In this document: positions 1 through 64,000 of the stretch, one piece after another
Layout: every line of letters begins with the position of its first letter
How positions within the stretch are numbered: the first letter of the stretch is position 1
Translations under genes and position numbers: made by a program
The notes under the pieces: generated by a model
What the model saw: the letters and a program-made list of their open reading frames with translations, nothing else
The model's database searches: none
What the model was told of the DNA's origin: nothing
DNA from: Tsuneonella suprasediminis
GTDB taxonomy: Bacteria > Pseudomonadota > Alphaproteobacteria > Sphingomonadales > Sphingomonadaceae
Assembly: GCF_003605755.1 (NCBI RefSeq)
Contig: NZ_RAHJ01000022.1
Coordinates: forward strand, 62,001-126,000
Reading direction: 5' to 3'
Length of the DNA: 64,000 nt

Positions 1-1
1 G

Positions 2-313
2 TCATGGAAGCTGGCCCCTTTCAGGCGATTGATCTTTCTGGCCCGCTATCGCGGTTTGCCGCGTCGGGTCAAGCACCCGATAACATGCCTGTGCCTCTGC
101 CGCCGGGCCGCGCCGGGTGGGCAGGGCGGCGATTTCGATCACCTGAACCCCACCGGGCAGCGGAATCGTAAGCGTATCGCCGGCGATAATATCCTGACTC
201 GCCCGCACCACGCGCTGCCCGTTGCGGCGGATATGCCCCTGACCGACAAGCGCCTGTGCGATGCTGCGGGTTTTCACCAGCCGCAACTGCCACAGCAGCT
301 TGTCGATTCGCAT
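2..313 (-). CDS. S4-domain RNA-binding protein (HslR/Hsp15-like)
   Basis: A 103-residue protein whose N-terminal half is an S4 RNA-binding fold: it opens MRIDKLLWQLR, followed by the typical 'V..G.I..NG.RV..A.....GD.L.I' pattern. The family includes Hsp15, which binds stalled 50S subunits carrying nascent chains. The C-terminal ~30 residues are polar and probably disordered. It lies 9 bases after the stop of the SUV3-like helicase on the same strand, so the two are probably co-transcribed, which fits a shared role in RNA or ribosome metabolism. The TGA stop lies at the very left edge, so the gene is complete. Family assignment is secure; the precise ribosomal role is inferred. Confidence 0.9.
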   Translation of the reverse strand: MRIDKLLWQLRLVKTRSIAQALVGQGHIRRNGQRVVRASQDIIAGDTLTIPLPGGVQVIEIAALPTRRGPAAEAQACYRVLDPTRQTAIAGQKDQSPERGQLP

Positions 314-322
314 ATCAGCCGA

Positions 323-2983
323 TCATTTGCGGAGCAGGTCCGCCAATGCGGCAAAGGCATTGCCGGGTTGCGGGGCGGATTGCGCGGGGCCGTTGCGCGG
401 TTTGCCGCCCCCCTTTCGCGGCGGGCGTTTGCCCTGCGGCTTGCTCCGGGGCGATTCGCCTTTGTGTGCGGTGCCTTTCTGGCCGCCACCCTTTTGCCTT
501 TGGCCCCGTTGCTTGCCGCCTGCCTTCGCCGGGCGCCCGGCGCCATCGCCATCGGCGCGGCGGGCGAATCCGGGGCGCCAGTTCCACCGGTCGGGCGCGG
601 GCGGGCCAAAGGCACCTTCGGCCAGCGCGCGCGCGCCGTTCGCGCGGAATCCACCCGCGCCCAGCAGGCGTTTCCAGCTATCTTCGGTCAATCCGGTCGA
701 TACCGCCAGCGCGGGGTCGAGCGTGAACTGGCGCGCAGTGGCCTTCGCCCGCGCTTCGTGTGCGGCGCGCAGCAGCTTCTCTGCAACATCCACCCGCACG
801 ACCTGTTCGCCCGCGGGGCGATAGCCGCTGGGCAGGCGATCGCCGCCGGGGATTACCGCGCGCATCGCCTCTTCCAGAGGGCGCTTGTCCGCACCGCTGG
901 CATGGAAGGCCGCCCGTGCGGCAGGCTTGAGCAACGCAGGGGCGAACACGTCGAGCGCGCCGAACACCACGCCCAGCTTACGCAGGAACGGGCGGGCTTC
1001 GCGCGGCAGATGTTCGATCCCGGTGCGTTCGCGGGTGGCATAACCATGCCCCTCGATCAGGTTGAGCAGCAGCGCGCGCGCTTCGCTGCCCGCTGCCGGA
1101 TCGCGCGAAGCCTCCTCCAGTTTAGCAAGCGGTTCGAGCGGAGCGAGTTGCGCGGCGACCCATGCTTCCAGCGCGGTAAGAAATTCGGTTTTTGCCGGTT
1201 CGGGCAAGGCGGCCAGTTCGCGTGAAGGCACAATGCGCGGCGCCGTGGCGATCTGAGTCGCTTCGAGGCGGGCGATTTCCACACCATTCCACGTTACCAC
1301 ACCAGCGGCCAGCGCCATTCCCGGCAAGCCGGCGGTGACGAGCACATGGGCACGATCCCCCAACAGGCGAGGCAGCGCCTTTTCCGCGGCTGACAGCAAC
1401 AGGCGGTGATCGGTATGGTTGGCACGATGATCGACCACGAAACGGAACGCTTCGACATGGCCAATCGGCTCGCCTTCGACGGCGACGATGCCGTCTTCCG
1501 CCAATGTGACGGGCAACAGCGCGGGATCTTGTCCTAGATTCTTCATCAGGATTGCCGTCCTCCGGTTGACGAAGCGTTCTGTCAACCGGGCATGAAGCGC
1601 ATCGGACAATCGCGCCTCTGCCGCGCGGGCCCGTGCGGCCATTTCGTCACGCGCCAGAACCCAGTCGGGCCGCTGGCAAATATAGGCCCAGCTGCGGATC
1701 GCGGCGATGCGCCCTTGCAGCGTGTCGATATCACCGGTCGTCCGGTCCAGTTCGGATATTCGCGCAGCGACATAGTCCGCGCCGAGGTATCCGCCGCGCA
1801 GATCCTGCCACAACCGGGCAACGAAGCGGGTGTGCACGTCGACGCCATGCTGCCGGAAATCGGGCAGGCGGCACACGTCCCACAGACGGCGGACCATGCC
1901 GGGCGTCGTGACGTCATCGGCCAGCGGATCTTCCGCCAGTCGTTTCAGTACCGCCATATCGATCGCCTCCGGCGCGCGGGCGAGTTGCGGTTCGGGCGGG
2001 ATCGCTTCCAGATCGTCGATCAAAGTGCCGATCGAATCGTATCGCGGCTCCGCCTCGCGCCAGAACAGGCGGGTCAGCGGGGCGAAGCGGTGTTCTTCGA
2101 TGGCATAGATTTCTTCTTCGGTGAATTCGGGGTTTTGGTGCTGCCCGGCCAGTGTACCGAAAGTGCCGTCGCGATGGTGCCTACCCGCGCGGCCGGCGAT
2201 CTGCGCCATTTCCGCCGGGTTCAGCCGCCGCTGACGCTGCCCGTCAAATTTCGACAGCCCGGCGAAGGCGACGTGAGTCACATCGAGGTTCAGCCCCATG
2301 CCGATGGCATCGGTGGCGACGATATAATCCACTTCGCCAGACTGGAACAAAGCGACCTGCCGGTTGCGCGTTTCCGGGCTAAGCGCCCCCATCACGACGG
2401 CGGCACCGCCGCGAAACCGGCGGAGCATTTCCGCCACGGCATAGACCTGCTCGGCGGAAAACGCGACGATGGCACTGCGCGGGGGCAAGCGGCTCAGCTT
2501 GCGCGGGCCGATATGTGCCAGTGTGGAGAAGCGGGGCCGGGTAACGATTTCCGCCCGCGGCACCAGTGCCCGCACCATCGGTTCCAGCGTCGATGCCCCC
2601 AGCAACATCGTCTCTTCCCGCCCGCGCGTGTGCAGCAGGTGATCGGTGAACACATGCCCCCGCTCGCGGTCGGCGGAGAGCTGCGCTTCGTCGAGCGCGG
2701 CAAAGGCCAGCGGCCCGCCGCGCCAGTGCCCGCCGCGCGGCATCGCCTCCGCTGTGCAGCAGAAATAGCGCGCCTCGGGCTGTTCGATCCGCTCTTCGCC
2801 GGTAATCAGGGCGACCGACTTTTCGCCCTTGATCGCCACCACCCGGTCATACACCTCCCGCGCCAGCAGGCGCAGCGGGAAACCGATGGCGCCGCTCGAA
2901 TGCGCGCACATCCGTTCGATCGCAAGGTGCGTCTTCCCGGTGTTGGTAGGCCCGAGGACCGCCTTGATGATGGCATCGCTCAC
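323..2983 (-). CDS. SUV3-like superfamily 2 RNA/DNA helicase
   Basis: A large ATP-dependent helicase related to mitochondrial SUV3. From the chosen GTG start, the Walker A motif GPTNTGKT is at residues 11-18 and the DEAQ box at about 98-101. A helicase C-terminal domain follows, with the motif VI-like stretch QIAGRAGRHHRDGTFG, then an SUV3-type C-terminal region. The last ~110 residues are low complexity and very rich in Lys, Arg and Gly, which suggests a nucleic-acid-binding tail. The frame stays open upstream to a TTG at 3073, but the extra 30 residues look unconserved; GTG at 2983 puts the P-loop where the family usually has it. No strong ribosome binding site decides the start. It probably acts in RNA turnover, together with the S4 protein downstream. 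Confidence 0.85.
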   Translation of the reverse strand: MSDAIIKAVLGPTNTGKTHLAIERMCAHSSGAIGFPLRLLAREVYDRVVAIKGEKSVALITGEERIEQPEARYFCCTAEAMPRGGHWRGGPLAFAALDEAQLSADRERGHVFTDHLLHTRGREETMLLGASTLEPMVRALVPRAEIVTRPRFSTLAHIGPRKLSRLPPRSAIVAFSAEQVYAVAEMLRRFRGGAAVVMGALSPETRNRQVALFQSGEVDYIVATDAIGMGLNLDVTHVAFAGLSKFDGQRQRRLNPAEMAQIAGRAGRHHRDGTFGTLAGQHQNPEFTEEEIYAIEEHRFAPLTRLFWREAEPRYDSIGTLIDDLEAIPPEPQLARAPEAIDMAVLKRLAEDPLADDVTTPGMVRRLWDVCRLPDFRQHGVDVHTRFVARLWQDLRGGYLGADYVAARISELDRTTGDIDTLQGRIAAIRSWAYICQRPDWVLARDEMAARARAAEARLSDALHARLTERFVNRRTAILMKNLGQDPALLPVTLAEDGIVAVEGEPIGHVEAFRFVVDHRANHTDHRLLLSAAEKALPRLLGDRAHVLVTAGLPGMALAAGVVTWNGVEIARLEATQIATAPRIVPSRELAALPEPAKTEFLTALEAWVAAQLAPLEPLAKLEEASRDPAAGSEARALLLNLIEGHGYATRERTGIEHLPREARPFLRKLGVVFGALDVFAPALLKPAARAAFHASGADKRPLEEAMRAVIPGGDRLPSGYRPAGEQVVRVDVAEKLLRAAHEARAKATARQFTLDPALAVSTGLTEDSWKRLLGAGGFRANGARALAEGAFGPPAPDRWNWRPGFARRADGDGAGRPAKAGGKQRGQRQKGGGQKGTAHKGESPRSKPQGKRPPRKGGGKPRNGPAQSAPQPGNAFAALADLLRK

Positions 2984-3180
2984 ACTGGCGAAGGTGGCAC
3001 TGCGCGGGCGGTACTGCAATGGGCTGCGCGATGTTCCCACAGCCCGCCGTGCACCTGAGTCGGCCCGTCGCAACTTAAGCCGGAATTAACTTCAATCGGG
3101 CATGGGTTTCGGGCAATCGGCCCGCAATTGGGTCGTGGGCCGCATCGCAAAGCGGCCCGGTTGGGTTTACGGAGAGCGCG

Positions 3181-4836
3181 GTGTTCACCACGCACGATCA
3201 GGATGCGCCGGGTTGCAGCCCGGCGGACAGTCGGGCCGATGGCGCACCGGGCTGGCGCGCTGCCGTACTGACGCATTCGCAGATGATGTCGGCGCAGATC
3301 GTGCCGGAAACATCGTCCGCAATCCTGCGCCGCTCGCACAATCTGGCCGAACGGTTCGAAGCCTGGAGACTGAAGTCGAGCGAACGCCTCTCGCGTATCG
3401 ATTTCGCGCCCAATCTGGCGGAGGCGATTGGCAGCCGCCGCTGGTTTCGCGGGCTGGCGACGTTCCTCGGCCTGTCTGCGGCCAGCATTGCCTTTTGGCC
3501 CGGCTTCGCTCCGCTGGAGGCTGCCCCCGCCACGCGGGTGAATGACAGCGTGCGCGACGAATTCCGCAGCCAGATGATTATGCCACTGGCATTGGGCGGG
3601 GACAGCGGGCGACACATGGGGGCCACTGCCGCCGTGACGCCACTTGCCTCCGCCCCCGAACGACCGCAGATCGAACTGGTCGCGACACTGGCGCAGGGCG
3701 ACAGTTTCGGGCGCATGTTGCAACGTGCCGGGATCGGCAGCGCCGATGCCGCACGTGTGGAGGCGCTGATTTCGCGCTCTGTCTCGCTGGCGGACATCGA
3801 TCCGGGTACGCAAGTCGATATCACGCTGGGTCGCCGCACCGCGCCCAACAGCCCGCGCCCGCTCAGCGCGCTCGATTTTCGGGCGCGGTTCGATCTGGCG
3901 CTGTCGGTGCAGCGCGGGCCGGACGGCAATCTCTCGCTCGAACGCAAGCCGATCCGGGTGGACGACACCCCGCTGCGTATTCGCGGCACGGTCGGCTCCA
4001 GCCTCTATCGCTCGATGCGCGCCGCCGGTGCCCCGGCCAGCGCGGTGCAGCAATATCTCAAGGCGCTGGGCGATCAGGTCAACCTCGACAGTGCGGTGCG
4101 CTCTACCGATACGTTCGACATGATCGTCGATTATCGCCGCGCCGCCACGGGCGAACGACAGGCGGGCAAGCTGATCTATGCCGGGATCGACCGTGCCGGA
4201 TCGCCCAAAGTGCAACTGATGCGCTGGGGCAGCGACGGGCGTTTCTACGAAGCGTCGGGCGTCGGGGAACAGCGCGCGGGGCTGATGCGCCCGGTGCCGG
4301 GATCGATCGGGTCGAAATACGGCCCGCGTCGCCACCCGATCCTGGGCTATGTGCGGATGCATGGCGGGATGGATTTCCATGCCAGCTATGGCCAGCCGAT
4401 CGTGGCTGTGGCCGATGCGCGGGTGGCTTCCGCCGGGCGCGCGGGTGGCTGCGGCAACGCGGTGAAGCTGCAACATGCCGCGGGCCTCGCCACCCGTTAT
4501 TGCCATATGAGCCGGATGGCCGTGCGCGCGGGGCAATCGGTGCGGCGCGGGCAAGTGATCGGCTATGTCGGTTCCACCGGCCTCTCCACCGGGCCGCACT
4601 TGCATTACGAGATGTATCGCAATGGTCAGCGGATCAATCCGGCGTCGGTGCAATATGTTACCCGCGCCATGCTGTCGGGCGCGCAGTTGCAGCAGTTCCG
4701 TTCTGTCCTGTCGCAAATCAAGCAGGTCGAAGCGGGTGCCGCGCTCGCCCCGCTGACCCCCACCGCCAGCGAAGCCAGGGCCAGCGAGCCGGTGCGCGAG
4801 ATCGACAAGCTCGACGAAGCGAAAAAGGTCGGCTGA
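3181..4836 (+). CDS. M23 family peptidoglycan endopeptidase
   Basis: A 551-residue LytM-type zinc endopeptidase that cleaves peptidoglycan cross-bridges. A hydrophobic segment near residues 80-105 probably anchors it in the inner membrane. A central region of about 200 residues (LysM-like/OapA-like) precedes the M23 domain. The catalytic zinc ligands are intact: HGGMD near residue 394 and PHLHYEM near 473. It starts with GTG, preceded by GGAGA at good spacing. It points away from the helicase, leaving about 200 bases between the two genes for promoters. One of three M23-type proteins in the window, and one of two with a complete active site. Confidence 0.88.
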   Translation: MFTTHDQDAPGCSPADSRADGAPGWRAAVLTHSQMMSAQIVPETSSAILRRSHNLAERFEAWRLKSSERLSRIDFAPNLAEAIGSRRWFRGLATFLGLSAASIAFWPGFAPLEAAPATRVNDSVRDEFRSQMIMPLALGGDSGRHMGATAAVTPLASAPERPQIELVATLAQGDSFGRMLQRAGIGSADAARVEALISRSVSLADIDPGTQVDITLGRRTAPNSPRPLSALDFRARFDLALSVQRGPDGNLSLERKPIRVDDTPLRIRGTVGSSLYRSMRAAGAPASAVQQYLKALGDQVNLDSAVRSTDTFDMIVDYRRAATGERQAGKLIYAGIDRAGSPKVQLMRWGSDGRFYEASGVGEQRAGLMRPVPGSIGSKYGPRRHPILGYVRMHGGMDFHASYGQPIVAVADARVASAGRAGGCGNAVKLQHAAGLATRYCHMSRMAVRAGQSVRRGQVIGYVGSTGLSTGPHLHYEMYRNGQRINPASVQYVTRAMLSGAQLQQFRSVLSQIKQVEAGAALAPLTPTASEARASEPVREIDKLDEAKKVG

Positions 4837-4928
4837 CTTTACCTTAGCGCACGTCGCGGCACTTTGGCGCCGCCGATGGGACAGGGCGATTGCGCCCGCT
4901 GCCCGAATGCGGCATTGCGCGGTGCATC

Positions 4929-5924
4929 ATGACCAGTGCCTATCCCAACCTCCGCCTGCGCCGCACCCGCGCCAGCGCGTGGAGCCGCGCGCTCCACCGC
5001 GAAACCCTGCTCACACCCGCCGATCTGATCTGGCCGTTGTTCGTGACCGACGGCAGCGGGGTGGAAGAGCCGGTGGCCAGCTTGCCCGGCGTATCGCGCT
5101 GGTCGGTCGATGGCATCGTCGCCCGCGCGAAAGAGGCGGTGGCGCTGGGCATTCCGTGCATCGCGCTGTTCCCGCATACCCAGCCGGGGCGGCGGAGCGA
5201 TGATGGCGCCGAAGCGCTCAATCCCGACAACCTGATGTGCCGCGCGACCAAGGCGATCAAGGATGCCTGCGGCAGCGATATCGGCGTGCTGACCGACGTT
5301 GCGCTCGATCCTTATACCAGCCACGGGCAAGATGGCCTGCTGGACGACAGCGGCTATGTCGTGAACGACGATACCGTGGCCGTGCTGGTCGATCAGGCGC
5401 TGAATCAGGCGAATGCCGGGGCCGATGTGATCGCGCCGAGCGATATGATGGACGGGCGGGTGCGCGCGATCCGTATGGCGCTGGAAATGAACGCGCATCC
5501 CAATGTGCAGATCATGGCCTACTCCGCCAAATACGCCAGCGCGTTCTATGGCCCGTTCCGCGATGCGGTGGGCAGCGGCGGGCTGCTGAAAGGCGACAAG
5601 AAAAGCTATCAGATGGACCCGGCCAATGCTGACGAGGCGATGCGCGAAATAGCGCTCGACCTGGCGGAAGGGGCCGACAGTGTGATGGTGAAACCGGGGC
5701 TGGCCTATCTCGACGTGATCTGGCGCGCGAAACAACGCTTTGAAGTGCCGGTGTTCGCCTATCAGGTCAGCGGCGAATATGCCCTGATCGAAGCGGGTGC
5801 GGCAGCGGGCGTGGCTGATCGCGATGCGTTGCTGATGGAAAAGCTGCTGGCGTTCAAACGCGCCGGATGCAGCGGTGTACTCACCTACCACGCGGCCCAC
5901 GCCGCCCGCCTGCTCAATGGCTGA
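4929..5924 (+). CDS. hemB: Delta-aminolevulinic acid dehydratase (porphobilinogen synthase)
   Basis: Condenses two 5-aminolevulinate molecules to porphobilinogen in haem synthesis. Both Schiff-base lysines are visible: YSAKYASAFYGPFRD near residue 200 and VMVKPGLAY near 254. The metal site reads DVALDPYTSHG rather than the cysteine-rich form of zinc enzymes, so this is the zinc-free, magnesium-activated type common in alphaproteobacteria. The frame extends upstream to a TTG at 4890, but ATG at 4929 (MTSAYPNLRLRR) fits the family length of about 330 residues. The 3' end overlaps the next gene by 8 bases, so translation is probably coupled. Confidence 0.97.
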   Translation: MTSAYPNLRLRRTRASAWSRALHRETLLTPADLIWPLFVTDGSGVEEPVASLPGVSRWSVDGIVARAKEAVALGIPCIALFPHTQPGRRSDDGAEALNPDNLMCRATKAIKDACGSDIGVLTDVALDPYTSHGQDGLLDDSGYVVNDDTVAVLVDQALNQANAGADVIAPSDMMDGRVRAIRMALEMNAHPNVQIMAYSAKYASAFYGPFRDAVGSGGLLKGDKKSYQMDPANADEAMREIALDLAEGADSVMVKPGLAYLDVIWRAKQRFEVPVFAYQVSGEYALIEAGAAAGVADRDALLMEKLLAFKRAGCSGVLTYHAAHAARLLNG

Positions 5925-6495
5925 ATTCCGCCTCGATACAGAACGCCTGATCCTGCGTGACTGGCGGGCGGAAGACTGGCCGCGATTCTGGGCGCTGACC
6001 AATACGCCTGCGGTCATGCGCTGGCTGGGCGGGCTGGCCGATGAAGAGACGATGCGCGCCGCACGAGAGCGGGTTGAAGGCTATGCCCGCGATCACGGTC
6101 ACACCTTCTGGGTGGTGGAGCGCAAGGCTGATGGCGGGCACCTGTCGGGCGAGATGCTCGGTTTCTGCGGCCTGAAACGCGCCAGCGCGCCGCCCAACGG
6201 CACGATCGAGGGCGAGTTCGAAATCGGCTGGCGCCTGCGCGAAGATGCCTGGGGCAAAGGCTACGCGAAAGAGGCGGCGATTGCCTCGCTCGATGCGGCG
6301 TTCGCGCAATTCGGGGCAGAGACGGTCTATGCCATCACTATCGCTGAAAACACCGATAGCTGGGGCCTGATGAAACGCTTCGGAATGGAGCGGCGCGTCG
6401 ATCTCGACTATGTCGACACGCGCTTTGAGAAGCCGTGGTGCGACACCATTGTGTACGCCATCACGCGCCAGCAATGGGAGGAAAACCGGCCATGA
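5917..6495 (+). CDS. GNAT family N-acetyltransferase (RimJ/RimL type)
   Basis: A 192-residue acetyl-CoA-dependent acetyltransferase. It begins FRLDTERLILRDW, the opening typical of the RimJ/RimL subgroup. The acetyl-CoA binding region is around GWRLREDAWGKGYAKEA (about residues 105-121), followed by the C-terminal 'ENTDSWGLMKRFGMER' element. The substrate, a protein N-terminus or a small molecule, cannot be told from sequence. ATG at 5917 overlaps the hemB stop and the gene ends in a 4-base ATGA overlap with the carbonic-anhydrase-like gene, so it is in the middle of a coupled operon. Confidence 0.88.
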   Translation: MAEFRLDTERLILRDWRAEDWPRFWALTNTPAVMRWLGGLADEETMRAARERVEGYARDHGHTFWVVERKADGGHLSGEMLGFCGLKRASAPPNGTIEGEFEIGWRLREDAWGKGYAKEAAIASLDAAFAQFGAETVYAITIAENTDSWGLMKRFGMERRVDLDYVDTRFEKPWCDTIVYAITRQQWEENRP

Positions 6496-7094
6496 CGGTA
6501 CAGCGACCGGGCGTGACAATCGTGCCCATCAACGGCAAATCGCCGCAGATCGACGACAGCGCGTGGATCGCGCCGGGGTGTTCGATCATTGGCGATGTTA
6601 CCATCGGCGCGGATTCATCCATCTGGTACAACTGTGTGCTGCGCGCCGATGTCAGCCGCATCGTGATCGGTCAGCGGACCAATGTGCAGGATGGCAGCGT
6701 GCTGCATTGCGACGGGCCGAACCCGGCCATGCCCGATGGCGCACCGCTGATTATCGGGGACGATGTGCTGATCGGCCATATGGCGATGGTGCACGGCTGC
6801 CGGATTCACGATCGCGGGTTCGTGGGTCTGGGCGCGATTGCGATGAACAATGCCGTGATCGCATCGGATGCGATGCTGGCGGCGGGCGCGATGCTGACTG
6901 AAGGCAAAGCGATGGGCGAGCGCGAGCTGTGGGGCGGCCGCCCCGCGCGCAAGATGCGCGATCTGGACGATGCCGCGATCATGGGGATGAAGATGGGCGT
7001 GGCCCACTATGCCCACAATGCGAAGACACACTCCATCGCGGTGGGGGAGGTAATGGGCGGGGCATTGAGCAGCGATGGCACGGCCGAAGGCTGA
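6492..7094 (+). CDS. Gamma carbonic anhydrase-like hexapeptide protein
   Basis: A 200-residue left-handed beta-helix protein of the gamma carbonic anhydrase / PaaY / YrdA family. Hexapeptide repeats run through the middle of the protein ('IGDVTIGADSSIWYNCVLRAD', 'VGLGAIAMNNAVI'). Candidate zinc histidines are in VLHCDG and IGHMAMVHGC. Family members form trimers with interface metal sites; many are poor carbonic anhydrases and their physiological role is unclear. It is translationally coupled to the GNAT gene (ATGA at 6492) and overlaps the DUF167 gene by 20 bases. Confidence 0.9.
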   Translation: MTVQRPGVTIVPINGKSPQIDDSAWIAPGCSIIGDVTIGADSSIWYNCVLRADVSRIVIGQRTNVQDGSVLHCDGPNPAMPDGAPLIIGDDVLIGHMAMVHGCRIHDRGFVGLGAIAMNNAVIASDAMLAAGAMLTEGKAMGERELWGGRPARKMRDLDDAAIMGMKMGVAHYAHNAKTHSIAVGEVMGGALSSDGTAEG

Positions 7095-7356
7095 CTATCC
7101 CGATCCCGCTGCGATCCGCGCGCTGGCCGATGGCGAAGGGCGGCTGGCGCTGCGCGTCACCCCCGGCGCGCGCAGCGAAGGGATCGAGCTGGGCGATGGC
7201 AAGCTGCAGGTGAAAGTCCGTGCCAAACCGACCGACGGGGCGGCCAACGATGCCGTGATCCGCATGTTGGCCAAGGCATTGGGCACACCGCCATCAGGCA
7301 TCGAATTGTTGCGCGGCGCAACTTCGCGCGAAAAACTGGTGCGGATCGGCGGGTAG
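7075..7356 (+). CDS. DUF167 (YggU-family) protein
   Basis: A 93-residue small protein of the DUF167/YggU family. Characteristic stretches are 'LALRVTPGARSEGI', 'LQVKVRAKPTDGAANDA' and 'LLRGATSREKLVRI'. The fold is known from structural genomics but its biochemical role is not. It is the last gene of the hemB operon, overlapping the upstream gene by 20 bases, and it ends 8 bases from the convergent haemoglobin gene. No hairpin terminator is evident between the two. Confidence 0.9.
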   Translation: MARPKADYPDPAAIRALADGEGRLALRVTPGARSEGIELGDGKLQVKVRAKPTDGAANDAVIRMLAKALGTPPSGIELLRGATSREKLVRIGG

Positions 7357-7364
7357 CGGGGGGC

Positions 7365-7808
7365 TTACTCCGCAGCGGCCAGATCGCCTGTCTCTTCGGG
7401 GTGCGGGATCATTGCGTTGGCCATCATGTCCAGCCGTTCGGCCATCATCAGGCCCAGTGCGCGGCCGGCGTCGGTATTGGTGGGGCCGCATTCGGCGATG
7501 GCGCGGGCCATTGCATCGGACCACTGGCGTGCAGTTTGCGCGCTGACGCCCAGACCGCGGTGCGCGCTCATCATGCATTTGCCGCGATTTTCCACGAACC
7601 AGTCGTGCGGGCCGCCCGCCCATGCGGTGAGCCATCCGGCCAGCGAGCGGCGGATCGGAGTAAGGTCGCCTGCATGCATCGCACGCAGTTCGGCATATTG
7701 CGGATCGGTTTCCACCAGATCGTAAAACCGGTTGGCGATCCGTTCGATCACCGGGCGACCACCCAATGCTTCGTATGGGGTCTGAGTCGGTTCGGTATCC
7801 GGTATCAC
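7365..7808 (-). CDS. Group II truncated haemoglobin
   Basis: A 147-residue globin of the 2-on-2 (truncated) group II type, expected to bind O2 or NO through haem. Visible features are 'YEALGGRPVIERIANRFYDL' at the A/B helices, 'LAGWLTAWAGGPHDWF' in the E region, the likely proximal histidine in MMSAHRGLGVS, and the group II tryptophan in ARQWSDAM. The open frame reaches 7895, but GTG at 7808 has AAGGA about 11 bases upstream and gives the usual family length. Physiological role (NO or oxygen handling) is inferred. Some annotation pipelines label such proteins group II truncated haemoglobin or simply globin. Confidence 0.87.
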   Translation of the reverse strand: MIPDTEPTQTPYEALGGRPVIERIANRFYDLVETDPQYAELRAMHAGDLTPIRRSLAGWLTAWAGGPHDWFVENRGKCMMSAHRGLGVSAQTARQWSDAMARAIAECGPTNTDAGRALGLMMAERLDMMANAMIPHPEETGDLAAAE

Positions 7809-7896
7809 GACGTGAATCGTCCTTCGCAGTGGTAACGCAGTGGCAAACAGGCAGCTTATCGCTTGATCTGTGCACCCGGCATTGATCTGGCGCAAA

Positions 7897-9492
7897 TCAA
7901 TCGCGGATCAGAGCGCTGAGTGTCTCGATCCGGTCGGCTTCGTGCGATGGCTTATCCCACCGGATGCGGTGGATGCGGGGAAACCGCATGGCGAGGCCGG
8001 ATTTGTGCCGCTTGCTGGTATGAACCGAATCGAACGCCACTTCGAACACCAGACTGCGATCCACCTCGCGCACGGGGCCGAACCGGTTCACCGTATGCTG
8101 CCGCACATGGCGGTCGATCTGTTTCAGTTCAGCGTCGGTGAACCCCGAATAGGCTTTGCCCACCGGCAGCAGATCGGCCCCGTCGTCAGGGTCGCCGTTC
8201 CAGCAGCCGAAGGTGTAATCGGAATAGAAACTGCTGCGTTTGCCGCTGCCGCGCTGGGCATACATCAAAACGCAATCGATCAGCAGCGGATCGCGTTTCC
8301 ATTTATACCACAGCCCGGCCTTGCGCCCGGCGACATAGGGGGAATCGCGGCGTTTCAGCATCAGCCCTTCGATGGCCGCATCGCGGGCGGATTCGCGGAT
8401 CGCGGCCAGCGCGGCGAAATCGGGGGCGGAAACGATTTCGCTGATGTCGAAATGGCTGTCGGGCAGGCGCGGCATCAGCGCCTCCAGCCGGGTGCGTCGT
8501 TCGCTCCACGGCAGTTCGCGCAAGTCCGCGCCCTCGGCCATCAGCACATCGTATAGCCGGACGAAGGCGGGGTATTCGTTCAGCATTTTGCGGCTGACGG
8601 TTTTGCGGCCCAGCCTTTGCTGCAAGGCGTTGAAACTGGCCGCGCCGCCTTCCTCGCCGCCCTGATGGCTGCCACGCACCAGCAGTTCCCCGTCGAGCAC
8701 GGCATCGATCGGCAAAACATCGGTCAGTTCGGGGAACGTGGCGGAGATATCGTCTCCCGACCGCGAATAGAGCCGGGTTTCTCCGTTCACCCGGACGAGT
8801 TCCACCCGGATCCCGTCCCATTTCCATTCGGCGGCATAGTCCGCCAGATCGACCGTGCCATCTTCCAGCGGGTGAGCCAGCATGAACGGGCGGAATGTCG
8901 GGCGGCTGGCGGTGTCGGGAGGGGCGGCCCCTTCAGCGGCCCACGCGAACAGTTCGGGATAGGGTGCGGTCAGCCCGTGCCAGTGTTCCTCCACCTCCTC
9001 GACCGCAACGGCGAAAGCCTGGGCGAAGGCGACTTTGGCCAGACGGCTCGACACCCCGATCCGCATCGCCCCGGTCGCCAGCTTGAGCAGGGCGTAGCGG
9101 CCCGACGGGTCGAGCCGGTCCAGCAGGCGGGGCAGCTCCGCCTGCACATTCGCGCGCGTCATCGCGGATAACAGCGCCACTGCCTCCGAAACGGTGGGCG
9201 CTGGCTCGCGTTCGCCATCGGGGGCGGGCCACAGCAAGCTGGCAGTTTCGGCGGTGTCGCCCACGAAATCGCGGCTGAGCGCCCACAGTTCGGGATCGAC
9301 GCGCTGCTGCATCATCGCGCGGATAGTGGAGGATTTCACCGCCGGGAAATCGAGCGCCCCGGTCAGCGCGGCCAGCGCCCAGCCGCGGTCGGGGTCTGCC
9401 GTGTCGCGCAGATAGCTGGCGATCAGGCGCAGTTTCTCGTTACGGCTGCGGGTATAGACCAGCGCATCGACCAGAGCGGCGAAGCGTTCCAT
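7897..9492 (-). CDS. ATP-dependent DNA ligase of the exonuclease-associated family
   Basis: A 531-residue ATP-dependent DNA ligase that works alongside the essential NAD-dependent LigA. The N-terminal 190 residues are an alpha-helical DNA-binding domain. The nucleotidyl-transfer motif KWDG places the adenylated lysine at residue 224. A C-terminal OB-fold with motif V-like 'VAGRKAGLWYKWKRD' follows. Its length and its pairing with the downstream beta-CASP exonuclease match the family known as DNA ligase, ATP-dependent, PP_1105 type, part of a predicted DNA-damage-response set. The exonuclease gene lies 33 bases upstream on the same strand. The other two usual partners, a DEXH helicase and the PdeM phosphoesterase, are not in this window. 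Confidence 0.92.
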   Translation of the reverse strand: MERFAALVDALVYTRSRNEKLRLIASYLRDTADPDRGWALAALTGALDFPAVKSSTIRAMMQQRVDPELWALSRDFVGDTAETASLLWPAPDGEREPAPTVSEAVALLSAMTRANVQAELPRLLDRLDPSGRYALLKLATGAMRIGVSSRLAKVAFAQAFAVAVEEVEEHWHGLTAPYPELFAWAAEGAAPPDTASRPTFRPFMLAHPLEDGTVDLADYAAEWKWDGIRVELVRVNGETRLYSRSGDDISATFPELTDVLPIDAVLDGELLVRGSHQGGEEGGAASFNALQQRLGRKTVSRKMLNEYPAFVRLYDVLMAEGADLRELPWSERRTRLEALMPRLPDSHFDISEIVSAPDFAALAAIRESARDAAIEGLMLKRRDSPYVAGRKAGLWYKWKRDPLLIDCVLMYAQRGSGKRSSFYSDYTFGCWNGDPDDGADLLPVGKAYSGFTDAELKQIDRHVRQHTVNRFGPVREVDRSLVFEVAFDSVHTSKRHKSGLAMRFPRIHRIRWDKPSHEADRIETLSALIRD

Positions 9493-9525
9493 CAGCGGGT
9501 GCCCCCTGATCGCAGGGCGGGTGGC

Positions 9526-10530
9526 TCAGTCATCCTCGTCCTCGTATCCCACCAGCGCCAGTGCGCGGGCGCGGCGCTGGTGCAACTGGTGCCAGCGCAG
9601 CAGCGCCTCTTCCCGCCCGTGGGTGATCCAGCTTTCCTGCGGATCGACCTGTTCGATGGTGGCGGTCAGTTCGTCCCAGTCGGCATGGTCGGAAATGACC
9701 AGCGGCAGTTCCACGTTGCGCTGCCGCGCGCGCTGGCGCACCTGCATCCAGCCCGATGCCATTGCCGTGACCGGATCGGGCAAGCGGCGCGACCAGCGAT
9801 CGTTCAGCGCCGATGGCGGGCAGATCACGACGGCGCCGCGCATCGCGTCTTTTTCCGAATCCGACACCAGCCGCAGTTCGCCCAGATCGATTCCGAAGTT
9901 TTCATACAGCCGACACATCCGCTCCATCGCGCCGTGAATGTAGATCGGATCGTGGTGCCCGATCTGGCGCAATTCTGCGATCACGCGCTGCGCTTTGCCC
10001 AAGGCATAGGCGCCAACCAGTACGCATCTGTCGGAATCGGCGTGTAACCTGTCAATTAATCGGGTCAGTTCGGTGAAAATCGGGGGGTGGCGGAAGACAG
10101 GCAGGCCAAATGTCGCTTCTGTAACGAAAATATCGCACGGAGTTGTGACAAACGGGGTGCAAGTCGGATCGGGTTGTCGCTTGAAATCGCCGGTCACCAC
10201 CACCCGTTCCCCGGCATGTTCCAGCAGGATCTGCGCGCTGCCCAGCACGTGTCCGGCGGGAATAAAAGTCGCATCGACACCGCCACTTAGGCGAATCGTC
10301 TCGCCATATTGCGCTGGCCGTGCGCCCTCGCGGGTCTGATACCGCAGCTCCATAATCGCCAGAGTTTCGGGGGTGGCAATCGTTTCACCATGCCCGCCGC
10401 GCGCATGATCGGCATGGCCATGCGTCACCAAAGCCCGCGGCACCGGGCGCGATGGATCGATCCAGATATCGGCGGGTGCGATATGGATGCCGTGCGGCTC
10501 AGGCCGGATCCATGCAAAATCGCGTGCCAT
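9526..10530 (-). CDS. Ligase-associated metallo-beta-lactamase-fold DNA exonuclease
   Basis: A 334-residue metallo-beta-lactamase/beta-CASP nuclease related to CPSF/SNM1 proteins. The metal motif HGHADH (in THGHADHARGGH) is near residue 36, with further ligands expected in 'IPAGHVLGSAQI' and 'TGDF'. The family is the 'putative exonuclease, DNA ligase-associated' group, encoded beside the ligase found here. ATG at 10530 (MARDFAWIRPEPHG) is preferred to the upstream ATG at 10569 because the extra 13 residues are not family-like. It is the first gene of the pair and is followed by the ligase after 33 bases. The direct activity on DNA ends is inferred from the family. Confidence 0.9.
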   Translation of the reverse strand: MARDFAWIRPEPHGIHIAPADIWIDPSRPVPRALVTHGHADHARGGHGETIATPETLAIMELRYQTREGARPAQYGETIRLSGGVDATFIPAGHVLGSAQILLEHAGERVVVTGDFKRQPDPTCTPFVTTPCDIFVTEATFGLPVFRHPPIFTELTRLIDRLHADSDRCVLVGAYALGKAQRVIAELRQIGHHDPIYIHGAMERMCRLYENFGIDLGELRLVSDSEKDAMRGAVVICPPSALNDRWSRRLPDPVTAMASGWMQVRQRARQRNVELPLVISDHADWDELTATIEQVDPQESWITHGREEALLRWHQLHQRRARALALVGYEDEDD

Positions 10531-10600
10531 TGACGATTCAAGCAAAGCGGGCGCCATGCGTTCCCGCACAGCGCCCGATTTTGTGTTTCATCGAAAGGTC

Positions 10601-12976
10601 TTAGCTTTCGTTGTCGTCGCCGCCGGTTTCGGCCCCGGCTTCGGGTTTCTTCTTCGCAGCAGGCCTTTTCGCGGCCTGTTTCCGGGTCGGGCGGGCCTTG
10701 GGCGGGGCGGGCGTCAGTTCGAACGAAGGCTTGTTGTCCTTCACGCTCACATGCACTTCGCCGCCGTCGGACAACTTGCCGAACAACAGCTCTTCCGCCA
10801 GCGGCTGCTTGATCTTGTCCTGGATCAGGCGGCCCATCGGGCGGGCGCCGTAGAGCTTGTCATAACCACGGTCTGCCAGCCACTTACGTGCGTCGCTGTC
10901 GAACTGAATATGGACGTTCTGATCGGCCAGTTGCAGTTCGAGCTGGAGGATGAACTTGTCCACCACCCGCGCCACGGTTTCCTTGCCGAGATACGTGAAC
11001 GGCACGATGGCATCCAGCCGGTTGCGGAATTCGGGCGTGAACATCTTCTTCACAGCTTCGTCGCCCGCATCTTCCTTGCTGACATCGCCGAAGCCGATAC
11101 CCTGGCGCGCCATATCGCTGGCCCCGGCATTGGTCGTCATGATCAGCACTACGTTACGGAAATCGACCGTTTTTCCGTGGTGGTCGGTCAAGCGGCCATT
11201 GTCCATCACCTGCAACAGGATGTTGAACAGATCGGGGTGGGCCTTCTCGATTTCGTCGAGCAGCAACACGCAATGCGGCTGCTGGTCGATTGCATCGGTG
11301 AGCAACCCGCCCTGATCGTAGCCGACATAGCCCGGAGGGGCACCGATCAGGCGGCTGACGCTGTGCCGCTCCATATATTCGCTCATATCGAACCGTTGGA
11401 GCGGGATGCCCATGATACTGGCGAGTTGCCGTGCCACTTCGGTCTTGCCGACGCCCGTGGGGCCGGAAAACAGGAAGCTTCCGATGGGCTTATCGGGATC
11501 GCGCAGACCAGCGCGGCTAAGCTTCATCGCTGTGGAGAGCACGCGGATTGCGTTATCCTGCCCATAGACGACCTGCTTCAGATCGCGTTCGAGATGTTCG
11601 AGCGCACGCTTGTCGTCCTTGCTGACCGACTTGGGCGGGACGCGCGCCATCGTTGCGATGACCGTTTCGATTTCCTTTCCGGTAATCTTCTTCTTGCGAC
11701 GGCTGGGCGGAACCAGCATCTGCATCGCGCCGACTTCGTCGATCACGTCGATTGCCTTGTCGGGCAGCTTGCGATCATTGATGTAGCGGGCTGACAATTC
11801 GACCGCGGTCTTGATCGCATCGGGGGTGTATTTGACCCCGTGATGTTCTTCGAACGCAGTCCGCAAGCCTTTGAGAATCTTGATCGTATCTTCGACGCTC
11901 GGCTCGTTTACGTCGATTTTCTGGAACCGGCGCAGCAGCGCGCGATCCTTCTCGAAGTGATTGCGGAATTCCTTGTAAGTGGTCGAACCGACGCAGCGGA
12001 TCGTTCCGCCGCTGAGCGCAGGTTTGAGCAGGTTGGATGCATCCATCGCCCCGCCACTGGTCGCCCCGGCGCCGATAACCGTATGAATTTCATCGATAAA
12101 CAGAACGGCGTGAGGCATCTTCTCCAGCTCGGAGACAACCTGCTTCAGCCGTTCTTCAAAATCGCCGCGATAGCGCGTGCCTGCTAGCAGCGCACCCATA
12201 TCGAGCGAGTAGATCACAGCATCGGAGAGCACCTCCGGCACGTCGCCTTCCACGATCTTGCGGGCAAGCCCTTCTGCAATGGCGGTTTTCCCGACGCCGG
12301 GATCACCGACATAAAGCGGGTTGTTCTTGCTGCGGCGGCAGAGGATCTGGATCGTCCGGTCGACTTCGGGGCCGCGTCCGATCAGCGGATCGACTTTGCC
12401 CGCTTTCGCCTTGGCGTTGAGGTTGACGGTGAACTGGTCGAGCGCGGAGTCCTTTTTTGACCCGCCCTCGTCGCTCTTGCCTTCGGCCTGATTGCTGTCG
12501 GCCGCGCCCTCTGCAGGGCGATTTTCAACCTGCCGTCCGCCTTTGCCGATGCCGTGGCTGATATAGCTGACAGCATCCAGACGGCTCATATCCTGCTGTT
12601 GCAGGAAATAGACGGCGTAGCTGTCGCGTTCCGAGAACAGCGCGACCAGCACATTGGCGCCGGTAACCGTATCTTTCCCGCTCGACTGAACGTGCAGGAT
12701 CGCGCGCTGGATAACCCGTTGAAATCCAGCGGTTGGCTGCGGCTCTCCGGCATCGCCGACTTCGATCGTGCGGCATTCTTCATCGAGATAGCGGCGCACG
12801 ACATCGCCCAGCTCTGCCAGATCCACGCCGCATGCGGCCATTACACCCGCCGCGTCTTCGTCGTCGATCAGCGCGAGCAGGAGATGTTCGAGCGTGGCAT
12901 ATTCATGCCGCCGGTCGCGCGCGTTATCGATTGCGAAGTGAAGAGTTTTTTCGAGGCTCTGGGCGAAACTGGGCAT
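10601..12976 (-). CDS. clpA: ATP-dependent Clp protease ATP-binding subunit ClpA
   Basis: A 791-residue double AAA+ unfoldase that feeds substrates to ClpP. Residues 1-150 are two Clp_N repeats. Module 1 has Walker A GDPGVGKT at about 224-231 and Walker B LFIDEIH at about 292-298; module 2 has GPTGVGKT at about 505-512. The ClpP-docking loop IGF is present in RQGIGFGD near residue 627, so it is a genuine ClpP partner and not ClpB. A Lys/Pro-rich tail of about 35 residues ends the protein. The adaptor gene clpS, often next to clpA, is absent here. No promoter was recognised with confidence upstream. Confidence 0.97.
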   Translation of the reverse strand: MPSFAQSLEKTLHFAIDNARDRRHEYATLEHLLLALIDDEDAAGVMAACGVDLAELGDVVRRYLDEECRTIEVGDAGEPQPTAGFQRVIQRAILHVQSSGKDTVTGANVLVALFSERDSYAVYFLQQQDMSRLDAVSYISHGIGKGGRQVENRPAEGAADSNQAEGKSDEGGSKKDSALDQFTVNLNAKAKAGKVDPLIGRGPEVDRTIQILCRRSKNNPLYVGDPGVGKTAIAEGLARKIVEGDVPEVLSDAVIYSLDMGALLAGTRYRGDFEERLKQVVSELEKMPHAVLFIDEIHTVIGAGATSGGAMDASNLLKPALSGGTIRCVGSTTYKEFRNHFEKDRALLRRFQKIDVNEPSVEDTIKILKGLRTAFEEHHGVKYTPDAIKTAVELSARYINDRKLPDKAIDVIDEVGAMQMLVPPSRRKKKITGKEIETVIATMARVPPKSVSKDDKRALEHLERDLKQVVYGQDNAIRVLSTAMKLSRAGLRDPDKPIGSFLFSGPTGVGKTEVARQLASIMGIPLQRFDMSEYMERHSVSRLIGAPPGYVGYDQGGLLTDAIDQQPHCVLLLDEIEKAHPDLFNILLQVMDNGRLTDHHGKTVDFRNVVLIMTTNAGASDMARQGIGFGDVSKEDAGDEAVKKMFTPEFRNRLDAIVPFTYLGKETVARVVDKFILQLELQLADQNVHIQFDSDARKWLADRGYDKLYGARPMGRLIQDKIKQPLAEELLFGKLSDGGEVHVSVKDNKPSFELTPAPPKARPTRKQAAKRPAAKKKPEAGAETGGDDNES

Positions 12977-13128
12977 TCAACGATCTTTCGTGTGGGGGAA
13001 CGGTCGAGCGTTCGGGGAACAGTATGCAGCACGACGATGAACACGGATTTTACGTGTCATGTGGGAGTGATGCGTAACCATCTGCAACGGATATAGGATC
13101 GCCCGGCTGAAATGCGAGGCGAGGCCGC

Positions 13129-13332
13129 TCACGTCGTCGGTTTCCCGAACAGTGCCTCGGCAGCGTTGCGATGCGCGGCGGCCTTGTCGCGGTGGGATTT
13201 TACCCGCTGGATTTCCGCCTCAAGCAGAGCGACGCGTTCGCTCAATTCATCCTGCGAATATGGCGAAAGATCCTCCTTCGCCAGAAGGCTGGCAGCGTCG
13301 CCCCGTGGGCGTGGGCGATCGTCTTCGTCCAT
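13129..13332 (-). CDS. DUF1192 family protein
   Basis: A 67-residue protein of the DUF1192 family, which is common in alphaproteobacteria and has no known function. An acidic N-terminus (MDEDDRPRPRGDAASLL) is followed by a short coiled-coil-like helix 'LSERVALLEAEIQRVKSHRDKAAAHR'. ATG at 13332 is chosen over an in-frame ATG 15 bases upstream because it gives the family's usual MDEDD-type opening. It sits between clpA, on the same strand about 150 bases downstream, and the divergent quinone oxidoreductase gene, whose start is about 100 bases away. Confidence 0.82.
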   Translation of the reverse strand: MDEDDRPRPRGDAASLLAKEDLSPYSQDELSERVALLEAEIQRVKSHRDKAAAHRNAAEALFGKPTT

Positions 13333-13436
13333 CACAAGACACAACATCGCAACGGACTGCGCTTGCTGTCAATGGGCCACACCGCTATCCGCACAGCCGT
13401 CGGGCGCATGTAACATCACGACAACAGGGATCACCG

Positions 13437-14459
13437 ATGGCTGAATCCGATTCTTTTCACCGCCTTCCCGCAACTATGATCGCAATGGGGTTCGACGAAC
13501 CCGGCGGGCCCGATGTGTTTCGCGCCGAGACGGTGGATTTGCCCGCACCCGGTGCTGGGCAGGTCTTGATCCGCGTGGCCTTTGCCGGGGTAAACCGGCC
13601 CGATGTGATCCAGCGACAGGGATTTTATCCGCCACCGCCCGGCGCATCTCCGATTCCGGGACTGGAAGTTGCCGGTACAGTGGTTGCTGCGGGCGAGGGC
13701 GTTTCGCCCGACATGATTGGCAGCCAAGTCTGCGCGCTGGTGTCTGGCGGGGGCTATGCCCAATATTGCCTCGCCCACTCCGGTCATTGCCTGCCAGTCC
13801 CGGCCGATCTCTCGCTGAGCGAAGCCGCCGCGCTGCCGGAAACGCTGTTTACGGTATGGCACAATGTGTTCGAACGCGGGTTCGTCTGCGAAGGGGAAAC
13901 CCTGCTGGTCCACGGCGGAACCAGCGGGATCGGCACGATGGCGATCATGCTGGGCAAGGCGTTCGGTCTGACTGTGCTGACAACATGCGGCTCGCCTGAA
14001 AAATGCCAGGCGGCGCTGGATATTGGCGCGGACCGGGCGATCGATTACAAGACGGACGATTTCGTCGCTGTGGTGAAGGAATTCACTGGTGGCAAAGGCG
14101 TGAACGTGGTGCTGGATATGGTTTCGGGCAGCTATGTCGCGCGCAATATCGATTGCCTCGCCCCCGATGGGCGGCACGTGACTATCGCCGTGCTGGGCGG
14201 ACCCAAAGCGGAAATCAATATGGCCAAAGTGATGACGAAACGCCTGTGCCTGACAGGATCGACGCTGCGCCCGCGCTCGGATGAATTCAAGGCGTTGCTG
14301 GCGGAAGAGATCCTGCAGGTCGCCTGGCCACTGGTGCTCGATGGCACGATCCGCCCGGTTATGGACGAAAGCTTCCCGCTGGCGGAAGTCGCCGCCGCGC
14401 ATGCGCGGATGGAGGCGGGCGACCATATCGGCAAGATCGTGCTGGAGATGCCTGTTTAG
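13437..14459 (+). CDS. NAD(P)H quinone oxidoreductase (PIG3/zeta-crystallin family)
   Basis: A 340-residue zinc-free medium-chain dehydrogenase/reductase. The N-terminal catalytic domain contains 'VNRPDVIQRQGFYPPPPGAS', typical of the PIG3 quinone reductase group. The Rossmann NADPH site is 'LLVHGGTSGIGTMAIMLGKAFG' near residues 157-178. Expected to reduce quinones in the cytoplasm. ATG at 13437 is chosen because the upstream extension is not family-like. The stop codon overlaps the GTG start of the methyltransferase by one base (TAGTG), so the two are probably translated together, although a functional link is not obvious. Confidence 0.92.
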   Translation: MAESDSFHRLPATMIAMGFDEPGGPDVFRAETVDLPAPGAGQVLIRVAFAGVNRPDVIQRQGFYPPPPGASPIPGLEVAGTVVAAGEGVSPDMIGSQVCALVSGGGYAQYCLAHSGHCLPVPADLSLSEAAALPETLFTVWHNVFERGFVCEGETLLVHGGTSGIGTMAIMLGKAFGLTVLTTCGSPEKCQAALDIGADRAIDYKTDDFVAVVKEFTGGKGVNVVLDMVSGSYVARNIDCLAPDGRHVTIAVLGGPKAEINMAKVMTKRLCLTGSTLRPRSDEFKALLAEEILQVAWPLVLDGTIRPVMDESFPLAEVAAAHARMEAGDHIGKIVLEMPV

Positions 14460-15235
14460 TGCGCAGGATCTTGCGGAACGCACTGCGCCGGGCGGCTGTG
14501 CCGCCGCGTGTCTATTCGCTGATGCGTAGTGCGATGCTGGTCGGTCAGAAAATACTGCGCCGCCCGGATGAGCCGGACTTGCGTGGATTTGCCGTCTTGG
14601 CCGGCTCGGCTTCGCTGATCGCGGACATTGGGGCGAATGGCGGTCAATCGGCGGTGGCGCTGTCGTTTATCGTGCCCGATGCGCGGATCGTTTCGTTCGA
14701 GCCCAACCCGGTGCTGTGGCGGGAACTGGCCTTCGTCCAGCGGTTGCTCGGTTCGCGGTTCGAACGCCGCCAGATTGGCCTGGGGCCGGAAGCGGCGCGG
14801 ATGCAGTTGCATATTCCCACCGTCGGCGGGCTGCCGATCACGACCCGCGCCAGCCTGACGCCCGATGGCGCGCGTGAACAGGCCGCCCGGCTGGAATCGG
14901 ATACCGGGCGCCGGGTGGAAATCACTTCGGTAGAGGTGTCGGTGGAAACCTTCGACAGCCTCGATCTGATGCCGTCCGGGATAAAGATCGATGTCGAAGG
15001 CTACGAATACGAAGTTCTGTCGGGGATGGTGCGGACTCTGTGCGATGCACGGCCGCTGGTCATGCTGGAATGTAACGCCCGCGATGGCGAATGCCTCGCA
15101 TTGCTGGAGCCGCTCGGTTATCGTCGGGCATGGTTTGATCGGCCGCGAGGGTGCCTGACAGCAACCCGCCCGCACGGTGCCGGAAACTGGTATGCCGTGC
15201 CCGATGAAATGGCGGGGCGGGTGCTGAGCGATTGA
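14459..15235 (+). CDS. FkbM family methyltransferase
   Basis: A 258-residue SAM-dependent methyltransferase. The SAM-binding motif I is IADIGANGGQSAVAL near residues 57-71, followed by VSFEPNP, the acidic loop binding the SAM ribose. 'GIKIDVEGYEYEVL' near residues 178-191 is the FkbM-family signature. Members methylate sugars, lipids or small molecules; the substrate is unknown here. It begins with GTG at the stop codon of the quinone reductase. The following GST gene has its own ribosome binding site (AAAGGAG), 28 bases downstream. Confidence 0.86.
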   Translation: MRRILRNALRRAAVPPRVYSLMRSAMLVGQKILRRPDEPDLRGFAVLAGSASLIADIGANGGQSAVALSFIVPDARIVSFEPNPVLWRELAFVQRLLGSRFERRQIGLGPEAARMQLHIPTVGGLPITTRASLTPDGAREQAARLESDTGRRVEITSVEVSVETFDSLDLMPSGIKIDVEGYEYEVLSGMVRTLCDARPLVMLECNARDGECLALLEPLGYRRAWFDRPRGCLTATRPHGAGNWYAVPDEMAGRVLSD

Positions 15236-15263
15236 GGCGCGCGGGCGAAAGGAGCTGAGGCGT

Positions 15264-15878
15264 ATGGACAATCTGATCCTTCACGAAGACCCACGCAGCG
15301 GCAATTGCTACAAGATCCGCCTGACTGCCGCCTTGCTTGGCCTGCCGATAGAGCGGCGCGCATACGATATCCTGCAGGGCGAAACGCGGACGCCCGAATT
15401 CCTCGCCAACGTCAATCCCAATGGCCGCATTCCGGTGTTGCAGATTGGCAAACGGTTCCTGCCCGAAAGCAATGCGGCCTGCTGGTATCTCGCGACGGAT
15501 AGCGCACTGATCCCGACGGATCGGTTCGAACAGGCGAATGTGCTGCGCTGGATGTTTTTCGAACAATACAGCCACGAACCGAACATCGCGACTTTGCGTT
15601 TCTGGCTCCATTTCGTGGGAGAGGCCAACCTGTCGCGACAGCAGCAGTCGCAAGTGATGGCCAAGCGTATCGCGGGCGAAGATGCGCTGGCACTGATGGA
15701 TGCTCATCTGGCCGGGCGCGAATGGTTCGTAGGCGATGCCCCGACTTTGGCGGACATTGCGCTCTATGCCTACACACATGTGGCCGAAGCGGGTGGTTTT
15801 CGTCTGGCGGATCGGGCGCATGTGATGGCGTGGCTGGCCCGTATTGCGGCCTTGCCGGGCTACGTGACAATGGAATGA
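15264..15878 (+). CDS. Glutathione S-transferase family protein
   Basis: A 204-residue cytosolic glutathione transferase. The N-terminal thioredoxin-like domain has 'SGNCYKIRLTAALLGLP' (likely catalytic Ser or Cys at residues 11-14) and the cis-proline element NGRIPVLQ, followed by the glutathione-gripping 'LPESNAACWYL'. The C-terminal helical domain runs from about residue 85. The substrate cannot be assigned. AAAGGAG precedes the ATG. It is the last gene of the short quinone reductase-FkbM-GST run; about 110 bases separate it from the next operon. Confidence 0.92.
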   Translation: MDNLILHEDPRSGNCYKIRLTAALLGLPIERRAYDILQGETRTPEFLANVNPNGRIPVLQIGKRFLPESNAACWYLATDSALIPTDRFEQANVLRWMFFEQYSHEPNIATLRFWLHFVGEANLSRQQQSQVMAKRIAGEDALALMDAHLAGREWFVGDAPTLADIALYAYTHVAEAGGFRLADRAHVMAWLARIAALPGYVTME

Positions 15879-15989
15879 CTGAAATCGTCCGATATTCTTT
15901 CAACGGTCACCGGACTGATTCGAACGCGTAACAATCGCATGGCACTCACCCGAAGCGCATAGGACATCTGCTTCGGGGGGAGCCCGCGC

Positions 15990-16910
15990 ATGACGAATGA
16001 GACTGACGCGTTCGATGGCGATCTCGCCGATCTGACCAACATTGCCGCCTTCCCTGTTCGCCAGCCCACTGTGCCGGAGCCGGAAATCGGCGAACGCAAG
16101 TGTTATCGTACGATCTGGATCAGCGATGTCCATCTGGGCACGCGCGGCTGCAATGCCGACCTGCTGATCGATTTCCTCGACCACACCGACAGTGAGACGA
16201 TGTACCTTGTCGGTGACATCATCGATGGCTGGCGGCTGAAGAAGAAGGTCTATTGGCCCGACGCGCACAACGACATCGTCTGGCGTGTGCTGAAGCGGGC
16301 GAAGCGTGGTACGCGGATCGTCTATATCCCCGGCAATCACGACGAGATGGTGCGCCAGTTTTCCGGGATGCATTTCGGCGGCGTGGAAATTCAGCGCGCC
16401 GCATTTCACACCACAGCCGATGGGCGCAAACTCATGGTTTTGCATGGCGACGAATTCGACGCGGTCATGCTGGCGCACCGCTGGCTCGCATTCGTGGGGG
16501 ATGCTCTGTACACTTTGATGATGGGGCTGAGCCGTTGGGTCAACTCCGTTCGTCAGGCGCTGGGATTGTCATATTGGTCGCTGTCGAAAGTCGCCAAGCA
16601 CAAGGTCAAGAACGCAGTCGAGTTCATTGGGCGATATGAAGAAGTCGTCGCCCGCGCTGCGGCTGAGCGCGGCGTGGACGGAGTGGTGTGTGGCCATATC
16701 CATACGGCGGAGTTCCGCGAATTCAGCCACAACGGCAAATCGGTCGAATACTGGAACGATGGCGACTGGGTCGAAGGATGCAACGCGCTGGTCGAACATT
16801 TCGACGGGCGGATGGAAATCCTCCACTGGCCCGATGAAATCGCTCGCCGTAACCGCGGGCAGGACCAGGTGGATGGAGCGAGCGGAGATGGCTCGCTGGC
16901 AGCGGCATGA
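15990..16910 (+). CDS. Calcineurin-like phosphoesterase, probably PlcP-type phospholipase C (annotated LpxH-like)
   Basis: A 306-residue metallophosphoesterase. Metal motifs are visible in order: SDVHLG (near residue 45), VGDIIDGW (near 75), PGNHDE (near 113), LHGDEFD (near 151) and GHIHTAEF (near 237). Automatic annotation would call it UDP-2,3-diacylglucosamine diphosphatase. However, its length, the 'RGCNADLLIDFL' and 'DAHNDIVWRVLKRAKRG' segments, and its ATGA overlap with a GT4 glycosyltransferase match the PlcP family. PlcP degrades phosphatidylglycerol and phosphatidylethanolamine to diacylglycerol during phosphate starvation in rhizobia and marine bacteria. A GGGGGGAG ribosome site precedes the ATG. 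PlcP is an inference from family resemblance and the neighbour. Confidence 0.8.
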   Translation: MTNETDAFDGDLADLTNIAAFPVRQPTVPEPEIGERKCYRTIWISDVHLGTRGCNADLLIDFLDHTDSETMYLVGDIIDGWRLKKKVYWPDAHNDIVWRVLKRAKRGTRIVYIPGNHDEMVRQFSGMHFGGVEIQRAAFHTTADGRKLMVLHGDEFDAVMLAHRWLAFVGDALYTLMMGLSRWVNSVRQALGLSYWSLSKVAKHKVKNAVEFIGRYEEVVARAAAERGVDGVVCGHIHTAEFREFSHNGKSVEYWNDGDWVEGCNALVEHFDGRMEILHWPDEIARRNRGQDQVDGASGDGSLAAA

Positions 16911-17986
16911 ACATCGCGACTGCACGGTTGTGTCCCATCGAAGCCGAACCCCTTCGCGTGCCGCAGCGTATCGCGGTGGTCACTGACGCATGGGCGCCGC
17001 AGATGAACGGTGTTGTTCGCACTCTGGCCACAACCGTCGGGGTGCTGGAGGATTGGGGGCACGACGTCACTGTGATTTCCCCCGATCAATTCCGATCCAT
17101 GCCATGCCCGACTTATCCTGAGATACGCCTTGCGTTTACGGCGCCCGGGGCGGTCGGCAGGCGGCTGGCGGCATTGGCTCCCGATGCGGTTCATATTGCA
17201 ACAGAAGGGCCGCTGGGATTTGCTGCGCGCCGTTTCTGCGTCGGCAAGGGAGTTGCCTTCACGACTGCCTACCATACGCAGTTCCCCGAATATGTCGCGC
17301 GGCGCACCGGGCTGCCTGCTGACTGGTTCTGGCGTTATATCCGCTGGTTCCATTCCCCTGCGCGGCGAATCATGGTCGCGACTGAGTCGATCCGTTCGGA
17401 ATTGCGCGACCGCGGACTGTCGCGGCTGCATCACTGGAGCCGGGGCGTGGATTTGTCGTGCTTCACCCCCGATGCACCGCCGCCGCTGGAATATGCCGAC
17501 CTTCCGCGCCCAATACAGCTTTATGTCGGACGCGTCGCAGTGGAGAAAAACCTCGATGCATTCCTGACGCTCGATACGCCGGGAAGCAAAGTCCTGGTTG
17601 GTGACGGGCCTGCCTTGGCGGAGCTTGCCGCACGCTATCCCGCTGTGCGCTTCCTAGGCCGTCGGAGCGGTCGCGAGCTGGCCGGATGCTATGCCGGCGC
17701 CGATGTCTTCGTGTTTCCCAGCCGGACCGACACATTCGGGCTGGTTCTTGTCGAATCGCTTGCTTGCGGGACACCTGTGGCCGCCTTCCCGGTTGCGGGC
17801 CCGCGCGATATTGTAACGGCCGAATGCGGTGCTCTGTCCGAATCGCTCGAACGGGCGATTGCCGGGGCCCTGACCTGTTCGTCGCGCGATTGCGCCCGGA
17901 TCGGGGCACAATATAGCTGGGAAGCGGCAACCGATCAGTTTCGCGCCGGGCTGGTCGCGTCGGGCGAAGTACGGGCAACGCCCTAA
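16907..17986 (+). CDS. GT4 glycosyltransferase, probably Agt-like diacylglycerol glycosyltransferase
   Basis: A 359-residue GT-B glycosyltransferase of family 4. It opens after about 20 residues with 'RIAVVTDAWAPQMNGVVRT', the nucleotide-sugar/acceptor loop typical of lipid glycosyltransferases. The C-terminal donor domain has 'YVGRVAVEKNLDAFL' and 'DVFVFPSRTDTFGLVLVESLACGTPV', the EX7E retaining motif. Genes of this kind paired with plcP encode Agt, which makes monoglucosyl- or glucuronosyl-diacylglycerol from the diacylglycerol PlcP releases. Translation is coupled to the phosphoesterase by an ATGA overlap. The alternative is an unrelated lipid or polysaccharide transferase; the pairing favours Agt. 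Confidence 0.8.
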   Translation: MNIATARLCPIEAEPLRVPQRIAVVTDAWAPQMNGVVRTLATTVGVLEDWGHDVTVISPDQFRSMPCPTYPEIRLAFTAPGAVGRRLAALAPDAVHIATEGPLGFAARRFCVGKGVAFTTAYHTQFPEYVARRTGLPADWFWRYIRWFHSPARRIMVATESIRSELRDRGLSRLHHWSRGVDLSCFTPDAPPPLEYADLPRPIQLYVGRVAVEKNLDAFLTLDTPGSKVLVGDGPALAELAARYPAVRFLGRRSGRELAGCYAGADVFVFPSRTDTFGLVLVESLACGTPVAAFPVAGPRDIVTAECGALSESLERAIAGALTCSSRDCARIGAQYSWEAATDQFRAGLVASGEVRATP

Positions 17987-18003
17987 GCGCTTGCCGAAAC
18001 GCG

Positions 18004-18052
18004 CCCAATCCCCTAAATCGATTGGGCAACGGCCGCTCCGCGAGGGGCGGCC
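18004..18052 (+). terminator. Two tandem hairpins between agt-like gene and trcR
   Basis: Two inverted repeats follow each other. CCCAATC (18004-18010) pairs with GATTGGG (18020-18026) over a 9-base loop. GGCCGCTCC (18031-18039) pairs with GGGGCGGCC (18044-18052) over the loop GCGA, and is followed by the T-rich CTTCTATTTTC. The second has the shape of an intrinsic terminator, though the T run is interrupted. Only 24 bases then remain to the trcR start, so it could instead lie in the trcR leader. Confidence 0.6.
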
Positions 18053-18076
18053 CTTCTATTTTCAGGACGATTTTCC

Positions 18077-18823
18077 ATGGCCGACCAACCCAAACCGCTG
18101 ATGCCGCACGCGACCGCCACATGGCTGGTCGATAACACCGGCCTCTCGTTTGAACAGATCGCGGAATTTTGCGGGCTGCATATCCTTGAAGTGCAGGCGA
18201 TGGCCGACGATCTGGCCGGGGCGAAATATACCGGCCGCGATCCGGTCCACGCGGGCGAACTGACCCACGCCGAAATTGAAAAGGGTCAGGAAGACCCGAA
18301 ATATGTGCTCAAAATGCACAAGGCGCCGCTCGCGGTCAGCCGCACAAAGGGGCCGCGCTATACCCCGGTGTCGAAACGGCAGGACAAGCCCGATGGGATT
18401 GCGTGGATTCTTCGCAGCCATCCCGAAGTAACCGACGCGCAGATTTCCAAGCTGATCGGCACCACCCGCAACACGATTACTGCGATCCGGGAGCGGAGCC
18501 ACTGGAATATCCAGAATATCCAGCCCAAAGATCCGGTCACCCTGGGGCTGTGCTCTCAGCGCGAACTCGATGCTGTTGTGGCCAAAGCTGCCAAGAAAGC
18601 AGGGATTTCGGATCAGAGTCCCACAGACGAACGGCTCGGCACCGACAAGGATGCGCTGATTTCCGAACTCAAGGCGGAGCGCGTTGCTGCGGCCAAGGCC
18701 GCAGTCGAAGCGGCGCAAGAAGCCGAAGCGGAAGCATGGCTGGAAGCACGCCGGGCCGCCGCCGAAGCGGGTGAGGAATCGGTGCCTGCGCTGCCGGAAA
18801 CACCGAACGACGACAACGGCTGA
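18077..18823 (+). CDS. trcR: Cell-cycle transcriptional regulator TrcR (DUF1013)
   Basis: A 248-residue protein of the DUF1013 family, named TrcR in Caulobacter-type alphaproteobacteria. 'MPHATATWLVDNTGLSFEQIAEFCGLH' near the N-terminus and 'ISKLIGTTRNTITAIRERSHWN' near residue 130 both look like helix-turn-helix elements. The C-terminal 70 residues are an Ala/Glu-rich coiled-coil-like helix. The family is found almost only in alphaproteobacteria, which supports the taxonomic placement. It stands alone between two hairpin structures, so is probably transcribed as a single gene. Confidence 0.9.
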   Translation: MADQPKPLMPHATATWLVDNTGLSFEQIAEFCGLHILEVQAMADDLAGAKYTGRDPVHAGELTHAEIEKGQEDPKYVLKMHKAPLAVSRTKGPRYTPVSKRQDKPDGIAWILRSHPEVTDAQISKLIGTTRNTITAIRERSHWNIQNIQPKDPVTLGLCSQRELDAVVAKAAKKAGISDQSPTDERLGTDKDALISELKAERVAAAKAAVEAAQEAEAEAWLEARRAAAEAGEESVPALPETPNDDNG

Positions 18824-18830
18824 TCCTGTC

Positions 18831-18863
18831 AAAACCGCCGCATATGCGAGATGCGGCGGTTTT
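18831..18863 (+). terminator. Strong intrinsic terminator after trcR
   Basis: AAAACCGCCGCAT (18831-18843) and ATGCGGCGGTTTT (18851-18863) form a perfect 13-base stem with a 7-base loop. The 5' A run and 3' T run make it able to work in both directions. It starts 7 bases after the trcR stop codon. Confidence 0.9.
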
Positions 18864-18900
18864 ACTTGCCTGACAGCGCATTTCGCTGCACCATGCTGAC

Positions 18901-20595
18901 ATGGATGTCAGTAATTCACCTGTAGCCGGTTCCGACCACCCCGCAGCGGAAGAATATTGCCACCCCTGCGCGTGGGATACTTCGTTCCAATCGCTGACTG
19001 TGCCCGATTTGCTGGCGCGATCGGTGGCTGCTGCTCCCGATGCGCCGCTGGCGGATTTCATGGGGCGTATCTACAGCTATCGCCAGATTCATGACGAAGC
19101 GGTGCGTTTCGCCAATGGCCTGATCGCGCGGGGAATTGGTAAAGGCGACAGGGTTGGCCTTTTTCTGCCCAATGCGCCGATATATGTTTCGGCCTATTAT
19201 GGTGCGATGATGGCCGGTGCGACGGTCGTCAACTTTTCTCCCCTGTATACAGCGGAAGAACTGAGCGCGCAGGTTGCCGATTCGGGCACCCGACTTTTGG
19301 TAACTGTCGATGTCGCCAGCTTGTTGCCTACAGCGCTGAAAGTTCTGGACGGATCGGAGTTGGAAACGCTCGTTGTTGGACGGCTTGGGTCAATGCTGCC
19401 TCTGGCCAAGCGCATTGCATTGGCGGTGCTGGGACGCAAGAGTCTTTCCGCCGTTCCCAACCGGCCCGATGTCATCGAATGGAGCGATTGTTTCGGCATT
19501 GGTGGCGGTGATTTGCCGCGCGTCGATCCTGCCGATCTGGCGCTTCTGCAGTATACCGGTGGCACTACCGGGCGGCCCAAGGGGGCAATGCTCAGTCATG
19601 CCAATCTTGCCACCAATGCTCAGCAGGTCGATGCGATCGACCCGTTCGAGGAGCGCGATGTGATCCTCGGCGTGCTGCCGATGTTCCATGTATTCGCCAA
19701 TACCTGTGTATTGAACCGTACAGTGACCAAGGGTGGGTGTATCGCCATGTTGCCTCGGTTCGAGGCCGCGCAGGCGCTTAAGACGCTGCAGCGGACCAAG
19801 GCGACATCGTTTCCCGGCGTTCCGACGATGTATCAGGCGCTGCTCGATCACCCGCGAATTGCGAAAACCGATTTCACATCGCTGAAGGTATGTATTTCAG
19901 GCGGAGCTCCGCTGCCTGCACCGGTGCGCGAACAGTGGGAAGCGCAAACTGGCGCGCGGCTGGTGGAAGGATACGGCCTGACTGAAAGTTCGGGCGTGGT
20001 TTCGACCAACCCATATGAAGGGGAGCGCCGTCCGGGTACGATCGGCCAGGTGCTGCCGGGAACGCGGGTCATTTTGCTCGACAAGGAAGACGCCTCACGA
20101 CTCGCCGATCCGGGGCAGCCGGGCGAACTGGTCATCAACGGCCCGCAAGTGATGCAGGGTTACTGGAACCTGCCCGATGCCGCAGTCACGGCCTTTGCCG
20201 AGATAAATGGCGAACGCTGGCTTCGCACGGGCGACGTTGCTGTGGTTGAAGAAGGCGGCTTCATCCGCATTGTCGACCGCATCAAGGACATGATTGCAGT
20301 TGGCGGGTTCAAGGTGTTTCCCAGCCAGGTGGAAGCGGTATTACTGGATAATCCGGCAGTGAAAGAGGCGCTGGTTCTTGGCTTGCCCGACGATTACCGC
20401 GGGGAAAAGCCCCATGCCTATGTCACGCTGAACCCTGATGCCAACACAACTGGTGAAGCGCTGACCGATTGGCTCAACGCCCGGATTGGTAAGCACGAGC
20501 GGGTTTCCGGGGTGACGATTCGCGACGAAATGCCCAAGACGATGATCGGCAAGCTCGACCGCAAGGCTTTGCGGCTGGAAGTGCTCGGTAGCTAA
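18901..20595 (+). CDS. Long-chain fatty acid-CoA ligase (FadD-like)
   Basis: A 564-residue adenylate-forming enzyme that activates fatty acids to acyl-CoA. The phosphate-binding signature 'YTGGTTGRPKGAML' is near residue 217. The adenine and hinge motifs are 'EGYGLTESSGV' (near 358) and 'RTGDVAVVEEGGFIRIVDRIKDMI'. The C-terminal catalytic lysine is in 'MPKTMIGKLDRKALR'. The chain-length preference is not readable; the long N-terminus and overall arrangement fit FadD-type long-chain ligases. It follows the trcR terminator directly and converges on the UDP-glucuronate epimerase gene, with 24 bases between the stops and no clear hairpin. Confidence 0.93.
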   Translation: MDVSNSPVAGSDHPAAEEYCHPCAWDTSFQSLTVPDLLARSVAAAPDAPLADFMGRIYSYRQIHDEAVRFANGLIARGIGKGDRVGLFLPNAPIYVSAYYGAMMAGATVVNFSPLYTAEELSAQVADSGTRLLVTVDVASLLPTALKVLDGSELETLVVGRLGSMLPLAKRIALAVLGRKSLSAVPNRPDVIEWSDCFGIGGGDLPRVDPADLALLQYTGGTTGRPKGAMLSHANLATNAQQVDAIDPFEERDVILGVLPMFHVFANTCVLNRTVTKGGCIAMLPRFEAAQALKTLQRTKATSFPGVPTMYQALLDHPRIAKTDFTSLKVCISGGAPLPAPVREQWEAQTGARLVEGYGLTESSGVVSTNPYEGERRPGTIGQVLPGTRVILLDKEDASRLADPGQPGELVINGPQVMQGYWNLPDAAVTAFAEINGERWLRTGDVAVVEEGGFIRIVDRIKDMIAVGGFKVFPSQVEAVLLDNPAVKEALVLGLPDDYRGEKPHAYVTLNPDANTTGEALTDWLNARIGKHERVSGVTIRDEMPKTMIGKLDRKALRLEVLGS

Positions 20596-20619
20596 TCGCT
20601 GTTCAGCGCGGCGCGGCGA

Positions 20620-21633
20620 TCAAATGCCGTGATATGCGCGATACCATTGCACGAAAGCGGGCACACCGGCTTCGATAGATGTCGTGGGTTGATATCCCAC
20701 AGCTTCGGTCAGCGCATCGATATCGGCATATGTCTTGTGCACGTCGCCAGGTTGCATCGGCAGCATCTTAAGCTGTGCTTTGCGCCCGCACGCTTTCTCA
20801 AGCAGTCCGATCACCTTCATCAGGTGTTCGGAGCGGTTGTTGCCAATATTGTAAAGCGCGTGCGGACGGCGGCTGCCACCCGCCTTTTCCGTGCCGTCGT
20901 CCGTGGGTGGATTATCAAGGCAAGCGATGATCCCGCTAACGATATCGTCGATGTAGGTGAAGTCGCGATACATATCGCCGTTGTTGAATACCGGCAGTTC
21001 TTCCCCTGCGAGTATCCGCCGGGTGAAGTTCCACATCATCATGTCTGGTCGGCCCCAGGGCCCGTAGACTGTGAAAAACCGCAGGCCTGTCAGCGGAATG
21101 TGGAACAGGTGGGCATACGATTCGCTCATCAGTTCATCCGCACGCTTGGTTGCGGCGTATAGCGAAACGGGATGGTCGGCCCGGTCAGCGACGGAAAACG
21201 GCAGCCTGTCGTTGCCACCATAGACCGAACTGGAACTGGCATAGACCATATGCTCGATCTGGCGGTGTCTGGCGACTTCCAGCAGATTGAGATGCCCCAC
21301 GATATTGGAATGGGCATAGGCCATTGGGTTTTCGAGCGAATATCGTACACCCGCCTGCGCGCCGAGGTGCACAATCCGGTCGATTTCCTGATTCGCCAGT
21401 ACCGAATCGAGAGCGGCCTTGTCGCCAAAGTCCACTATGTGCGTTTCATAGCGCGCTGTGTTGGCACCGTGTGCGATGCTGGCTGTCACATCGGCCATGC
21501 GGTCGCGTTTCAGACTCACAGGATAGTAATCGTTGAGGTTGTCTATCCCGACAACGCTATCGCCCCGCGCGAGCAGCACTTTGCTGACCGCTGAACCGAT
21601 AAATCCTGCCGCCCCTGTAACTAATATCCGCAT
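20620..21633 (-). CDS. UDP-glucuronate 4-epimerase-like SDR
   Basis: A 337-residue extended short-chain dehydrogenase. The NAD-binding motif GAAGFIGS is at residues 7-14, and the 'VVGIDNLNDYYPVSLKRDRM' segment is characteristic of UDP-glucuronate/galacturonate epimerases (CapI/LspL/GAE). The catalytic triad has S-S-S followed by YAATKRADE (Tyr and Lys). It would interconvert UDP-GlcA and UDP-GalA. Its substrate is made by the UDP-glucose dehydrogenase encoded at 32949-34259, so it may feed the surface polysaccharide made by the locus about 12 kb away. It lies 24 bases downstream of the bactofilin gene on the same strand. Confidence 0.9.
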   Translation of the reverse strand: MRILVTGAAGFIGSAVSKVLLARGDSVVGIDNLNDYYPVSLKRDRMADVTASIAHGANTARYETHIVDFGDKAALDSVLANQEIDRIVHLGAQAGVRYSLENPMAYAHSNIVGHLNLLEVARHRQIEHMVYASSSSVYGGNDRLPFSVADRADHPVSLYAATKRADELMSESYAHLFHIPLTGLRFFTVYGPWGRPDMMMWNFTRRILAGEELPVFNNGDMYRDFTYIDDIVSGIIACLDNPPTDDGTEKAGGSRRPHALYNIGNNRSEHLMKVIGLLEKACGRKAQLKMLPMQPGDVHKTYADIDALTEAVGYQPTTSIEAGVPAFVQWYRAYHGI

Positions 21634-21657
21634 GAGCGCGGGATAGAAGGAGGGGTG

Positions 21658-22098
21658 TTAGCTGGCAATATGAAGCTTGGGTTCGCTATCGTCGTCGGGC
21701 AGCGCGGGCTCAACTGCGTGATGCTTGCCGGTTTCGCGATGGGCGAAACGGCCTTCGACAGCAGCACCTTGCTCGATCGTCAATGTGTCGTAGTGCACAT
21801 CGCCTTCGATCCTGGCATTTTGCAGGACAACGAGTTCACGGGCAGTGATCGATCCGGTCACAGCACCGCCTATGCGGGCGCTTTCCGCCGAAATGGCCCC
21901 GGCGATATGGCTGCTTTCCCCCTGAACCAGACTGGCACAGGCGATGTCGCCTTCGATCTGTCCATCGATATGCAGGTCTGCACTCGCCGTGATATCACCC
22001 TTGATAGTGACATCGCTGCCGATGACAGAGAAAGTCGATCCCGTACTAGCCATTGGTACGCTCTGCCGAGGCGTTGCGGCGTGCTTCTTTGAGAACAT
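21658..22098 (-). CDS. Bactofilin (polymer-forming cytoskeletal protein)
   Basis: A 146-residue bactofilin. The central beta-helical domain begins 'FSVIGSDVTIKGDITASADLHIDGQIEGDI' and continues to about residue 125; unstructured tails flank it. Bactofilins polymerise without nucleotides and position cell-wall enzymes at sites of curvature or stalks. The MFSKK opening is family-typical, giving a start at 22098 and a 53-base overlap with the end of the M23 peptidase gene upstream. An internal ATG at 22053 would almost remove the overlap. Bactofilin next to a membrane-anchored M23 peptidase is a recurring pair. Confidence 0.92.
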   Translation of the reverse strand: MFSKKHAATPRQSVPMASTGSTFSVIGSDVTIKGDITASADLHIDGQIEGDIACASLVQGESSHIAGAISAESARIGGAVTGSITARELVVLQNARIEGDVHYDTLTIEQGAAVEGRFAHRETGKHHAVEPALPDDDSEPKLHIAS

Positions 22099-23200
22099 CG
22101 GGAGCAGACTCCAGGAAAGGCCGCGGATTTACTGCGCGGCCATTGATTCGAACTTCGAAATGAAGGTGAGGGCCGGTCGAACGGCCTGTGCTGCCAATTG
22201 CACCGATAACTGCACCGGCTTTCACCTTTTCACCGACATGAGCGCTGAACTTCGACATATGCGCGTAACGCGTCACCATGCCATTGCCGTGGCTCACTTC
22301 GACGATATTGCCGTAGCCGGATTTCTGCCCGACGAACGTGACGACGCCTTTGGCCGCCGCATAAATCGGTGCGCCGATGGGGCCGCGGAAGTCCAGCCCC
22401 GAATGCATGGCCGCCGCTCCGGTAAATGGATCGCGACGAACGCCATAGCTCGATGTGACCATCTCAACCGAGGCGGGCAAAACCTGCGGAATGCCTTGCA
22501 GGCCGCGTTCCAGCGCTTCCATCCGGGCAAGGCTCAGGCCGAGCCGTTCGAATCGTGGATCGATCGAGCCATCAGCCGCAGTGGACAGTTTTTCGAGTGG
22601 ACCACCCATCGCCTGATGCTTTTCCGCATTGACCATCGAGCGCGGATCCAGCCCTAGCTTGCGAATGGCCTGCGCTGCGCGGGCGGCGCGGCGGTCGGCA
22701 TAGCGGGTAAGGCGTTCGACAAAAGCGAGTTGGCGTGCTTCAATGCGAGCGAGTGCCCCGGCTTCAGGGATGGAGGCGCTCACTTTGGAAACGGTTTTTG
22801 CTGCCTCGCCCGAGGAATCGCTTACTTTCGCGCCCTGCTTCACATCGGCGGGAAGCGAATCGACCATTTCTTCGATGAAATCCTGACGCCGTTTCAGATC
22901 GCTGGCGACAGCTTTGATGTTCCCGCGGTAGGCATCGACCCGCTCTTCAGCGGTAGAAACGCGCGCTTCGCGATCAAGTAAGGAAGCGCGGTCGGCCTCT
23001 GCGCGATATTGGCTCCAGGCCATTCCCGCCAGCGAGATACCCCACACTGTCAGGGCCAGTGTCACAGTACCGGCCGCCGCCATCTGGATGCGGGAGGACA
23101 CCTTGATGAAGCGTACCTGCCCCTGTGATCGCATGAAAAATTCGCGATCCGGAAACCAGGCACGCAGGCGGTCGAGTGTTCCGCCAACGGCAAATTGCAT
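22046..23200 (-). CDS. Membrane-anchored M23 peptidoglycan endopeptidase, bactofilin partner
   Basis: A 384-residue cell-wall endopeptidase. One transmembrane helix lies at about residues 38-60 ('AAAGTVTLALTVWGISLAGMA'), then a periplasmic coiled-coil region to about residue 180, then the M23 domain. Zinc ligands are intact: MHSGLDF near residue 257 and PHLHFEV near 344. It is similar in layout to the LmdC-type peptidases that work with bactofilins in alphaproteobacteria. The bactofilin gene overlaps its 3' end by 53 bases, so expression is coupled. About 230 bases separate its start from proA, which is divergent. Confidence 0.92.
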   Translation of the reverse strand: MQFAVGGTLDRLRAWFPDREFFMRSQGQVRFIKVSSRIQMAAAGTVTLALTVWGISLAGMAWSQYRAEADRASLLDREARVSTAEERVDAYRGNIKAVASDLKRRQDFIEEMVDSLPADVKQGAKVSDSSGEAAKTVSKVSASIPEAGALARIEARQLAFVERLTRYADRRAARAAQAIRKLGLDPRSMVNAEKHQAMGGPLEKLSTAADGSIDPRFERLGLSLARMEALERGLQGIPQVLPASVEMVTSSYGVRRDPFTGAAAMHSGLDFRGPIGAPIYAAAKGVVTFVGQKSGYGNIVEVSHGNGMVTRYAHMSKFSAHVGEKVKAGAVIGAIGSTGRSTGPHLHFEVRINGRAVNPRPFLESAPDVLKEARRNASAERTNG

Positions 23201-23394
23201 TGTAAGGCGACCCCCGTCGTCCTGTTATGGTTGGCAGCCCGGTAGCAGCGCGATCGGTATCGGTCGAATCGAAGGCACCAAAACGGGGATGAATCGAGTG
23301 AGTCCTACGATAAAATGCGTATCACTCCGGATTTGATGGGAACCATTCTTATAATCTTGACAGTCAAGGAAGCCGAATCGGTCTCGACACTACC

Positions 23395-23413
23395 CCTGAC
23401 ATCGCTTGTCAGG
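23395..23413. promoter_or_regulatory. Inverted repeat 17 bases upstream of proA
   Basis: CCTGACA (23395-23401) and TGTCAGG (23407-23413) are perfect 7-base arms around TCGCT, ending 17 bases before the proA ATG. An additional short dyad, TTGACAGTCAA, is at 23357-23367. The position fits an operator or an RNA hairpin in the leader. There is no T run, so a terminator is unlikely. No regulator can be named. Confidence 0.4.
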
Positions 23414-23430
23414 CCTGCTAAGTTGAGAAA

Positions 23431-24702
23431 ATGGATATTGCAGTAAATACAACGAACCCAGAAACCCTTGTGGCCGATCTTGCGCGCGAAGGTCGCAAGG
23501 CACAGGCCGTTTTGTCCCGGATGAGCGATGCCGATCGCGCGTCTGCCCTGCATTCCGCTGCGGCGGCGTTGCGAGAAGATCGCAAGACAATTCTGGCCGC
23601 TAATGCGGATGATATCGCAGCCGGAGAGGCGTCGGGCCTGACAGGTGCGATGCTGGATCGCCTGCGCCTCGACACAGATCGTCTCGCTGCGATTGCCGAC
23701 GCAGTGGATTCCGTTGCCGACTTGCCGACTCCGGTTGGTCAGGTGATATCGCGTGATGAGCGTCCGAATGGCCTCGTGATCGAACGTGTTCGCATTCCCA
23801 TCGGATTGATCGGCATCATCTATGAATCTCGCCCCAATGTGACAGCCGATGCTGCGGCATTGTGCCTGAAGAGCGGTAATGCAGCACTGTTGCGCGGAGG
23901 TAGCGAAGCCGTGCGTTCGAACCGAGCGATCGAAGCGGCATTTGCGCGTGGGCTGGAAAGCGCAGGCGTTCCTGCTGCAGCAATACAACTGATGCCAACT
24001 CAGGATCGGGCAGCTGTTGGGGCCATGCTGAAAGCGGCAGGACTGATCGATATGATCGTGCCGCGTGGAGGGAAAGGGCTGGTCGCACGGGTGCAGGCAG
24101 ATGCACGGGTGCCCGTGCTCGCGCATCTTGATGGAATATGTCACACATATGTTCACTCTGCCGCCGATCCGGTGAAGGCGCGCGCGCTTGCTGTGAATGC
24201 CAAGATGCGGCGCACCGGGATATGCGGTGCGATGGAAACGTTGCTGATCGATACCGCATTTCCCGAAGCTGCAGAGCTGGTGGCCGATGTGATCGATGCG
24301 GGGTGCGAGGTGCGTGGTGACGAACGGGCACAAAAGCTCGATTCTCGGATCAAGCCCGCGACAGACGAAGATTGGGACACCGAGTATCTAGATGCGATTC
24401 TATCGGTAGCGATGGTGGACGGTATAGATGAAGCTCTGGCTCACATCTCAGCCCACAGTTCAGGCCATACAGATGTGATCGTGACTGAAGATGCGGGTGC
24501 AGAAGATCGATTCCTGAAGGAAGTGGATTCGGCAATCGTGATGACCAATGCATCCAGCCAGTTCGCAGATGGCGGCGAGTTCGGGCTGGGTGCGGAAATC
24601 GGGATTGCGACCGGCAGACTGCACGCGCGCGGCCCGGTGGCATTGGAGGGGCTCACTACCTATAAATGGTTGGTGCGCGGCACGGGGCAAACACGCCCCT
24701 GA
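23431..24702 (+). CDS. proA: Gamma-glutamyl phosphate reductase
   Basis: A 423-residue NADPH-dependent aldehyde-dehydrogenase-fold enzyme that reduces gamma-glutamyl phosphate to glutamate semialdehyde in proline synthesis. Visible motifs are 'IGLIGIIYESRPNVTADAA' near residue 125, 'LKSGNAALLRGGSEA', and the catalytic cysteine in 'AKMRRTGICGAMET' near residue 263. Length and order match the family. The partner proB is not in the window. It lies at the head of a run of same-strand genes (an aldo/keto reductase, nadD, rsfS, rlmH, envC, ctpA). Confidence 0.97.
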   Translation: MDIAVNTTNPETLVADLAREGRKAQAVLSRMSDADRASALHSAAAALREDRKTILAANADDIAAGEASGLTGAMLDRLRLDTDRLAAIADAVDSVADLPTPVGQVISRDERPNGLVIERVRIPIGLIGIIYESRPNVTADAAALCLKSGNAALLRGGSEAVRSNRAIEAAFARGLESAGVPAAAIQLMPTQDRAAVGAMLKAAGLIDMIVPRGGKGLVARVQADARVPVLAHLDGICHTYVHSAADPVKARALAVNAKMRRTGICGAMETLLIDTAFPEAAELVADVIDAGCEVRGDERAQKLDSRIKPATDEDWDTEYLDAILSVAMVDGIDEALAHISAHSSGHTDVIVTEDAGAEDRFLKEVDSAIVMTNASSQFADGGEFGLGAEIGIATGRLHARGPVALEGLTTYKWLVRGTGQTRP

Positions 24703-24732
24703 CGCGCTTCCTTCCAGCTATGGAGCGCAATC

Positions 24733-25776
24733 ATGCAGTATAATCGCCTTGGCCAGACTGGCCTGCTCGTGTCCGAACTGTGCCTTGGCACGATGACATT
24801 CGGCGGAGATGGAATGTGGACTGCGATCGGGGCGCTGGCTCAGGATGAATCGAGTGCACTGGTGAAGCGTGCGTTCGATGCCGGGGTCAATTTTATCGAC
24901 ACTGCCAACGTCTATTCAAATGGCCTGTCCGAACAGATCACGGGTAAAGCGCTGAAGGATCTGGGCATCGCGCGAGATGAATATGTGCTCGCCACCAAAG
25001 CGCTTGGCCCAATGGGGGAAGGCGTGAATCAGCGGGGCGCGTCGCGCTATCACCTGATGCATGCCATCGATGAAAGCCTGACGCGGCTCGGACTGGACCA
25101 CGTCGACCTTTACCAGATCCATGGCTGGGATCCGCTCACTCCGATTGAAGAAACCCTTCGCGCGCTCGACGATATCGTGCGTGCAGGCAAGGCGCGATAT
25201 ATCGGTGTATCCAATTGGTCAGCCTGGCAAATTGCCAAGGCGCTTGGCATTTCTCAGCGACTGGGGCTGGAAAGCTTCGCTTCGCTTCAGGCGTATTATT
25301 CGGTCGCCGGGCGCGATCTTGAGCGTGATGTCACGCCTATGCTCGAAAGCGAAGGTCTGGGTCTGATGGTATGGAGCCCGCTGGCCGGTGGTTTCCTGTC
25401 CGGGAAATACACGCGCGATGGCGGCAATGCGGATGGCCGCCGGGCACAGTTCGATTTTCCGCCGATCGACAAGGACAATGCCTATGACGCGGTGGACGCC
25501 ATGCGGACGATTGCCGATGCGCGTGGTTGCACTGTGCCACAGGTCGCGTTGGCCTGGTTGTTAGCCAAGCCTGCTGTGACGAGCGTGATCATTGGCGCGA
25601 AACGGCTGGACCAGCTCGACGACAACCTTGGCGCGGTGAATGTGAGGCTGACCGATGATGAGTTGGCGACACTGGACGCTTGCTGTCCCTTGCCGCGTGA
25701 ATATCCCGGCTGGATGGTCCAACGGCAGAGCGAATATCGTGCTGGCGCAAATGCTGGCGAAGCGCCGAAGGATTGA
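24733..25776 (+). CDS. Aldo/keto reductase
   Basis: A 347-residue NADPH-dependent TIM-barrel reductase. The catalytic tetrad is readable: Asp and Tyr in 'NFIDTANVYSNG' (near residues 56-62), Lys in 'LATKALGPMGEG' and His in 'LYQIHGWD'. The cofactor-phosphate site is 'VIIGAKRLDQLDDNL' near the C-terminus. It belongs to the YajO/Tas-like, general aldo/keto reductase group; the substrate is unknown. Its stop codon overlaps the possible TTG start of nadD, so the two genes probably form an operon with proA. Confidence 0.92.
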   Translation: MQYNRLGQTGLLVSELCLGTMTFGGDGMWTAIGALAQDESSALVKRAFDAGVNFIDTANVYSNGLSEQITGKALKDLGIARDEYVLATKALGPMGEGVNQRGASRYHLMHAIDESLTRLGLDHVDLYQIHGWDPLTPIEETLRALDDIVRAGKARYIGVSNWSAWQIAKALGISQRLGLESFASLQAYYSVAGRDLERDVTPMLESEGLGLMVWSPLAGGFLSGKYTRDGGNADGRRAQFDFPPIDKDNAYDAVDAMRTIADARGCTVPQVALAWLLAKPAVTSVIIGAKRLDQLDDNLGAVNVRLTDDELATLDACCPLPREYPGWMVQRQSEYRAGANAGEAPKD

Positions 25777-25790
25777 TCGGTTTGGCGGAC

Positions 25791-26453
25791 ATGCGTCGCC
25801 GTTCCGGCCCGTTTGTCGGCCTGCTCGGCGGGAGCTTCAATCCAGCGCATACCGGGCACAAGCGGATAAGCCTGCTCGCCCGGCGCGCTCTGGGGCTAGA
25901 TGAAGTATGGTGGATGGTCTCTCCGGGGAATCCGTTGAAGCCCAGGAAAGGCATGGCGCCGCTCAATGCCCGGGTCGCGGCAGCGCGGGTGATGGCACGT
26001 CGCGCACCGATCCGGGTAACTGCGATCGAGCGAGAGCTGGGAACGCGCTATACTTATGACACCTTGCGCGCCTTGCTGCGACGCTATCCCAAACGGCGTT
26101 TCGTATGGCTGATGGGGGCAGACAATCTGGCGCAGTTCGACCAATGGAAGAACTGGCGCGGCATAGCGCGCACGTTGCCGATTGCAGTGATTGCCCGGCC
26201 CGGCTATGATGACGATGCCCTCGCAAGCCCTGCGATGGCCTGGTTGCGGCGATTTGAAGTGTCTGCAGCTCGATTGAAAAATGCGGGCGAATGGAGAGCT
26301 CCGGCCCTGACAATGCTGCGTTTCGATCCTGATCCTACTTCCGCAACGGCGATCCGCCGGGGCAATCCGGATTGGGTGACGCAATATCTCAATGCCGCTC
26401 CCCGCGATGCGATCACTCACCACATTATTGGCGCGGAGGATAATCCGCTTTGA
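25791..26453 (+). CDS. nadD: Nicotinate-nucleotide adenylyltransferase
   Basis: A 220-residue nucleotidyltransferase that joins nicotinate mononucleotide and ATP in NAD synthesis. The family motif 'LLGGSFNPAHTGH' (GxFxPxHxGH) is near residues 10-22; the C-terminal ISSTxIR-like element reads 'TSATAIRRG'. 'VWWMVSPGNPLKP' is also typical. Three in-frame starts are possible: TTG 25773, TTG 25782 (about 10 bases after AAGGA) and ATG 25791; I use the ATG. The gene begins the conserved nadD-rsfS-rlmH order. Confidence 0.93.
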   Translation: MRRRSGPFVGLLGGSFNPAHTGHKRISLLARRALGLDEVWWMVSPGNPLKPRKGMAPLNARVAAARVMARRAPIRVTAIERELGTRYTYDTLRALLRRYPKRRFVWLMGADNLAQFDQWKNWRGIARTLPIAVIARPGYDDDALASPAMAWLRRFEVSAARLKNAGEWRAPALTMLRFDPDPTSATAIRRGNPDWVTQYLNAAPRDAITHHIIGAEDNPL

Positions 26454-26513
26454 TGATGCGCGTCGGTGAACTCATGGTTTTCGCCCATCATCGAAGGAGC
26501 TTGATCAACGCCT

Positions 26514-26933
26514 ATGCAACAGGCGCAATCCTTGCCGGCATCTGCCGACAATCAGCGGGGCACTATGCCCGATACTGATACCCCGGCCGACCGGCTGCAT
26601 CAGTTGGTTCTGAGCCAGCTAGACGACGATCAGGCGCAGGAGATCGTCTCGATCCCGCTTGCCGGTAAATCGAGCATCGCCGATTACATGGTGGTGGCAA
26701 CAGGCCGTTCGACACGGCAGGTTGCCTCGATGGCACAGAAACTGGCTGAAAAGATCAAGCAGGAAGGGTTCGGGAACGCACGGGTCGAAGGCCTGCCGAC
26801 TGCCGACTGGGTGCTGATCGACGCAGGCGACGTTGTCGTCCACTTGTTCCGTCCTGAAGTACGAAGCTTCTACAATCTGGAACGCATGTGGGGCTTTGGA
26901 GACGAAAAACCGGCGGCCAGCGGCACGGCATAA
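26514..26933 (+). CDS. rsfS: Ribosomal silencing factor RsfS
   Basis: A 139-residue RsfS/DUF143 protein that binds L14 (uL14) on the 50S subunit and blocks subunit joining in starved cells. Family features are 'LVLSQLDDDQAQEIVSIPL', 'SIADYMVVATGRSTRQV', 'GLPTADWVLIDAGDVVVHLF' and 'YNLERMW'. Either ATG at 26514 (AAGGAG 14 bases before it) or ATG at 26565 could start translation; the core domain is intact in both cases. It sits between nadD and rlmH, the usual order in alphaproteobacteria. Confidence 0.95.
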   Translation: MQQAQSLPASADNQRGTMPDTDTPADRLHQLVLSQLDDDQAQEIVSIPLAGKSSIADYMVVATGRSTRQVASMAQKLAEKIKQEGFGNARVEGLPTADWVLIDAGDVVVHLFRPEVRSFYNLERMWGFGDEKPAASGTA

Positions 26934-26993
26934 TTTCTGGCGCGGCATGTGCCGCGGGTGTTGTTTTGCTCAGACGTTTTTTGACCGGGCCGG

Positions 26994-27452
26994 TTGCGTG
27001 CGTTCGCGGCTCGCAAAGGATTTTCTATCACGCTTCTCCATATCATCGCTCGCGGGAAAATCGCACGTTCGCCCGAAGCCGAGCTGGTGGTTCGATATGA
27101 GAAGCGCCTGGGCTGGCCGATCCGAATTACCGAGTTGCCGGAAACCGGCGGCAAAGTTGCCGACCCATTGTCGCCGTGCCGCACAGTTTTGCTCGACGAG
27201 CGCGGCAAGGCGATGGATTCCGAACAGTTTGCCGAGGTGATTGGCCGCTGGCGCGACGATGGGGTGCGTGAAGTGCGGTTCGTACTCGGTGCGGCAGACG
27301 GACATTCGGATACCGAGCGTGATGCGGCGGATATGCTGTTGTGCTTTGGCAAGATGACCTGGCCGCATTTGCTAGCGCGGGCGATGCTGATGGAGCAACT
27401 CTATCGGGCAACCACGATCCTTGCCGGGCACCCCTACCACCGCAGCGGATAA
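26994..27452 (+). CDS. rlmH: 23S rRNA pseudouridine-1915 N3-methyltransferase RlmH
   Basis: A SPOUT-fold methyltransferase of helix 69 in 23S rRNA. The C-terminal knot is clear: 'VRFVLGAADGH' and 'MTWPHLLARAMLMEQLYRA'. The only standard start in frame before the conserved 'LLHIIARGKIARSPE' is a TTG at 26994, which adds about 11 unusual residues. A well-placed AAAGGA (27015-27020) is 6 bases before an ATC codon at 27027, exactly where the family protein should begin, so the true start could be non-canonical. The gene ends 20 bases before envC. Confidence 0.9.
   Translation: MRAFAARKGFSITLLHIIARGKIARSPEAELVVRYEKRLGWPIRITELPETGGKVADPLSPCRTVLLDERGKAMDSEQFAEVIGRWRDDGVREVRFVLGAADGHSDTERDAADMLLCFGKMTWPHLLARAMLMEQLYRATTILAGHPYHRSG
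27015..27020 (+). promoter_or_regulatory. Ribosome binding site inside the rlmH reading frame
   Basis: AAAGGA lies 6 bases upstream of ATC 27027. It is within the annotated coding frame if TTG 26994 is the start, and ideally placed if translation begins at ATC. No ATG, GTG or TTG is in frame between it and the conserved LLHIIARG stretch. Confidence 0.5.
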
Positions 27453-27472
27453 TCGGGCATGAGGCGGACGCC

Positions 27473-28699
27473 ATGACGCCACGCCCGCTCTTTGCTGTGA
27501 TCGCCATAGTCTTGCTCGCCCTGGGCGGCTGGCTCGCTAGCGATGCGATCGCGCAGCGGGCGTCCGAAACCTATACCGATGCAGGAGAGGCGCAGCGCGC
27601 ACTGGCGAAAGCGCAAGCCGATGGGCGTGCCGCTGCAGCGCGGGCGGAAAAGCTGGAGCAGCGTGCGCGGGATGCACGCGCTGTCGCAGACAAGAGCGCT
27701 CAGGAAGCTGCTGCCATCGCGGCCCGTATCCAGCAAGATGAAGCAGGAATTGCGGCGGCGCAGGCGCGTATAGCTATTGTCGGGAAGCAACGTGCTGCGC
27801 TCGATGCGCGGCTGGCGGTTCGCCGAGGTCCATTGGTACGGCTGACCGGTGCGTTGCAGAAAATGGCCATGCGGCCACTCGCACTATCGATATTCAAGCC
27901 CGGATCGCTTCGCGAAACAGTGTATTTACGTGCTGTGCTTGAAACAACGATTCCCGAAGTTCGCAAGCGCACGGCTGCATTGCGGGGGGAAATTGCGCGC
28001 CGTGACCGCATCGTTGCCGAAGCGGCGCAGGCACTCGCGGCTCTTAAGAAAAGCGAGGCGGCCCTGAGCAATCGCCGCCGCCAGCTGGCAGCAGTCGAAT
28101 CCCGGCAACGCCTCGCATCGCGCAAGGCAAGCGGGGATGCCACTCGGGAGGCGGAGCGCGCACTTGCGCTGGCGGAGCAGGCCCGTGATCTCGATGCGCT
28201 GGTGGGGCAACTCGACGCTGCCGGAATGTTGCGCCGTCAGCTTGCAGCACTGCCAGGCCCTGTCCTGCGACCTGCGCGGGGCGGTGCTGTAAAAGTGGCG
28301 GAGCCTGCCGCCAGGTCGAGCGATGCGGCAAATCCGCAAATGCGGTTTCAGCTTCCGGTGGTTGGACGCACGGTTTCCGGATTCGGGGAGGCAGGTGTTG
28401 GCGGTGTACGCGCCACTGGCATATCGCTGGCCCCTGTCGATAGAGCGCAAGTGGTGGCTCCTGCCGAAGGGCGCGTCGCATTTGCAGGGCCATATCGTGG
28501 GTTTGACCGAATCGTGATTATAGAACACCCCAATGGCTTCACCAGTGTTGTGACCGGCCTGGTCCGCGCCGACGTGGCAGTGGGTGACGAACTCGTGGCA
28601 GGCGCGCCGATTGGCATTGCAGGAACCGGGCAGGCAATTGTCACATTCGAACTGCGAAGGCAGGGGGAAGCGGTCAATCCGCTCGATTATGTTCGTTGA
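27473..28699 (+). CDS. EnvC-like murein hydrolase activator (degenerate M23)
   Basis: A 408-residue periplasmic protein. An N-terminal hydrophobic segment (about residues 5-25, ending ASDAIAQ) acts as signal peptide or anchor. A long Ala/Arg/Glu-rich coiled coil occupies about residues 30-260. The C-terminal LytM-like domain has lost the zinc ligands: the HxxxD position reads SLAPVDRAQ, and the HLHFE position reads TFELRRQ. This matches EnvC-type proteins, which activate amidases at the division site without cutting peptidoglycan. It sits between rlmH and ctpA; the order envC-ctpA is common in alphaproteobacteria. Confidence 0.9.
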   Translation: MTPRPLFAVIAIVLLALGGWLASDAIAQRASETYTDAGEAQRALAKAQADGRAAAARAEKLEQRARDARAVADKSAQEAAAIAARIQQDEAGIAAAQARIAIVGKQRAALDARLAVRRGPLVRLTGALQKMAMRPLALSIFKPGSLRETVYLRAVLETTIPEVRKRTAALRGEIARRDRIVAEAAQALAALKKSEAALSNRRRQLAAVESRQRLASRKASGDATREAERALALAEQARDLDALVGQLDAAGMLRRQLAALPGPVLRPARGGAVKVAEPAARSSDAANPQMRFQLPVVGRTVSGFGEAGVGGVRATGISLAPVDRAQVVAPAEGRVAFAGPYRGFDRIVIIEHPNGFTSVVTGLVRADVAVGDELVAGAPIGIAGTGQAIVTFELRRQGEAVNPLDYVR

Positions 28700-28779
28700 C
28701 CGTCAGACGATCCTCATCTGGCATTAAGCCCTCTGCTCGGATAGTATGCGACAACACTCTTAAGGGATCGACGCAGTAC

Positions 28780-30117
28780 ATGAAATTTGCCGCCCTCGTC
28801 CGCTCCGCTGCACTTGTCACGGCGGTCGCTCTTGTTCCTGCAACTACCGCTGGCTTTGCTCAGGTAGATAGCCGGGCGAGCCCGGAATTTGCCAAGCTGT
28901 TCGCGGTCTATAACCGTATCAAGGCAAGCTATGTCGATCCCGTGTCCGACGATAAACTGGTGCGCGGAGCGATCGACGGGATGCTGGCCAGCCTCGATCC
29001 GCATTCGGCCTATCTCGATGGTGGCGATCTCCAGCGGCTGGAGACGATGATCGATGGCAACTATTCGGGGCTCGGTCTGTCGGTTGTGATGGACGACGGT
29101 GCGGTCAAGATTGTCTCCCCGTTCAAAGGCAGCCCTGCCGACAAGGCAGGCATCAAGGCCGGTGACTATATCACCCACCTTGATGGCAAGCTGATTTACG
29201 GCGGCAGTCTGGATGATGCCGTGGCGCAGATGCGTGGCGAGGCGGGCACCAAAATCCGCCTCACGATCTATCGTCCGGGTAGCGACGAACCGTTCGATGT
29301 AACGGTAACGCGCGGCGTTATCGAACTGGAGCCTGTTACGTCGGAGCTGAAGGCAGGCAACATCGGCTACATTTCCGTCAACGAGTTCTCGCGCGATGTG
29401 GGTTCCGATGTGTTTTCTGCTTACGAGAAGATGAAGACGCAAGCGAAAGGCCGATTGAACGGGCTGGTACTCGATCTGCGGCGCAATCCGGGTGGTTCGC
29501 TGGACGAAGCGGTCGCATTGTCCGATCTGTTCCTGACCGACGGTACGATCGTGTCGCAGCGGGGCCGGGCGAAAGGCGAATCGATCACCTACGATGCCGA
29601 AACCGTCTATCGTGGCGATATGGCCAAGAACGTGCCGATGATCGTGCTGATCGATGAAGGTTCGGCTTCTGCCAGCGAGATTGTCGCCGGTGCACTGCAG
29701 GATCACCATCGGGCGATGATCATGGGCGAACGCAGCTTCGGTAAGGGCAGCGTGCAAACCTTGCTGCCATTGGGCAAGGACGCTGCACTCAAGCTGACGA
29801 CAGCACGGTATTACACGCCTTCGGGCCATTCGGTTCAGGAAGGCGGTATTGAGCCTGACGTGATCGTGCCGCAGCTTTCCGATCCCGACCTTGCCAAGCG
29901 TGAGAAGATGAGCCTGCGCGAATCCGATTTGCGCGGCCATCTCGTCAACGAAGCGGCGCTGAAGGACAAGGATATGGAAAGGGACAAGAAAGCCGATCCG
30001 CGCTTCCAGCAGACCGCCGAAGAGCTGAAGGCGAAGGGGATCGAGGATTTCCAGCTCGATTATGCCTTGAAGACGCTGCGCCGTACAACATCGGGCAATA
30101 TTGCGCGGAAGGACTGA
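28780..30117 (+). CDS. ctpA: S41 carboxy-terminal processing peptidase
   Basis: A 445-residue periplasmic serine protease. A signal peptide spans about residues 1-27 (ends TTAGFAQ). A PDZ domain follows at about residues 80-165 ('GLGLSVVMDDGAVKIVSPFKGSPADKAGIKAGD'), then the protease core. The catalytic serine is in 'GSASASEIVAGAL' and the lysine in 'GERSFGKGSVQT', about 25 residues apart as expected for the Ser-Lys dyad. Likely substrates are periplasmic wall hydrolases or other proteins. ATG at 28780 is preferred because it gives the signal peptide. The dsbB-like gene starts 5 bases after the stop. Confidence 0.95.
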   Translation: MKFAALVRSAALVTAVALVPATTAGFAQVDSRASPEFAKLFAVYNRIKASYVDPVSDDKLVRGAIDGMLASLDPHSAYLDGGDLQRLETMIDGNYSGLGLSVVMDDGAVKIVSPFKGSPADKAGIKAGDYITHLDGKLIYGGSLDDAVAQMRGEAGTKIRLTIYRPGSDEPFDVTVTRGVIELEPVTSELKAGNIGYISVNEFSRDVGSDVFSAYEKMKTQAKGRLNGLVLDLRRNPGGSLDEAVALSDLFLTDGTIVSQRGRAKGESITYDAETVYRGDMAKNVPMIVLIDEGSASASEIVAGALQDHHRAMIMGERSFGKGSVQTLLPLGKDAALKLTTARYYTPSGHSVQEGGIEPDVIVPQLSDPDLAKREKMSLRESDLRGHLVNEAALKDKDMERDKKADPRFQQTAEELKAKGIEDFQLDYALKTLRRTTSGNIARKD

Positions 30118-30121
30118 TTCG

Positions 30122-30601
30122 ATGGCACGTTTAGCCAGTGAAAGACAGGCGCAGATTCTTGCGCTGCTCCTCCCCGTGGGTTTGCTAGGCGGGGCCTATA
30201 TCAGCCAGTACGTCTTCGGCTTATATCCGTGTGAGATGTGCTGGTGGCAACGCTATCCGCATTTTGCGGCACTGGCGTTCGCGCTGCTGTCGTTTGTTGT
30301 ACCGCCCCGGCGATTCTGGATAGCGCTCGCGGGGCTGGCGATCATCGTGTCCGGTTTGATCGGTGCGTATCATGCCGGAGTCGAATATGGCTGGTGGCAG
30401 GGCCATACCGCCTGTTCGGCAACTGCGCTGGGCGGTGGCGATCCTCTCGATGCAATCATGAATGCACCCCTGATCCGCTGTGACGAGGTACAGTGGAGTC
30501 TGTTTGGCATTTCTCTGGCCGGATACAATTTCCTGCTCTCGACTTTTGGCGGTCTCGCAGTCCTTTGGCTGTTGGGGCGGCGCAAGGGAGATACGTTGTG
30601 A
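30122..30601 (+). CDS. dsbB: Disulfide bond formation protein DsbB family
   Basis: A 159-residue inner membrane protein with four transmembrane helices. The first redox pair is in 'YPCEMCWWQRYPH' near residues 38-41, and a second cysteine pair lies in the periplasmic loop (GHTACSATALG and PLIRCDEVQW). It should reoxidise DsbA and pass electrons to ubiquinone. The neighbour downstream, a ubiquinone-synthesis hydroxylase, overlaps it by 4 bases (GTGA), which fits a quinone-linked pair. Confidence 0.93.
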   Translation: MARLASERQAQILALLLPVGLLGGAYISQYVFGLYPCEMCWWQRYPHFAALAFALLSFVVPPRRFWIALAGLAIIVSGLIGAYHAGVEYGWWQGHTACSATALGGGDPLDAIMNAPLIRCDEVQWSLFGISLAGYNFLLSTFGGLAVLWLLGRRKGDTL

Positions 30602-31119
30602 ATCGGCCCGACACCGCTCGAATGATCCGCGTCGATCAGGCGGGGGAATATGGTGCGACGCGCATATATGCCGGGCAGCTGGCCGTCATGGGAGATCGCG
30701 CGCCGGGGGCTGGTGAGATCGCCGGCATGGCTCAGCAGGAAGCAGATCACCGCGCCCGGTTCGATGCGCTGATGGCTCGGCGGGGCGTGCGCCCGACATT
30801 GTTGCAACCCTTCTGGTCCGTTGCCGGGTTTGCGCTGGGCGCAGGGACTGCGCTGATCGGCCCGAAAGCGGCGATGGCTTGTACAGCTGCGGTCGAAACC
30901 GAGATCGACCTGCATTACACCGCTCAGCTCGAAGAGCTGAAGGTGGATGGACACGATCCGGAGCTTGCCGACATGATCGAGGAATTTCGCGAGGATGAGC
31001 GCGAACACCGCGATGCCGCGTTGGCGGCCGGGGCAGAACAGGCGCCTGCCTATCCGTTGCTGTCAGGCGCGATCCGGCTTGGGTGTCGTCTTGCTATCCG
31101 GCTGGCGGAGCGTATCTAG
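30598..31119 (+). CDS. coq7: Demethoxyubiquinone hydroxylase (Coq7 family)
   Basis: A 173-residue di-iron protein that hydroxylates demethoxyubiquinol in ubiquinone synthesis. Iron ligands are visible in order: Glu in 'DQAGEYGATRIYAGQ', Glu and His in 'QQEADHRARF', Glu in 'VETEIDLHY', and Glu and His in 'REDEREHRDAAL'. This is the Coq7 type used by alphaproteobacteria in place of the flavin enzyme UbiF. It begins with GTG overlapping the dsbB stop. Confidence 0.94.
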   Translation: MNRPDTARMIRVDQAGEYGATRIYAGQLAVMGDRAPGAGEIAGMAQQEADHRARFDALMARRGVRPTLLQPFWSVAGFALGAGTALIGPKAAMACTAAVETEIDLHYTAQLEELKVDGHDPELADMIEEFREDEREHRDAALAAGAEQAPAYPLLSGAIRLGCRLAIRLAERI

Positions 31120-31183
31120 AGTTTAATGCACCGTTCAGCGTATCTCTGGATTTGCTGATTGACGATTTCGAGGAGTTCGACCG

Positions 31184-31768
31184 ATGACTGCTGCCCGTTT
31201 GCTTGCCCTTCCGACGCTGGCCGTCGTCTCGCTGTGGGCGCTTCCCGCTGCGGCGCAGGATCACGCGCAGGATGCGCCGGGCGATGATTCGGTGAATATG
31301 GTCATCGTGTATGGCGAAGACGAATGCCCGCAATCGACCGAAGCGGAAATCACGGTTTGTGCCCGGCGGCCGGAAGGCGATCGTTTCCGCATCCCATCTT
31401 CGCTCCGTACATCGGATAGCCCGGAAAACACCTCGTGGACCCAGCGGGTTCAAAAGCTGGAAACCGTTGGTAACTTCGGGGCAATGTCGTGTTCACCGAG
31501 AGGCGCAGGCGGGTTCACCGGGTGTACTCAGGCACTGGTCGATGCTGCTTATGCCGCGAAAAAGGAATCGAGCGACATCCGGTTTGGAGAGTTGATCGAG
31601 AAAGCGCGCCAGGAACGCCTCTCAACTATCGATACCGATGCCGCGGCGGAGCAGGCACGAGTCGAACAAATCGAAAAGCAGCAGCTGGACAAGGCTAAGG
31701 CGGACCGTGCCGATGCCGTGCCGGATGCCAAAACTGAATCTGCGGCTGATAATCCGCCCCGGCACTGA
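31184..31768 (+). CDS. Secreted hypothetical protein
   Basis: A 194-residue protein with a clear signal peptide (residues 1-24, ends LPAAAQD). The mature protein contains the segments 'VIVYGEDECPQSTEAEITVCARRPEGDRFRIP' (a Cys pair) and 'MSCSPRGAGGFTGCTQ' (a second Cys pair), so two disulfides are plausible, consistent with export. The C-terminal 60 residues are a charged, Ala-rich helix. I do not recognise the function, but similar small secreted proteins occur in other sphingomonads. It stands alone between coq7 and the polysaccharide locus. Confidence 0.8.
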   Translation: MTAARLLALPTLAVVSLWALPAAAQDHAQDAPGDDSVNMVIVYGEDECPQSTEAEITVCARRPEGDRFRIPSSLRTSDSPENTSWTQRVQKLETVGNFGAMSCSPRGAGGFTGCTQALVDAAYAAKKESSDIRFGELIEKARQERLSTIDTDAAAEQARVEQIEKQQLDKAKADRADAVPDAKTESAADNPPRH

Positions 31769-31822
31769 TCTTCGGGACTGGAGCTAGGGCTCTTTTAAGC
31801 ATTCATAGTTAATGTGCCGGGC

Positions 31823-32944
31823 ATGACTGCACCGCGCAAAATTCTCACCGTATTCGGCACTCGCCCCGAAGCGATCAAGCTGTTCCCGTTGGTTCACGCA
31901 CTCGATGCCGATCCGCGCTTCGTGTCGCGCGTGGCTGTTTCGGGGCAGCATCGTGGGATGCTGGATCAGGTGCTGCAGATAGCGGACATCACGCCGCACC
32001 ATGATCTTGCGGTTATGCAGCCGAATCAAACGCTTGATGCGCTGACGGCCAACCTGCTGATCGGCCTTGGCAAAGTCATGGATGAGGAGCGGCCAGACTG
32101 GGTCATCGTGCAAGGCGATACTGCGACCGCGATGGCAGGTGGTCTGGCTGCATATTATCGGCAGATACCGGTCGCTCATGTCGAGGCGGGTTTGCGTAGC
32201 GGCAATATCTATCATCCGTGGCCGGAAGAGGTGAATCGTAAGATCGTCGGTTCATTTGCTACGCTGCACTTTGCGCCGACTCAGACTGCGGCCGATGCTC
32301 TATTGAGGGAGAACGTTACAGCGGACACGGTTCACATAACTGGCAATACCGTCATAGATGCGCTTCACTGGGTCACAGAGCGGATCGAGCGCGAACCGCA
32401 CCTCGCATCTGGGCTGGCCGAACTTGAGCAGCGTTTCGCAGGCAAGCGGATCATTGGCATGACCAGCCATCGTCGCGAGAATTTTGGCGAAGGTCTGGAG
32501 GCGATTGCTTCGGCAGTCACACGGCTTGCCGCGAGATCCGATGTCGCGGTGATTTTCCCGGTGCATCTTAACCCCAATGTGCGCGCCGTGATGAATCAGC
32601 GGCTCGCCGGGCTCGATAATATCGCATTGATCGAACCGCTTGATTATCCGCACTTTGCGCGTTTGATCGCGATCAGCGATATCATGCTGACAGACAGCGG
32701 CGGGGTGCAGGAAGAAGCACCGGCGCTTGGCAAGCCAGTCTTGGTGATGCGGGAAACGACCGAGCGCCCGGAGGGCGTTGCTGCTGGCACAGCCAAACTG
32801 GTTGGCACAAACGCAGATACAATCGTTGCCGAGGCAGAACGACTGCTCGACGATTCAGTAGCTTACGAAGAAATGGCCCGCGCGCATAACCCGTTCGGTG
32901 ACGGACAGGCCAGCACGCGCATCGTCGATTTATTAGCGGGCTGA
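31823..32944 (+). CDS. wecB: Non-hydrolysing UDP-GlcNAc 2-epimerase
   Basis: A 373-residue GT-B-fold epimerase converting UDP-GlcNAc to UDP-ManNAc. It opens 'KILTVFGTRPEAIKLFPLV'. Other family landmarks are 'VQGDTATAMAGGLAAYY', 'HVEAGLRSGNIYHPWPEEVNRK', 'MTSHRRENFGEG' and 'LTDSGGVQEEAPALGKPVLVMR'. ATG at 31823 is taken over GTG at 31814. It is on the plus strand, facing the UDP-glucose dehydrogenase gene with only 4 bases between stops. UDP-ManNAc could serve the surface polysaccharide or another glycan; no UDP-ManNAc dehydrogenase is seen here. Confidence 0.95.
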   Translation: MTAPRKILTVFGTRPEAIKLFPLVHALDADPRFVSRVAVSGQHRGMLDQVLQIADITPHHDLAVMQPNQTLDALTANLLIGLGKVMDEERPDWVIVQGDTATAMAGGLAAYYRQIPVAHVEAGLRSGNIYHPWPEEVNRKIVGSFATLHFAPTQTAADALLRENVTADTVHITGNTVIDALHWVTERIEREPHLASGLAELEQRFAGKRIIGMTSHRRENFGEGLEAIASAVTRLAARSDVAVIFPVHLNPNVRAVMNQRLAGLDNIALIEPLDYPHFARLIAISDIMLTDSGGVQEEAPALGKPVLVMRETTERPEGVAAGTAKLVGTNADTIVAEAERLLDDSVAYEEMARAHNPFGDGQASTRIVDLLAG

Positions 32945-32948
32945 CCGA

Positions 32949-34259
32949 TCAGGGGCGCCCAATGCTGGTGTAAGTGAAGCCCTTCGCGCGCATATCGTCA
33001 GGGCGATAGATGTTGCGAAGGTCGACGATGACCGGTGCATTGGCCAATTCCTTGACCCGGTCCAGATCGAGCGCACGGAATGCGTCCCACTCCGTTACGA
33101 TGGCAACTGCGTCGGCACCTTCGATGGCTGCGTATGGATCATCGCACATGACAACTTTGGGCATCAGCGGTTTTGCCAGCTCCATCCCTTCGGGATCGTA
33201 AGCAGCAACATTCACGCCTGCATCGGTGAGAGCCTGTGCGATGGCAATCGCGGGTGAATCGCGCATATCGTCGGTATTCGGCTTGAAGGTGAGGCCCAGC
33301 AGAGCCGCTTTCTTGCCGCGTGCAGCCTCGACCCCACCAAGCGATTCGATCACTTTGCGGCCCATTGCGCGTTTGCGGCTCTCGTTGACCTTGGCAACAG
33401 CCTCGACGATCCGCACCGGGCTGTCGTAATCCTCAGCGGTCTTGAGCAGCGCGAGCGTATCCTTGGGAAAGCAGCTTCCCCCGTACCCAGGACCGGCGTG
33501 GAGGAATTTGGGGCCGATACGGTTGTCCATCCCGATCCCACGCGACACATCCTGCACGTTCGCGCCGACTTTCTCGCACAAGTCGGCCATTTCGTTGATG
33601 AAGGTGATCTTGGTCGCCAGAAATGCATTGGCGGCATATTTGATCAATTCGCTAGAGCGGCGGCCCGTAAACAGGATCGGCGCTTCATTGAGGAAGAGCG
33701 GGCGATAGACCTCGCGCATAACTTCCCGCCCGAAATCATCTTCCGCGCCGATTACAATCCGGTCCGGGCGTTTGAAGTCACCAATCGCCGCCCCTTCGCG
33801 CAGGAATTCGGGGTTGGACACCACCGCGACACGATGCTGGCAACCGGTTTCCGCGATGATCCGCTCGACCTCGTCGCCAGTGCCGACCGGAACCGTCGAT
33901 TTGGTGACTACCACAGCATCACCCGAAAGGCTTTCGCCTACCTCCTGAGCAACGGCATAAACAAAGCTCAGATCCGCATGACCATCGCCCCGCCGACTGG
34001 GGGTGCCGACGGCGATGAAGATGGCGGACGCACCCCTGATGCCCTCAGCCAGATCGGTGGTGAATGAAAGTCGCCCGGCTTTCACATTGGAATCGACCAG
34101 TGCGTCGAGCCCCGGTTCGTAAATCGGCATGATCCCGTCGCGCAAACGGTCGACCTTCGACTGATCCTTGTCGATACAGACGACATCGTGCCCAAAATCG
34201 GCAAAACAGGCACCGGAGACAAGCCCGACATAACCTGAGCCGACCATTGCGATTTTCAT
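32949..34259 (-). CDS. ugd: UDP-glucose 6-dehydrogenase
   Basis: A 436-residue NAD-dependent enzyme that oxidises UDP-glucose to UDP-glucuronate. The N-terminal Rossmann motif is 'MVGSGYVGLVSGACFADFGH'; the catalytic cysteine is in 'GPGYGGSCFPKDT' near residue 259. The overall sequence matches the Ugd/TuaD group and not UDP-ManNAc dehydrogenases. With the 4-epimerase at 20620-21633 it can provide UDP-GlcA and UDP-GalA. It is 120 bases downstream of the polysaccharide operon's last gene, and on the same strand, so could be read from it or from a promoter in that gap. Confidence 0.95.
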   Translation of the reverse strand: MKIAMVGSGYVGLVSGACFADFGHDVVCIDKDQSKVDRLRDGIMPIYEPGLDALVDSNVKAGRLSFTTDLAEGIRGASAIFIAVGTPSRRGDGHADLSFVYAVAQEVGESLSGDAVVVTKSTVPVGTGDEVERIIAETGCQHRVAVVSNPEFLREGAAIGDFKRPDRIVIGAEDDFGREVMREVYRPLFLNEAPILFTGRRSSELIKYAANAFLATKITFINEMADLCEKVGANVQDVSRGIGMDNRIGPKFLHAGPGYGGSCFPKDTLALLKTAEDYDSPVRIVEAVAKVNESRKRAMGRKVIESLGGVEAARGKKAALLGLTFKPNTDDMRDSPAIAIAQALTDAGVNVAAYDPEGMELAKPLMPKVVMCDDPYAAIEGADAVAIVTEWDAFRALDLDRVKELANAPVIVDLRNIYRPDDMRAKGFTYTSIGRP

Positions 34260-34326
34260 GTGTGGATGCCCTCAATGCGCTTCATTGCAAGCTCTCTAGG
34301 AGGCGATCATGTACTAATCAACACAA

Positions 34327-34347
34327 GGCATTGAGGAAGCTAATGCC
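34327..34347 (-). terminator. Possible hairpin between the polysaccharide operon and ugd
   Basis: GGCATT (34327-34332) and AATGCC (34342-34347) form a 6-base stem with a 9-base loop. A longer-range 8-base inverted repeat, CCTCAATG (34270-34277) with CATTGAGG (34329-34336), overlaps it. Reading on the minus strand no clean T run follows. It may be a weak terminator or a regulatory site for ugd. Confidence 0.3.
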
Positions 34348-34379
34348 TGAATGCATCCCGATATTTTGATTGAGTCCGC

Positions 34380-35585
34380 TCATTTCGAAGTGGTCAATGT
34401 GCTTTTGCCAGACGTAATGGATAATGGAGAAATAGTCGCTTTGATCTTACCGCCAAAAGACCATGCACGGCCGTTCAGAATGATGGCGGCAAAATGGCAC
34501 TCAGCGGGGATGCTGCTGATCGATAGATCGATTGGACTGGAGGTGAATTGAGTACTCCCGAGTGTTGAGCCTAACTCGACACAGGAAACGCTCACCTCGA
34601 GAGGAGAAGTATCCGTGAAACCGGTCCCTTTAAAATTGCCCTGAATATGTAGCGAATCACCGCCGTTCACAGGAATGATTTTGGTAGCGAAAACACCGCC
34701 TTTACCTGGCTTGATGGATATGTTCAGGTCGTCTGAATCTCCAGGGACGGATGCTTGAAATCCGTCCTTGTCGCTCAATGCCCAATCGAATGGTGGAACA
34801 GACGAATCCCATCCCTTGGTCGAAGTCCGCTTCTTGATCAGGTGCGTATACAACTTGTATGCGCTGGCAATGTCCCCAGTTCTGGCGAATGCGATCAACA
34901 GTGTGCGATCAGTCGTGCTTTCAATTGCATCGTTCGGAAGACGAGCGCGCAGCTTGGCAAGATTCTGAAGCGCTCTAGGGTTTTGAGCGGCATAGTCTAG
35001 AAAGCCGTTCATCCAGTCAGGACGAGTCCGAAACACCTCCAGAAATGCAGAGAATGAATCGTCATTCTCGAGCATGCCGGCAAGGATCTGGTATAATTGT
35101 GGTCGTTGTTGCCTTCTTACCAGCAGGATCTCGTTGAGCACCCTGATTGATTGGCTAACTTCTCCAGAAGCCGCGTAATTCCGCAGCAATGCCGCCTGTA
35201 AAAGAGGTTCGCGTCGACTAATTGTACTGGCAAGATGCAGAAGTTCGCGACTTTCCGGCTCTGCTTTGCTTAAACTTATGATAGCCAGTGAAGCAGGACT
35301 CAAGGGGGCCTGCTTGTATGCGTTGAGAGCGTACCTTTCCGCTTGTGGTGAGGGCCGCTCTGGATTTTCTGGCGTTTCAGCAACTTGTGCGCGATAGATG
35401 CCAGCCGCTAGATCGTCATTGGTGGTGCCATTCCAAGGCGCAATGGAGACAGCATAATCTGGCTGCCTTCGCGACAAGATATTCGCGGAAGTGTCCAACG
35501 CGGCATATGTCGCGCCGACAATGGAAAGGATGATCAACCCAGTTGTGCGAATGACACTGGATGATCGAGATTTCAAATTAGGCAT
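34380..35585 (-). CDS. Unrecognised membrane-anchored TPR-like protein of the polysaccharide operon
   Basis: A 401-residue protein I cannot assign. A single transmembrane helix or signal anchor lies at about residues 12-32. Residues 75-235 are helical and repeat-like ('AERYALNAYKQAPLSPASLAII', 'LLQAALLRNYAASGEVSQSIRVL'), suggesting TPR-type repeats. Residues 255-400 are Ser/Thr/Gly-rich and strand-like, possibly a beta-sandwich. It begins immediately after the stop of the tyrosine kinase gene (0-base gap), so it is translated with wza and wzc. A role in polymer export, secretion or chain-length control is likely but only inferred from position. GC content is below that of the core genes. Confidence 0.7.
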   Translation of the reverse strand: MPNLKSRSSSVIRTTGLIILSIVGATYAALDTSANILSRRQPDYAVSIAPWNGTTNDDLAAGIYRAQVAETPENPERPSPQAERYALNAYKQAPLSPASLAIISLSKAEPESRELLHLASTISRREPLLQAALLRNYAASGEVSQSIRVLNEILLVRRQQRPQLYQILAGMLENDDSFSAFLEVFRTRPDWMNGFLDYAAQNPRALQNLAKLRARLPNDAIESTTDRTLLIAFARTGDIASAYKLYTHLIKKRTSTKGWDSSVPPFDWALSDKDGFQASVPGDSDDLNISIKPGKGGVFATKIIPVNGGDSLHIQGNFKGTGFTDTSPLEVSVSCVELGSTLGSTQFTSSPIDLSISSIPAECHFAAIILNGRAWSFGGKIKATISPLSITSGKSTLTTSK

Positions 35586-37748
35586 TTAGCTATGCTCTTC
35601 TGTCTCGTCCGTACCTCCGTAGCCATAGCCGTAGCCGTAGCCGTAGCCATAACCATATGCATGATTACGCGAATCAAGTTTGGTGATTACAGCGCCAAAG
35701 AGCTTTGCATCGGCCTCGCGGAGGCGACGCAAAGCATTTTCGATAGCTCGTACTTTGACGTCGTTCGATTCAATCAGATAAACGGTTCCTTCTACCGCTC
35801 TCGAAATTTCGAGAGCGTCTGCGAGGCCAAGCACAGGTGGGCCGTCCACAAGAATGAAATCGTAAGTTTCGCCGAGTCGTTCGATCAACCGCAGCAGACC
35901 ATCCCCTGCTAAAAGGTCGGCCGGGTTGGGGGGTCTGTGACCGGTCGGAAGTAGATCGAACCCATGTTCAGCCAAAGGCACGACCATCGATTGGATATCT
36001 TCAGTCGCACCAACGAGTAAATTGCTCAGACCCGATTGAGACTTGGCAGCCTGGCCGAGGAAATCCATCAGGCCTGAATTGCGCAAGTCCGCATCGACGA
36101 GAAGAACCTTCTTCCCGAGCATCGCAAAACTTCGGCAAATAGCCACCGAAGTCAGTGACTTGCCTTCGTTGGGGCGAGTACTCGTAAGCTGGATCGATCG
36201 TGGCGCGCCCTGCGGTGTCGCGAAGGAAAGGTTTGACCGGACTGCGGTATATGCTTCCGAAATTTCGGAGCTGCGCACTCCCAGTTCCTGCAGCGGATCG
36301 TCAGACTCTGTGCGCGGAATAAGGCCCAAAGGAGTGAGGCCAAGCAAGCGCTTGATATCATTTGGATCACGGATCGTTTGGTCGAGGGTTTCCCGTCCAA
36401 AGATCAGGCCTGCCGACGCTGCTACCGCCCCAAGAATAGCCAATGCCAAATTTAATGCGAGCGAGGGGCGATAAGGTTCGGTAGCTGGAATTGCCGACTG
36501 CACCAGTGTCATATTGTTTTTACCGGCACCTTCCGCTTCGAGTTCTTTGTATCGTTGCAGAAGCGCGTTATACAATTCGCGGTTGGTATCCACTTCACGC
36601 TTGAGAATGCCGTACTGGATACCGCCGGTCTGCTGCTGCTGAAATGATCGCTGCGCTTTCAAGACGCTCTTTCTCAGCGCATCCTCTTCCATCTTGGCCT
36701 GACGATAGGCATCGCGAACGTCGGAGGCGTCGCGATTGTCGGCTTTGGCGACTGCAGATTTGAGCGCGACCACTTCGGCTTTCGCTGCACGCAGCGGAGG
36801 GTAATCCGGGCCGAAATTGCTTTCGAGTGTTGCCATGCGTGCCTGTGCGTCAGCAAGTTTCACTTCCAGTTGCACGGCCTGCCGGTTCGTACCTGTAGGA
36901 CCGGCATTTGCCATCATTGCACTTTGCGCGGCAATGCGCTTCGCGGTCGCTTGGGCCAGGGCCTGGTTGAGGGCGCTTAGGGTACTCCCGACTAACGAGG
37001 AGCTCGTGGAGCCTTTGCTGTCCCCGGTGGTGCCGGAATCGATAATCGTTATGTCATGCTGATTGGCGTAATTGACTAGGTCTGCTTCTGATTGTGCCAG
37101 TTTGGTCCGCAACTCTTCAATCTGGTCCTGCAGGTATCGGCGAGCGTCGATGTTGGAGCCAAATTGTTTGTCGTAGTTTGCCGAGAGGAAAGTGTTGGCC
37201 CAAGCGTTGGCGATCTCGGCTGACAGGACCTTGTCTGAGCTGGAAAAATTGATGTTGACGAGATTGGAGTTGCGAACTGGCTCGATCGTGACGTTATCCA
37301 GCAGGATTTCCGACGCACGCTTCTTGTTCAAACTTTCATCAGGTTCGATTTCAAACGCGCTGCGGAACTTGTCGGATGCAGTCAGGTTTTCGCCTTCGAC
37401 AACTGCTTCTGCGATGAAGCGAGAGTCCAGCAGTTTGTATTGCGTTTCATAATACTGATTATCAGCCTGAAGTTGCTCAACTTCCGGTGTATCCACATTG
37501 GTAACGCTGCCGACTATGCGATTTATTTCGATAATCGAGTAGCTTCTGAACATCGGTGTCGATAGCAATGTGACAACCAGCCCGATTGCCACACAGGCGA
37601 CAAAAATCGCAGCGATCCAATAGCGCGAGTGGATCGTTTGGCGCCAATATTTCTCGAACATAAGCGCATAATCGACGCCCTCGAGATGGTCACCCCGATC
37701 ATTCTGAGCCGCGTAGTTTTCAGGCGCGGTTGCAGTGTAATTGTTCAT
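35586..37748 (-). CDS. Wzc-type polysaccharide co-polymerase with tyrosine autokinase
   Basis: A 720-residue fusion of a Wzz/chain-length-determinant domain and a bacterial tyrosine kinase. Transmembrane helices lie near residues 35-55 and 430-450, flanking a long periplasmic coiled coil. The kinase has a Walker A-prime 'RPNEGKSLTS' near residue 527, Walker A 'LLVDADLRNSG' near 555 and Walker B 'FILVDGPPVLGLADAL' near 637. The C-terminus carries seven Tyr-Gly dipeptides and then GTDETEEHS, the tyrosine cluster that is phosphorylated. The start at 37748 (MNNYTATAPENY) is preferred to an upstream codon. It follows wza by one base. It controls polymer length and export with Wza. Confidence 0.93.
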   Translation of the reverse strand: MNNYTATAPENYAAQNDRGDHLEGVDYALMFEKYWRQTIHSRYWIAAIFVACVAIGLVVTLLSTPMFRSYSIIEINRIVGSVTNVDTPEVEQLQADNQYYETQYKLLDSRFIAEAVVEGENLTASDKFRSAFEIEPDESLNKKRASEILLDNVTIEPVRNSNLVNINFSSSDKVLSAEIANAWANTFLSANYDKQFGSNIDARRYLQDQIEELRTKLAQSEADLVNYANQHDITIIDSGTTGDSKGSTSSSLVGSTLSALNQALAQATAKRIAAQSAMMANAGPTGTNRQAVQLEVKLADAQARMATLESNFGPDYPPLRAAKAEVVALKSAVAKADNRDASDVRDAYRQAKMEEDALRKSVLKAQRSFQQQQTGGIQYGILKREVDTNRELYNALLQRYKELEAEGAGKNNMTLVQSAIPATEPYRPSLALNLALAILGAVAASAGLIFGRETLDQTIRDPNDIKRLLGLTPLGLIPRTESDDPLQELGVRSSEISEAYTAVRSNLSFATPQGAPRSIQLTSTRPNEGKSLTSVAICRSFAMLGKKVLLVDADLRNSGLMDFLGQAAKSQSGLSNLLVGATEDIQSMVVPLAEHGFDLLPTGHRPPNPADLLAGDGLLRLIERLGETYDFILVDGPPVLGLADALEISRAVEGTVYLIESNDVKVRAIENALRRLREADAKLFGAVITKLDSRNHAYGYGYGYGYGYGYGGTDETEEHS
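35617..35658 (-). repeat. Hexanucleotide tandem repeat encoding the kinase (Tyr-Gly)7 tail
   Basis: Seven near-perfect copies of a 6-base unit (ccgtag on the plus strand, with ccatag, ccataa and ccatat variants) encode Tyr-Gly repeats just before the end of the tyrosine kinase. Four copies are the identical ccgtag. Copy number could change by slippage in steps of two residues, keeping the frame. Confidence 0.9.
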
Positions 37749-37749
37749 T

Positions 37750-38454
37750 TTAATTCGTGACTCTATCGAGGAGAATAACAGAGTAGGACAGGAGCGGAAT
37801 GAATTGGAGGATCTTATCCAGGCGTCGGCTGGCAGCTGAGTCACCAACTGTAATAATGTCGTTTGGATAAATGATCGGGTCTACGTAATTCCCTCGCTGT
37901 ATTGCAGCGATGTTGAAAACTCCAATATAACGTTTGTCATCAACATTTCGAATGACCAGAACTTCGTTCTTCTTGGCGTATTTATCCAGCCCTCCCGCCT
38001 GATTGATGGCCTTCGACAATGTAAGAGGGATGTTCGCAGGATATGTGCCTGGTTTAACCACCTGCCCACCGATCGAATACACCGGTATATTTTCTTCGCT
38101 CGTCAGCACAGTCACCTGTGGATCACGGACATAGCGACCAGCAAGTGCATCTCTGATCTTGGCAGATACAGTAGTTGTGGTTTCTCCGGCTGCGTGAACC
38201 GACCCGGCCAAAGGAAGCAGCAGATTGCCTTCTTCGTCAACCATGAATTCACCACTCAATGGTTCAGAGTTGAGAACATTGACCGTCAACTTTTCGCCCG
38301 GCATGACGCGGATTTTGAAGGCATCATGTGGCGCAGGAAGAGAGGTAAGATCGGTTACCTCAACACCAGGTGATTGGCCGTACGGCTGGGTCGATGCGCA
38401 TGCAGATGTGAGTAGAAGCGCCAATCCGGATGCAAACAACCTTTTGAATTTCAT
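37750..38454 (-). CDS. Wza-like outer-membrane polysaccharide export lipoprotein
   Basis: A 234-residue polysaccharide export protein. A lipoprotein signal with lipobox LTSAC puts the acylated cysteine at residue 19. A Poly_export domain is followed by an SLBB domain ('VYSIGGQVVKPGTYPANIPLTLSKAINQAGG') and a further C-terminal part 'VDPIIYPNDIITVGDS'. It is shorter than E. coli Wza (about 380 residues), as is common in sphingomonads. The start at 38454 gives the signal peptide; an upstream ATG would interrupt it. It is the first gene of the wza-wzc-TPR unit. Confidence 0.92.
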   Translation of the reverse strand: MKFKRLFASGLALLLTSACASTQPYGQSPGVEVTDLTSLPAPHDAFKIRVMPGEKLTVNVLNSEPLSGEFMVDEEGNLLLPLAGSVHAAGETTTTVSAKIRDALAGRYVRDPQVTVLTSEENIPVYSIGGQVVKPGTYPANIPLTLSKAINQAGGLDKYAKKNEVLVIRNVDDKRYIGVFNIAAIQRGNYVDPIIYPNDIITVGDSAASRRLDKILQFIPLLSYSVILLDRVTN

Positions 38455-38797
38455 GATAATTCTCAATTTACTCATCGCTCGCATTTAGCATCCGCCCACG
38501 CTTAAGCGCAGCAAGCATAGCATCAACGCAAAGTCCGGTGGATGCTCTGATTCTTCGATCACGTTGGCGAAGTTGATGGGGGTAGCTTTTATTGAGTTGC
38601 AGCCTTTGTGTCGATGCGTTTGCGCTAGATTCTGCGAGCCTCCCCCTTAGGGGATATATTCTCGCATTCAACTGTGAAGTGGCTCGCCAGTTCCTTTCGC
38701 CGGAGTGTGGCCGTAGATGATATTGTTGAATGCCCGGAATATGGTGTCTTTCAGAACCAGAGGCTTTTGACGTGCATTTCTCAATAGATCTTAGCGG
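38455..38797. other. 343-base non-coding gap between the wbuB-like gene and wza
   Basis: The only sizeable gap inside the polysaccharide locus. It contains the palindrome CCCCTTAGGGG (about 38643-38653) next to an AT-rich stretch, and no protein I can support. A 67-codon minus-strand frame (38468-38671) lacks any family signal. The gap probably separates two transcription units and holds the promoter of wza-wzc, but no -35/-10 pair is convincing. Confidence 0.55.
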
Positions 38798-39988
38798 CTA
38801 GCGTAAGGTGGCGGTTATGGCCTCAACTATGTGGGCGACCGAAAAATGACGTTCAAAGGCGCTTTCGCACTTAGCTTTAATATCTGTTTCGCGTTCGATG
38901 CGTTCCAGCAATTTAAGGCATTGCGCTTCGAGGTCATCGATATCGTTTGTTTCGCACGCCTCTCCTACGCCTTCCTCCGCGATCAACGTAATTAAGTCAT
39001 TGCCGGGATTGACATTAGCGAGAACAGGAATGCCGCTGCGGATATAGGTCAGAAATTTGCCAGGGATATTGTGTGACTTGTGTTGATGGTTGAGTGCCAC
39101 GATCCCCACGTGGCATTGTGTATACAACTCGGGGATTTCATCCGGTTCGATTTCATCATGGAACAATACATTTTTGAGTTCGAGCGATTGCGCCATGTTC
39201 CTCAATCGCAGTGTGTCACCGCCGCGCCCGACGAAGAGAAAGCCGAGATCCTCTCGCTTCTGCATACGGTCTGCAAGCTGCAGGATGATATCCATACCCT
39301 GCGCAACGCCCATGTTTCCAGCATAAACCAGAACCTTGCGACCGCAAAGAGGTGTTTGATCGATTCTGATCGATGAAGGGACGATCACTGGTTTGTCCAA
39401 CCAATTAGGCAAAACTTCGAGTACACGATCGGGAGACTTTCCGGCCCAGCGATCGAAGTATTTGATATTACCTGGAGTCTGGACGCCAATGATATCGGCC
39501 TGTCGATACTGGTTTTCTGCAACGCGGCGAAAGAAGCTATAGATCAGTCCTTTACGGAGAAGGCCCAGATCGAGGGCCCATTCCGGGAAGATATCACGAA
39601 TTATTAGGTAACCTTTGCATCGACTCGTTGCCTTGAGGGCACGGACAAAAGGTGCATGAAAAATCGATGGGGAATACCATATGACAGCGTCCCACCGATC
39701 CGTGACTAGGGGACTCTTCCGGAAATTGCGGAGCATCGCAAAGGGCATGAGAAATTCATTGAGTGTACGCCGTGCGTATCCGAGATCCTTGATGGTGGGC
39801 GCTCGCAGTCGTACGATACGGACATCTTCCCACTCCTGCACATGCCAAGGCCTGTCGATGTCGGAATCCGGGAGGAAAACCGTTAGATCATGTCCTTGCC
39901 GAGCAAATTCGCGCGACAGATCGCGCAATTGGACCGCGCCTGAAGTTCTGAGCGGAGGAAAGGTATCGGCGACCAGAGCGATCTTCAT
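38798..39988 (-). CDS. GT4 glycosyltransferase, WbuB/FucNAc-transferase-like
   Basis: A 396-residue GT-B glycosyltransferase. The acceptor domain opens 'KIALVADTFPPLRTSGAVQLRDL', typical of WbuB-type enzymes; the donor domain has 'VLVYAGNMGVAQGMDIIL' and 'ELYTQCHVGIVALNHQHKSHNIPGKFLTYI'. In E. coli O26 and other clusters, WbuB follows the fnlABC genes and is thought to transfer N-acetyl-L-fucosamine. Here it also lies directly after capG (11-base gap), so it is the best candidate for the L-FucNAc transferase. Confidence 0.85.
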   Translation of the reverse strand: MKIALVADTFPPLRTSGAVQLRDLSREFARQGHDLTVFLPDSDIDRPWHVQEWEDVRIVRLRAPTIKDLGYARRTLNEFLMPFAMLRNFRKSPLVTDRWDAVIWYSPSIFHAPFVRALKATSRCKGYLIIRDIFPEWALDLGLLRKGLIYSFFRRVAENQYRQADIIGVQTPGNIKYFDRWAGKSPDRVLEVLPNWLDKPVIVPSSIRIDQTPLCGRKVLVYAGNMGVAQGMDIILQLADRMQKREDLGFLFVGRGGDTLRLRNMAQSLELKNVLFHDEIEPDEIPELYTQCHVGIVALNHQHKSHNIPGKFLTYIRSGIPVLANVNPGNDLITLIAEEGVGEACETNDIDDLEAQCLKLLERIERETDIKAKCESAFERHFSVAHIVEAITATLR

Positions 39989-39998
39989 CGCTGCGACT

Positions 39999-41135
39999 TC
40001 AATATTTTTTCCAAACCACCCGATTTACATAATCGGTATAGCTATGAACGATTCGCAGTATCTTGTCGCTTACATTATTTGTGCTGTAATCTTGCACGAT
40101 TTGCAAATCTCGGCTGTCGCCCCGTCCTTGCTCTGCAAGAATGGCGAGGCCTTGCTTGATGCGGTCGCGATCAAGGCCCACCATCATGACTGCCGCCTCT
40201 TCCATTCCTTCTGGTCGCTCATGTGCTTCGCGCAGATTGAGGGCAGGAAAGTTCAGAATCGAACTCTCTTCAGTTATCGTGCCGCTATCAGAAAGCACGA
40301 CCTTTGCATGTATTTGCAGGTTAATATAATCGTGGAATCCAAGTGGTTTCAGTAGCCGTACACGATCATGAAAAGTCACCCCCAAGGCATCGACCCTCTT
40401 TTGGGTTCGGGGATGCGTAGAGACGACAACTGGCAAGTCATAATCTTCAGAAATTGTATTGAGGGCAACGACTAATTTTGTGAAATTCCGGTCACTTTCG
40501 ATGTTTTCTTCTCTGTGAGCGCTAACCAGAAAGTATTGGTTGTGCTCAAGCCCAAGCCTGTCGATTGCGCCTGATGCCTTAATTTGCGGCATATAATGGT
40601 GTAGTACTTCACTCATTGGACTGCCGGTTTTGATAACGCGATCGGGTGGTAGCCCTTCTCGCAGCAGATATTCTCGGGCAATCGTACTGTAAGTGAGATT
40701 GATGTCGGCGGTATGATCGACAATGCGTCGGTTGGTTTCTTCTGGCACCCGCATGTCGAAGCAACGATTTCCTGCTTCCATGTGAAAAATCGGAATTTGC
40801 CGACGCTTGGCAGGAATGACAGAGAGGCAGCTATTGGTATCGCCTAAAACCAAAAGAGCTTCAGGTTGGATATCTGCGATCACTTTGTCGACTGCGGTAA
40901 TCAGGTTTCCAATCGTATTGGCCGGGCTGCAGCTGCCATCAGCGCTATTCAGGAAATGATTTGGCTTGCGAATCTGGAGGTCGTCAAAGAAAATTTGATT
41001 GAGCTCGTAATCATAGTTCTGTCCTGTATGCACAAGAATATGATCGCAATGTTCATCGAGGACAGCGAGAACGCGGGAAAGGCGAATAATTTCTGGTCGC
41101 GTTCCGACCACAGTCATGACTTTGAGCTTTTTCAT
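39999..41135 (-). CDS. capG: UDP-N-acetyl-L-fucosamine synthase (CapG/FnlC/WbjD 2-epimerase)
   Basis: A 378-residue member of the UDP-GlcNAc 2-epimerase superfamily but of a different subgroup from wecB. The motif set is 'VGTRPEIIRLSRVL', 'LVHTGQNYDYELNQIFF', 'LGDTNSCLSVIPAKR', 'FHMEAGNRCFDMRVPEETNRR'. This CapG/FnlC form takes the UDP-L-talosamine product of CapF to UDP-L-FucNAc. The start at 41135 (MKKLKVMTVV) follows the capF stop by 1 base. Together capE-capF-capG are a full pathway from UDP-GlcNAc. Confidence 0.93.
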   Translation of the reverse strand: MKKLKVMTVVGTRPEIIRLSRVLAVLDEHCDHILVHTGQNYDYELNQIFFDDLQIRKPNHFLNSADGSCSPANTIGNLITAVDKVIADIQPEALLVLGDTNSCLSVIPAKRRQIPIFHMEAGNRCFDMRVPEETNRRIVDHTADINLTYSTIAREYLLREGLPPDRVIKTGSPMSEVLHHYMPQIKASGAIDRLGLEHNQYFLVSAHREENIESDRNFTKLVVALNTISEDYDLPVVVSTHPRTQKRVDALGVTFHDRVRLLKPLGFHDYINLQIHAKVVLSDSGTITEESSILNFPALNLREAHERPEGMEEAAVMMVGLDRDRIKQGLAILAEQGRGDSRDLQIVQDYSTNNVSDKILRIVHSYTDYVNRVVWKKY

Positions 41136-41136
41136 T

Positions 41137-42270
41137 TTAAACCGTGCTGGGAATTGTATCTGGCCGTTCGCGATCAAAGATCTCATTAGCCCATAGCATT
41201 ACGATCAATTCATCATCCCCGACATTGGTGACGTCGTGCGACCATCCGGGAATTGATTCAACGATTTGCGGCTTCTGGCCTGAGGTCGTTATTTCGATTG
41301 CTTCGTTCGAGAGGAGGTGTCGGAACCGAAACCGGGCCTGACCTTGCATGACAAGGAACTTCTCGGTCTTTGTGTGATGATAATGTCTGCCGCGTATTAT
41401 GCCTGGCTTCGCCGTGAAAAAGCTGAATTGGCCACTGTCAGCGGTTTTCAACATCTCTACGAATACACCGCGTTCATCGCCGTATGAGGGAATGTCATAG
41501 GCAAAGCGATCGCTGGGTAGGTAGCTTAGGTACGTGGCATATAGGCACCGGGTAAGGCCTGTGCCGACGCGATCTGTCAGTAATGTTTCACGCGAAACGG
41601 GAAAGGCCGAAATCTGGTGTGCCAGCCGGCCTAGAGTTATCTCGTATTCCGGCGAAACGGACCCCCAGTGCAGCCCCGGCCTTGCTCCGTGGAGAAATGG
41701 TAGGAATGCCTCGACGACGTCGTCGATGTATACCAGCCGAATGGTCTTATTCGGGTCGTCAATCCGAATTGGCAGGCTTCGGGCAATGTTGTGACAAAAT
41801 GTCGCAACGACCGAATTGTAATTCGGGCGGCACCATTTGCCGAACACTCCGGGCAGGCGGAAGATAATGGCCGGGGTGTCAATCCGCTCCGTCAGCGCAC
41901 GAATCGCTTCCTCTGCGGCAAGCTTGCTTTTACCATAAGGGTTATCGCAAGCCGCTTGCGTGGATGAAGTGAAAAGTAGTGCGATCCGCCGTCCTGTCGC
42001 GGCAAATTCTTCCTCAATTGCCTGACAAATCGATGTCGTGAGCCCGGTGTTCACCTGGTCGAAGGCGTTCGGGTCTTCCGGTCTGTTTTCGGCCGCGAGA
42101 TGGATCACTACATCCGAGCTGGAAACGCGTTCTTTCAATTGCGCGACGGTATCGTCCCTGCTGAAAGTCGACAGCTTCAGGTCGTTGATTTCTTGCAGTC
42201 TGATCGACAGATTGCGCCCTACAAATCCATTCGCGCCTGTAATCAGAATCCGGATGGGTTCGCGCGTCAT
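41137..42270 (-). CDS. capF: CapF/FnlB/WbjC bifunctional reductase/3-epimerase
   Basis: A 377-residue two-domain enzyme of UDP-L-FucNAc synthesis. Residues 1-250 are an NADPH-dependent SDR domain (GANGFVGRNLS near residue 13; 'YGKSKLAAEEAI' with catalytic Tyr and Lys). Residues 260-375 are a cupin with the metal-binding 'RGRHYHHTKTEKFLV'. In the S. aureus CapF model the cupin epimerises C3 and the SDR reduces C4. It lies 4 bases after capE and 1 base before capG. Confidence 0.95.
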   Translation of the reverse strand: MTREPIRILITGANGFVGRNLSIRLQEINDLKLSTFSRDDTVAQLKERVSSSDVVIHLAAENRPEDPNAFDQVNTGLTTSICQAIEEEFAATGRRIALLFTSSTQAACDNPYGKSKLAAEEAIRALTERIDTPAIIFRLPGVFGKWCRPNYNSVVATFCHNIARSLPIRIDDPNKTIRLVYIDDVVEAFLPFLHGARPGLHWGSVSPEYEITLGRLAHQISAFPVSRETLLTDRVGTGLTRCLYATYLSYLPSDRFAYDIPSYGDERGVFVEMLKTADSGQFSFFTAKPGIIRGRHYHHTKTEKFLVMQGQARFRFRHLLSNEAIEITTSGQKPQIVESIPGWSHDVTNVGDDELIVMLWANEIFDRERPDTIPSTV

Positions 42271-42274
42271 TGAG

Positions 42275-43303
42275 CTACTCCTCAGGTTCCACGTGCTCCC
42301 CGCGAACCATAGCCTGCATAAAGCGCAGCTTCATCAAAAGCGATTTCATTCCCTCCACATCCAGTCGAGTGGTGTTGTGTGAGTTATAATCTTCGGCCTC
42401 GGAAATCCGCACTTCGCCTGCTTCGACGAATTTGCCGTAGTTCAAATCGCGCAAATCTGGCGGGACGCGGAAATACCCCCCAAGATCCTCCGCCGCCACC
42501 ATTTCTTCCCGGCTTAGGAGAACCTCGAACAGTTTCTCGCCATGGCGGGTGCCGATCGTGTTGATCGGATGGTTTGGAGCACCCAACAGATCAGTCAGGG
42601 CTTGGGCTAAGGTTGCGATTGTCGCTGCAGGTGCTTTCTGGACAAAAATCTCCCCAGGATTCCCGTTTTCGAAAGCATACAAAACCAGATCGACCGCATC
42701 ATCCAGAGTCATCATGAACCGGGTCATGGTGGGATCAGTAATGGTAATCGGCTCTCCCGCACGGACTTGATTGGCGAAGAGAGGGATAACCGATCCGCGC
42801 GATGCCATCACATTGCCATATCGAGTGGCGCAGATCACGGTCTGGTCGCTGGAGCGTGACTTTGCGACGATAACTTTTTCCATCATCGCTTTGCTGATGC
42901 CCATCGCGTTGATTGGATAGACGGCCTTATCCGTACTCAGGCAAACAACCCGCTTCACCCCACATGAAATAGCGGCCTCCAGCGTGTTTTCGGTCCCCAA
43001 CACATTGGTTTTCACCGCCTCAAGCGGGTGAAATTCGCACGACGGCACCTGCTTTAACGCGGCCGCATGATAGACATAGTCTGCTCCGCGCATGGCAGGC
43101 AGGATCGACTGATAATCCCGCACATCGCCAATGTAGAATTTCAGCTTGGGATCGGCATAGCGCTTGCGCATGTCGTCCTGCTTCTTCTCGTCCCGACTGA
43201 GGATACGGATTTCCTTGAGGTCGGAATCGAGAAAACGGCGCAGCACGGCGTTGCCGAAAGAGCCGGTACCACCAGTAATCAGCAGGGTCTTGTCAGAGAA
43301 CAA
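42275..43303 (-). CDS. capE: CapE/FnlA/WbjB UDP-GlcNAc 4,6-dehydratase (5-inverting)
   Basis: A 342-residue SDR dehydratase that removes water from UDP-GlcNAc with inversion at C5. 'LLITGGTGSFGNAVLRRFL' is the NAD motif. 'EIRILSRDEKKQDDMRKRY', 'HAAALKQVPSCEFHPLEAVKTNVLGTEN', 'STDKAVYPINAMGISKAMMEKV' and 'HGEKLFEVLLSREE' all match CapE rather than PseB. The frame opens at GTG 43312, but a GAGGAG ribosome site overlaps that codon and lies 8 bases before TTG 43303, whose product begins MFSDKTLLITGG as family members do. No pseB lies nearby. Confidence 0.93.
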   Translation of the reverse strand: MFSDKTLLITGGTGSFGNAVLRRFLDSDLKEIRILSRDEKKQDDMRKRYADPKLKFYIGDVRDYQSILPAMRGADYVYHAAALKQVPSCEFHPLEAVKTNVLGTENTLEAAISCGVKRVVCLSTDKAVYPINAMGISKAMMEKVIVAKSRSSDQTVICATRYGNVMASRGSVIPLFANQVRAGEPITITDPTMTRFMMTLDDAVDLVLYAFENGNPGEIFVQKAPAATIATLAQALTDLLGAPNHPINTIGTRHGEKLFEVLLSREEMVAAEDLGGYFRVPPDLRDLNYGKFVEAGEVRISEAEDYNSHNTTRLDVEGMKSLLMKLRFMQAMVRGEHVEPEE

Positions 43304-43311
43304 CGCGGCCA

Positions 43312-43317
43312 CTCCTC
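43312..43317 (-). promoter_or_regulatory. Ribosome binding site that selects the capE TTG start
   Basis: GAGGAG on the minus strand, 8 bases before TTG 43303. It overlaps the alternative GTG (43312-43310), which therefore cannot be used with this site. Confidence 0.7.
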
Positions 43318-43332
43318 ACGGAAATCTCACAG

Positions 43333-44499
43333 CTACCATTCATGATCGACAATACTCCTGAACATCGAGATATTTTCCCGGCGAATATCACTACTTTTGG
43401 CAAAATTTCGCCCATAACTCTCGACTGCTTTGCGGAGGCGGGTGTGTTCGTCCTCATCAAGCGCGGCCATGGCGTCGATAGCACTTGCCCAACCGGTGCG
43501 GTCTCGAAGGGGGATAACGTTGATGCCATCTTCTTGCCCCCCCTGCCAAGGGGTTTTGTCACTCACAATCACAGGGGTACCCGCGCATATTGATTCAAAA
43601 ATGACGTGCCCAAAGTTTTCACTATGGGTCGGGAATGCAAATAGATCATATAGGGCGAAAGTTGAAGCGACATTGTTATGTTCGAGTGGGCCATAGTAAT
43701 TGGTGCATATGTTTCTCGGCAATGAGGAAATTTTCAATTTACATGCGTGCCAATATTCCATATCTTCAATCGGACCAAATATGTCGAGTATGATATTTGA
43801 TCGGGACATTTGTAAAATATCTAAAAGCCCGTCTAAGTTTTTAATTGGTGAAATTCGTGATATAAAAACAATACGAATCTCTCCAGCGACTTTTTCCTTT
43901 CTGACATGAGCCGCCTGACGGCTAAGTGCTCTATCAGAAACGGGGTCGAGCGCTACCCGAATTCGATCCCTTGCGTCAGGGAAGACTTTTAAAATGTCAT
44001 CGGCTTCCATTTTACTTGAAGCATGCCAGAAAACATCCCTATATAGCCTAAGTAAATTTGAATTTTTAATATAAAAAAGCTTCCTGAGGCGTTTTATTTT
44101 AAGGGCAGCAGGCGAAAACTCTCCTCTCGGGGCAATTATAATGGGAATCTTGCCCGTAGTGGTTTTTTGTGCAAAATAAGGCCCAATGGAGCCCTTGGCG
44201 CTAAAAAAACTATTAAGGTAAATCGCGTCAAAATTTCCATCGGACATGATCTTTTTAATTCCAAGCGGCCCAAATTGGGCTGGCGGAGCGTAAAATATCG
44301 GCCCGTTCGGCCGTTGCAGCCAGCGCCCAACCTCCACATTATCATAGGAGGAAACATCCCCCAGATCCCGGTCGCGAGTGAAGATGCACAAAGAGACTTC
44401 TGGGTTTAGTGTTTCGCGCATATTTGCGATTGTAGTGATTGGCCCACCCGCCTTGAATCCTGGCTGGTAATAATCGGCAATGCATAGAATTTTAAGCAT
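43333..44499 (-). CDS. GT4 family glycosyltransferase
   Basis: A 388-residue GT-B glycosyltransferase. It opens 'KILCIADYYQPGFKAGGPITTI', and the donor domain has 'RIVFISRISPIKNLDGLLDIL' and 'FPTHSENFGHVIFESICAGTPVI', the EX7E motif. The retained ATG at 44499 lies after the Wzy-like stop region: the two genes overlap if the longer frame is used. Sequence is AT-rich compared with the core genes, like wzy. It probably adds one of the repeat-unit sugars. The donor cannot be predicted. Confidence 0.9.
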   Translation of the reverse strand: MLKILCIADYYQPGFKAGGPITTIANMRETLNPEVSLCIFTRDRDLGDVSSYDNVEVGRWLQRPNGPIFYAPPAQFGPLGIKKIMSDGNFDAIYLNSFFSAKGSIGPYFAQKTTTGKIPIIIAPRGEFSPAALKIKRLRKLFYIKNSNLLRLYRDVFWHASSKMEADDILKVFPDARDRIRVALDPVSDRALSRQAAHVRKEKVAGEIRIVFISRISPIKNLDGLLDILQMSRSNIILDIFGPIEDMEYWHACKLKISSLPRNICTNYYGPLEHNNVASTFALYDLFAFPTHSENFGHVIFESICAGTPVIVSDKTPWQGGQEDGINVIPLRDRTGWASAIDAMAALDEDEHTRLRKAVESYGRNFAKSSDIRRENISMFRSIVDHEW

Positions 44500-44518
44500 G
44501 CAGCCATACTCCTCGTTA

Positions 44519-45682
44519 TCAACCGATTGCTGGGCTCTTTGCTTGAGCACTTGCGTTTGAAGCTGGCTGGCGTCGAGAGAGTATTTGAGCGAAAAATAGC
44601 GACAATGGAATTTCTGGCCTCAGTAGGAATGCCTCAAACATCGACAAAATTAGAAAAGTACTTGCCATTAAGAGTGTAATATTTCCCTGCCTCCTAATGT
44701 TAAATAAATATAATAATAAAATAATAGAGCTTCCAATAGCCCCAATTCCGGAAAGAAGCATCAAATATCCGCTATCTACGTCCTCCCCATCCAATAATTT
44801 CCATCCAGAAATTATTTCCCATATTGATTTATTTTGCAAAAAATTACCATATAAATAGGGGCGGTTGCTAAATAGGTAATTCATCTCTCTGTTGCTGTTA
44901 TTAATCATGTAATACGTTGCCGCAATACAGATCAAAGGCGTTATATATGCAAAAAGCAATAATGCCTTTCTAAACCATAAGTATCTCTTGAGAGACGTAT
45001 TTGCCATCATTAAAATCGCCGAAATTATCAATCCTGCCATAGCTGTGCGACTATCAGTTCTCAGGAAGACGGCAACCGCCAAGCCAACGGCAAGTATTGC
45101 AAAAAATAACTTTGCTTTTGAGTACTTTATATGGATCGCGTAAATAGACAGCAGTGCAAAAGAAAGGTAAATTGCTGACGCTTGGTTTGCGTTTGCGAAT
45201 CCCAACGTGGACCGTAAACGATTGCCAAAATTTGTTGTCGTATCTGCAATCTGACCCGACATCAATAAGGCAATGTGAACAAATACCAATATTGAAGTTA
45301 CTATAAGAATTGTATTTATGGACTTATTTTTTCCAATTAATTCTAGACTCATTGACATCATTACAATGAATACAATATTTGCTCCAATATAAGATTGATT
45401 GAGAGTAAGCATGAAAAAAAGTGCAAGAAGTGGAAATGTATATTTCGCAGATATCGATTTATCAATAATAATGTTAACTGAAAACAATGTTGCTGAAATA
45501 ATTCGGAAATAAATTTTGTATTCTGGGTCTATTACAGACGTTGATGTAGATAGGAGGTATCCTATATATAGAACAAGAAGTCCTATTAAATTAATAACGA
45601 AACTTCTTCTCATTCTAAAGGAATATTTGTTTTTCCTAATAAATCGATGTGGATTTTTGTATTCATATTTTGTCCCCGACAT
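44519..45682 (-). CDS. wzy: Wzy-like O-antigen/capsule polymerase
   Basis: A 387-residue protein with about ten hydrophobic membrane segments and a larger periplasmic loop near residues 250-300, the layout of Wzy polymerases. Wzy proteins share little sequence; this call rests on topology and on position between a glycosyltransferase and the nonulosonate genes. The gene is the most AT-rich in the window, a usual sign of Wzy genes acquired horizontally. It is distinct from the Wzy_C/WaaL-type protein at 54520-56007. Codon use differs strongly from the flanking core genes. Confidence 0.75.
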   Translation of the reverse strand: MSGTKYEYKNPHRFIRKNKYSFRMRRSFVINLIGLLVLYIGYLLSTSTSVIDPEYKIYFRIISATLFSVNIIIDKSISAKYTFPLLALFFMLTLNQSYIGANIVFIVMMSMSLELIGKNKSINTILIVTSILVFVHIALLMSGQIADTTTNFGNRLRSTLGFANANQASAIYLSFALLSIYAIHIKYSKAKLFFAILAVGLAVAVFLRTDSRTAMAGLIISAILMMANTSLKRYLWFRKALLLFAYITPLICIAATYYMINNSNREMNYLFSNRPYLYGNFLQNKSIWEIISGWKLLDGEDVDSGYLMLLSGIGAIGSSIILLLYLFNIRRQGNITLLMASTFLILSMFEAFLLRPEIPLSLFFAQILSRRQPASNASAQAKSPAIG

Positions 45683-45734
45683 GCGCTAGTCTCTATACTT
45701 CAAAGATCAGATTGAAAGATAATGTATACATATT

Positions 45735-47162
45735 TTACATGGATTTGAGTATATATGGGTATATTGCGGCAGACAGTTTTTGTGCTGGCTCACAGGGAAG
45801 AAGAAAGTTTAATGATTGATCGAATGTAGAATAATAGTAAGCGCAAACGAAATCTTCGTTGTACTGATCGTCCCAATCAATTGGCTGGGCGAGTTCGGTG
45901 CACAATAAGTGGTGTAACTGTGTTGGATTGTCGCAACGTGTTACCCCCTTGTGAAAAGAATAGAACACGTCGCCGTAAAGCAGCACTCGCTTTTTGAGGA
46001 GCAATGCTTCGTAACCAACAGTGCTTGTGAGCGTCAAAACCCCTCTGGATGCCTTGATAAGTTCCTTGGTCGGCTCGCCGGGGCCAAGGATCACCACATT
46101 AGGTAGCCTCTGCAAATCGCGATAAAACGATACAGGAGGGAATGCCCAGGCACTCATGTGGTCCTTCACGTACAGTCGCATACCTTCAGGCAGATTGAAG
46201 GCAATGTTTCTGATCACCTCATACTCGTTGAGGTAGGTGCCTGCGAGGATAGATGTTGAAGACTCGGGATGGAAGTGCAGCGGATAGAGGAAGAAGTCCG
46301 CTTCATAATCCGGAGAGGAATAGAAATTCCGCACCTTTCCGGTTCGTAACCGCCGTTTCAGATTGCGAGCGAACAGGTTGAAATGAGTCCGTAGCGGATT
46401 TCCAACCTGAAACGCACTCGTTCGATCATCGCCCAGGTGACGGAATAGCGATTTGGCCTTCTTCAGCCGATCGCGACGCAGATATCGTTTGAGGATGCCG
46501 ACATTGTCGAGACCGTTTATCTTCATGTAGTCGGGAACGGTCTTTTCGATGCCGGCCAGATATTCGCGCACCCAGTTCCGCACCTCTGCAGTGGGAACAA
46601 CAGAACCTGTCTGGATATCGCCAAAGGCGCGTTCAACCACCTTGTCGTTCCATGGGTCTGCCGTGATGGCAAACCTACCCGGCAAACGGGATGGTGAAAG
46701 CCCGACATATTGGGCACCATTCTGCTGAGCCATGAACAAGGCAAAATGCGCGAACGTATTGGATACGTTCTCGTAAATGACTGTATCGATTTGATGATCG
46801 GCGATGATCTGTTCAAAAAAGCCCAGCAGAGTGCTTTTTAGGCGATCAAAGAAGGGGGTGTCCGCCTCTTCACCCCATATATTGTAGATTTGCGAACGCT
46901 CGAAATCTGAAAGGAGGGCGCCGTTGAGATTATAGTGAGAATAGCGCCTTAACGTATCATGGTCGATTGCGTTTGAGGTGTAGTATTCAGAAAAGGTATG
47001 CACGGTGGCAAACTCGAGCGTGTCGAGCTGGTTCTCCTCTCGGGAAAACGTGGAATCCACTGCAATGTGGACACTGTGCCCATCATTGTGCAGTAAGCGC
47101 GCCAATGCATTGAAAAAATTAAAATAATTAGGCGCACTATTGGATAGGAGCAGAATATTCAT
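45735..47162 (-). CDS. Capsule-synthesis-type (KpsS/KpsC-like) glycosyltransferase, candidate pseudaminic acid transferase
   Basis: A 475-residue protein. It opens 'ILLLSNSAPNYFNFFNALARLL'. The C-terminal half has 'FFLYPLHFHPESSTS', 'LYVKDHMSAWAFPPVSFY' and 'RGVLTLTSTVGYEALLLKKRVLLYGDVFYSF', the pattern of the Capsule_synth family that includes KpsS and KpsC Kdo transferases. Those use CMP-activated sugars; so does CMP-pseudaminic acid. It lies directly after pseI (7-base gap) and before wzy. I infer that it transfers the nonulosonic acid; no direct evidence of substrate is available. Confidence 0.7.
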   Translation of the reverse strand: MNILLLSNSAPNYFNFFNALARLLHNDGHSVHIAVDSTFSREENQLDTLEFATVHTFSEYYTSNAIDHDTLRRYSHYNLNGALLSDFERSQIYNIWGEEADTPFFDRLKSTLLGFFEQIIADHQIDTVIYENVSNTFAHFALFMAQQNGAQYVGLSPSRLPGRFAITADPWNDKVVERAFGDIQTGSVVPTAEVRNWVREYLAGIEKTVPDYMKINGLDNVGILKRYLRRDRLKKAKSLFRHLGDDRTSAFQVGNPLRTHFNLFARNLKRRLRTGKVRNFYSSPDYEADFFLYPLHFHPESSTSILAGTYLNEYEVIRNIAFNLPEGMRLYVKDHMSAWAFPPVSFYRDLQRLPNVVILGPGEPTKELIKASRGVLTLTSTVGYEALLLKKRVLLYGDVFYSFHKGVTRCDNPTQLHHLLCTELAQPIDWDDQYNEDFVCAYYYSTFDQSLNFLLPCEPAQKLSAAIYPYILKSM

Positions 47163-47169
47163 GTGGCGA

Positions 47170-48222
47170 TCAGTCGGCGATCAGTTCTGATGTGACCGCT
47201 GTATTGCGATTGACGCTCACGATAACCTTCTTGCCGATCAAGCTGTCGAGATGCTTCGGCGCCAGCCCATATCCAGGGCGAACACTTCGAACGGCGTCTT
47301 CGGTGATAACTGCCCCGGCTTCTAAATCCTTCACGAAATAGAGCGAGCGGCGAAATTGGACATTCCCCTGTTCGCTTGATTTGCGCCCATAATCGATATT
47401 ACCGAGTGCGGACCATGCGGTCTTTGCGTCGCGGCATAATGCGGCAAGATCAGCTGGTTCCAGCGAGAAGCTGTCGTCCGGGCCGCCACCGCTGCGATCG
47501 AGTGTAAAGTGTTTTTCAATGATCGATGCGCCTAGTGCAACGCTTGTTATGGCAGTCGTATTATCGAGTGTATGGTCCGAAAGGCCGGTAACCAGCCCGA
47601 ACCGCTCGATCATATCGGGTATTGTCCGGAGGTTGTAATCTTCGGCAGGAGCAGGATAGCCGCTGACACAGTGTAGGATGGCCAATTCCTTGCATCCGCC
47701 ATCTCGTGCTGCCTCAATCGCTTCGGCGATCTCCTCCTCATCCGCCATGCCAGTCGATATTATCATTGGCTTACCAGTGGTTGCCACATATCGGATCAGG
47801 GGCAAATCGACTGCTTCAAACGAGGCAATCTTATACGCAGGTGCACCAAGATCTTCCAGCAGATCGACGGCAGTATTGTCGAATGGTGAGCTGAAAATGG
47901 TGATGCCGACTTCACGAGCCCGGTCGAACAGCGGTTTGTGCCATTCCCATGGCGTATGCGCTTCCGCGTAAAGGTCATACAGCGTTCTGCCATCCCACAG
48001 GCCGCCCGAAATGCGGAAGTCGTCGCTATCGCCATCGAGCGTAATCGTGTCAGGCCGGTAGGTCTGCAGCTTCACTGCGTCGGCGCCTGCCTCCTTGGCA
48101 GCGTCAATGATTGCAAGAGCCTTATCGAACTGCCCGTTATGGTTTGCTGACAATTCCGCGATAACATAGGGAGGGGAACTGGCACCGATAGCGCGGTCCG
48201 CGATCTTGAAACTCCTACTCAT
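47170..48222 (-). CDS. pseI: Pseudaminic acid synthase
   Basis: A 350-residue NeuB-family enzyme that condenses phosphoenolpyruvate with a 6-deoxy-hexosamine to give a nonulosonic acid. The TIM barrel begins 'AIGASSPPYVIAELSANHNGQ'; 'GADAVKLQTYRPDTITLD', 'ITIFSSPFDNTAVDLLEDLGAPAYKIAS' and 'EKHFTLDRSGGGPDDSFSLEP' are PseI landmarks, and the C-terminal ~60 residues are the SAF domain. ATG at 48222 overlaps the formyltransferase end by 8 bases. The proposed substrate here is the 4-N-formylated amino sugar released by PseG. Confidence 0.92.
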   Translation of the reverse strand: MSRSFKIADRAIGASSPPYVIAELSANHNGQFDKALAIIDAAKEAGADAVKLQTYRPDTITLDGDSDDFRISGGLWDGRTLYDLYAEAHTPWEWHKPLFDRAREVGITIFSSPFDNTAVDLLEDLGAPAYKIASFEAVDLPLIRYVATTGKPMIISTGMADEEEIAEAIEAARDGGCKELAILHCVSGYPAPAEDYNLRTIPDMIERFGLVTGLSDHTLDNTTAITSVALGASIIEKHFTLDRSGGGPDDSFSLEPADLAALCRDAKTAWSALGNIDYGRKSSEQGNVQFRRSLYFVKDLEAGAVITEDAVRSVRPGYGLAPKHLDSLIGKKVIVSVNRNTAVTSELIAD

Positions 48223-48859
48223 AGAGCTTCTCCAAGGTAATTTTGTAGGTGTGCCCTCGAAATCGAAAATGCGCAGGAAACCGCTCGGGATCGCACACTC
48301 GAATGAGGTCGAACTGCTCGCCAAGAGGCATGTCTATGGAAATCTCGCTATCATCGGGGGTTCTTTTCCGGTGGTAGGTTACCTTTTGGGTGCTGTCCTG
48401 CGCCTCTGGCCGGATAGTCTCGAAGTTGGCAACCGCGAAATCGATTAGCTCAATCTCAGCCGAGAAAAGAGCCTCGTTAATTTCATCCGACAAAAAATGA
48501 GACGGGATGTCAATCGTAAGCTTGTGCCAAATGTCCCCGCTATCGATTGTGTCTTCGGCTTCTAGTAGCGTAACGACGAGATGGTCGGCGCCCCCAACAA
48601 TGCTCCACACATGAGGGCTCCATCCTCGCCCGGTGGGCAAGTCGCTTGCATGGATAACCAACACCTTCTTGAACTTGTCGCGATCGGCTTTTTCGATCTT
48701 CTGTGAGCAGGAAATCAGAAAGAGAATTTCTCCGCCTACTACATCATGGATATCATCCACCAACGAAACATTGAGAGCTTTGCCGTTGAGTTTCGCCCAT
48801 GCTCGCAAGTGCGGCATTACGGGATGGCGACGATCACTGCAAAGGAGGGTAACATTCAT
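48215..48859 (-). CDS. PseJ-like sugar N-formyltransferase in the PseH position
   Basis: A 214-residue member of the formyltransferase superfamily (methionyl-tRNA formyltransferase fold). Core motif: 'VIHASDLPTGRGWSPHVW' (residues 68-85), with the catalytic His at 70 and catalytic Asp at 106 in DSGDIW. The canonical NxH reads VIH, so the Asn is Val68. It overlaps the pseG end by 4 bases and pseI by 8, so is made with them. Pathways with PseH acetylate N4 here; formyltransferases named PseJ have been described that formylate instead, giving Pse5Ac7Fo. The start at 48859 (MNVTLLCSDRRHP) is chosen; upstream codons overlap pseG far too much. Confidence 0.82.
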   Translation of the reverse strand: MNVTLLCSDRRHPVMPHLRAWAKLNGKALNVSLVDDIHDVVGGEILFLISCSQKIEKADRDKFKKVLVIHASDLPTGRGWSPHVWSIVGGADHLVVTLLEAEDTIDSGDIWHKLTIDIPSHFLSDEINEALFSAEIELIDFAVANFETIRPEAQDSTQKVTYHRKRTPDDSEISIDMPLGEQFDLIRVCDPERFPAHFRFRGHTYKITLEKLYE

Positions 48860-49971
48860 TGCTTTCGGCACATCATCTCTCCAGAAACGCGCTGTGCTCC
48901 CTCCCCATCGGTGACCGCCGCGGCAGCGCGGCTCATCGCGGCAAGGCGGGAAGGAAGATCGCGCGACGCAAACAGGTCCATAAAGGTTGAATGCATCGAA
49001 TCCATATCGCATTCGAGCGCAGCCCCGGACTGGACAACCGCTTGCGTGATGCGTTCCTGATTGGCGGCGATCGAGGCCAACACGGCTGGAAGACCAACGC
49101 TACACCGTTCCCATGTGGTGCTCCCGCCCGCGCCAATTGCCACATCGGAGACTGACATCAATTCCGCCATATTGGTTACGCCCACTTTCACCGATGTAGC
49201 GACGCGCATTCCGTTTGTGAGTTCCCGTATATCGGCAAGCCAAGGTGCGTGAGGCCCCATTACGGCGACCACGTGGACGTCCTCTGGTAATGGACAGTCA
49301 TTGAGCGCCATCAACACTTGGCGGGTGAAATTGCCTTTGTCCACACCGCCCATGGTTACGAGAATTTGCTGCAAAGTCGGCGAACTGCGTCGTCTAAGGC
49401 TGGCGTCGCGCGCTTCTGAGAACTCAGGGCGGAGAAGTGCGTATTCTGGCCCCATCAACAGGTGCGTATTGCGCGATGCCCGACTCGCATAATCTGCTGC
49501 ATCGCGGCCAAGGTTTTGATCGAGGAGAAGATCGCAATCGTGCGCCCGGTCGGCAAGATCGTCGATCACCAACAGTTTGATGCAGCTCTCGCGCATTGCG
49601 CGTTCCCATTGTATATCAAGACCGTAGTGATCGACCACAAGCCAATCGACTGGCCCCATCGAGGAGAACGTTGAGAGCGCGGATTGGCTGTCGCCTGCAT
49701 CATTTTCCCAAGATGTTCCTAGCCACGCCGCATGTGGAGGTTGACCGTCCGCAGTAACGCCCTTCTGCAATGATGAACTGGGGTGTTCATCCAACACGAA
49801 GGCGGTAAAGCCTTGGCGCTCGATTTGTTCAAGCAAATGGCCTTCATGGGCGCGAGACAGGAAAATGCACTCCGCTCCACGCGAGCGCAGCATTGACGCC
49901 AACGTCAGGCAGCGCATGACATGGCCTGTGCCGATTTCCAGCGATGCATCCGTGCGAAAAGCTACGCGCAT
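48856..49971 (-). CDS. pseG: PseG UDP-sugar hydrolase
   Basis: A 371-residue GT-B-type hydrolase that releases UDP from the diacylated altropyranose before PseI acts. It opens 'VAFRTDASLEIGTGHVMRCLTLASML', the PseG signature, and has 'TMGGVDKGNFTRQVLMAL' and 'VAIGAGGSTTWERCSVGLPA' in the donor domain. ATG at 49971 is preferred over GTG 49995, which adds eight non-conserved residues and touches the pseF stop. No PseH acetyltransferase domain is fused at its end, unlike some PseG proteins. Confidence 0.92.
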   Translation of the reverse strand: MRVAFRTDASLEIGTGHVMRCLTLASMLRSRGAECIFLSRAHEGHLLEQIERQGFTAFVLDEHPSSSLQKGVTADGQPPHAAWLGTSWENDAGDSQSALSTFSSMGPVDWLVVDHYGLDIQWERAMRESCIKLLVIDDLADRAHDCDLLLDQNLGRDAADYASRASRNTHLLMGPEYALLRPEFSEARDASLRRRSSPTLQQILVTMGGVDKGNFTRQVLMALNDCPLPEDVHVVAVMGPHAPWLADIRELTNGMRVATSVKVGVTNMAELMSVSDVAIGAGGSTTWERCSVGLPAVLASIAANQERITQAVVQSGAALECDMDSMHSTFMDLFASRDLPSRLAAMSRAAAAVTDGEGAQRVSGEMMCRKQ

Positions 49972-49994
49972 GTTTGAGGCACGTAGTTCACCCA

Positions 49995-50681
49995 CTATAG
50001 TGTCTGCACCTTAAAGAGAAGCTCTGCACGTTGCCAGTCATCCGGTGTATCAATGTCCTGAACGCGATAGCGTGGTAACTTGATAGGTGCTGCATGAGGT
50101 CCAAACAAAGGCTGTCCAGAAAGCCAGGCACTTGCTTTCCCCCAATAGAATTGGCCCGCGTCGTGCCACGCTTCTTCAAGGTCTTGCGAGCGGGACGCGA
50201 ACTGCTCTGGCTCAAACATCTCCAGTCGGTCGTCGGCATTCAGGCGCAGGGCGCGTTGAATCGGCGCGGGATAGTCCGTAATAGTGAACGCAAATTCAGC
50301 CCCGGTTCTATGCAGGATGTCGAGCCCGCGCCGCAAATCGGCAACCTGAACGAATGGTGCGGTCGCGTAGATGCAACACACATCATCAACTGGATGATGG
50401 TGCTCGTTCTCCCAGCGAATGGCATCAGCTACGACGGGTATCGTCCCGACATAGTCATCCGATAGCTCGGGTGAGCGAACGAAAGGGGTTTCCGCGCCGT
50501 ATGCACGCGCGACTTCTGCAATTTCGGCATCATCGGTACTCACGATGATGCGGTCGAACAGGGCACTCTCGATCGCTGCAGCTATCGAATAAGAGATCAT
50601 AGGGCGGCCGGCGAAGGGTCGGATATTCTTGCGTGGAATACGCTTGCTGCCGCCCCGTGCCGGTATAACGGCAAGCCTCAT
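49995..50681 (-). CDS. pseF: PseF CMP-pseudaminic acid cytidylyltransferase
   Basis: A 228-residue CMP-sugar synthetase. It opens 'LAVIPARGGSKRIPRKNIRPFAGRPMI', typical of NeuA/PseF enzymes, and has 'IIVSTDDAEIAEVARAYGAETPFVRSPELS' and 'DVCCIYATAPFVQVADLRRGL'. It activates the nonulosonic acid as CMP-Pse for transfer. The length and sequence favour PseF over NeuA. It overlaps the pseC stop by 4 bases (ATGA). Confidence 0.93.
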   Translation of the reverse strand: MRLAVIPARGGSKRIPRKNIRPFAGRPMISYSIAAAIESALFDRIIVSTDDAEIAEVARAYGAETPFVRSPELSDDYVGTIPVVADAIRWENEHHHPVDDVCCIYATAPFVQVADLRRGLDILHRTGAEFAFTITDYPAPIQRALRLNADDRLEMFEPEQFASRSQDLEEAWHDAGQFYWGKASAWLSGQPLFGPHAAPIKLPRYRVQDIDTPDDWQRAELLFKVQTL

Positions 50682-51844
50682 TGTTGAAGCGCAGCCCTTA
50701 GGGAAGCGACAACAAAATCCTGCTCGTCAGAAGTGAGCGAGGGGTGCATCGGGATGCTGATCGCCTCGCGGTAGTACTGTTCGGACTCTGGGTGATCGCC
50801 CCAGTCGAAGCCCATCTTCTGATAATAGGGCTGGGTATGAACGGGGATGTAATGGAGATTGACCATTATGTTCCTGGCCCGCAATTCCTCGAACACCTCC
50901 TTGTGAGTGATCGGCGCGATTTGCTCCAGATTCAGACGAATCACATATAGGTGAAAGGCGGAGTAGCTATCTGGGCTCTGCCACGGTGTTGTTAACGGAA
51001 GGTCCGCCAGCAACGCGTCATAACGTCTGGCAATTTCGTGCCGTCGCTCGACGTATCCGTGCAGCCGAGTCATTTGGCTTGCGCCGAGTGCTGCCTGAAT
51101 GTCGGTCATCCGGTAGTTATATCCGAGTGCCACTTGCTGATAATACCATGGGCCGTCCATCTCATGCGTCATGAGCTGGGGATCTCGGGTAATGCCATGG
51201 CTGCGATATAGCGACATGCGGGTGGCCAGCGTATCATCGTTGGTCAAAGCCATCCCGCCTTCCCCGGTTGTCACGATCTTGACCGGGTGGAAGCTGAAAA
51301 CGGTGATGTCGCTATAGCGGCCATTCCCGATCGGCTCTCCCTTGTACCGCCCACCGATGGCGTGCGAGGCATCCTCAATGACTTTGAAGCCATATTTTTC
51401 CGCCAATGCGGCGATCGCCGCCATGTCGCATGGCTGCCCGGAAAAATGCACCGGGATCACGATCTTGGGAAGGCGCCCGGCCCTTTCGGCCTTAATCAGT
51501 TTCTTCTCAAGCTCGACCGGGCAGAGGTTGTAGGTCTTGGGATCGATATCGACAAAATCGACACTGGCGCCACAATATAGCGCACAATTTGCAGAGGCGA
51601 CGAATGTATTGGGTGTTGTCCAGAGCCAGTCTCCCGGCCCCAGCTCCAATGCGAGGCAGGCGATATGCAGCGCTGACGTTGCGCTGTTTACGGCAAATGC
51701 GTGACGGGCGCCGGTTTCTGCCAATACGGCCTGTTCGAACGCAATGCCGGCAGACCCTTGAGTGAGATTTGTCGAATTGAGCACTGCTGTGACGGCGTCG
51801 ATGTCCGCCTGAGTGATATGCTGTTGGCCATAACGGATGATCAT
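50678..51844 (-). CDS. pseC: PseC UDP-4-keto-6-deoxy-L-AltNAc aminotransferase
   Basis: A 388-residue PLP-dependent DegT/DnrJ/EryC1 aminotransferase. Its start at 51844 (MIIRYGQQHITQADIDAV) resembles PseC, as do 'STNLTQGSAGIAFEQAVLAETGARHAFAVNSATSALHI' (read in parts), 'DASHAIGGRYKG' and the PLP lysine in 'FSFHPVKIVTTGEGG'. It transaminates the UDP-4-keto sugar to UDP-4-amino-4,6-dideoxy-L-AltNAc. Its substrate must come from a 5-inverting 4,6-dehydratase; no pseB is in the window, but CapE makes a compatible 4-keto sugar. It begins the pse run. Confidence 0.92.
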   Translation of the reverse strand: MIIRYGQQHITQADIDAVTAVLNSTNLTQGSAGIAFEQAVLAETGARHAFAVNSATSALHIACLALELGPGDWLWTTPNTFVASANCALYCGASVDFVDIDPKTYNLCPVELEKKLIKAERAGRLPKIVIPVHFSGQPCDMAAIAALAEKYGFKVIEDASHAIGGRYKGEPIGNGRYSDITVFSFHPVKIVTTGEGGMALTNDDTLATRMSLYRSHGITRDPQLMTHEMDGPWYYQQVALGYNYRMTDIQAALGASQMTRLHGYVERRHEIARRYDALLADLPLTTPWQSPDSYSAFHLYVIRLNLEQIAPITHKEVFEELRARNIMVNLHYIPVHTQPYYQKMGFDWGDHPESEQYYREAISIPMHPSLTSDEQDFVVASLRAALQQ

Positions 51845-51875
51845 GTTTTGCTGCTGCCAAGATTTGGGGAGAGAG

Positions 51876-53156
51876 TCACGCTGCTTGCTGATATTGAGGG
51901 TGCGGTTGCAGCGCCCAATATGCAAGCGACTTAAAGATAAGAATCGATAGGAAAGCCAAATTCAGCGCGATTGGTATTGCCAGAGTACCATAAGCGTGGC
52001 CGAGGGCCCATGCCGCAATGGTGAAGACAGCCAAAGCGATAATGTGGCTTGCGATTATCGAGCGATCATGACTGCAAGCGTAAAGCGCATAGTGCGGTAT
52101 CATGCCGAGGCAATTTAATGCCAACGCGCTCAGTATCCAAGGGAAAAGAGAGACCTTGGACAGATACTCTGCCTTGCCGATCCACGCGAGCAGGTAAGGG
52201 AGTAGTGCGAGGCTGACCACTGAGAACGCACCAATGAACAATATTGTTTGAAGCAGAGACTTTCGTAGAACTCGCTGAAAAGCCTCACGATCACCATGCT
52301 TGTGGTGGCGTATCAATGCTGGATAAGTGAATGCAAAGACACCGGCATCGAGAAATACCATCATCGAACTAGCTACGCCTGTAAACAAAACGTAGGCTGC
52401 TACTACTTCGACACCGCCAAGCGCTTCAATCCAGAAGCGATCCAAGGTTTGTATTGCCCGAAGTGCCAGTGTGGCTATCAAGAATGCAAAGCTGACTTTC
52501 AGTCCGCGCCGCGCCCAGCTCCAGTCGATTCGGTCATGCCAGCCCCCCATCTTGAGCGATGCCACCTTCCATACCCCGATAATGGCGGCCAGAGCGCCAC
52601 CGAGAAACCACAATCCCAATACAACCCACAGAAGGCGGCTCGAAGGGTCCAGCGCCATCAATAGGACAGATGCGATCGCCCAACTGCCCTGCCGCAGAAA
52701 CAAGATGATGCTGGCAGTGATTTGCTCCGAGAGTGCGATGAGCAAGCGCATGATTTCTTGATTGAAGTGCTCCAGCACCAGAATTGGTAAAAACGCGATA
52801 AGGGCGACGCTACTCCAGCCAAGCTTGCTCAAAACCACCAACGAGGCAGGGGCAACTACTAAATAAATGATCGCCGAAATACAGATCTGCGTTTTTAGGA
52901 AGTGACCTCTTTTTTTGGCAGGAGCGTGTACTATTTCACGAGTGGTAAAAACGTAAAAATCGAGGCCAACAATATATAGCGTGTAACCGACAGCTGCTGT
53001 AAAGAGCCCATAGTTACCCACTTCTGCAGGAGAGAGGAACTTGGCCAGGAAAAATATCAATAAGAACCGGGACCCTAGCGTTCCAAAGCGCAGGGTTATA
53101 TTGATGATTCGGTTTCTTGCGTCTTCCAATGAAAAGCCTGAATATAAGATGGGCAA
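51876..53156 (-). CDS. wzx: Wzx-like oligosaccharide flippase
   Basis: A 426-residue membrane protein with 12 or more transmembrane helices of the polysaccharide synthesis (MOP) superfamily. It opens 'NIITLRFGTLGSRFLLIFFLAKFLSPAEVGNYGLFTA' (given in part), the usual first-helix pattern. It should move the undecaprenyl-linked repeat unit to the periplasm for polymerisation by Wzy. It lies between the initiating sugar transferase and pseC. Only 31 bases separate it from the pseC start. Confidence 0.87.
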   Translation of the reverse strand: MPILYSGFSLEDARNRIINITLRFGTLGSRFLLIFFLAKFLSPAEVGNYGLFTAAVGYTLYIVGLDFYVFTTREIVHAPAKKRGHFLKTQICISAIIYLVVAPASLVVLSKLGWSSVALIAFLPILVLEHFNQEIMRLLIALSEQITASIILFLRQGSWAIASVLLMALDPSSRLLWVVLGLWFLGGALAAIIGVWKVASLKMGGWHDRIDWSWARRGLKVSFAFLIATLALRAIQTLDRFWIEALGGVEVVAAYVLFTGVASSMMVFLDAGVFAFTYPALIRHHKHGDREAFQRVLRKSLLQTILFIGAFSVVSLALLPYLLAWIGKAEYLSKVSLFPWILSALALNCLGMIPHYALYACSHDRSIIASHIIALAVFTIAAWALGHAYGTLAIPIALNLAFLSILIFKSLAYWALQPHPQYQQAA

Positions 53157-53172
53157 TGTAACAAACGACTAG

Positions 53173-54465
53173 CTATTTGGCTCCGAAACCCGATGTCATT
53201 ACGCGAACGGTTTTCATTACGATGAGTATGTCAATCCAAAGAGATGCGTTTCTCACATAATAAAAATCGAATCGTAGTTTCCTTGCGATGTCATCGACAT
53301 CGGTAACATGCCCTTGGTTGACTTGGGCCCACCCGGTTATGCCAGGCCGCACAATATGCCTGTAGCGATAAAACGGTACAGACGACTCATACAACATGGA
53401 TAAGTCGAGGGCTTCCGGCCTCGGACCGACCCAGCTCATGTCACCACGGATCACGTTGAAAATCTGTGGAAGCTCATCGAGGCGTGTCTTACGCAACACA
53501 CGTCCCACACGGGTGATGCGCGGATCGTTCTCTGCAGTAATCACGTCGTTGATCTTGTCTACCTGTGGGTCGGTATTGTCCCTGCTTCGCATTGTGCGAA
53601 ATTTATACACGCGGAATGTTTTTCCGCGGTATCCGACTCTGGTTTGGCGGAAGAAAACCGGCCCTGTTGAATCGATACGTATTATTGCAGCCAAGATGGC
53701 GAAAAGCGGGAGAAGCAGGGGGAGCAAGATTAACGAGCCTACCAAATCTGCAAGCCGCTTTGCGCTTAGATACGTCAGATTCGGGATCAATGAACCAAGG
53801 TTGTTTTCCCGCATATGATCAATGCGGACCTGTCCGGTGTATAGCTCGAGAACAGAACGATAGTGGTATACTGGCGCGCCTTGAATGGCAGCTTCGGCCA
53901 GAAATTTCTCCCAGGCAACAGGATGGGAAAAGTGCAGATCAGCGATAATTGAGCCCTCGAGGCCACCCTCTTCCAGAAGGGCCTCTGCTTGGTCGATTGA
54001 GAGCAGATCTTCTGGTCCAATCACTTCGTAAATCTCATTGATCCGACCGCCGGGTACGAGCCAGCGTTTCGGAATGCTGGCGCGCGTGAGGGCGGCGAAT
54101 GTGAAATTCAAGAAGGTGGTAACCAGATAGGTCAATAACAAAATGACCAGACTATATGGAATACGGAGTATGCCGATAGCGAGGGCTGCGATCCCGAAGG
54201 ACAGGGAGGTGATCGGCAAAACATATGAGAGGCGGCGGGAATAAGCGAAATATCTTAGCCGCTCCAGCCCATACCAACTGGCTATTGTGGCAGCCATACT
54301 AAGTAGCAAGCTATTGATCCCGCTCTCGATAATGAGAGGTGCAACATGCCCACGGAACCAGCCGAATGGAACCAGGCATACTCCGGTCAGCAGGATCAAA
54401 AGCTGCACCCATGCGCGGTCCAGAGGGTGGCCTTGGCGCAGGGTTTTTGGGGCAATCTCGTTCAT
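53173..54465 (-). CDS. Polyprenyl-phosphate sugar-1-phosphate transferase (initiating enzyme)
   Basis: A 430-residue polyisoprenyl-phosphate sugar transferase. Four or five transmembrane helices occupy roughly the first 130 residues, then a cytoplasmic part. The catalytic domain from about residue 232 contains 'KRLADLVGSLILLPLLLPLFAI', 'GPVFFRQTRVGYRGKTFRVYKFRTM' and 'TRLDELPQIFNVIRGDMSWVGPRPE', with the catalytic Asp-Glu in DELPQ. It loads the first sugar phosphate onto undecaprenyl phosphate. It lies 54 bases after the ligase-like gene. The sugar (glucose, galactose or a HexNAc) is not predictable. Confidence 0.92.
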   Translation of the reverse strand: MNEIAPKTLRQGHPLDRAWVQLLILLTGVCLVPFGWFRGHVAPLIIESGINSLLLSMAATIASWYGLERLRYFAYSRRLSYVLPITSLSFGIAALAIGILRIPYSLVILLLTYLVTTFLNFTFAALTRASIPKRWLVPGGRINEIYEVIGPEDLLSIDQAEALLEEGGLEGSIIADLHFSHPVAWEKFLAEAAIQGAPVYHYRSVLELYTGQVRIDHMRENNLGSLIPNLTYLSAKRLADLVGSLILLPLLLPLFAILAAIIRIDSTGPVFFRQTRVGYRGKTFRVYKFRTMRSRDNTDPQVDKINDVITAENDPRITRVGRVLRKTRLDELPQIFNVIRGDMSWVGPRPEALDLSMLYESSVPFYRYRHIVRPGITGWAQVNQGHVTDVDDIARKLRFDFYYVRNASLWIDILIVMKTVRVMTSGFGAK

Positions 54466-54519
54466 GTCGGTATGATGGTTCGATCAAACGCTACGTTTCG
54501 TGTGCGGCAGAGTAGCGAT

Positions 54520-56007
54520 CTAACCGAATTCCTTTCCCGGATGATTTGGTCTTTTCACTGCCTGGGCATCAGAAAACACCCATACGAGCAGTAGCGTGCA
54601 GAAACCGGCAAGCGCAGGAGTCCTTATGGGGTAGTCAACGAACGATGCGAGGGTGAGGAGGCCAAGAGAAATTAATGATGCAATCTGGAGAATGTGGTTC
54701 GCCAATCCTTGCCTGGTCAAAATCCGCAATCTCCATAGTAAAAGAACGGCGAAGCCACTGGCAATAACGATGCCGAACAAGCCGGTGGTAAGCAGTATTT
54801 CGACAAAGTCGTTATGCGCATGGTTTGCATACGCTGGGTTAAGTAAGGAATCTGGTTCCGCCATTCTGTACACACGCTCGAACGAACCTAGTCCCGTACC
54901 CCAAGGCAAATTATTGAGAGCTAGGTCGAATGTTTGCGGTGTGAAATCGGCACGTGCGTCTGCGCCTGGATCGGAGCCGAGCAGCCTGTCGAGCGCAAGG
55001 TTGCGACCCATCACTGCGGTAAGCACGCCAAAGCCGACCAAGGCCAGAATACCCACTCCCAATGGTGCAAATCGCCGTAGCTGAGACTGCTTTTTTGCCG
55101 AGGATGAGGATCGAGCCGGCGGTATGAACGAGATAAGTGCTCCTGTTGCGAGAACCGATATGAGAAGTGTCATCAGGCCTGCCCGCGAACCGGTCACCAG
55201 AGACAGAAGCATCAGGATCGCTGCACCTGCAGAAGCGATTACGATGTGTAAGGAGCCTGCATGATGATGGCTATCTCGACCATGCGAGCCCGTGCTTCTG
55301 CCGGTGTTTCGAGCCCAGACGAACAGCAAAGGAATCAGGCTGGATAGAAAAACCGCCTGGTGATTTCGGTTGGCAAAGAGCCCGACAGCGGCGCCATCGT
55401 TGGTGATACGATAAAGATAGAGTGGGCCGTGAGGATCGCCTGCAAGCTGAAGGGTGGCGAAGACAACACTCAACGCGCCCAGCGCCAGAATGACGCTAAG
55501 AAGGCGGATTTGATGATCTCTCCCAAGCTGCGCGCCTAGCACTAAAACGGCCAGAGGGACTGCGAGAGACATCAGCGCGTTGCGCGTCCCGGCAGGATCG
55601 AGTGTCCAGGGGCGCCACAAGTCCTGAAGGCCAAGAATGGAATCGATCTGCGCGAAAACTGAATGGCCGGGAAGATTATGCCAAATGGACGGAGGGAGTG
55701 GCACGAGCTGGACGATTGCTAATGCAATCATTGCTATTACAAGAGCAAATACAGGCCAATATTGGCGCATTTGAGAAGCAGTGAGCGTTATCAGTCCATA
55801 TCCCAGGACTAAAATGGAAATTGGGCGCAATACGATCAATGCGGCCATATCCGGCCGAGAACTGCCTCCCGTGAGAAAAAGCAGAACGAAAAAACCACTC
55901 AGCGTCAGGAATTTTGCGTTGTCGGAGGTGAGCACCTCCTTCAAGCTCCGCTTCTGTGAAACAGAAGGAGCCGGTTTATGGCGACGTTTTGACTGAGTGC
56001 GACTCAT
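54520..56007 (-). CDS. O-antigen ligase/Wzy_C family membrane protein
   Basis: A 495-residue protein with about 12 transmembrane helices. Near residue 345 is the periplasmic 'LPWGTGLGSFERVYRMAEPDSLLNPAYANHAHNDFVEILLTTGLFGI' segment (read in parts), including the conserved GxGxFxxxY and H-x-H-N motif of WaaL/Wzy_C proteins. It could join polymer to a lipid acceptor or be a second polymerase beside wzy. The N-terminus is basic and Pro/Lys-rich. It appears to be the first gene of the operon; 117 bases separate it from fabI. Confidence 0.88.
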   Translation of the reverse strand: MSRTQSKRRHKPAPSVSQKRSLKEVLTSDNAKFLTLSGFFVLLFLTGGSSRPDMAALIVLRPISILVLGYGLITLTASQMRQYWPVFALVIAMIALAIVQLVPLPPSIWHNLPGHSVFAQIDSILGLQDLWRPWTLDPAGTRNALMSLAVPLAVLVLGAQLGRDHQIRLLSVILALGALSVVFATLQLAGDPHGPLYLYRITNDGAAVGLFANRNHQAVFLSSLIPLLFVWARNTGRSTGSHGRDSHHHAGSLHIVIASAGAAILMLLSLVTGSRAGLMTLLISVLATGALISFIPPARSSSSAKKQSQLRRFAPLGVGILALVGFGVLTAVMGRNLALDRLLGSDPGADARADFTPQTFDLALNNLPWGTGLGSFERVYRMAEPDSLLNPAYANHAHNDFVEILLTTGLFGIVIASGFAVLLLWRLRILTRQGLANHILQIASLISLGLLTLASFVDYPIRTPALAGFCTLLLVWVFSDAQAVKRPNHPGKEFG

Positions 56008-56124
56008 AGAAATCCTGAACGCAACGGGCAGGCGAAAGCTGCCACGATGCGGTGGCTAACTAGTGAAAGGTGCTCTGTAGTCCCAGTTCGTCTATTCGTC
56101 CACTTTCGAGCAGCTTCGTCACAA

Positions 56125-56949
56125 TCACCCCAACGCAATATCGGGCGCGTCTTCCTGTTTCATGCCGACCAGATGATAGCCAGCATCGACATGATGTGTC
56201 TCCCCGGTAACCCCGCTCGAAAGGTCGGACAGCAAGTATAGCCCTGCGCCGCCGACATCGTCGATGGTGACATTGCGACGCAAGGGGGAATTCAGCTCGT
56301 TCCATTTGAGAATGTAGCGGAAATCGCCGATCCCGCTGGCTGCCAGCGTCTTGATTGGGCCGGCACTGATCGCGTTCACGCGAATATTGTCGGGGCCGAG
56401 ATCGTTGGCGAGGTACTGTACACTGGTTTCGAGCGCCGCCTTGGCCACACCCATTACGTTGTAATGCGGGATGACCTTTTCTGCACCGTAGTAGCTCAAC
56501 GTCAGGATCGATCCGCCGCCGGAGCCGTCTTCTGCCTTGGGCGGCATCATGGCAGCGGCGCGTTTCGCCACAGCGACCAGACTGTAGGCCGAAATATTCA
56601 TGGTCATCAGGAAGTTGTCGAGGCTTGTATCGAGGTACTTCCCGCGCAGTTCGTTCTTGTCGGAAAACCCGATGGCATGGACCACGAAATCTATCGTGTT
56701 CCATCGGCTTTTCAGCGTATCGAACGCGGTATCCAGTGCATCCATATCGGACACGTCGCATTCGATAAGGAAGTCGCTACCCAGTTGCTCCGCAAGTGGT
56801 TCGACCCGCTTTTTCAGGGCATCGCCTTGATAGGAGAACGCCAGTTCAGCGCCATGTTCGCTCAGTTTCCGGGCGATGCCCCATGCAAGGGACTTGTCGT
56901 TTGCCAGGCCCATTATCAGCCCGCGCTTGCCTGCCATCAGACCGGTCAT
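56125..56949 (-). CDS. fabI: Enoyl-[acyl-carrier-protein] reductase (NADH) FabI
   Basis: A 274-residue SDR that catalyses the last step of fatty acid elongation. It opens 'LMAGKRGLIMGLANDKSLAWGIA', the divergent NADH-binding loop of FabI. The catalytic Tyr and Lys are in 'SYYGAEKVIPHYNVMGVAKAALE' (Tyr-(Xaa)6-Lys), residues about 150-170. The C-terminus includes a short extra tail. It is a triclosan-target type enzyme by family, but sensitivity cannot be read from the sequence. It is on the same strand as the polysaccharide genes; a 117-base gap lies between, without a recognisable terminator. Confidence 0.96.
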   Translation of the reverse strand: MTGLMAGKRGLIMGLANDKSLAWGIARKLSEHGAELAFSYQGDALKKRVEPLAEQLGSDFLIECDVSDMDALDTAFDTLKSRWNTIDFVVHAIGFSDKNELRGKYLDTSLDNFLMTMNISAYSLVAVAKRAAAMMPPKAEDGSGGGSILTLSYYGAEKVIPHYNVMGVAKAALETSVQYLANDLGPDNIRVNAISAGPIKTLAASGIGDFRYILKWNELNSPLRRNVTIDDVGGAGLYLLSDLSSGVTGETHHVDAGYHLVGMKQEDAPDIALG

Positions 56950-57114
56950 CCCGATACCTCTTATACTGCTTTCCGGTTGTCGTGACGAAGTCCCTAAGCG
57001 TGTTTGCGCGCGAATGGGAAGTGCGTTCGTCGAATTTCCGCTCGCTTTGCGAGGGCGTGTTGCCGCGATGCCAGATGCGATTGACGCTACGACACCGAGC
57101 AGTGCCGCGGTGTC

Positions 57115-58179
57115 TCAGTCTGTTTCGCCCCCGCCCTCACCATCGCCCGCGCCGCCGCCGGCAGTCGCACCTGCGCGTCGTGCAGCTTCACGCATCCGAT
57201 CGTCCACCTGACCAATCGTGTTGATTTCCTCCTCAGGCGTTTCGGCCAGTGCGGCGTTGAGTTCGGCGCCAAGCACCATGCCGAGCCCGACGAGATAGAA
57301 GAAAAACAGCGCAATCATGATCCCTGCAAGGCTGCCGTATGTCAGATCGTAGCTGAAGAAACGCCGGATCAGGGGCGGCAGGGCAACGGTTACTGCCAGC
57401 CACCAGATAGTCGTGGCCAGCGCCCCGGGCCACTTGGGGTAACGCCGTTGGCGATATGCCTTGGGCGTAAGCGTGTAGAACAACAGGTAGAGCGAGGCAT
57501 AGAGACCGAATGCCGGGATCAGGCGCGACAGGCGCAGATCGGTGACTGCATCGCTCAGCCAGGGGAAATAGGCAGAAATCACTTCCTGCGCCGCCCCAAT
57601 GATGACTTGCGCCAGCAGCGAAACCATCAGCAGCACGACAGATGCCACGATAACCCCGAACGAAAACAGCCGATACTTCCAGAATGCCAGCGTTGCGGGC
57701 GTACCATACGCCCGACGGAGCATGTCGCGGATGGTTTCGATGAGGCTGGAGACCGTCCATAATCCGACAAGGCCGCCCGCCCACAACAGCCAACCGCTGC
57801 GCGCCTCCACCACTGTGCGGGCGACGGGGCCGATCACGTTGCCTACCATCGGGGGCAGAGCATAGAGCACTGCATCGATCGCCGCTGCGCGTTCGCCCCC
57901 TTCGCCCACCAGCGAAAACAGAGCTGCGCCTAAAATAAAGAACGGGAAAATGGCGACAATCGCCATGTAGGCAAGGTTTCCGGCATGGATGAACCCGTCG
58001 CGATAGGCGCCCAGAAACACACGCTTCGCGATTTCGAAGAAACGCGTTCCGGGGCCGACTTTGCTTTCAACCCGCTGGCGCAAAGCTTCCGGATGGGTAA
58101 GCGCAAACCGCCGCCGTTCCTCTGGTGACAGCCCTTGAACCTGCCGCTCTTCTGGTTCGATTTCGATCCGGTGCGGCAT
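57115..58179 (-). CDS. YihY/BrkB family inner membrane protein
   Basis: A 354-residue integral membrane protein of the YihY/UPF0761 family (formerly annotated ribonuclease BN). It has six predicted transmembrane helices, with 'GAYRDGFIHAGNLAYMAIVAIFPFFI' near residue 50, 'WRKY'-like loop 'YGTPATLAFWKYRLFSFG' and 'YGSLAGIMIALFFFYLVGLGMVLGAELNAAL' near residue 295. The N-terminal 45 residues are charged and cytoplasmic. The C-terminal 50 residues are charged then Gly-rich. The biological role is unknown. The dnaJ-like gene precedes it on the same strand by 37 bases. Confidence 0.92.
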   Translation of the reverse strand: MPHRIEIEPEERQVQGLSPEERRRFALTHPEALRQRVESKVGPGTRFFEIAKRVFLGAYRDGFIHAGNLAYMAIVAIFPFFILGAALFSLVGEGGERAAAIDAVLYALPPMVGNVIGPVARTVVEARSGWLLWAGGLVGLWTVSSLIETIRDMLRRAYGTPATLAFWKYRLFSFGVIVASVVLLMVSLLAQVIIGAAQEVISAYFPWLSDAVTDLRLSRLIPAFGLYASLYLLFYTLTPKAYRQRRYPKWPGALATTIWWLAVTVALPPLIRRFFSYDLTYGSLAGIMIALFFFYLVGLGMVLGAELNAALAETPEEEINTIGQVDDRMREAARRAGATAGGGAGDGEGGGETD

Positions 58180-58216
58180 TCGTCCCCCAATTACGGAAGC
58201 CGAGCTGGTGGTGTTG

Positions 58217-59197
58217 TCAGACCCCTAGGTCGGCGCGCGGATTGGAACGGTCCTGCCAGCCTTCGAGCTGTTTGGCCAGTTCGGAAATATCATCGGGCAA
58301 TGCGATCTCGATAGTCACCAACTGGTTGCCACGTTTGCCATCTTTGCCCGAAAAACCCTTGCTGCCCAGGCGCATCACGGTCCCGCCGCTGGTTCCTGGT
58401 TTAATCGTCAGCATCACCGGGCCATCGACAGTGGGCACTTTCACTTTCGCGCCTTCGACCGCCTCTGTCAGAGTGATCGGCAGATCGAGCCGGACATTGT
58501 TGCCGTCTCGACGGAAGAAAGCGTGCGGTTCGACAGAGATCGTTACCAGCCCGTCCCCGGCACCGCCGGGACCTTGCTGTCCTTTGCCCTTCAGGCGCAT
58601 CTGAGTGCCGTCTTCGACTCCGGCAGGCAGCTTGAGGTCGATCGTTTTGCCATCGGCCAGCGTGATCCGTTGGTCCGCACGCGTGGCAGCGTCGATAAAC
58701 GGCACTTTCAGACGATAAGCGATATCCGCGCCCTTGGGTGGAGGGGCTTGCCGCCTTTGCTGGCCACCCATTCCCCCGAACCCACCAGCGAATCCGCCGC
58801 GCGACTGGCGAGCATCACCGCCGCCGAACAATCCCTCGAACAAGTCGGAAATATCGACATCTTCGGTACTGAAGCCGCCGCTGCGGGTTCCACCACCCAT
58901 ATTGGGATTGAATCCGCCACCGAAGCCGTCACTGCGGGCCCCGCCGCCCATTCCGGCGAACGGATTGGTCGGGTTGCCATCGGCATCGATTTCGCCGCGA
59001 TCGAACTGTGCGCGTTTGTCTTTGTCGGCCAGCAGATCATAGGCCTGTGTGACTTCGCTGAAGCGTTCGGCCGCCTTTGGGTTATCCTTGTTCCGGTCGG
59101 GATGAAGTTCCTTCGCAAGTTTGCGATAGGCGGACTTGATGTCCTTCTCGTTTGCGGAACGGGAAACGCCCAGTGTGGTGTAAGGATCGGCTGCCAT
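58217..59197 (-). CDS. DnaJ-like co-chaperone (CbpA type)
   Basis: A 326-residue type II Hsp40. Residues 1-70 are a J domain with the HPD motif in 'ELHPDRNKDN'. A Gly/Phe-rich linker (about residues 75-150, 'GGGARSDGFGGGFNPNMGGGTRSG', given in part) precedes the C-terminal substrate-binding domains. There is no zinc-finger domain, which separates it from DnaJ itself. It stimulates DnaK-type chaperones. ATG at 59197 is followed by the typical 'PYTTLGVSRSANEKDIK'. It faces pdxH across 148 bases, which should hold promoters for both. Confidence 0.93.
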   Translation of the reverse strand: MAADPYTTLGVSRSANEKDIKSAYRKLAKELHPDRNKDNPKAAERFSEVTQAYDLLADKDKRAQFDRGEIDADGNPTNPFAGMGGGARSDGFGGGFNPNMGGGTRSGGFSTEDVDISDLFEGLFGGGDARQSRGGFAGGFGGMGGQQRRQAPPPKGADIAYRLKVPFIDAATRADQRITLADGKTIDLKLPAGVEDGTQMRLKGKGQQGPGGAGDGLVTISVEPHAFFRRDGNNVRLDLPITLTEAVEGAKVKVPTVDGPVMLTIKPGTSGGTVMRLGSKGFSGKDGKRGNQLVTIEIALPDDISELAKQLEGWQDRSNPRADLGV

Positions 59198-59345
59198 GCC
59201 GTGTTAGCTAGGTGTAGCAGCGCCCGCGCGCAAGCGGGCGGTTTAAATGGTAAGCGCACAACGATGTTGCGCGACGACAAGGCGCGGCAGGATTTTTCGA
59301 TTCAGGGCTGTGTTCCATTCGAACCTTGCAGTAGGAGCGTCCCCT

Positions 59346-59951
59346 ATGAACAACGCCGTATCCGAGATTCCCGCCACCGATCCATTCGCAATTTTCGGGG
59401 AATGGTTTGCCGAGGCGCGCGAGAGCGAGCCTAACGATTCGAATGCGATGGCGCTGGCCACGGCAACGCCCGATGGCGTGCCATCTGTCCGCATGGTGCT
59501 GTTGAAGGAATGGGGGCCGGAAGGATTCACGTTCTACACCAATGCAGAAAGCCGGAAGGGCGGCGAAATTCTTGCCAATCCGCGCGTCGCGCTGCTGTTT
59601 CACTGGAAAAGCCTGCGCCGCCAGATTCGCATCGAAGGGCCTTTGACGGAAGTCTCGCCCGAACGGGCGGACGCCTATTTCCATTCCCGCCCTTACGTCA
59701 GCCAGGTCGGATCGGCAGCATCCGACCAGTCGCGACCGCTGTTGGAGCGTGCCGAATATCTCGCCCGTGTCGCAGAGGTCGAGGAACAATATAGTGGCGG
59801 CGATGTGCCGCGCCCGGCGCACTGGACCGGATTTACGCTCGATCCTGTGGCGATCGAATTCTGGCTCGACCGACCCAACCGGTTGCACGACCGGCGCCGT
59901 TTTACCCGTACTGCGGATGGCGGGTGGAATAGCAGGCTGCTCTATCCATGA
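59346..59951 (+). CDS. pdxH: Pyridoxamine 5'-phosphate oxidase
   Basis: A 201-residue FMN enzyme that oxidises pyridoxine/pyridoxamine 5'-phosphate to pyridoxal phosphate. Landmarks are 'MALATATPDGVPSVRMVLLKEW' (FMN site), 'FYTNAESRKGGEILANPRVALLFHW', 'RQIRIEGPLTEVS' and the C-terminal 'RPNRLHDRRRFTR'. ATG at 59346 is preferred to an upstream frame extension (59247) because it matches the family length. Its stop overlaps the start of the cation transporter gene by 4 bases (ATGA). Confidence 0.96.
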   Translation: MNNAVSEIPATDPFAIFGEWFAEARESEPNDSNAMALATATPDGVPSVRMVLLKEWGPEGFTFYTNAESRKGGEILANPRVALLFHWKSLRRQIRIEGPLTEVSPERADAYFHSRPYVSQVGSAASDQSRPLLERAEYLARVAEVEEQYSGGDVPRPAHWTGFTLDPVAIEFWLDRPNRLHDRRRFTRTADGGWNSRLLYP

Positions 59952-60889
59952 CGGCGATTGCCAGCGATGAACGCGCGCGGCTGACCCGCAGCGCTGCACT
60001 GGCATCGATATCGATGGCGCTATTTCTTGGCGCCCTGAAAGGATGGGCGGCGTGGAAGACCGGGTCTGCGGCGATGCTGGGCAGCCTTGCCGACACGTCG
60101 CTTGATCTGATCGCGAGCATCGCCGCATTGATCGGAGTATGGGTCGCCGCACAGCCTGCGGATCACGATCACCGTTTCGGCCACGGCAAGGCAGAGGCAT
60201 TGGCGGCGATCTTTCAGGTCATCCTGATCGTGATTTCCGCGATTGGCATTGCATGGCGTGCTGTCCAACAGCTGCTGAGCAGCACGCCAACACAGGCGGC
60301 GGACGATGGCATTCTGGTATCGACGATTGCGATCCTAGGAACATTTGCTCTGCTGGTGTGGCAGCGCCATGTGATCGCGCGCACAGGGAGCCTGGCGGTC
60401 AGGACCGACAATGTGCACTATAAGTCCGATCTGTTCCTCAACCTTGGCGTGATCGCCGCATTGGTTGTCGATCAATACCTCGGCTTTTCCTCTGCTGACC
60501 CTCTGTTCGGTTTGGCCATCGCCCTGTGGCTGGCATGGGGAGCGTGGCGGGCGGCAGGCGAAGCTATCGATCACCTGATGGATCGCGAATGGCCGGAAGA
60601 ACGGCGCGAGGAATTTCTCGCGGTGCTGGCCAAGCATCCCGATATCCGCGGGGTTCACGATCTACGCACCCGCACCAGCGGGGCGGACGATTTCGTGCAG
60701 TTCCACATGGCGGTCGACCCGGGCATGACTATTGTGCAGGTTCACGACCTGATGGATCAGGCCGAAGCGCGGATCGCCAGGGAATTTCCCGGGGTGGAGG
60801 TGCTGATCCACCCTGACCCCGAAGGGCTGATCAATGAAACCGGTCAGGCGGCGGAAGAATTATTGCCCGGTGCAGGGGACGGGCAATGA
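59948..60889 (+). CDS. Cation diffusion facilitator family transporter
   Basis: A 313-residue metal/H+ antiporter of the CDF family. Six transmembrane helices are predicted. The metal site is in 'ADTSLDLIAS' (helix II) and 'DHRFGHGKAEALAAIFQ' (HxxxGHGKxE). The C-terminal cytoplasmic domain begins near residue 215 and contains 'FVQFHMAVDPGMTIVQVHDLMDQ'. The substrate is Zn, Fe, Co, Cd or Mn; FieF-like sequence features favour zinc or iron. It overlaps pdxH at the front and the PhzF gene at the end (ATGA each), so all three are one operon. Confidence 0.94.
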   Translation: MTAIASDERARLTRSAALASISMALFLGALKGWAAWKTGSAAMLGSLADTSLDLIASIAALIGVWVAAQPADHDHRFGHGKAEALAAIFQVILIVISAIGIAWRAVQQLLSSTPTQAADDGILVSTIAILGTFALLVWQRHVIARTGSLAVRTDNVHYKSDLFLNLGVIAALVVDQYLGFSSADPLFGLAIALWLAWGAWRAAGEAIDHLMDREWPEERREEFLAVLAKHPDIRGVHDLRTRTSGADDFVQFHMAVDPGMTIVQVHDLMDQAEARIAREFPGVEVLIHPDPEGLINETGQAAEELLPGAGDGQ

Positions 60890-61692
60890 ACATCCCTTAT
60901 TGGCATGTCGATGCTTTCGCCGACCGCCCATTCGCTGGCAATCAGGCAGCGGTGATGGTGCTGGATGAATGGCTACCCGATGCTGTGCTTCAGGCCATTG
61001 GCGAAGAAAACAACTTTGCTGAAACTGCCTTCCTCGTGCGCGATGCGAGCGGTGCGGCGGATTGGGAATTACGCTGGTTCACTCCCCAGATGGAAATTCG
61101 GCTATGTGGCCATGCAACGCTGGCCAGCGGGCACGTGCTGCTTGACCCGCCTAACGGTTTCGGCAGCAGTGACAGGGTGACGTTTCGCACACGCAAAGCC
61201 GGAATTCTCGAGGTGCGTCGCAGCGACGCCGGGTATGAAGTCGCTTTGCCGACAATTGCAACTCAGGCCAGCGCATGGTCCGAAGCGGTCGCGCTGCTGG
61301 GCGCAGTGCCAGTGGAAGTGTGGCGCAGCGACGATCGCTACGGCATCTATCTGTTCGATAGCGAAGCAACAGTGCGTGGGCTCGATCCCGATCTGCGCGC
61401 GCTTGGCAATCTGGGGGACGATCAGTTTATCTGCACTGCACCGGGCGCGCGAACCGATGTGGTTAGCCGGGTATTCGTACCCGGCGGCGGTGTGGACGAG
61501 GATTCGGTGACCGGATCGGCCCATGCAGCCCTCACTCCGTTCTGGGCGGAGAAGCTGGGCCGAAATGCGTTCACCGCACATCAGGCATCGGCACGGGGCG
61601 GCGATCTGACCTGTCGTCTTGATGGGGAACTGGCATGGCTCGGTGGGCAGTGCGTGACTGTAGTGGAAGGCCGCTTCTATTTGCCTGGATAA
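60886..61692 (+). CDS. PhzF family isomerase-like protein
   Basis: A 268-residue protein of the PhzF phenazine-biosynthesis isomerase fold (diaminopimelate epimerase-like). It opens 'YWHVDAFADRPFAGNQAAVMVLD'; the catalytic glutamate is in 'NNFAETAFLV', and 'LRWFTPQMEIRLCGHATLAS' and 'GVDEDSVTGSAHAALTPFW' complete the active site. There are no phenazine genes nearby, so a general metabolic role is more likely. It is coupled to the cation transporter and its 3' end overlaps the convergent serine hydrolase gene by 16 bases. Confidence 0.93.
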   Translation: MNIPYWHVDAFADRPFAGNQAAVMVLDEWLPDAVLQAIGEENNFAETAFLVRDASGAADWELRWFTPQMEIRLCGHATLASGHVLLDPPNGFGSSDRVTFRTRKAGILEVRRSDAGYEVALPTIATQASAWSEAVALLGAVPVEVWRSDDRYGIYLFDSEATVRGLDPDLRALGNLGDDQFICTAPGARTDVVSRVFVPGGGVDEDSVTGSAHAALTPFWAEKLGRNAFTAHQASARGGDLTCRLDGELAWLGGQCVTVVEGRFYLPG

Positions 61693-62801
61693 AGGTCGAC
61701 CACATCGGCCAGTCGCGGCAGCAGCACTTTTCGCTCTTCCGCATCCGACTGACCCAATCGCACCACCGTCAGCTTGCGATCGGGATCGACGAGAATGTAC
61801 TGCCCCATGTGGCCGATGGCGGCAAACAAGTCCTTCGGGCCGCGTGTGGCAAACAATGGATCTTCCTCGTTTTCCGCTTTGCGATTCAGCCATGTTTGCG
61901 CGCCATAATTGGCGGATCGCGGGCTGGGCGTCGTCATAAACTCGATCCAGCGGCGGGGGATCAACTGGCTCCCGCGATAAGAGCCCTTGTTGCGTAGAAA
62001 CTCGCCAAATTTGGCCCAGTCGCGCGCGGTTCCCTGTATCACGCTGCCGCCGATCAGCGTGCCGCTTGCGTCGAATTCCGGCACCATCGAATCCATGCCC
62101 AGCGGGCCGAACAGGCGGCTTTGTAGGTAATCGGCCACTGCTCTGCGCCGCGCATCGGGATCGTCCGAGCGGCTGAGAACCCGAGCGGCGATGTCAGCCA
62201 GAATCACCGAGGTTGCGCTGGAGTATTCGAATTTGCTGCCCGGTTCTGCCTCTAGCGGCTGGCTCTCGGCGAAGTCGGCCATATCGTCGCGCCCGTCGAG
62301 GAACAGCATCCGCACTTCGCTCGATTCGTAGGGCGGATTGCCCGCTTCGGTGTGGCGCAGTCCGCTGCGCATTTGCAGCAACTGGCGCAAGGTGATTTCG
62401 CCGCGCGGATCGCCTGGGCGTCGCCAGCGCGGCACTGGCGGCGATTCATCGAGTCGCAGCCGCCCATCGGCTACTAGCATCCCGATCATCACGGCCGTTA
62501 CGGTCTTGGCCATCGACCAAGATATGAAGCGGGTGTTCTTGTCATAGCCCGGTTCATATCGTTCGGCAGCGATGTAGCCGCCGTGCATTACCACGACCGC
62601 GCGGGTTTCCCCCAATTGCGAATCGACGAACAGATTATCGACTGCACGAGCCAGTTGCGCGCGCGGAGCGCCGGGATTTTTGGCCACGGCGGACATTGCT
62701 TCCTTGCTCAGCGGGGGAGGCGGTGCCTCCGCATCTGTGCCGCAGCCGGCAAGGGCTGGCAGGAAGGCGAGGCAAGCGATAAGGGGCGATAAATGGCGCA
62801 T
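61677..62801 (-). CDS. Serine hydrolase, class C beta-lactamase-related lipoprotein
   Basis: A 374-residue penicillin-binding-protein-like serine hydrolase. The start at 62801 gives a lipoprotein signal with lipobox LAGC (Cys about residue 20) followed by TDAEAPPPPL. The nucleophile motif is SMAK in 'FISWSMAKTVTAVMIG' near residue 98; the Tyr motif is YSS in 'FEYSSATSVIL'. The substrate is unknown; many family members are peptidases or esterases, not beta-lactamases. Another start at 62822 would overlap the start of the divergent gene by 2 bases. The 3' end overlaps the PhzF gene. Confidence 0.88.
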   Translation of the reverse strand: MRHLSPLIACLAFLPALAGCGTDAEAPPPPLSKEAMSAVAKNPGAPRAQLARAVDNLFVDSQLGETRAVVVMHGGYIAAERYEPGYDKNTRFISWSMAKTVTAVMIGMLVADGRLRLDESPPVPRWRRPGDPRGEITLRQLLQMRSGLRHTEAGNPPYESSEVRMLFLDGRDDMADFAESQPLEAEPGSKFEYSSATSVILADIAARVLSRSDDPDARRRAVADYLQSRLFGPLGMDSMVPEFDASGTLIGGSVIQGTARDWAKFGEFLRNKGSYRGSQLIPRRWIEFMTTPSPRSANYGAQTWLNRKAENEEDPLFATRGPKDLFAAIGHMGQYILVDPDRKLTVVRLGQSDAEERKVLLPRLADVVDLYPGK

Positions 62802-62820
62802 CGGTCGCGTCGCTTCTGGC

Positions 62821-63195
62821 ATGGGGGATTCCCGCTTGGCAACGCCAAAAACCCGTTCTCGCAAGGCAAATGCCGGTCCGCGGCGCGGCATACTGATCTG
62901 GTTTGCAGTCATCGCGGTCGCAGGTCTGGCCCTATGGGCGGTGTTCGGCAATGCAGCACTTGGCTATGCGCGCGCCGGATCGGCTTACAGCGCGCGAGTG
63001 GCCTGTTCGTGCGTCTATATCGCAGGGCGCAGCCTTGACGACTGTGCCAAGGACAAGATCGCAGGGATGGAGCTGATCCGCCTGTCAAAAGACGCCGAAG
63101 CGAAAAGCGTGACGGCTCGTTTCCCGCTATTGGCCAGCGATACAGCGAGTTTCCGTAAGGGATATGGTTGTGTGTTGCAGAGGTGGGATCACTGA
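62821..63195 (+). CDS. Small membrane protein of unknown function
   Basis: A 124-residue protein. Residues 1-22 are basic, residues 23-43 form one transmembrane helix ('GILIWFAVIAVAGLALWAVFG'), and the periplasmic part carries three cysteines in 'ARVACSCVYIAGRSLDDCAKD' (given in part) plus one in GYGCVLQ. I do not recognise the family, although similar small proteins beside serine hydrolases occur in sphingomonads. Its start is 20 bases from the serine hydrolase start, on the opposite strand, so both genes rely on very short shared upstream sequence or promoters inside each other. Confidence 0.68.
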   Translation: MGDSRLATPKTRSRKANAGPRRGILIWFAVIAVAGLALWAVFGNAALGYARAGSAYSARVACSCVYIAGRSLDDCAKDKIAGMELIRLSKDAEAKSVTARFPLLASDTASFRKGYGCVLQRWDH

Positions 63196-63225
63196 AGGCA
63201 ATTAAATATTGACTTAATATTATAA

Positions 63226-63241
63226 GATGACTCCTGTCATC
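63226..63241. terminator. Hairpin between the membrane protein and NeuD-like genes
   Basis: GATGAC (63226-63231) pairs with GTCATC (63236-63241) over the loop TCCT, within an AT-rich convergent gap; it includes the NeuD-like stop codon. There is no clean T run on either side, so terminator function is only possible. Confidence 0.35.
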
Positions 63242-63893
63242 TGAGATATGGTGTGCCCTTTTTGCGAGACCGTACCTTTTTACACGGGCTTCCATAAGCA
63301 ACAATATTGTCATCAATTGTGGTATTAACATAGCTGTTTGCGCCAATTACCACATCTGATCCAATATTGATTCCGTGTTTAATATTCGCTCCGATGGACA
63401 CGGCAGATCGTGTACCAATGTGCACATTGCCTCCGCAAAATACACCGGGAGCGATAGATGAAAATGCATTCATGCGGCAATCGTGATCAATAGAAGATCC
63501 TGTATTCAGAATGCACCCGCTCCCCACAATAGAGTTGGGGCCAACGTTCGCGAAAGGCATGAGTATTGATCCGGCACCTATTTGTGCATTCCATCCCACA
63601 GCACTTGCTGAATGGATGAGAGACGGAAATCGCGCATTGGGCATCATCTTCTTAATTTCGGAAGATACTTTCTCTCGAATATAGTTGTCTCCGATGGCAA
63701 TAAATAAATTGTAATTATAAAATTGAGATAGGCAATCTTCAACTTTGATAATCGGAATGCCTGCAAATTCTGATGCATGATTTTTGTCGTCTACATAAGA
63801 TACGACTTCGTACCCGGAAGAGAGCGCGACATTCGTTGCGCTAACTGCGTGACCGCCAGTGCCAATAATAACCAGTGGGGTGGGCATGAGCAT
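63237..63893 (-). CDS. NeuD/PglD-like sugar acyltransferase
   Basis: A 218-residue hexapeptide-repeat acyltransferase of the NeuD/PglD family. The N-terminal Rossmann-like part begins 'PLVIIGTGGHAVSATNVALS'. From about residue 95 a left-handed beta-helix with repeats such as 'IGAGSILMPFANVGPNSIVGSGCILN' (given in part) and the His in 'SSIDHDCRMNA' follows. Family members acetylate sialic-acid-type sugars or amino sugars for glycans. It is AT-rich and unlike its neighbours in composition, and probably belongs to a second glycan locus beyond the right edge. It is far from the pse genes. Start is ATG 63893 or 63887. Confidence 0.87.
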   Translation of the reverse strand: MLMPTPLVIIGTGGHAVSATNVALSSGYEVVSYVDDKNHASEFAGIPIIKVEDCLSQFYNYNLFIAIGDNYIREKVSSEIKKMMPNARFPSLIHSASAVGWNAQIGAGSILMPFANVGPNSIVGSGCILNTGSSIDHDCRMNAFSSIAPGVFCGGNVHIGTRSAVSIGANIKHGINIGSDVVIGANSYVNTTIDDNIVAYGSPCKKVRSRKKGTPYLR

Positions 63894-64000
63894 GAACCTT
63901 CTTGTTATCAGGCAGTGCCTGAATCACCATGCGTTCTTCGGGTTGTTTCGTAATTGCGTTATGATCAGCCTTCCGTCCCATCTATCCAGCCGCCGCCCAC

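Follow-up and report, generated by a model that had tools for sequence, protein, structure and literature searches.

The window, a 64,000-nucleotide stretch of the Tsuneonella suprasediminis genome, very probably holds a locus for a polysaccharide of pseudaminic acid (Pse) and L-FucNAc, in which one dehydratase, CapE, supplies both PseC and CapF and so makes PseB unnecessary. This reading, proposed by the initial annotation, gains support at the sequence level from the recurrence of the arrangement in relatives and from the complementary occurrence of PseB and CapE. Searches of the open-access literature turned up no paper on CapE feeding both pathways.

Gene content and the missing pseB

The capE, capF and capG genes lie in one tightly packed gene run with the pse genes, all open and on the minus strand, with gaps of 4 and 1 nt within capE-capF-capG. 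Model scores are followed by the cut-off where one applies:

51876..53156, minus strand: wzx-like gene, putative flippase, directly upstream of pseC, where ordinary pse loci usually carry pseB
50678..51844, minus strand: pseC, aminotransferase of the pseudaminic branch (TIGR03588, 548.3 > 423.5); ATG at 51844, listed ORF 50678-51925
49995..50681, minus strand: pseF, pseudaminic acid cytidylyltransferase (TIGR03584, 328.5 > 205.7)
48856..49995, minus strand: pseG, UDP-sugar hydrolase (TIGR03590, 302.6 > 153.55)
48215..49012 (listed ORF), minus strand: formyltransferase-like gene in the pseH position; true start probably near 48870
47170..48324 (listed ORF), minus strand: pseI, pseudaminic acid synthase (TIGR03586, 506.8 > 340.25); true start probably 48223
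45735..47162, minus strand: Capsule_synth-family protein (PF05159, 40.6 bits), by inferred role a possible pseudaminyl transferase
42275..43312, minus strand: capE, predicted UDP-GlcNAc 5-inverting 4,6-dehydratase of the CapE/FnlA type, proposed to catalyse the first step of both pathways
41137..42270, minus strand: capF, UDP-L-arabino-hexulose reductase of the L-FucNAc branch (NF047837, 563.8 > 500)
39999..41135, minus strand: capG, UDP-GlcNAc 2-epimerase family, L-FucNAc branch (WecB model TIGR00236, 230.1 > 210.15); start taken at 41135, listed ORF 39999-41186
38798..39988, minus strand: GT4 glycosyltransferase after capG (PF00534, 51 bits), by its position a possible L-FucNAc transferase

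The four pse genes named by the initial annotation all exceed curated NCBIfam cut-offs, and the cap set is complete as it had stated, with capF and capG over cut-off. CapF carries a C-terminal cupin-type domain (PF14667), and pseI scores 286.5 with the NeuB model, under that model's cut-off. A PseH acetyltransferase was not found within the locus; its slot is occupied by the formyltransferase-like gene, which gives 45.1 bits with fmt, below cut-off, and 24.5 with PF00551, just under the cut-off of 26.1. The wzx-like gene, 31 nt from pseC, has no NCBIfam match, and its flippase assignment comes from the look of the sequence.

Against the FnlA model TIGR04130, capE scores 641.5 bits, far above its 318.5 bits with the PseB model TIGR03589 (cut-off 407.75). 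The former value is under the TIGR04130 cut-off of 730, which looks too narrow for the wider family, since none of 397 genomes reaches it. The nearest solved structures are 4j2o (WbjB) and CapE 3vvb. The protein carries the catalytic T-x9-M-x3-K, with Met at the position of the PseB catalytic Tyr; in our alignment this residue is Met in 57/57 CapE rows and Tyr in 54/54 PseB rows. Passages of PMC7439481 give this motif for CapE-type dehydratases, and passages of PMC3699295 take Met in place of Tyr to suggest a different mechanism and describe CapE and FlaA1 as catalysing the same reactions. A non-inverted product has been inferred for the Met-type SpsM of B. subtilis (part of PMC7439481), and T-x9-M-x3-K is therefore no proof of inversion.

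The genome-wide search for a PseB homologue, called for by the initial annotation, recovered none: across the draft genome (22 contigs, completeness listed as 100%), the PseB model matched capE and then nothing above 33.3 bits, and PF02719 gave capE at 348.9 bits with no second strong protein (next at most 52.5). By both searches, capE is the sole strong 5-inverting dehydratase gene of the genome, situated 7.4 kb downstream of pseC, unlike PseB, whose usual place is directly upstream and which directly precedes pseC in most PseB-bearing loci read. The absence is unusual, as 69 of 80 genomes of the order with a PseC match have PseB over cut-off (84 such genomes less G096, G107, G111 and G113, left out of the PseB search), and the draft state of the assembly leaves room for a pseB in a gap or one too diverged for the model. 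Such an oversight is nonetheless highly improbable, given the listed completeness and the lack of any partial PseB match or other strong PF02719 protein; the site of the usual pseB-pseC junction is whole here, and 13 linked relatives as well as 20 Pseudomonas genomes show the same gap, which is unlikely to come from the assembly every time.

Proposed pathway and known systems

The locus would build a surface polysaccharide with pseudaminic acid, perhaps 7-N-formylated, and L-FucNAc. CapE would convert UDP-GlcNAc to UDP-2-acetamido-2,6-dideoxy-L-arabino-4-hexulose and release it; PseC would aminate part of this product, and the formyltransferase-like protein, PseG, PseI and PseF would then lead to a CMP-pseudaminic acid. 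CapF would epimerise and reduce another part, with CapG completing UDP-L-FucNAc. Both branches would thus draw on, and compete for, one keto-sugar pool in the cell, and PseB would be missing because CapE makes it unnecessary.

The premise that PseB and CapE-type enzymes make the same product is borne out by passages of PMC7439481, which state one common keto-sugar product for CapE, WbjB and PseB. Together with the PseB/CapE complementarity, this makes CapE the most likely source for PseC and CapF. PseC is described as not accepting the PseB product once epimerised at C5 (part of PMC7910423).

The locus shares PseC, PseF, PseG and PseI with the Helicobacter/Campylobacter PseB-C-H-G-I-F pathway but lacks PseB, has a formyltransferase-like gene in place of PseH, and apparently borrows its first step from another pathway. 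Its capE-capF-capG order is that of the UDP-L-FucNAc pathways of S. aureus (CapE-F-G) and Gram-negative bacteria (WbjB-C-D/FnlA-B-C), whereas the CapE of this locus would also serve a second pathway. A slower second epimerisation by C. jejuni PseB yields an intermediate of the bacillosamine pathway, according to a portion of PMC7910423, so that what one dehydratase makes can be taken up by two different sugar pathways; C. jejuni nevertheless has separate PglF and PseB dehydratases (part of PMC7439481), where the locus would use one enzyme for both.

For a PseC substrate made without PseB there is a precedent in B. thuringiensis, where Pen and Pal reach the same intermediate (as cited in the part of PMC7439481 available), with two dedicated enzymes instead of the one shared enzyme proposed here. 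Given this precedent, and two genomes (G453 and G493) with PseC and PseI yet neither PseB nor assignable CapE, PseC might be served by Pen/Pal or by a retaining 4,6-dehydratase plus epimerase, leaving CapE for FucNAc alone. We give this little credence: the genome holds no second strong PF02719 protein, hence no Pen/Pal-type pair, assuming that Pen and Pal score well on PF02719, and such a route leaves the PseB/CapE complementarity unexplained.

Recurrence of the locus and complementarity of PseB and CapE

Of the 75 named PseC relatives, 13, from several genera, have the linked locus without pseB. Matches to capE, capF and capG are present in all 13, and a wzx-like gene lies directly upstream of pseC in 11 (tblastn). 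A Mesorhizobium conjugative plasmid record has the same gene order, with the genes labelled pseC-F-G-H-I and none labelled pseB within the 31 kb read. The gene between pseG and pseI varies among linked loci, and a fixed PseH partner was accordingly rejected; in L093 and L098 this position is taken by a match to the formyltransferase-like gene at 50-51% identity.

These loci also bear on whether the Pse branch has stopped working or is degenerating, with leftover genes making no pseudaminic acid after loss of pseB. The window's locus does lack pseB and a true pseH, and among the relatives L096 has no pseF match (an SpsF-looking ORF stands in its place) and L092 only a half-length pseG match. 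Decay is highly improbable, however, as pseC, pseF, pseG and pseI of the window are open and over cut-off, pseC and pseI matches cover at least 96% in 13/13 linked loci, pseF matches reach that coverage in 12 and pseG matches at least 85% in 12, and a GNAT or formyltransferase-like gene fills the acyl slot in 10/13.

Across the 75 named loci, 20 have CapE without PseB, 43 PseB without CapE, 4 both, and 8 neither PseB nor an assignable CapE (Fisher p 2e-8). PseB is thus retained despite CapE in 4 of 47 named PseB-bearing genomes. A few genomes break the pattern. Six PseC genomes of the order and phylum sets lack a PseB-model match at E 1e-60; five of them also lack PseI and are therefore probably not Pse makers. 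G453 has PseC and PseI yet no PseB-model match at E 1e-60, and G493, also with PseC and PseI, has a PseB-model match of just 260 bits.

General co-occurrence of CapE and PseC was not seen in the 397-genome phylum sample: CapE is present in 32 genomes and PseC over cut-off in 83, and the two occur together only in the window's own genome and in G576, a PseB carrier. The combination of CapE and PseC over cut-off without PseB occurs in this sample only in the window's own genome. The PseB search covered 79 genomes of this sample, 78 with PseC over cut-off and G516 below it; the other five of the 83 comprise four in the order set, all with PseB, and the window's own. Two further genomes (G640 and G724) have CapE with PseC below cut-off and stood outside the PseB search. 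CapE-like genes of G128, G293 and G352, from the window's family, were set aside, with no PseI and PseC below cut-off.

Unlinked loci, gene histories and significance

In Pseudomonas, the arrangement takes an unlinked form, with a pse island without pseB and CapE at another locus; the environmental strain Pseudomonas jessenii DSM 17150 (L063) is one example. Once the pattern had been seen in seven genomes, a second sample of PseC-bearing genomes was drawn, taking 80 of 104 new ones in list order and leaving out 24. CapE is present in 13/13 genomes without PseB versus 1/67 with PseB (PseB-/CapE- 0, PseB+/CapE- 66; p 4e-14). One of the 80, G923, is identical in coordinates and scores to G569 from the phylum sample, so the two are probably one genome.

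The PseB state is forced to change at least seven times on the tree. Independent pairs on supported branches number four on the first tree, too few for significance (p 0.125), and seven on the second, with none against the rule. The first tree omits L086, which is too short, and its changes and pairs exclude the eight loci with neither or unclear enzyme, which entered the 75-locus count as PseB-/CapE-. The second comprises the 13 new PseB-less and 34 of the 67 PseB-bearing Pseudomonas, hand-picked for spread, 15 named Pseudomonas loci (7 without and 8 with PseB) and 3 linked loci. The two locus trees, like that of CapE, come from quick methods.

Neither tree nor residues support a CapE specialised for serving two pathways: CapEs of linked loci do not form one clade, with nine changes on the best CapE tree, at least four forced by supported branches, and no position has a residue that all of them share but that is rare (<20%) in other CapEs. 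Distances of PseC and CapE are uncorrelated (r 0.16, p 0.13), which says little on one-piece transfer because those of pseC and pseI do not correlate either (r 0.08, p 0.24); pseG and CapE distances do correlate (r 0.55, p 0.0006).

It is likely, if less firmly so than the reading of the window's own locus, that any genome with a CapE-type dehydratase can do without PseB, even when the enzyme is encoded at a distant locus. Flagellin glycosylation in part of Pseudomonas would then hang on another surface polysaccharide locus, probably that of the O-antigen, and lineages would many times have acquired CapE and then lost pseB, making two surface glycans dependent on a single enzyme.

If CapE does supply both branches, a gap in pathway annotation would close, and genomes annotated as lacking part of the pseudaminic acid pathway may have a full one via CapE. 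Two glycans would be coupled to one enzyme, such that CapE mutants, phage receptors and inhibitors would affect both; in Pseudomonas, loss of a gene from another polysaccharide locus would abolish pseudaminic acid on flagellin. The locus would also offer a natural case of one unstable keto-sugar drawn on by two enzymes.

Gene content of the window locus

The pse and cap genes lie in one continuous run with intergenic gaps of at most 52 nt and several overlapping neighbors.

38798-54465, minus strand: continuous run of 14 genes
48215-49012, minus strand: formyltransferase-like gene in the pseH slot

The run is ordered sugar phosphotransferase, wzx-like, pseC (ATG at 51844), pseF, pseG, formyltransferase-like, pseI, Capsule_synth-family, wzy-like, GT4, capE, capF, capG, and GT4, the glycosyltransferase, wzx, and wzy roles being putative. 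Terminator-like matches are at about shuffle level (20 vs a shuffle mean of 18.0, sd 5.5). The initial annotation described pseC, pseF, pseG, and pseI without pseB beside capE, capF, and capG, and this description holds: all but capE score over curated cut-offs, and a whole-genome search (22 contigs, completeness given as 100%) with the PseB model revealed no homolog elsewhere: capE scored 318.4 bits (cut-off 407.75) and every other match 33.3 bits or less. The Polysacc_synt_2 model likewise recovered capE at 348.9 bits, with all other matches at or below 52.5 bits. By sequence, the window CapE is of the CapE/FnlA type, scoring 641.5 bits against the FnlA model, with 4j2o and CapE 3vvb as its closest solved structures. 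It carries Met in the T-x9-M-x3-K motif, a residue that is Met in 57/57 CapE and Tyr in 54/54 PseB rows collected.

Distribution of PseB and CapE

The arrangement is rare overall. In the order, PseB is over the cut-off in 69/80 genomes having a PseC match at E 1e-100, some of these matches falling below PseC's own cut-off; in the drawn phylum sample, PseB occurs in 76/79, and no genome except the window's own combines PseC over the cut-off and CapE without PseB. PseI was found in five of 14 genomes searched (G000, G081, G090, G453, and G493) and not in the other nine (G021, G023, G045, G128, G158, G168, G293, G352, and G516), so the lack of PseB in those nine says little. Partial PseB matches occur in G081 and G090. 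G453 and G493 carry PseC and PseI over the cut-off and no assignable CapE, the former with no PseB match and the latter with one of only 260 bits, and these two do not fit the pattern. The CapE-like genes at loci L105-L107 (genomes G128, G352, and G293) form a clade of their own, next to a PseC-like aminotransferase gene that scores under its cut-off; with no PseI in these genomes, they perhaps represent another amino-sugar pathway.

In the set of 75 named loci with the nearest PseC, PseB is over the cut-off in 47 genomes; 20 have CapE only, 43 PseB only, 4 both, and 8 neither (Fisher p 2e-8). The last group comprises seven loci labelled MAG (L021, L022, L025, L046, L083, L084, and L085) and L080 from Sporomusa; L080 and L083 possess PseB/CapE-like genes assignable to neither, scored negative. 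In locus L158 (G576, from the phylum sample), PseB and CapE are both present, and capF and pseI, each matched in two pieces, may be broken. The pse locus L013, on a contig labelled Akkermansia muciniphila MAG, has a PseC grouping with Burkholderiales and is possibly a mis-binned contig.

In 13 of the 20 PseB-less CapE genomes, capE lies 2.9-11.6 kb from pseC (the linked form): Massilia terrae, Massilia sp. Root133, Pseudogulbenkiania subflava, a Pseudomonas MAG, Paracoccus maritimus, Halopseudomonas laoshanensis, Polaromonas RGN.1, two Nitrincola, P. alcaliphila, Stutzerimonas kunmingensis, P. parasichuanensis, and Psychrobacter immobilis 1184, hosts spanning Alpha-, Beta-, and Gammaproteobacteria. 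All 13 have capF and capG matches, the distant Paracoccus capF (28% identity) keeping its C-terminal PF14667 domain. pseC lies on the same strand as capE in 12/13, and a wzx-like gene lies immediately upstream of pseC in 11/13, the position occupied by pseB in most ordinary loci examined. L092 matches pseG over only half its length, and L096 has no pseF match in the locus; a 675-aa ORF in the expected pseF place (L096 4988-7015) resembles an SpsF-type cytidylyltransferase fusion. A conjugative Mesorhizobium plasmid (L163, NZ_AP023244.1 189799-220824) shows the linked gene order with pseH, an RmlD-like reductase replacing CapF, and no gene annotated pseB within that stretch.

Between pseG and pseI, L093 and L098 carry a formyltransferase-like gene 50-51% identical to that of the window, suggesting a formylated pseudaminic acid; the window locus may make the 7-N-formyl form. 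L101 has two formyltransferase-like ORFs in this slot, seven of the 13 linked loci a GNAT gene by Pfam (L094, L095, L096, L099, L100, L103, and L104), L102 other genes, and L092 and L097 no ORF of 100 aa.

The other seven of the 20 are Pseudomonas, with pse genes lacking pseB and a CapE-type gene on a separate stretch, where a long WbpM-like protein is encoded 4-10 kb away, presumably in an O-antigen locus. The pse island examined in detail (L052) adjoins flagellin and FliD genes. Once this pattern had emerged, further Pseudomonas genomes were drawn as a second sample: PseC is over the cut-off in 112/298, and of the 104 among these that were new, 80 were searched in list order, 67 with PseB and 13 without. 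A CapE-type gene (312-333 bits) is present in 13/13 PseB-less vs 1/67 PseB-bearing genomes (Fisher p 4e-14), and in G901 it lies at least 3.1 Mb from pseC on a single 6.9 Mb contig. Its neighbors in the 13 are capF and capG in seven and an RmlD-like reductase with a capG-like gene in six. Within the fetched stretches, pseC, F, G, and I all matched in 11/13 (no pseG or pseI in G911, no pseG in G999), and 11/13 contain a flagellin gene. Across the PseB-less Pseudomonas islands with CapE elsewhere (L052, L055, L061, L062, L063, L067, L072, and L164-L176), a flagellin gene is close by in most of those checked.

Phylogeny and origin of the arrangement

For the named loci, the PseC tree implies a minimum of 6 PseB-state changes and the Pseudomonas PseC tree 9, at least 7 of them forced by supported branches, gain and loss being indistinguishable. 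The former yields 4 independent pairs on supported branches with 0 against (p 0.125), too few for significance; the latter yields 7, on average 6.8 in favor, 0.2 without difference, and 0 against (median sign test p 0.016). Linked-locus CapEs are intermixed with CapEs from genomes without Pse, and the CapE rows compared contain no residue marking them, which argues that an ordinary CapE seems sufficient for the proposed shared role and that the two modules were probably brought together more than once. Distance correlations are low for PseC vs CapE (r 0.16, p 0.13), equally low for PseC vs PseI (r 0.08), and high for PseG vs CapE (r 0.55), so they carry little weight on this point.

A proposed shared first step

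According to PMC3699295, CapE performs 4,6-dehydration and C5 epimerization, the same reactions as H. pylori FlaA1; Met replacing Tyr is said there to suggest mechanistic differences, and C3 epimerization and reduction are assigned to CapF. PMC7439481 assigns one common keto-sugar product to CapE, WbjB, and PseB. PseB can further epimerize its own product (PMC7910423 and PMC13317340), more slowly and to an epimer that is no longer a PseC substrate (PMC7910423). These reported reactions make one dehydratase serving both branches chemically plausible, and the PseC-to-dehydratase ratio would matter.

No title or abstract among the open-access full-text matches listed reports CapE/FnlA replacing PseB; an earlier mention is possible, most subscription journals being outside this scope. 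An A. baumannii capsule survey gives psaABC and fnlABC as separate modules (PMC9676051). In the present reading, two known pathways join at a common first step. The proposal that CapE supplies PseC and CapF from one keto-sugar pool, for which the two may compete, gains support from PseB/CapE complementarity in the 75 named loci and the second Pseudomonas sample, and on this comparative evidence CapE very probably feeds both branches. PseB would probably be dispensable wherever a CapE-type dehydratase is present, even one encoded at a distant locus.
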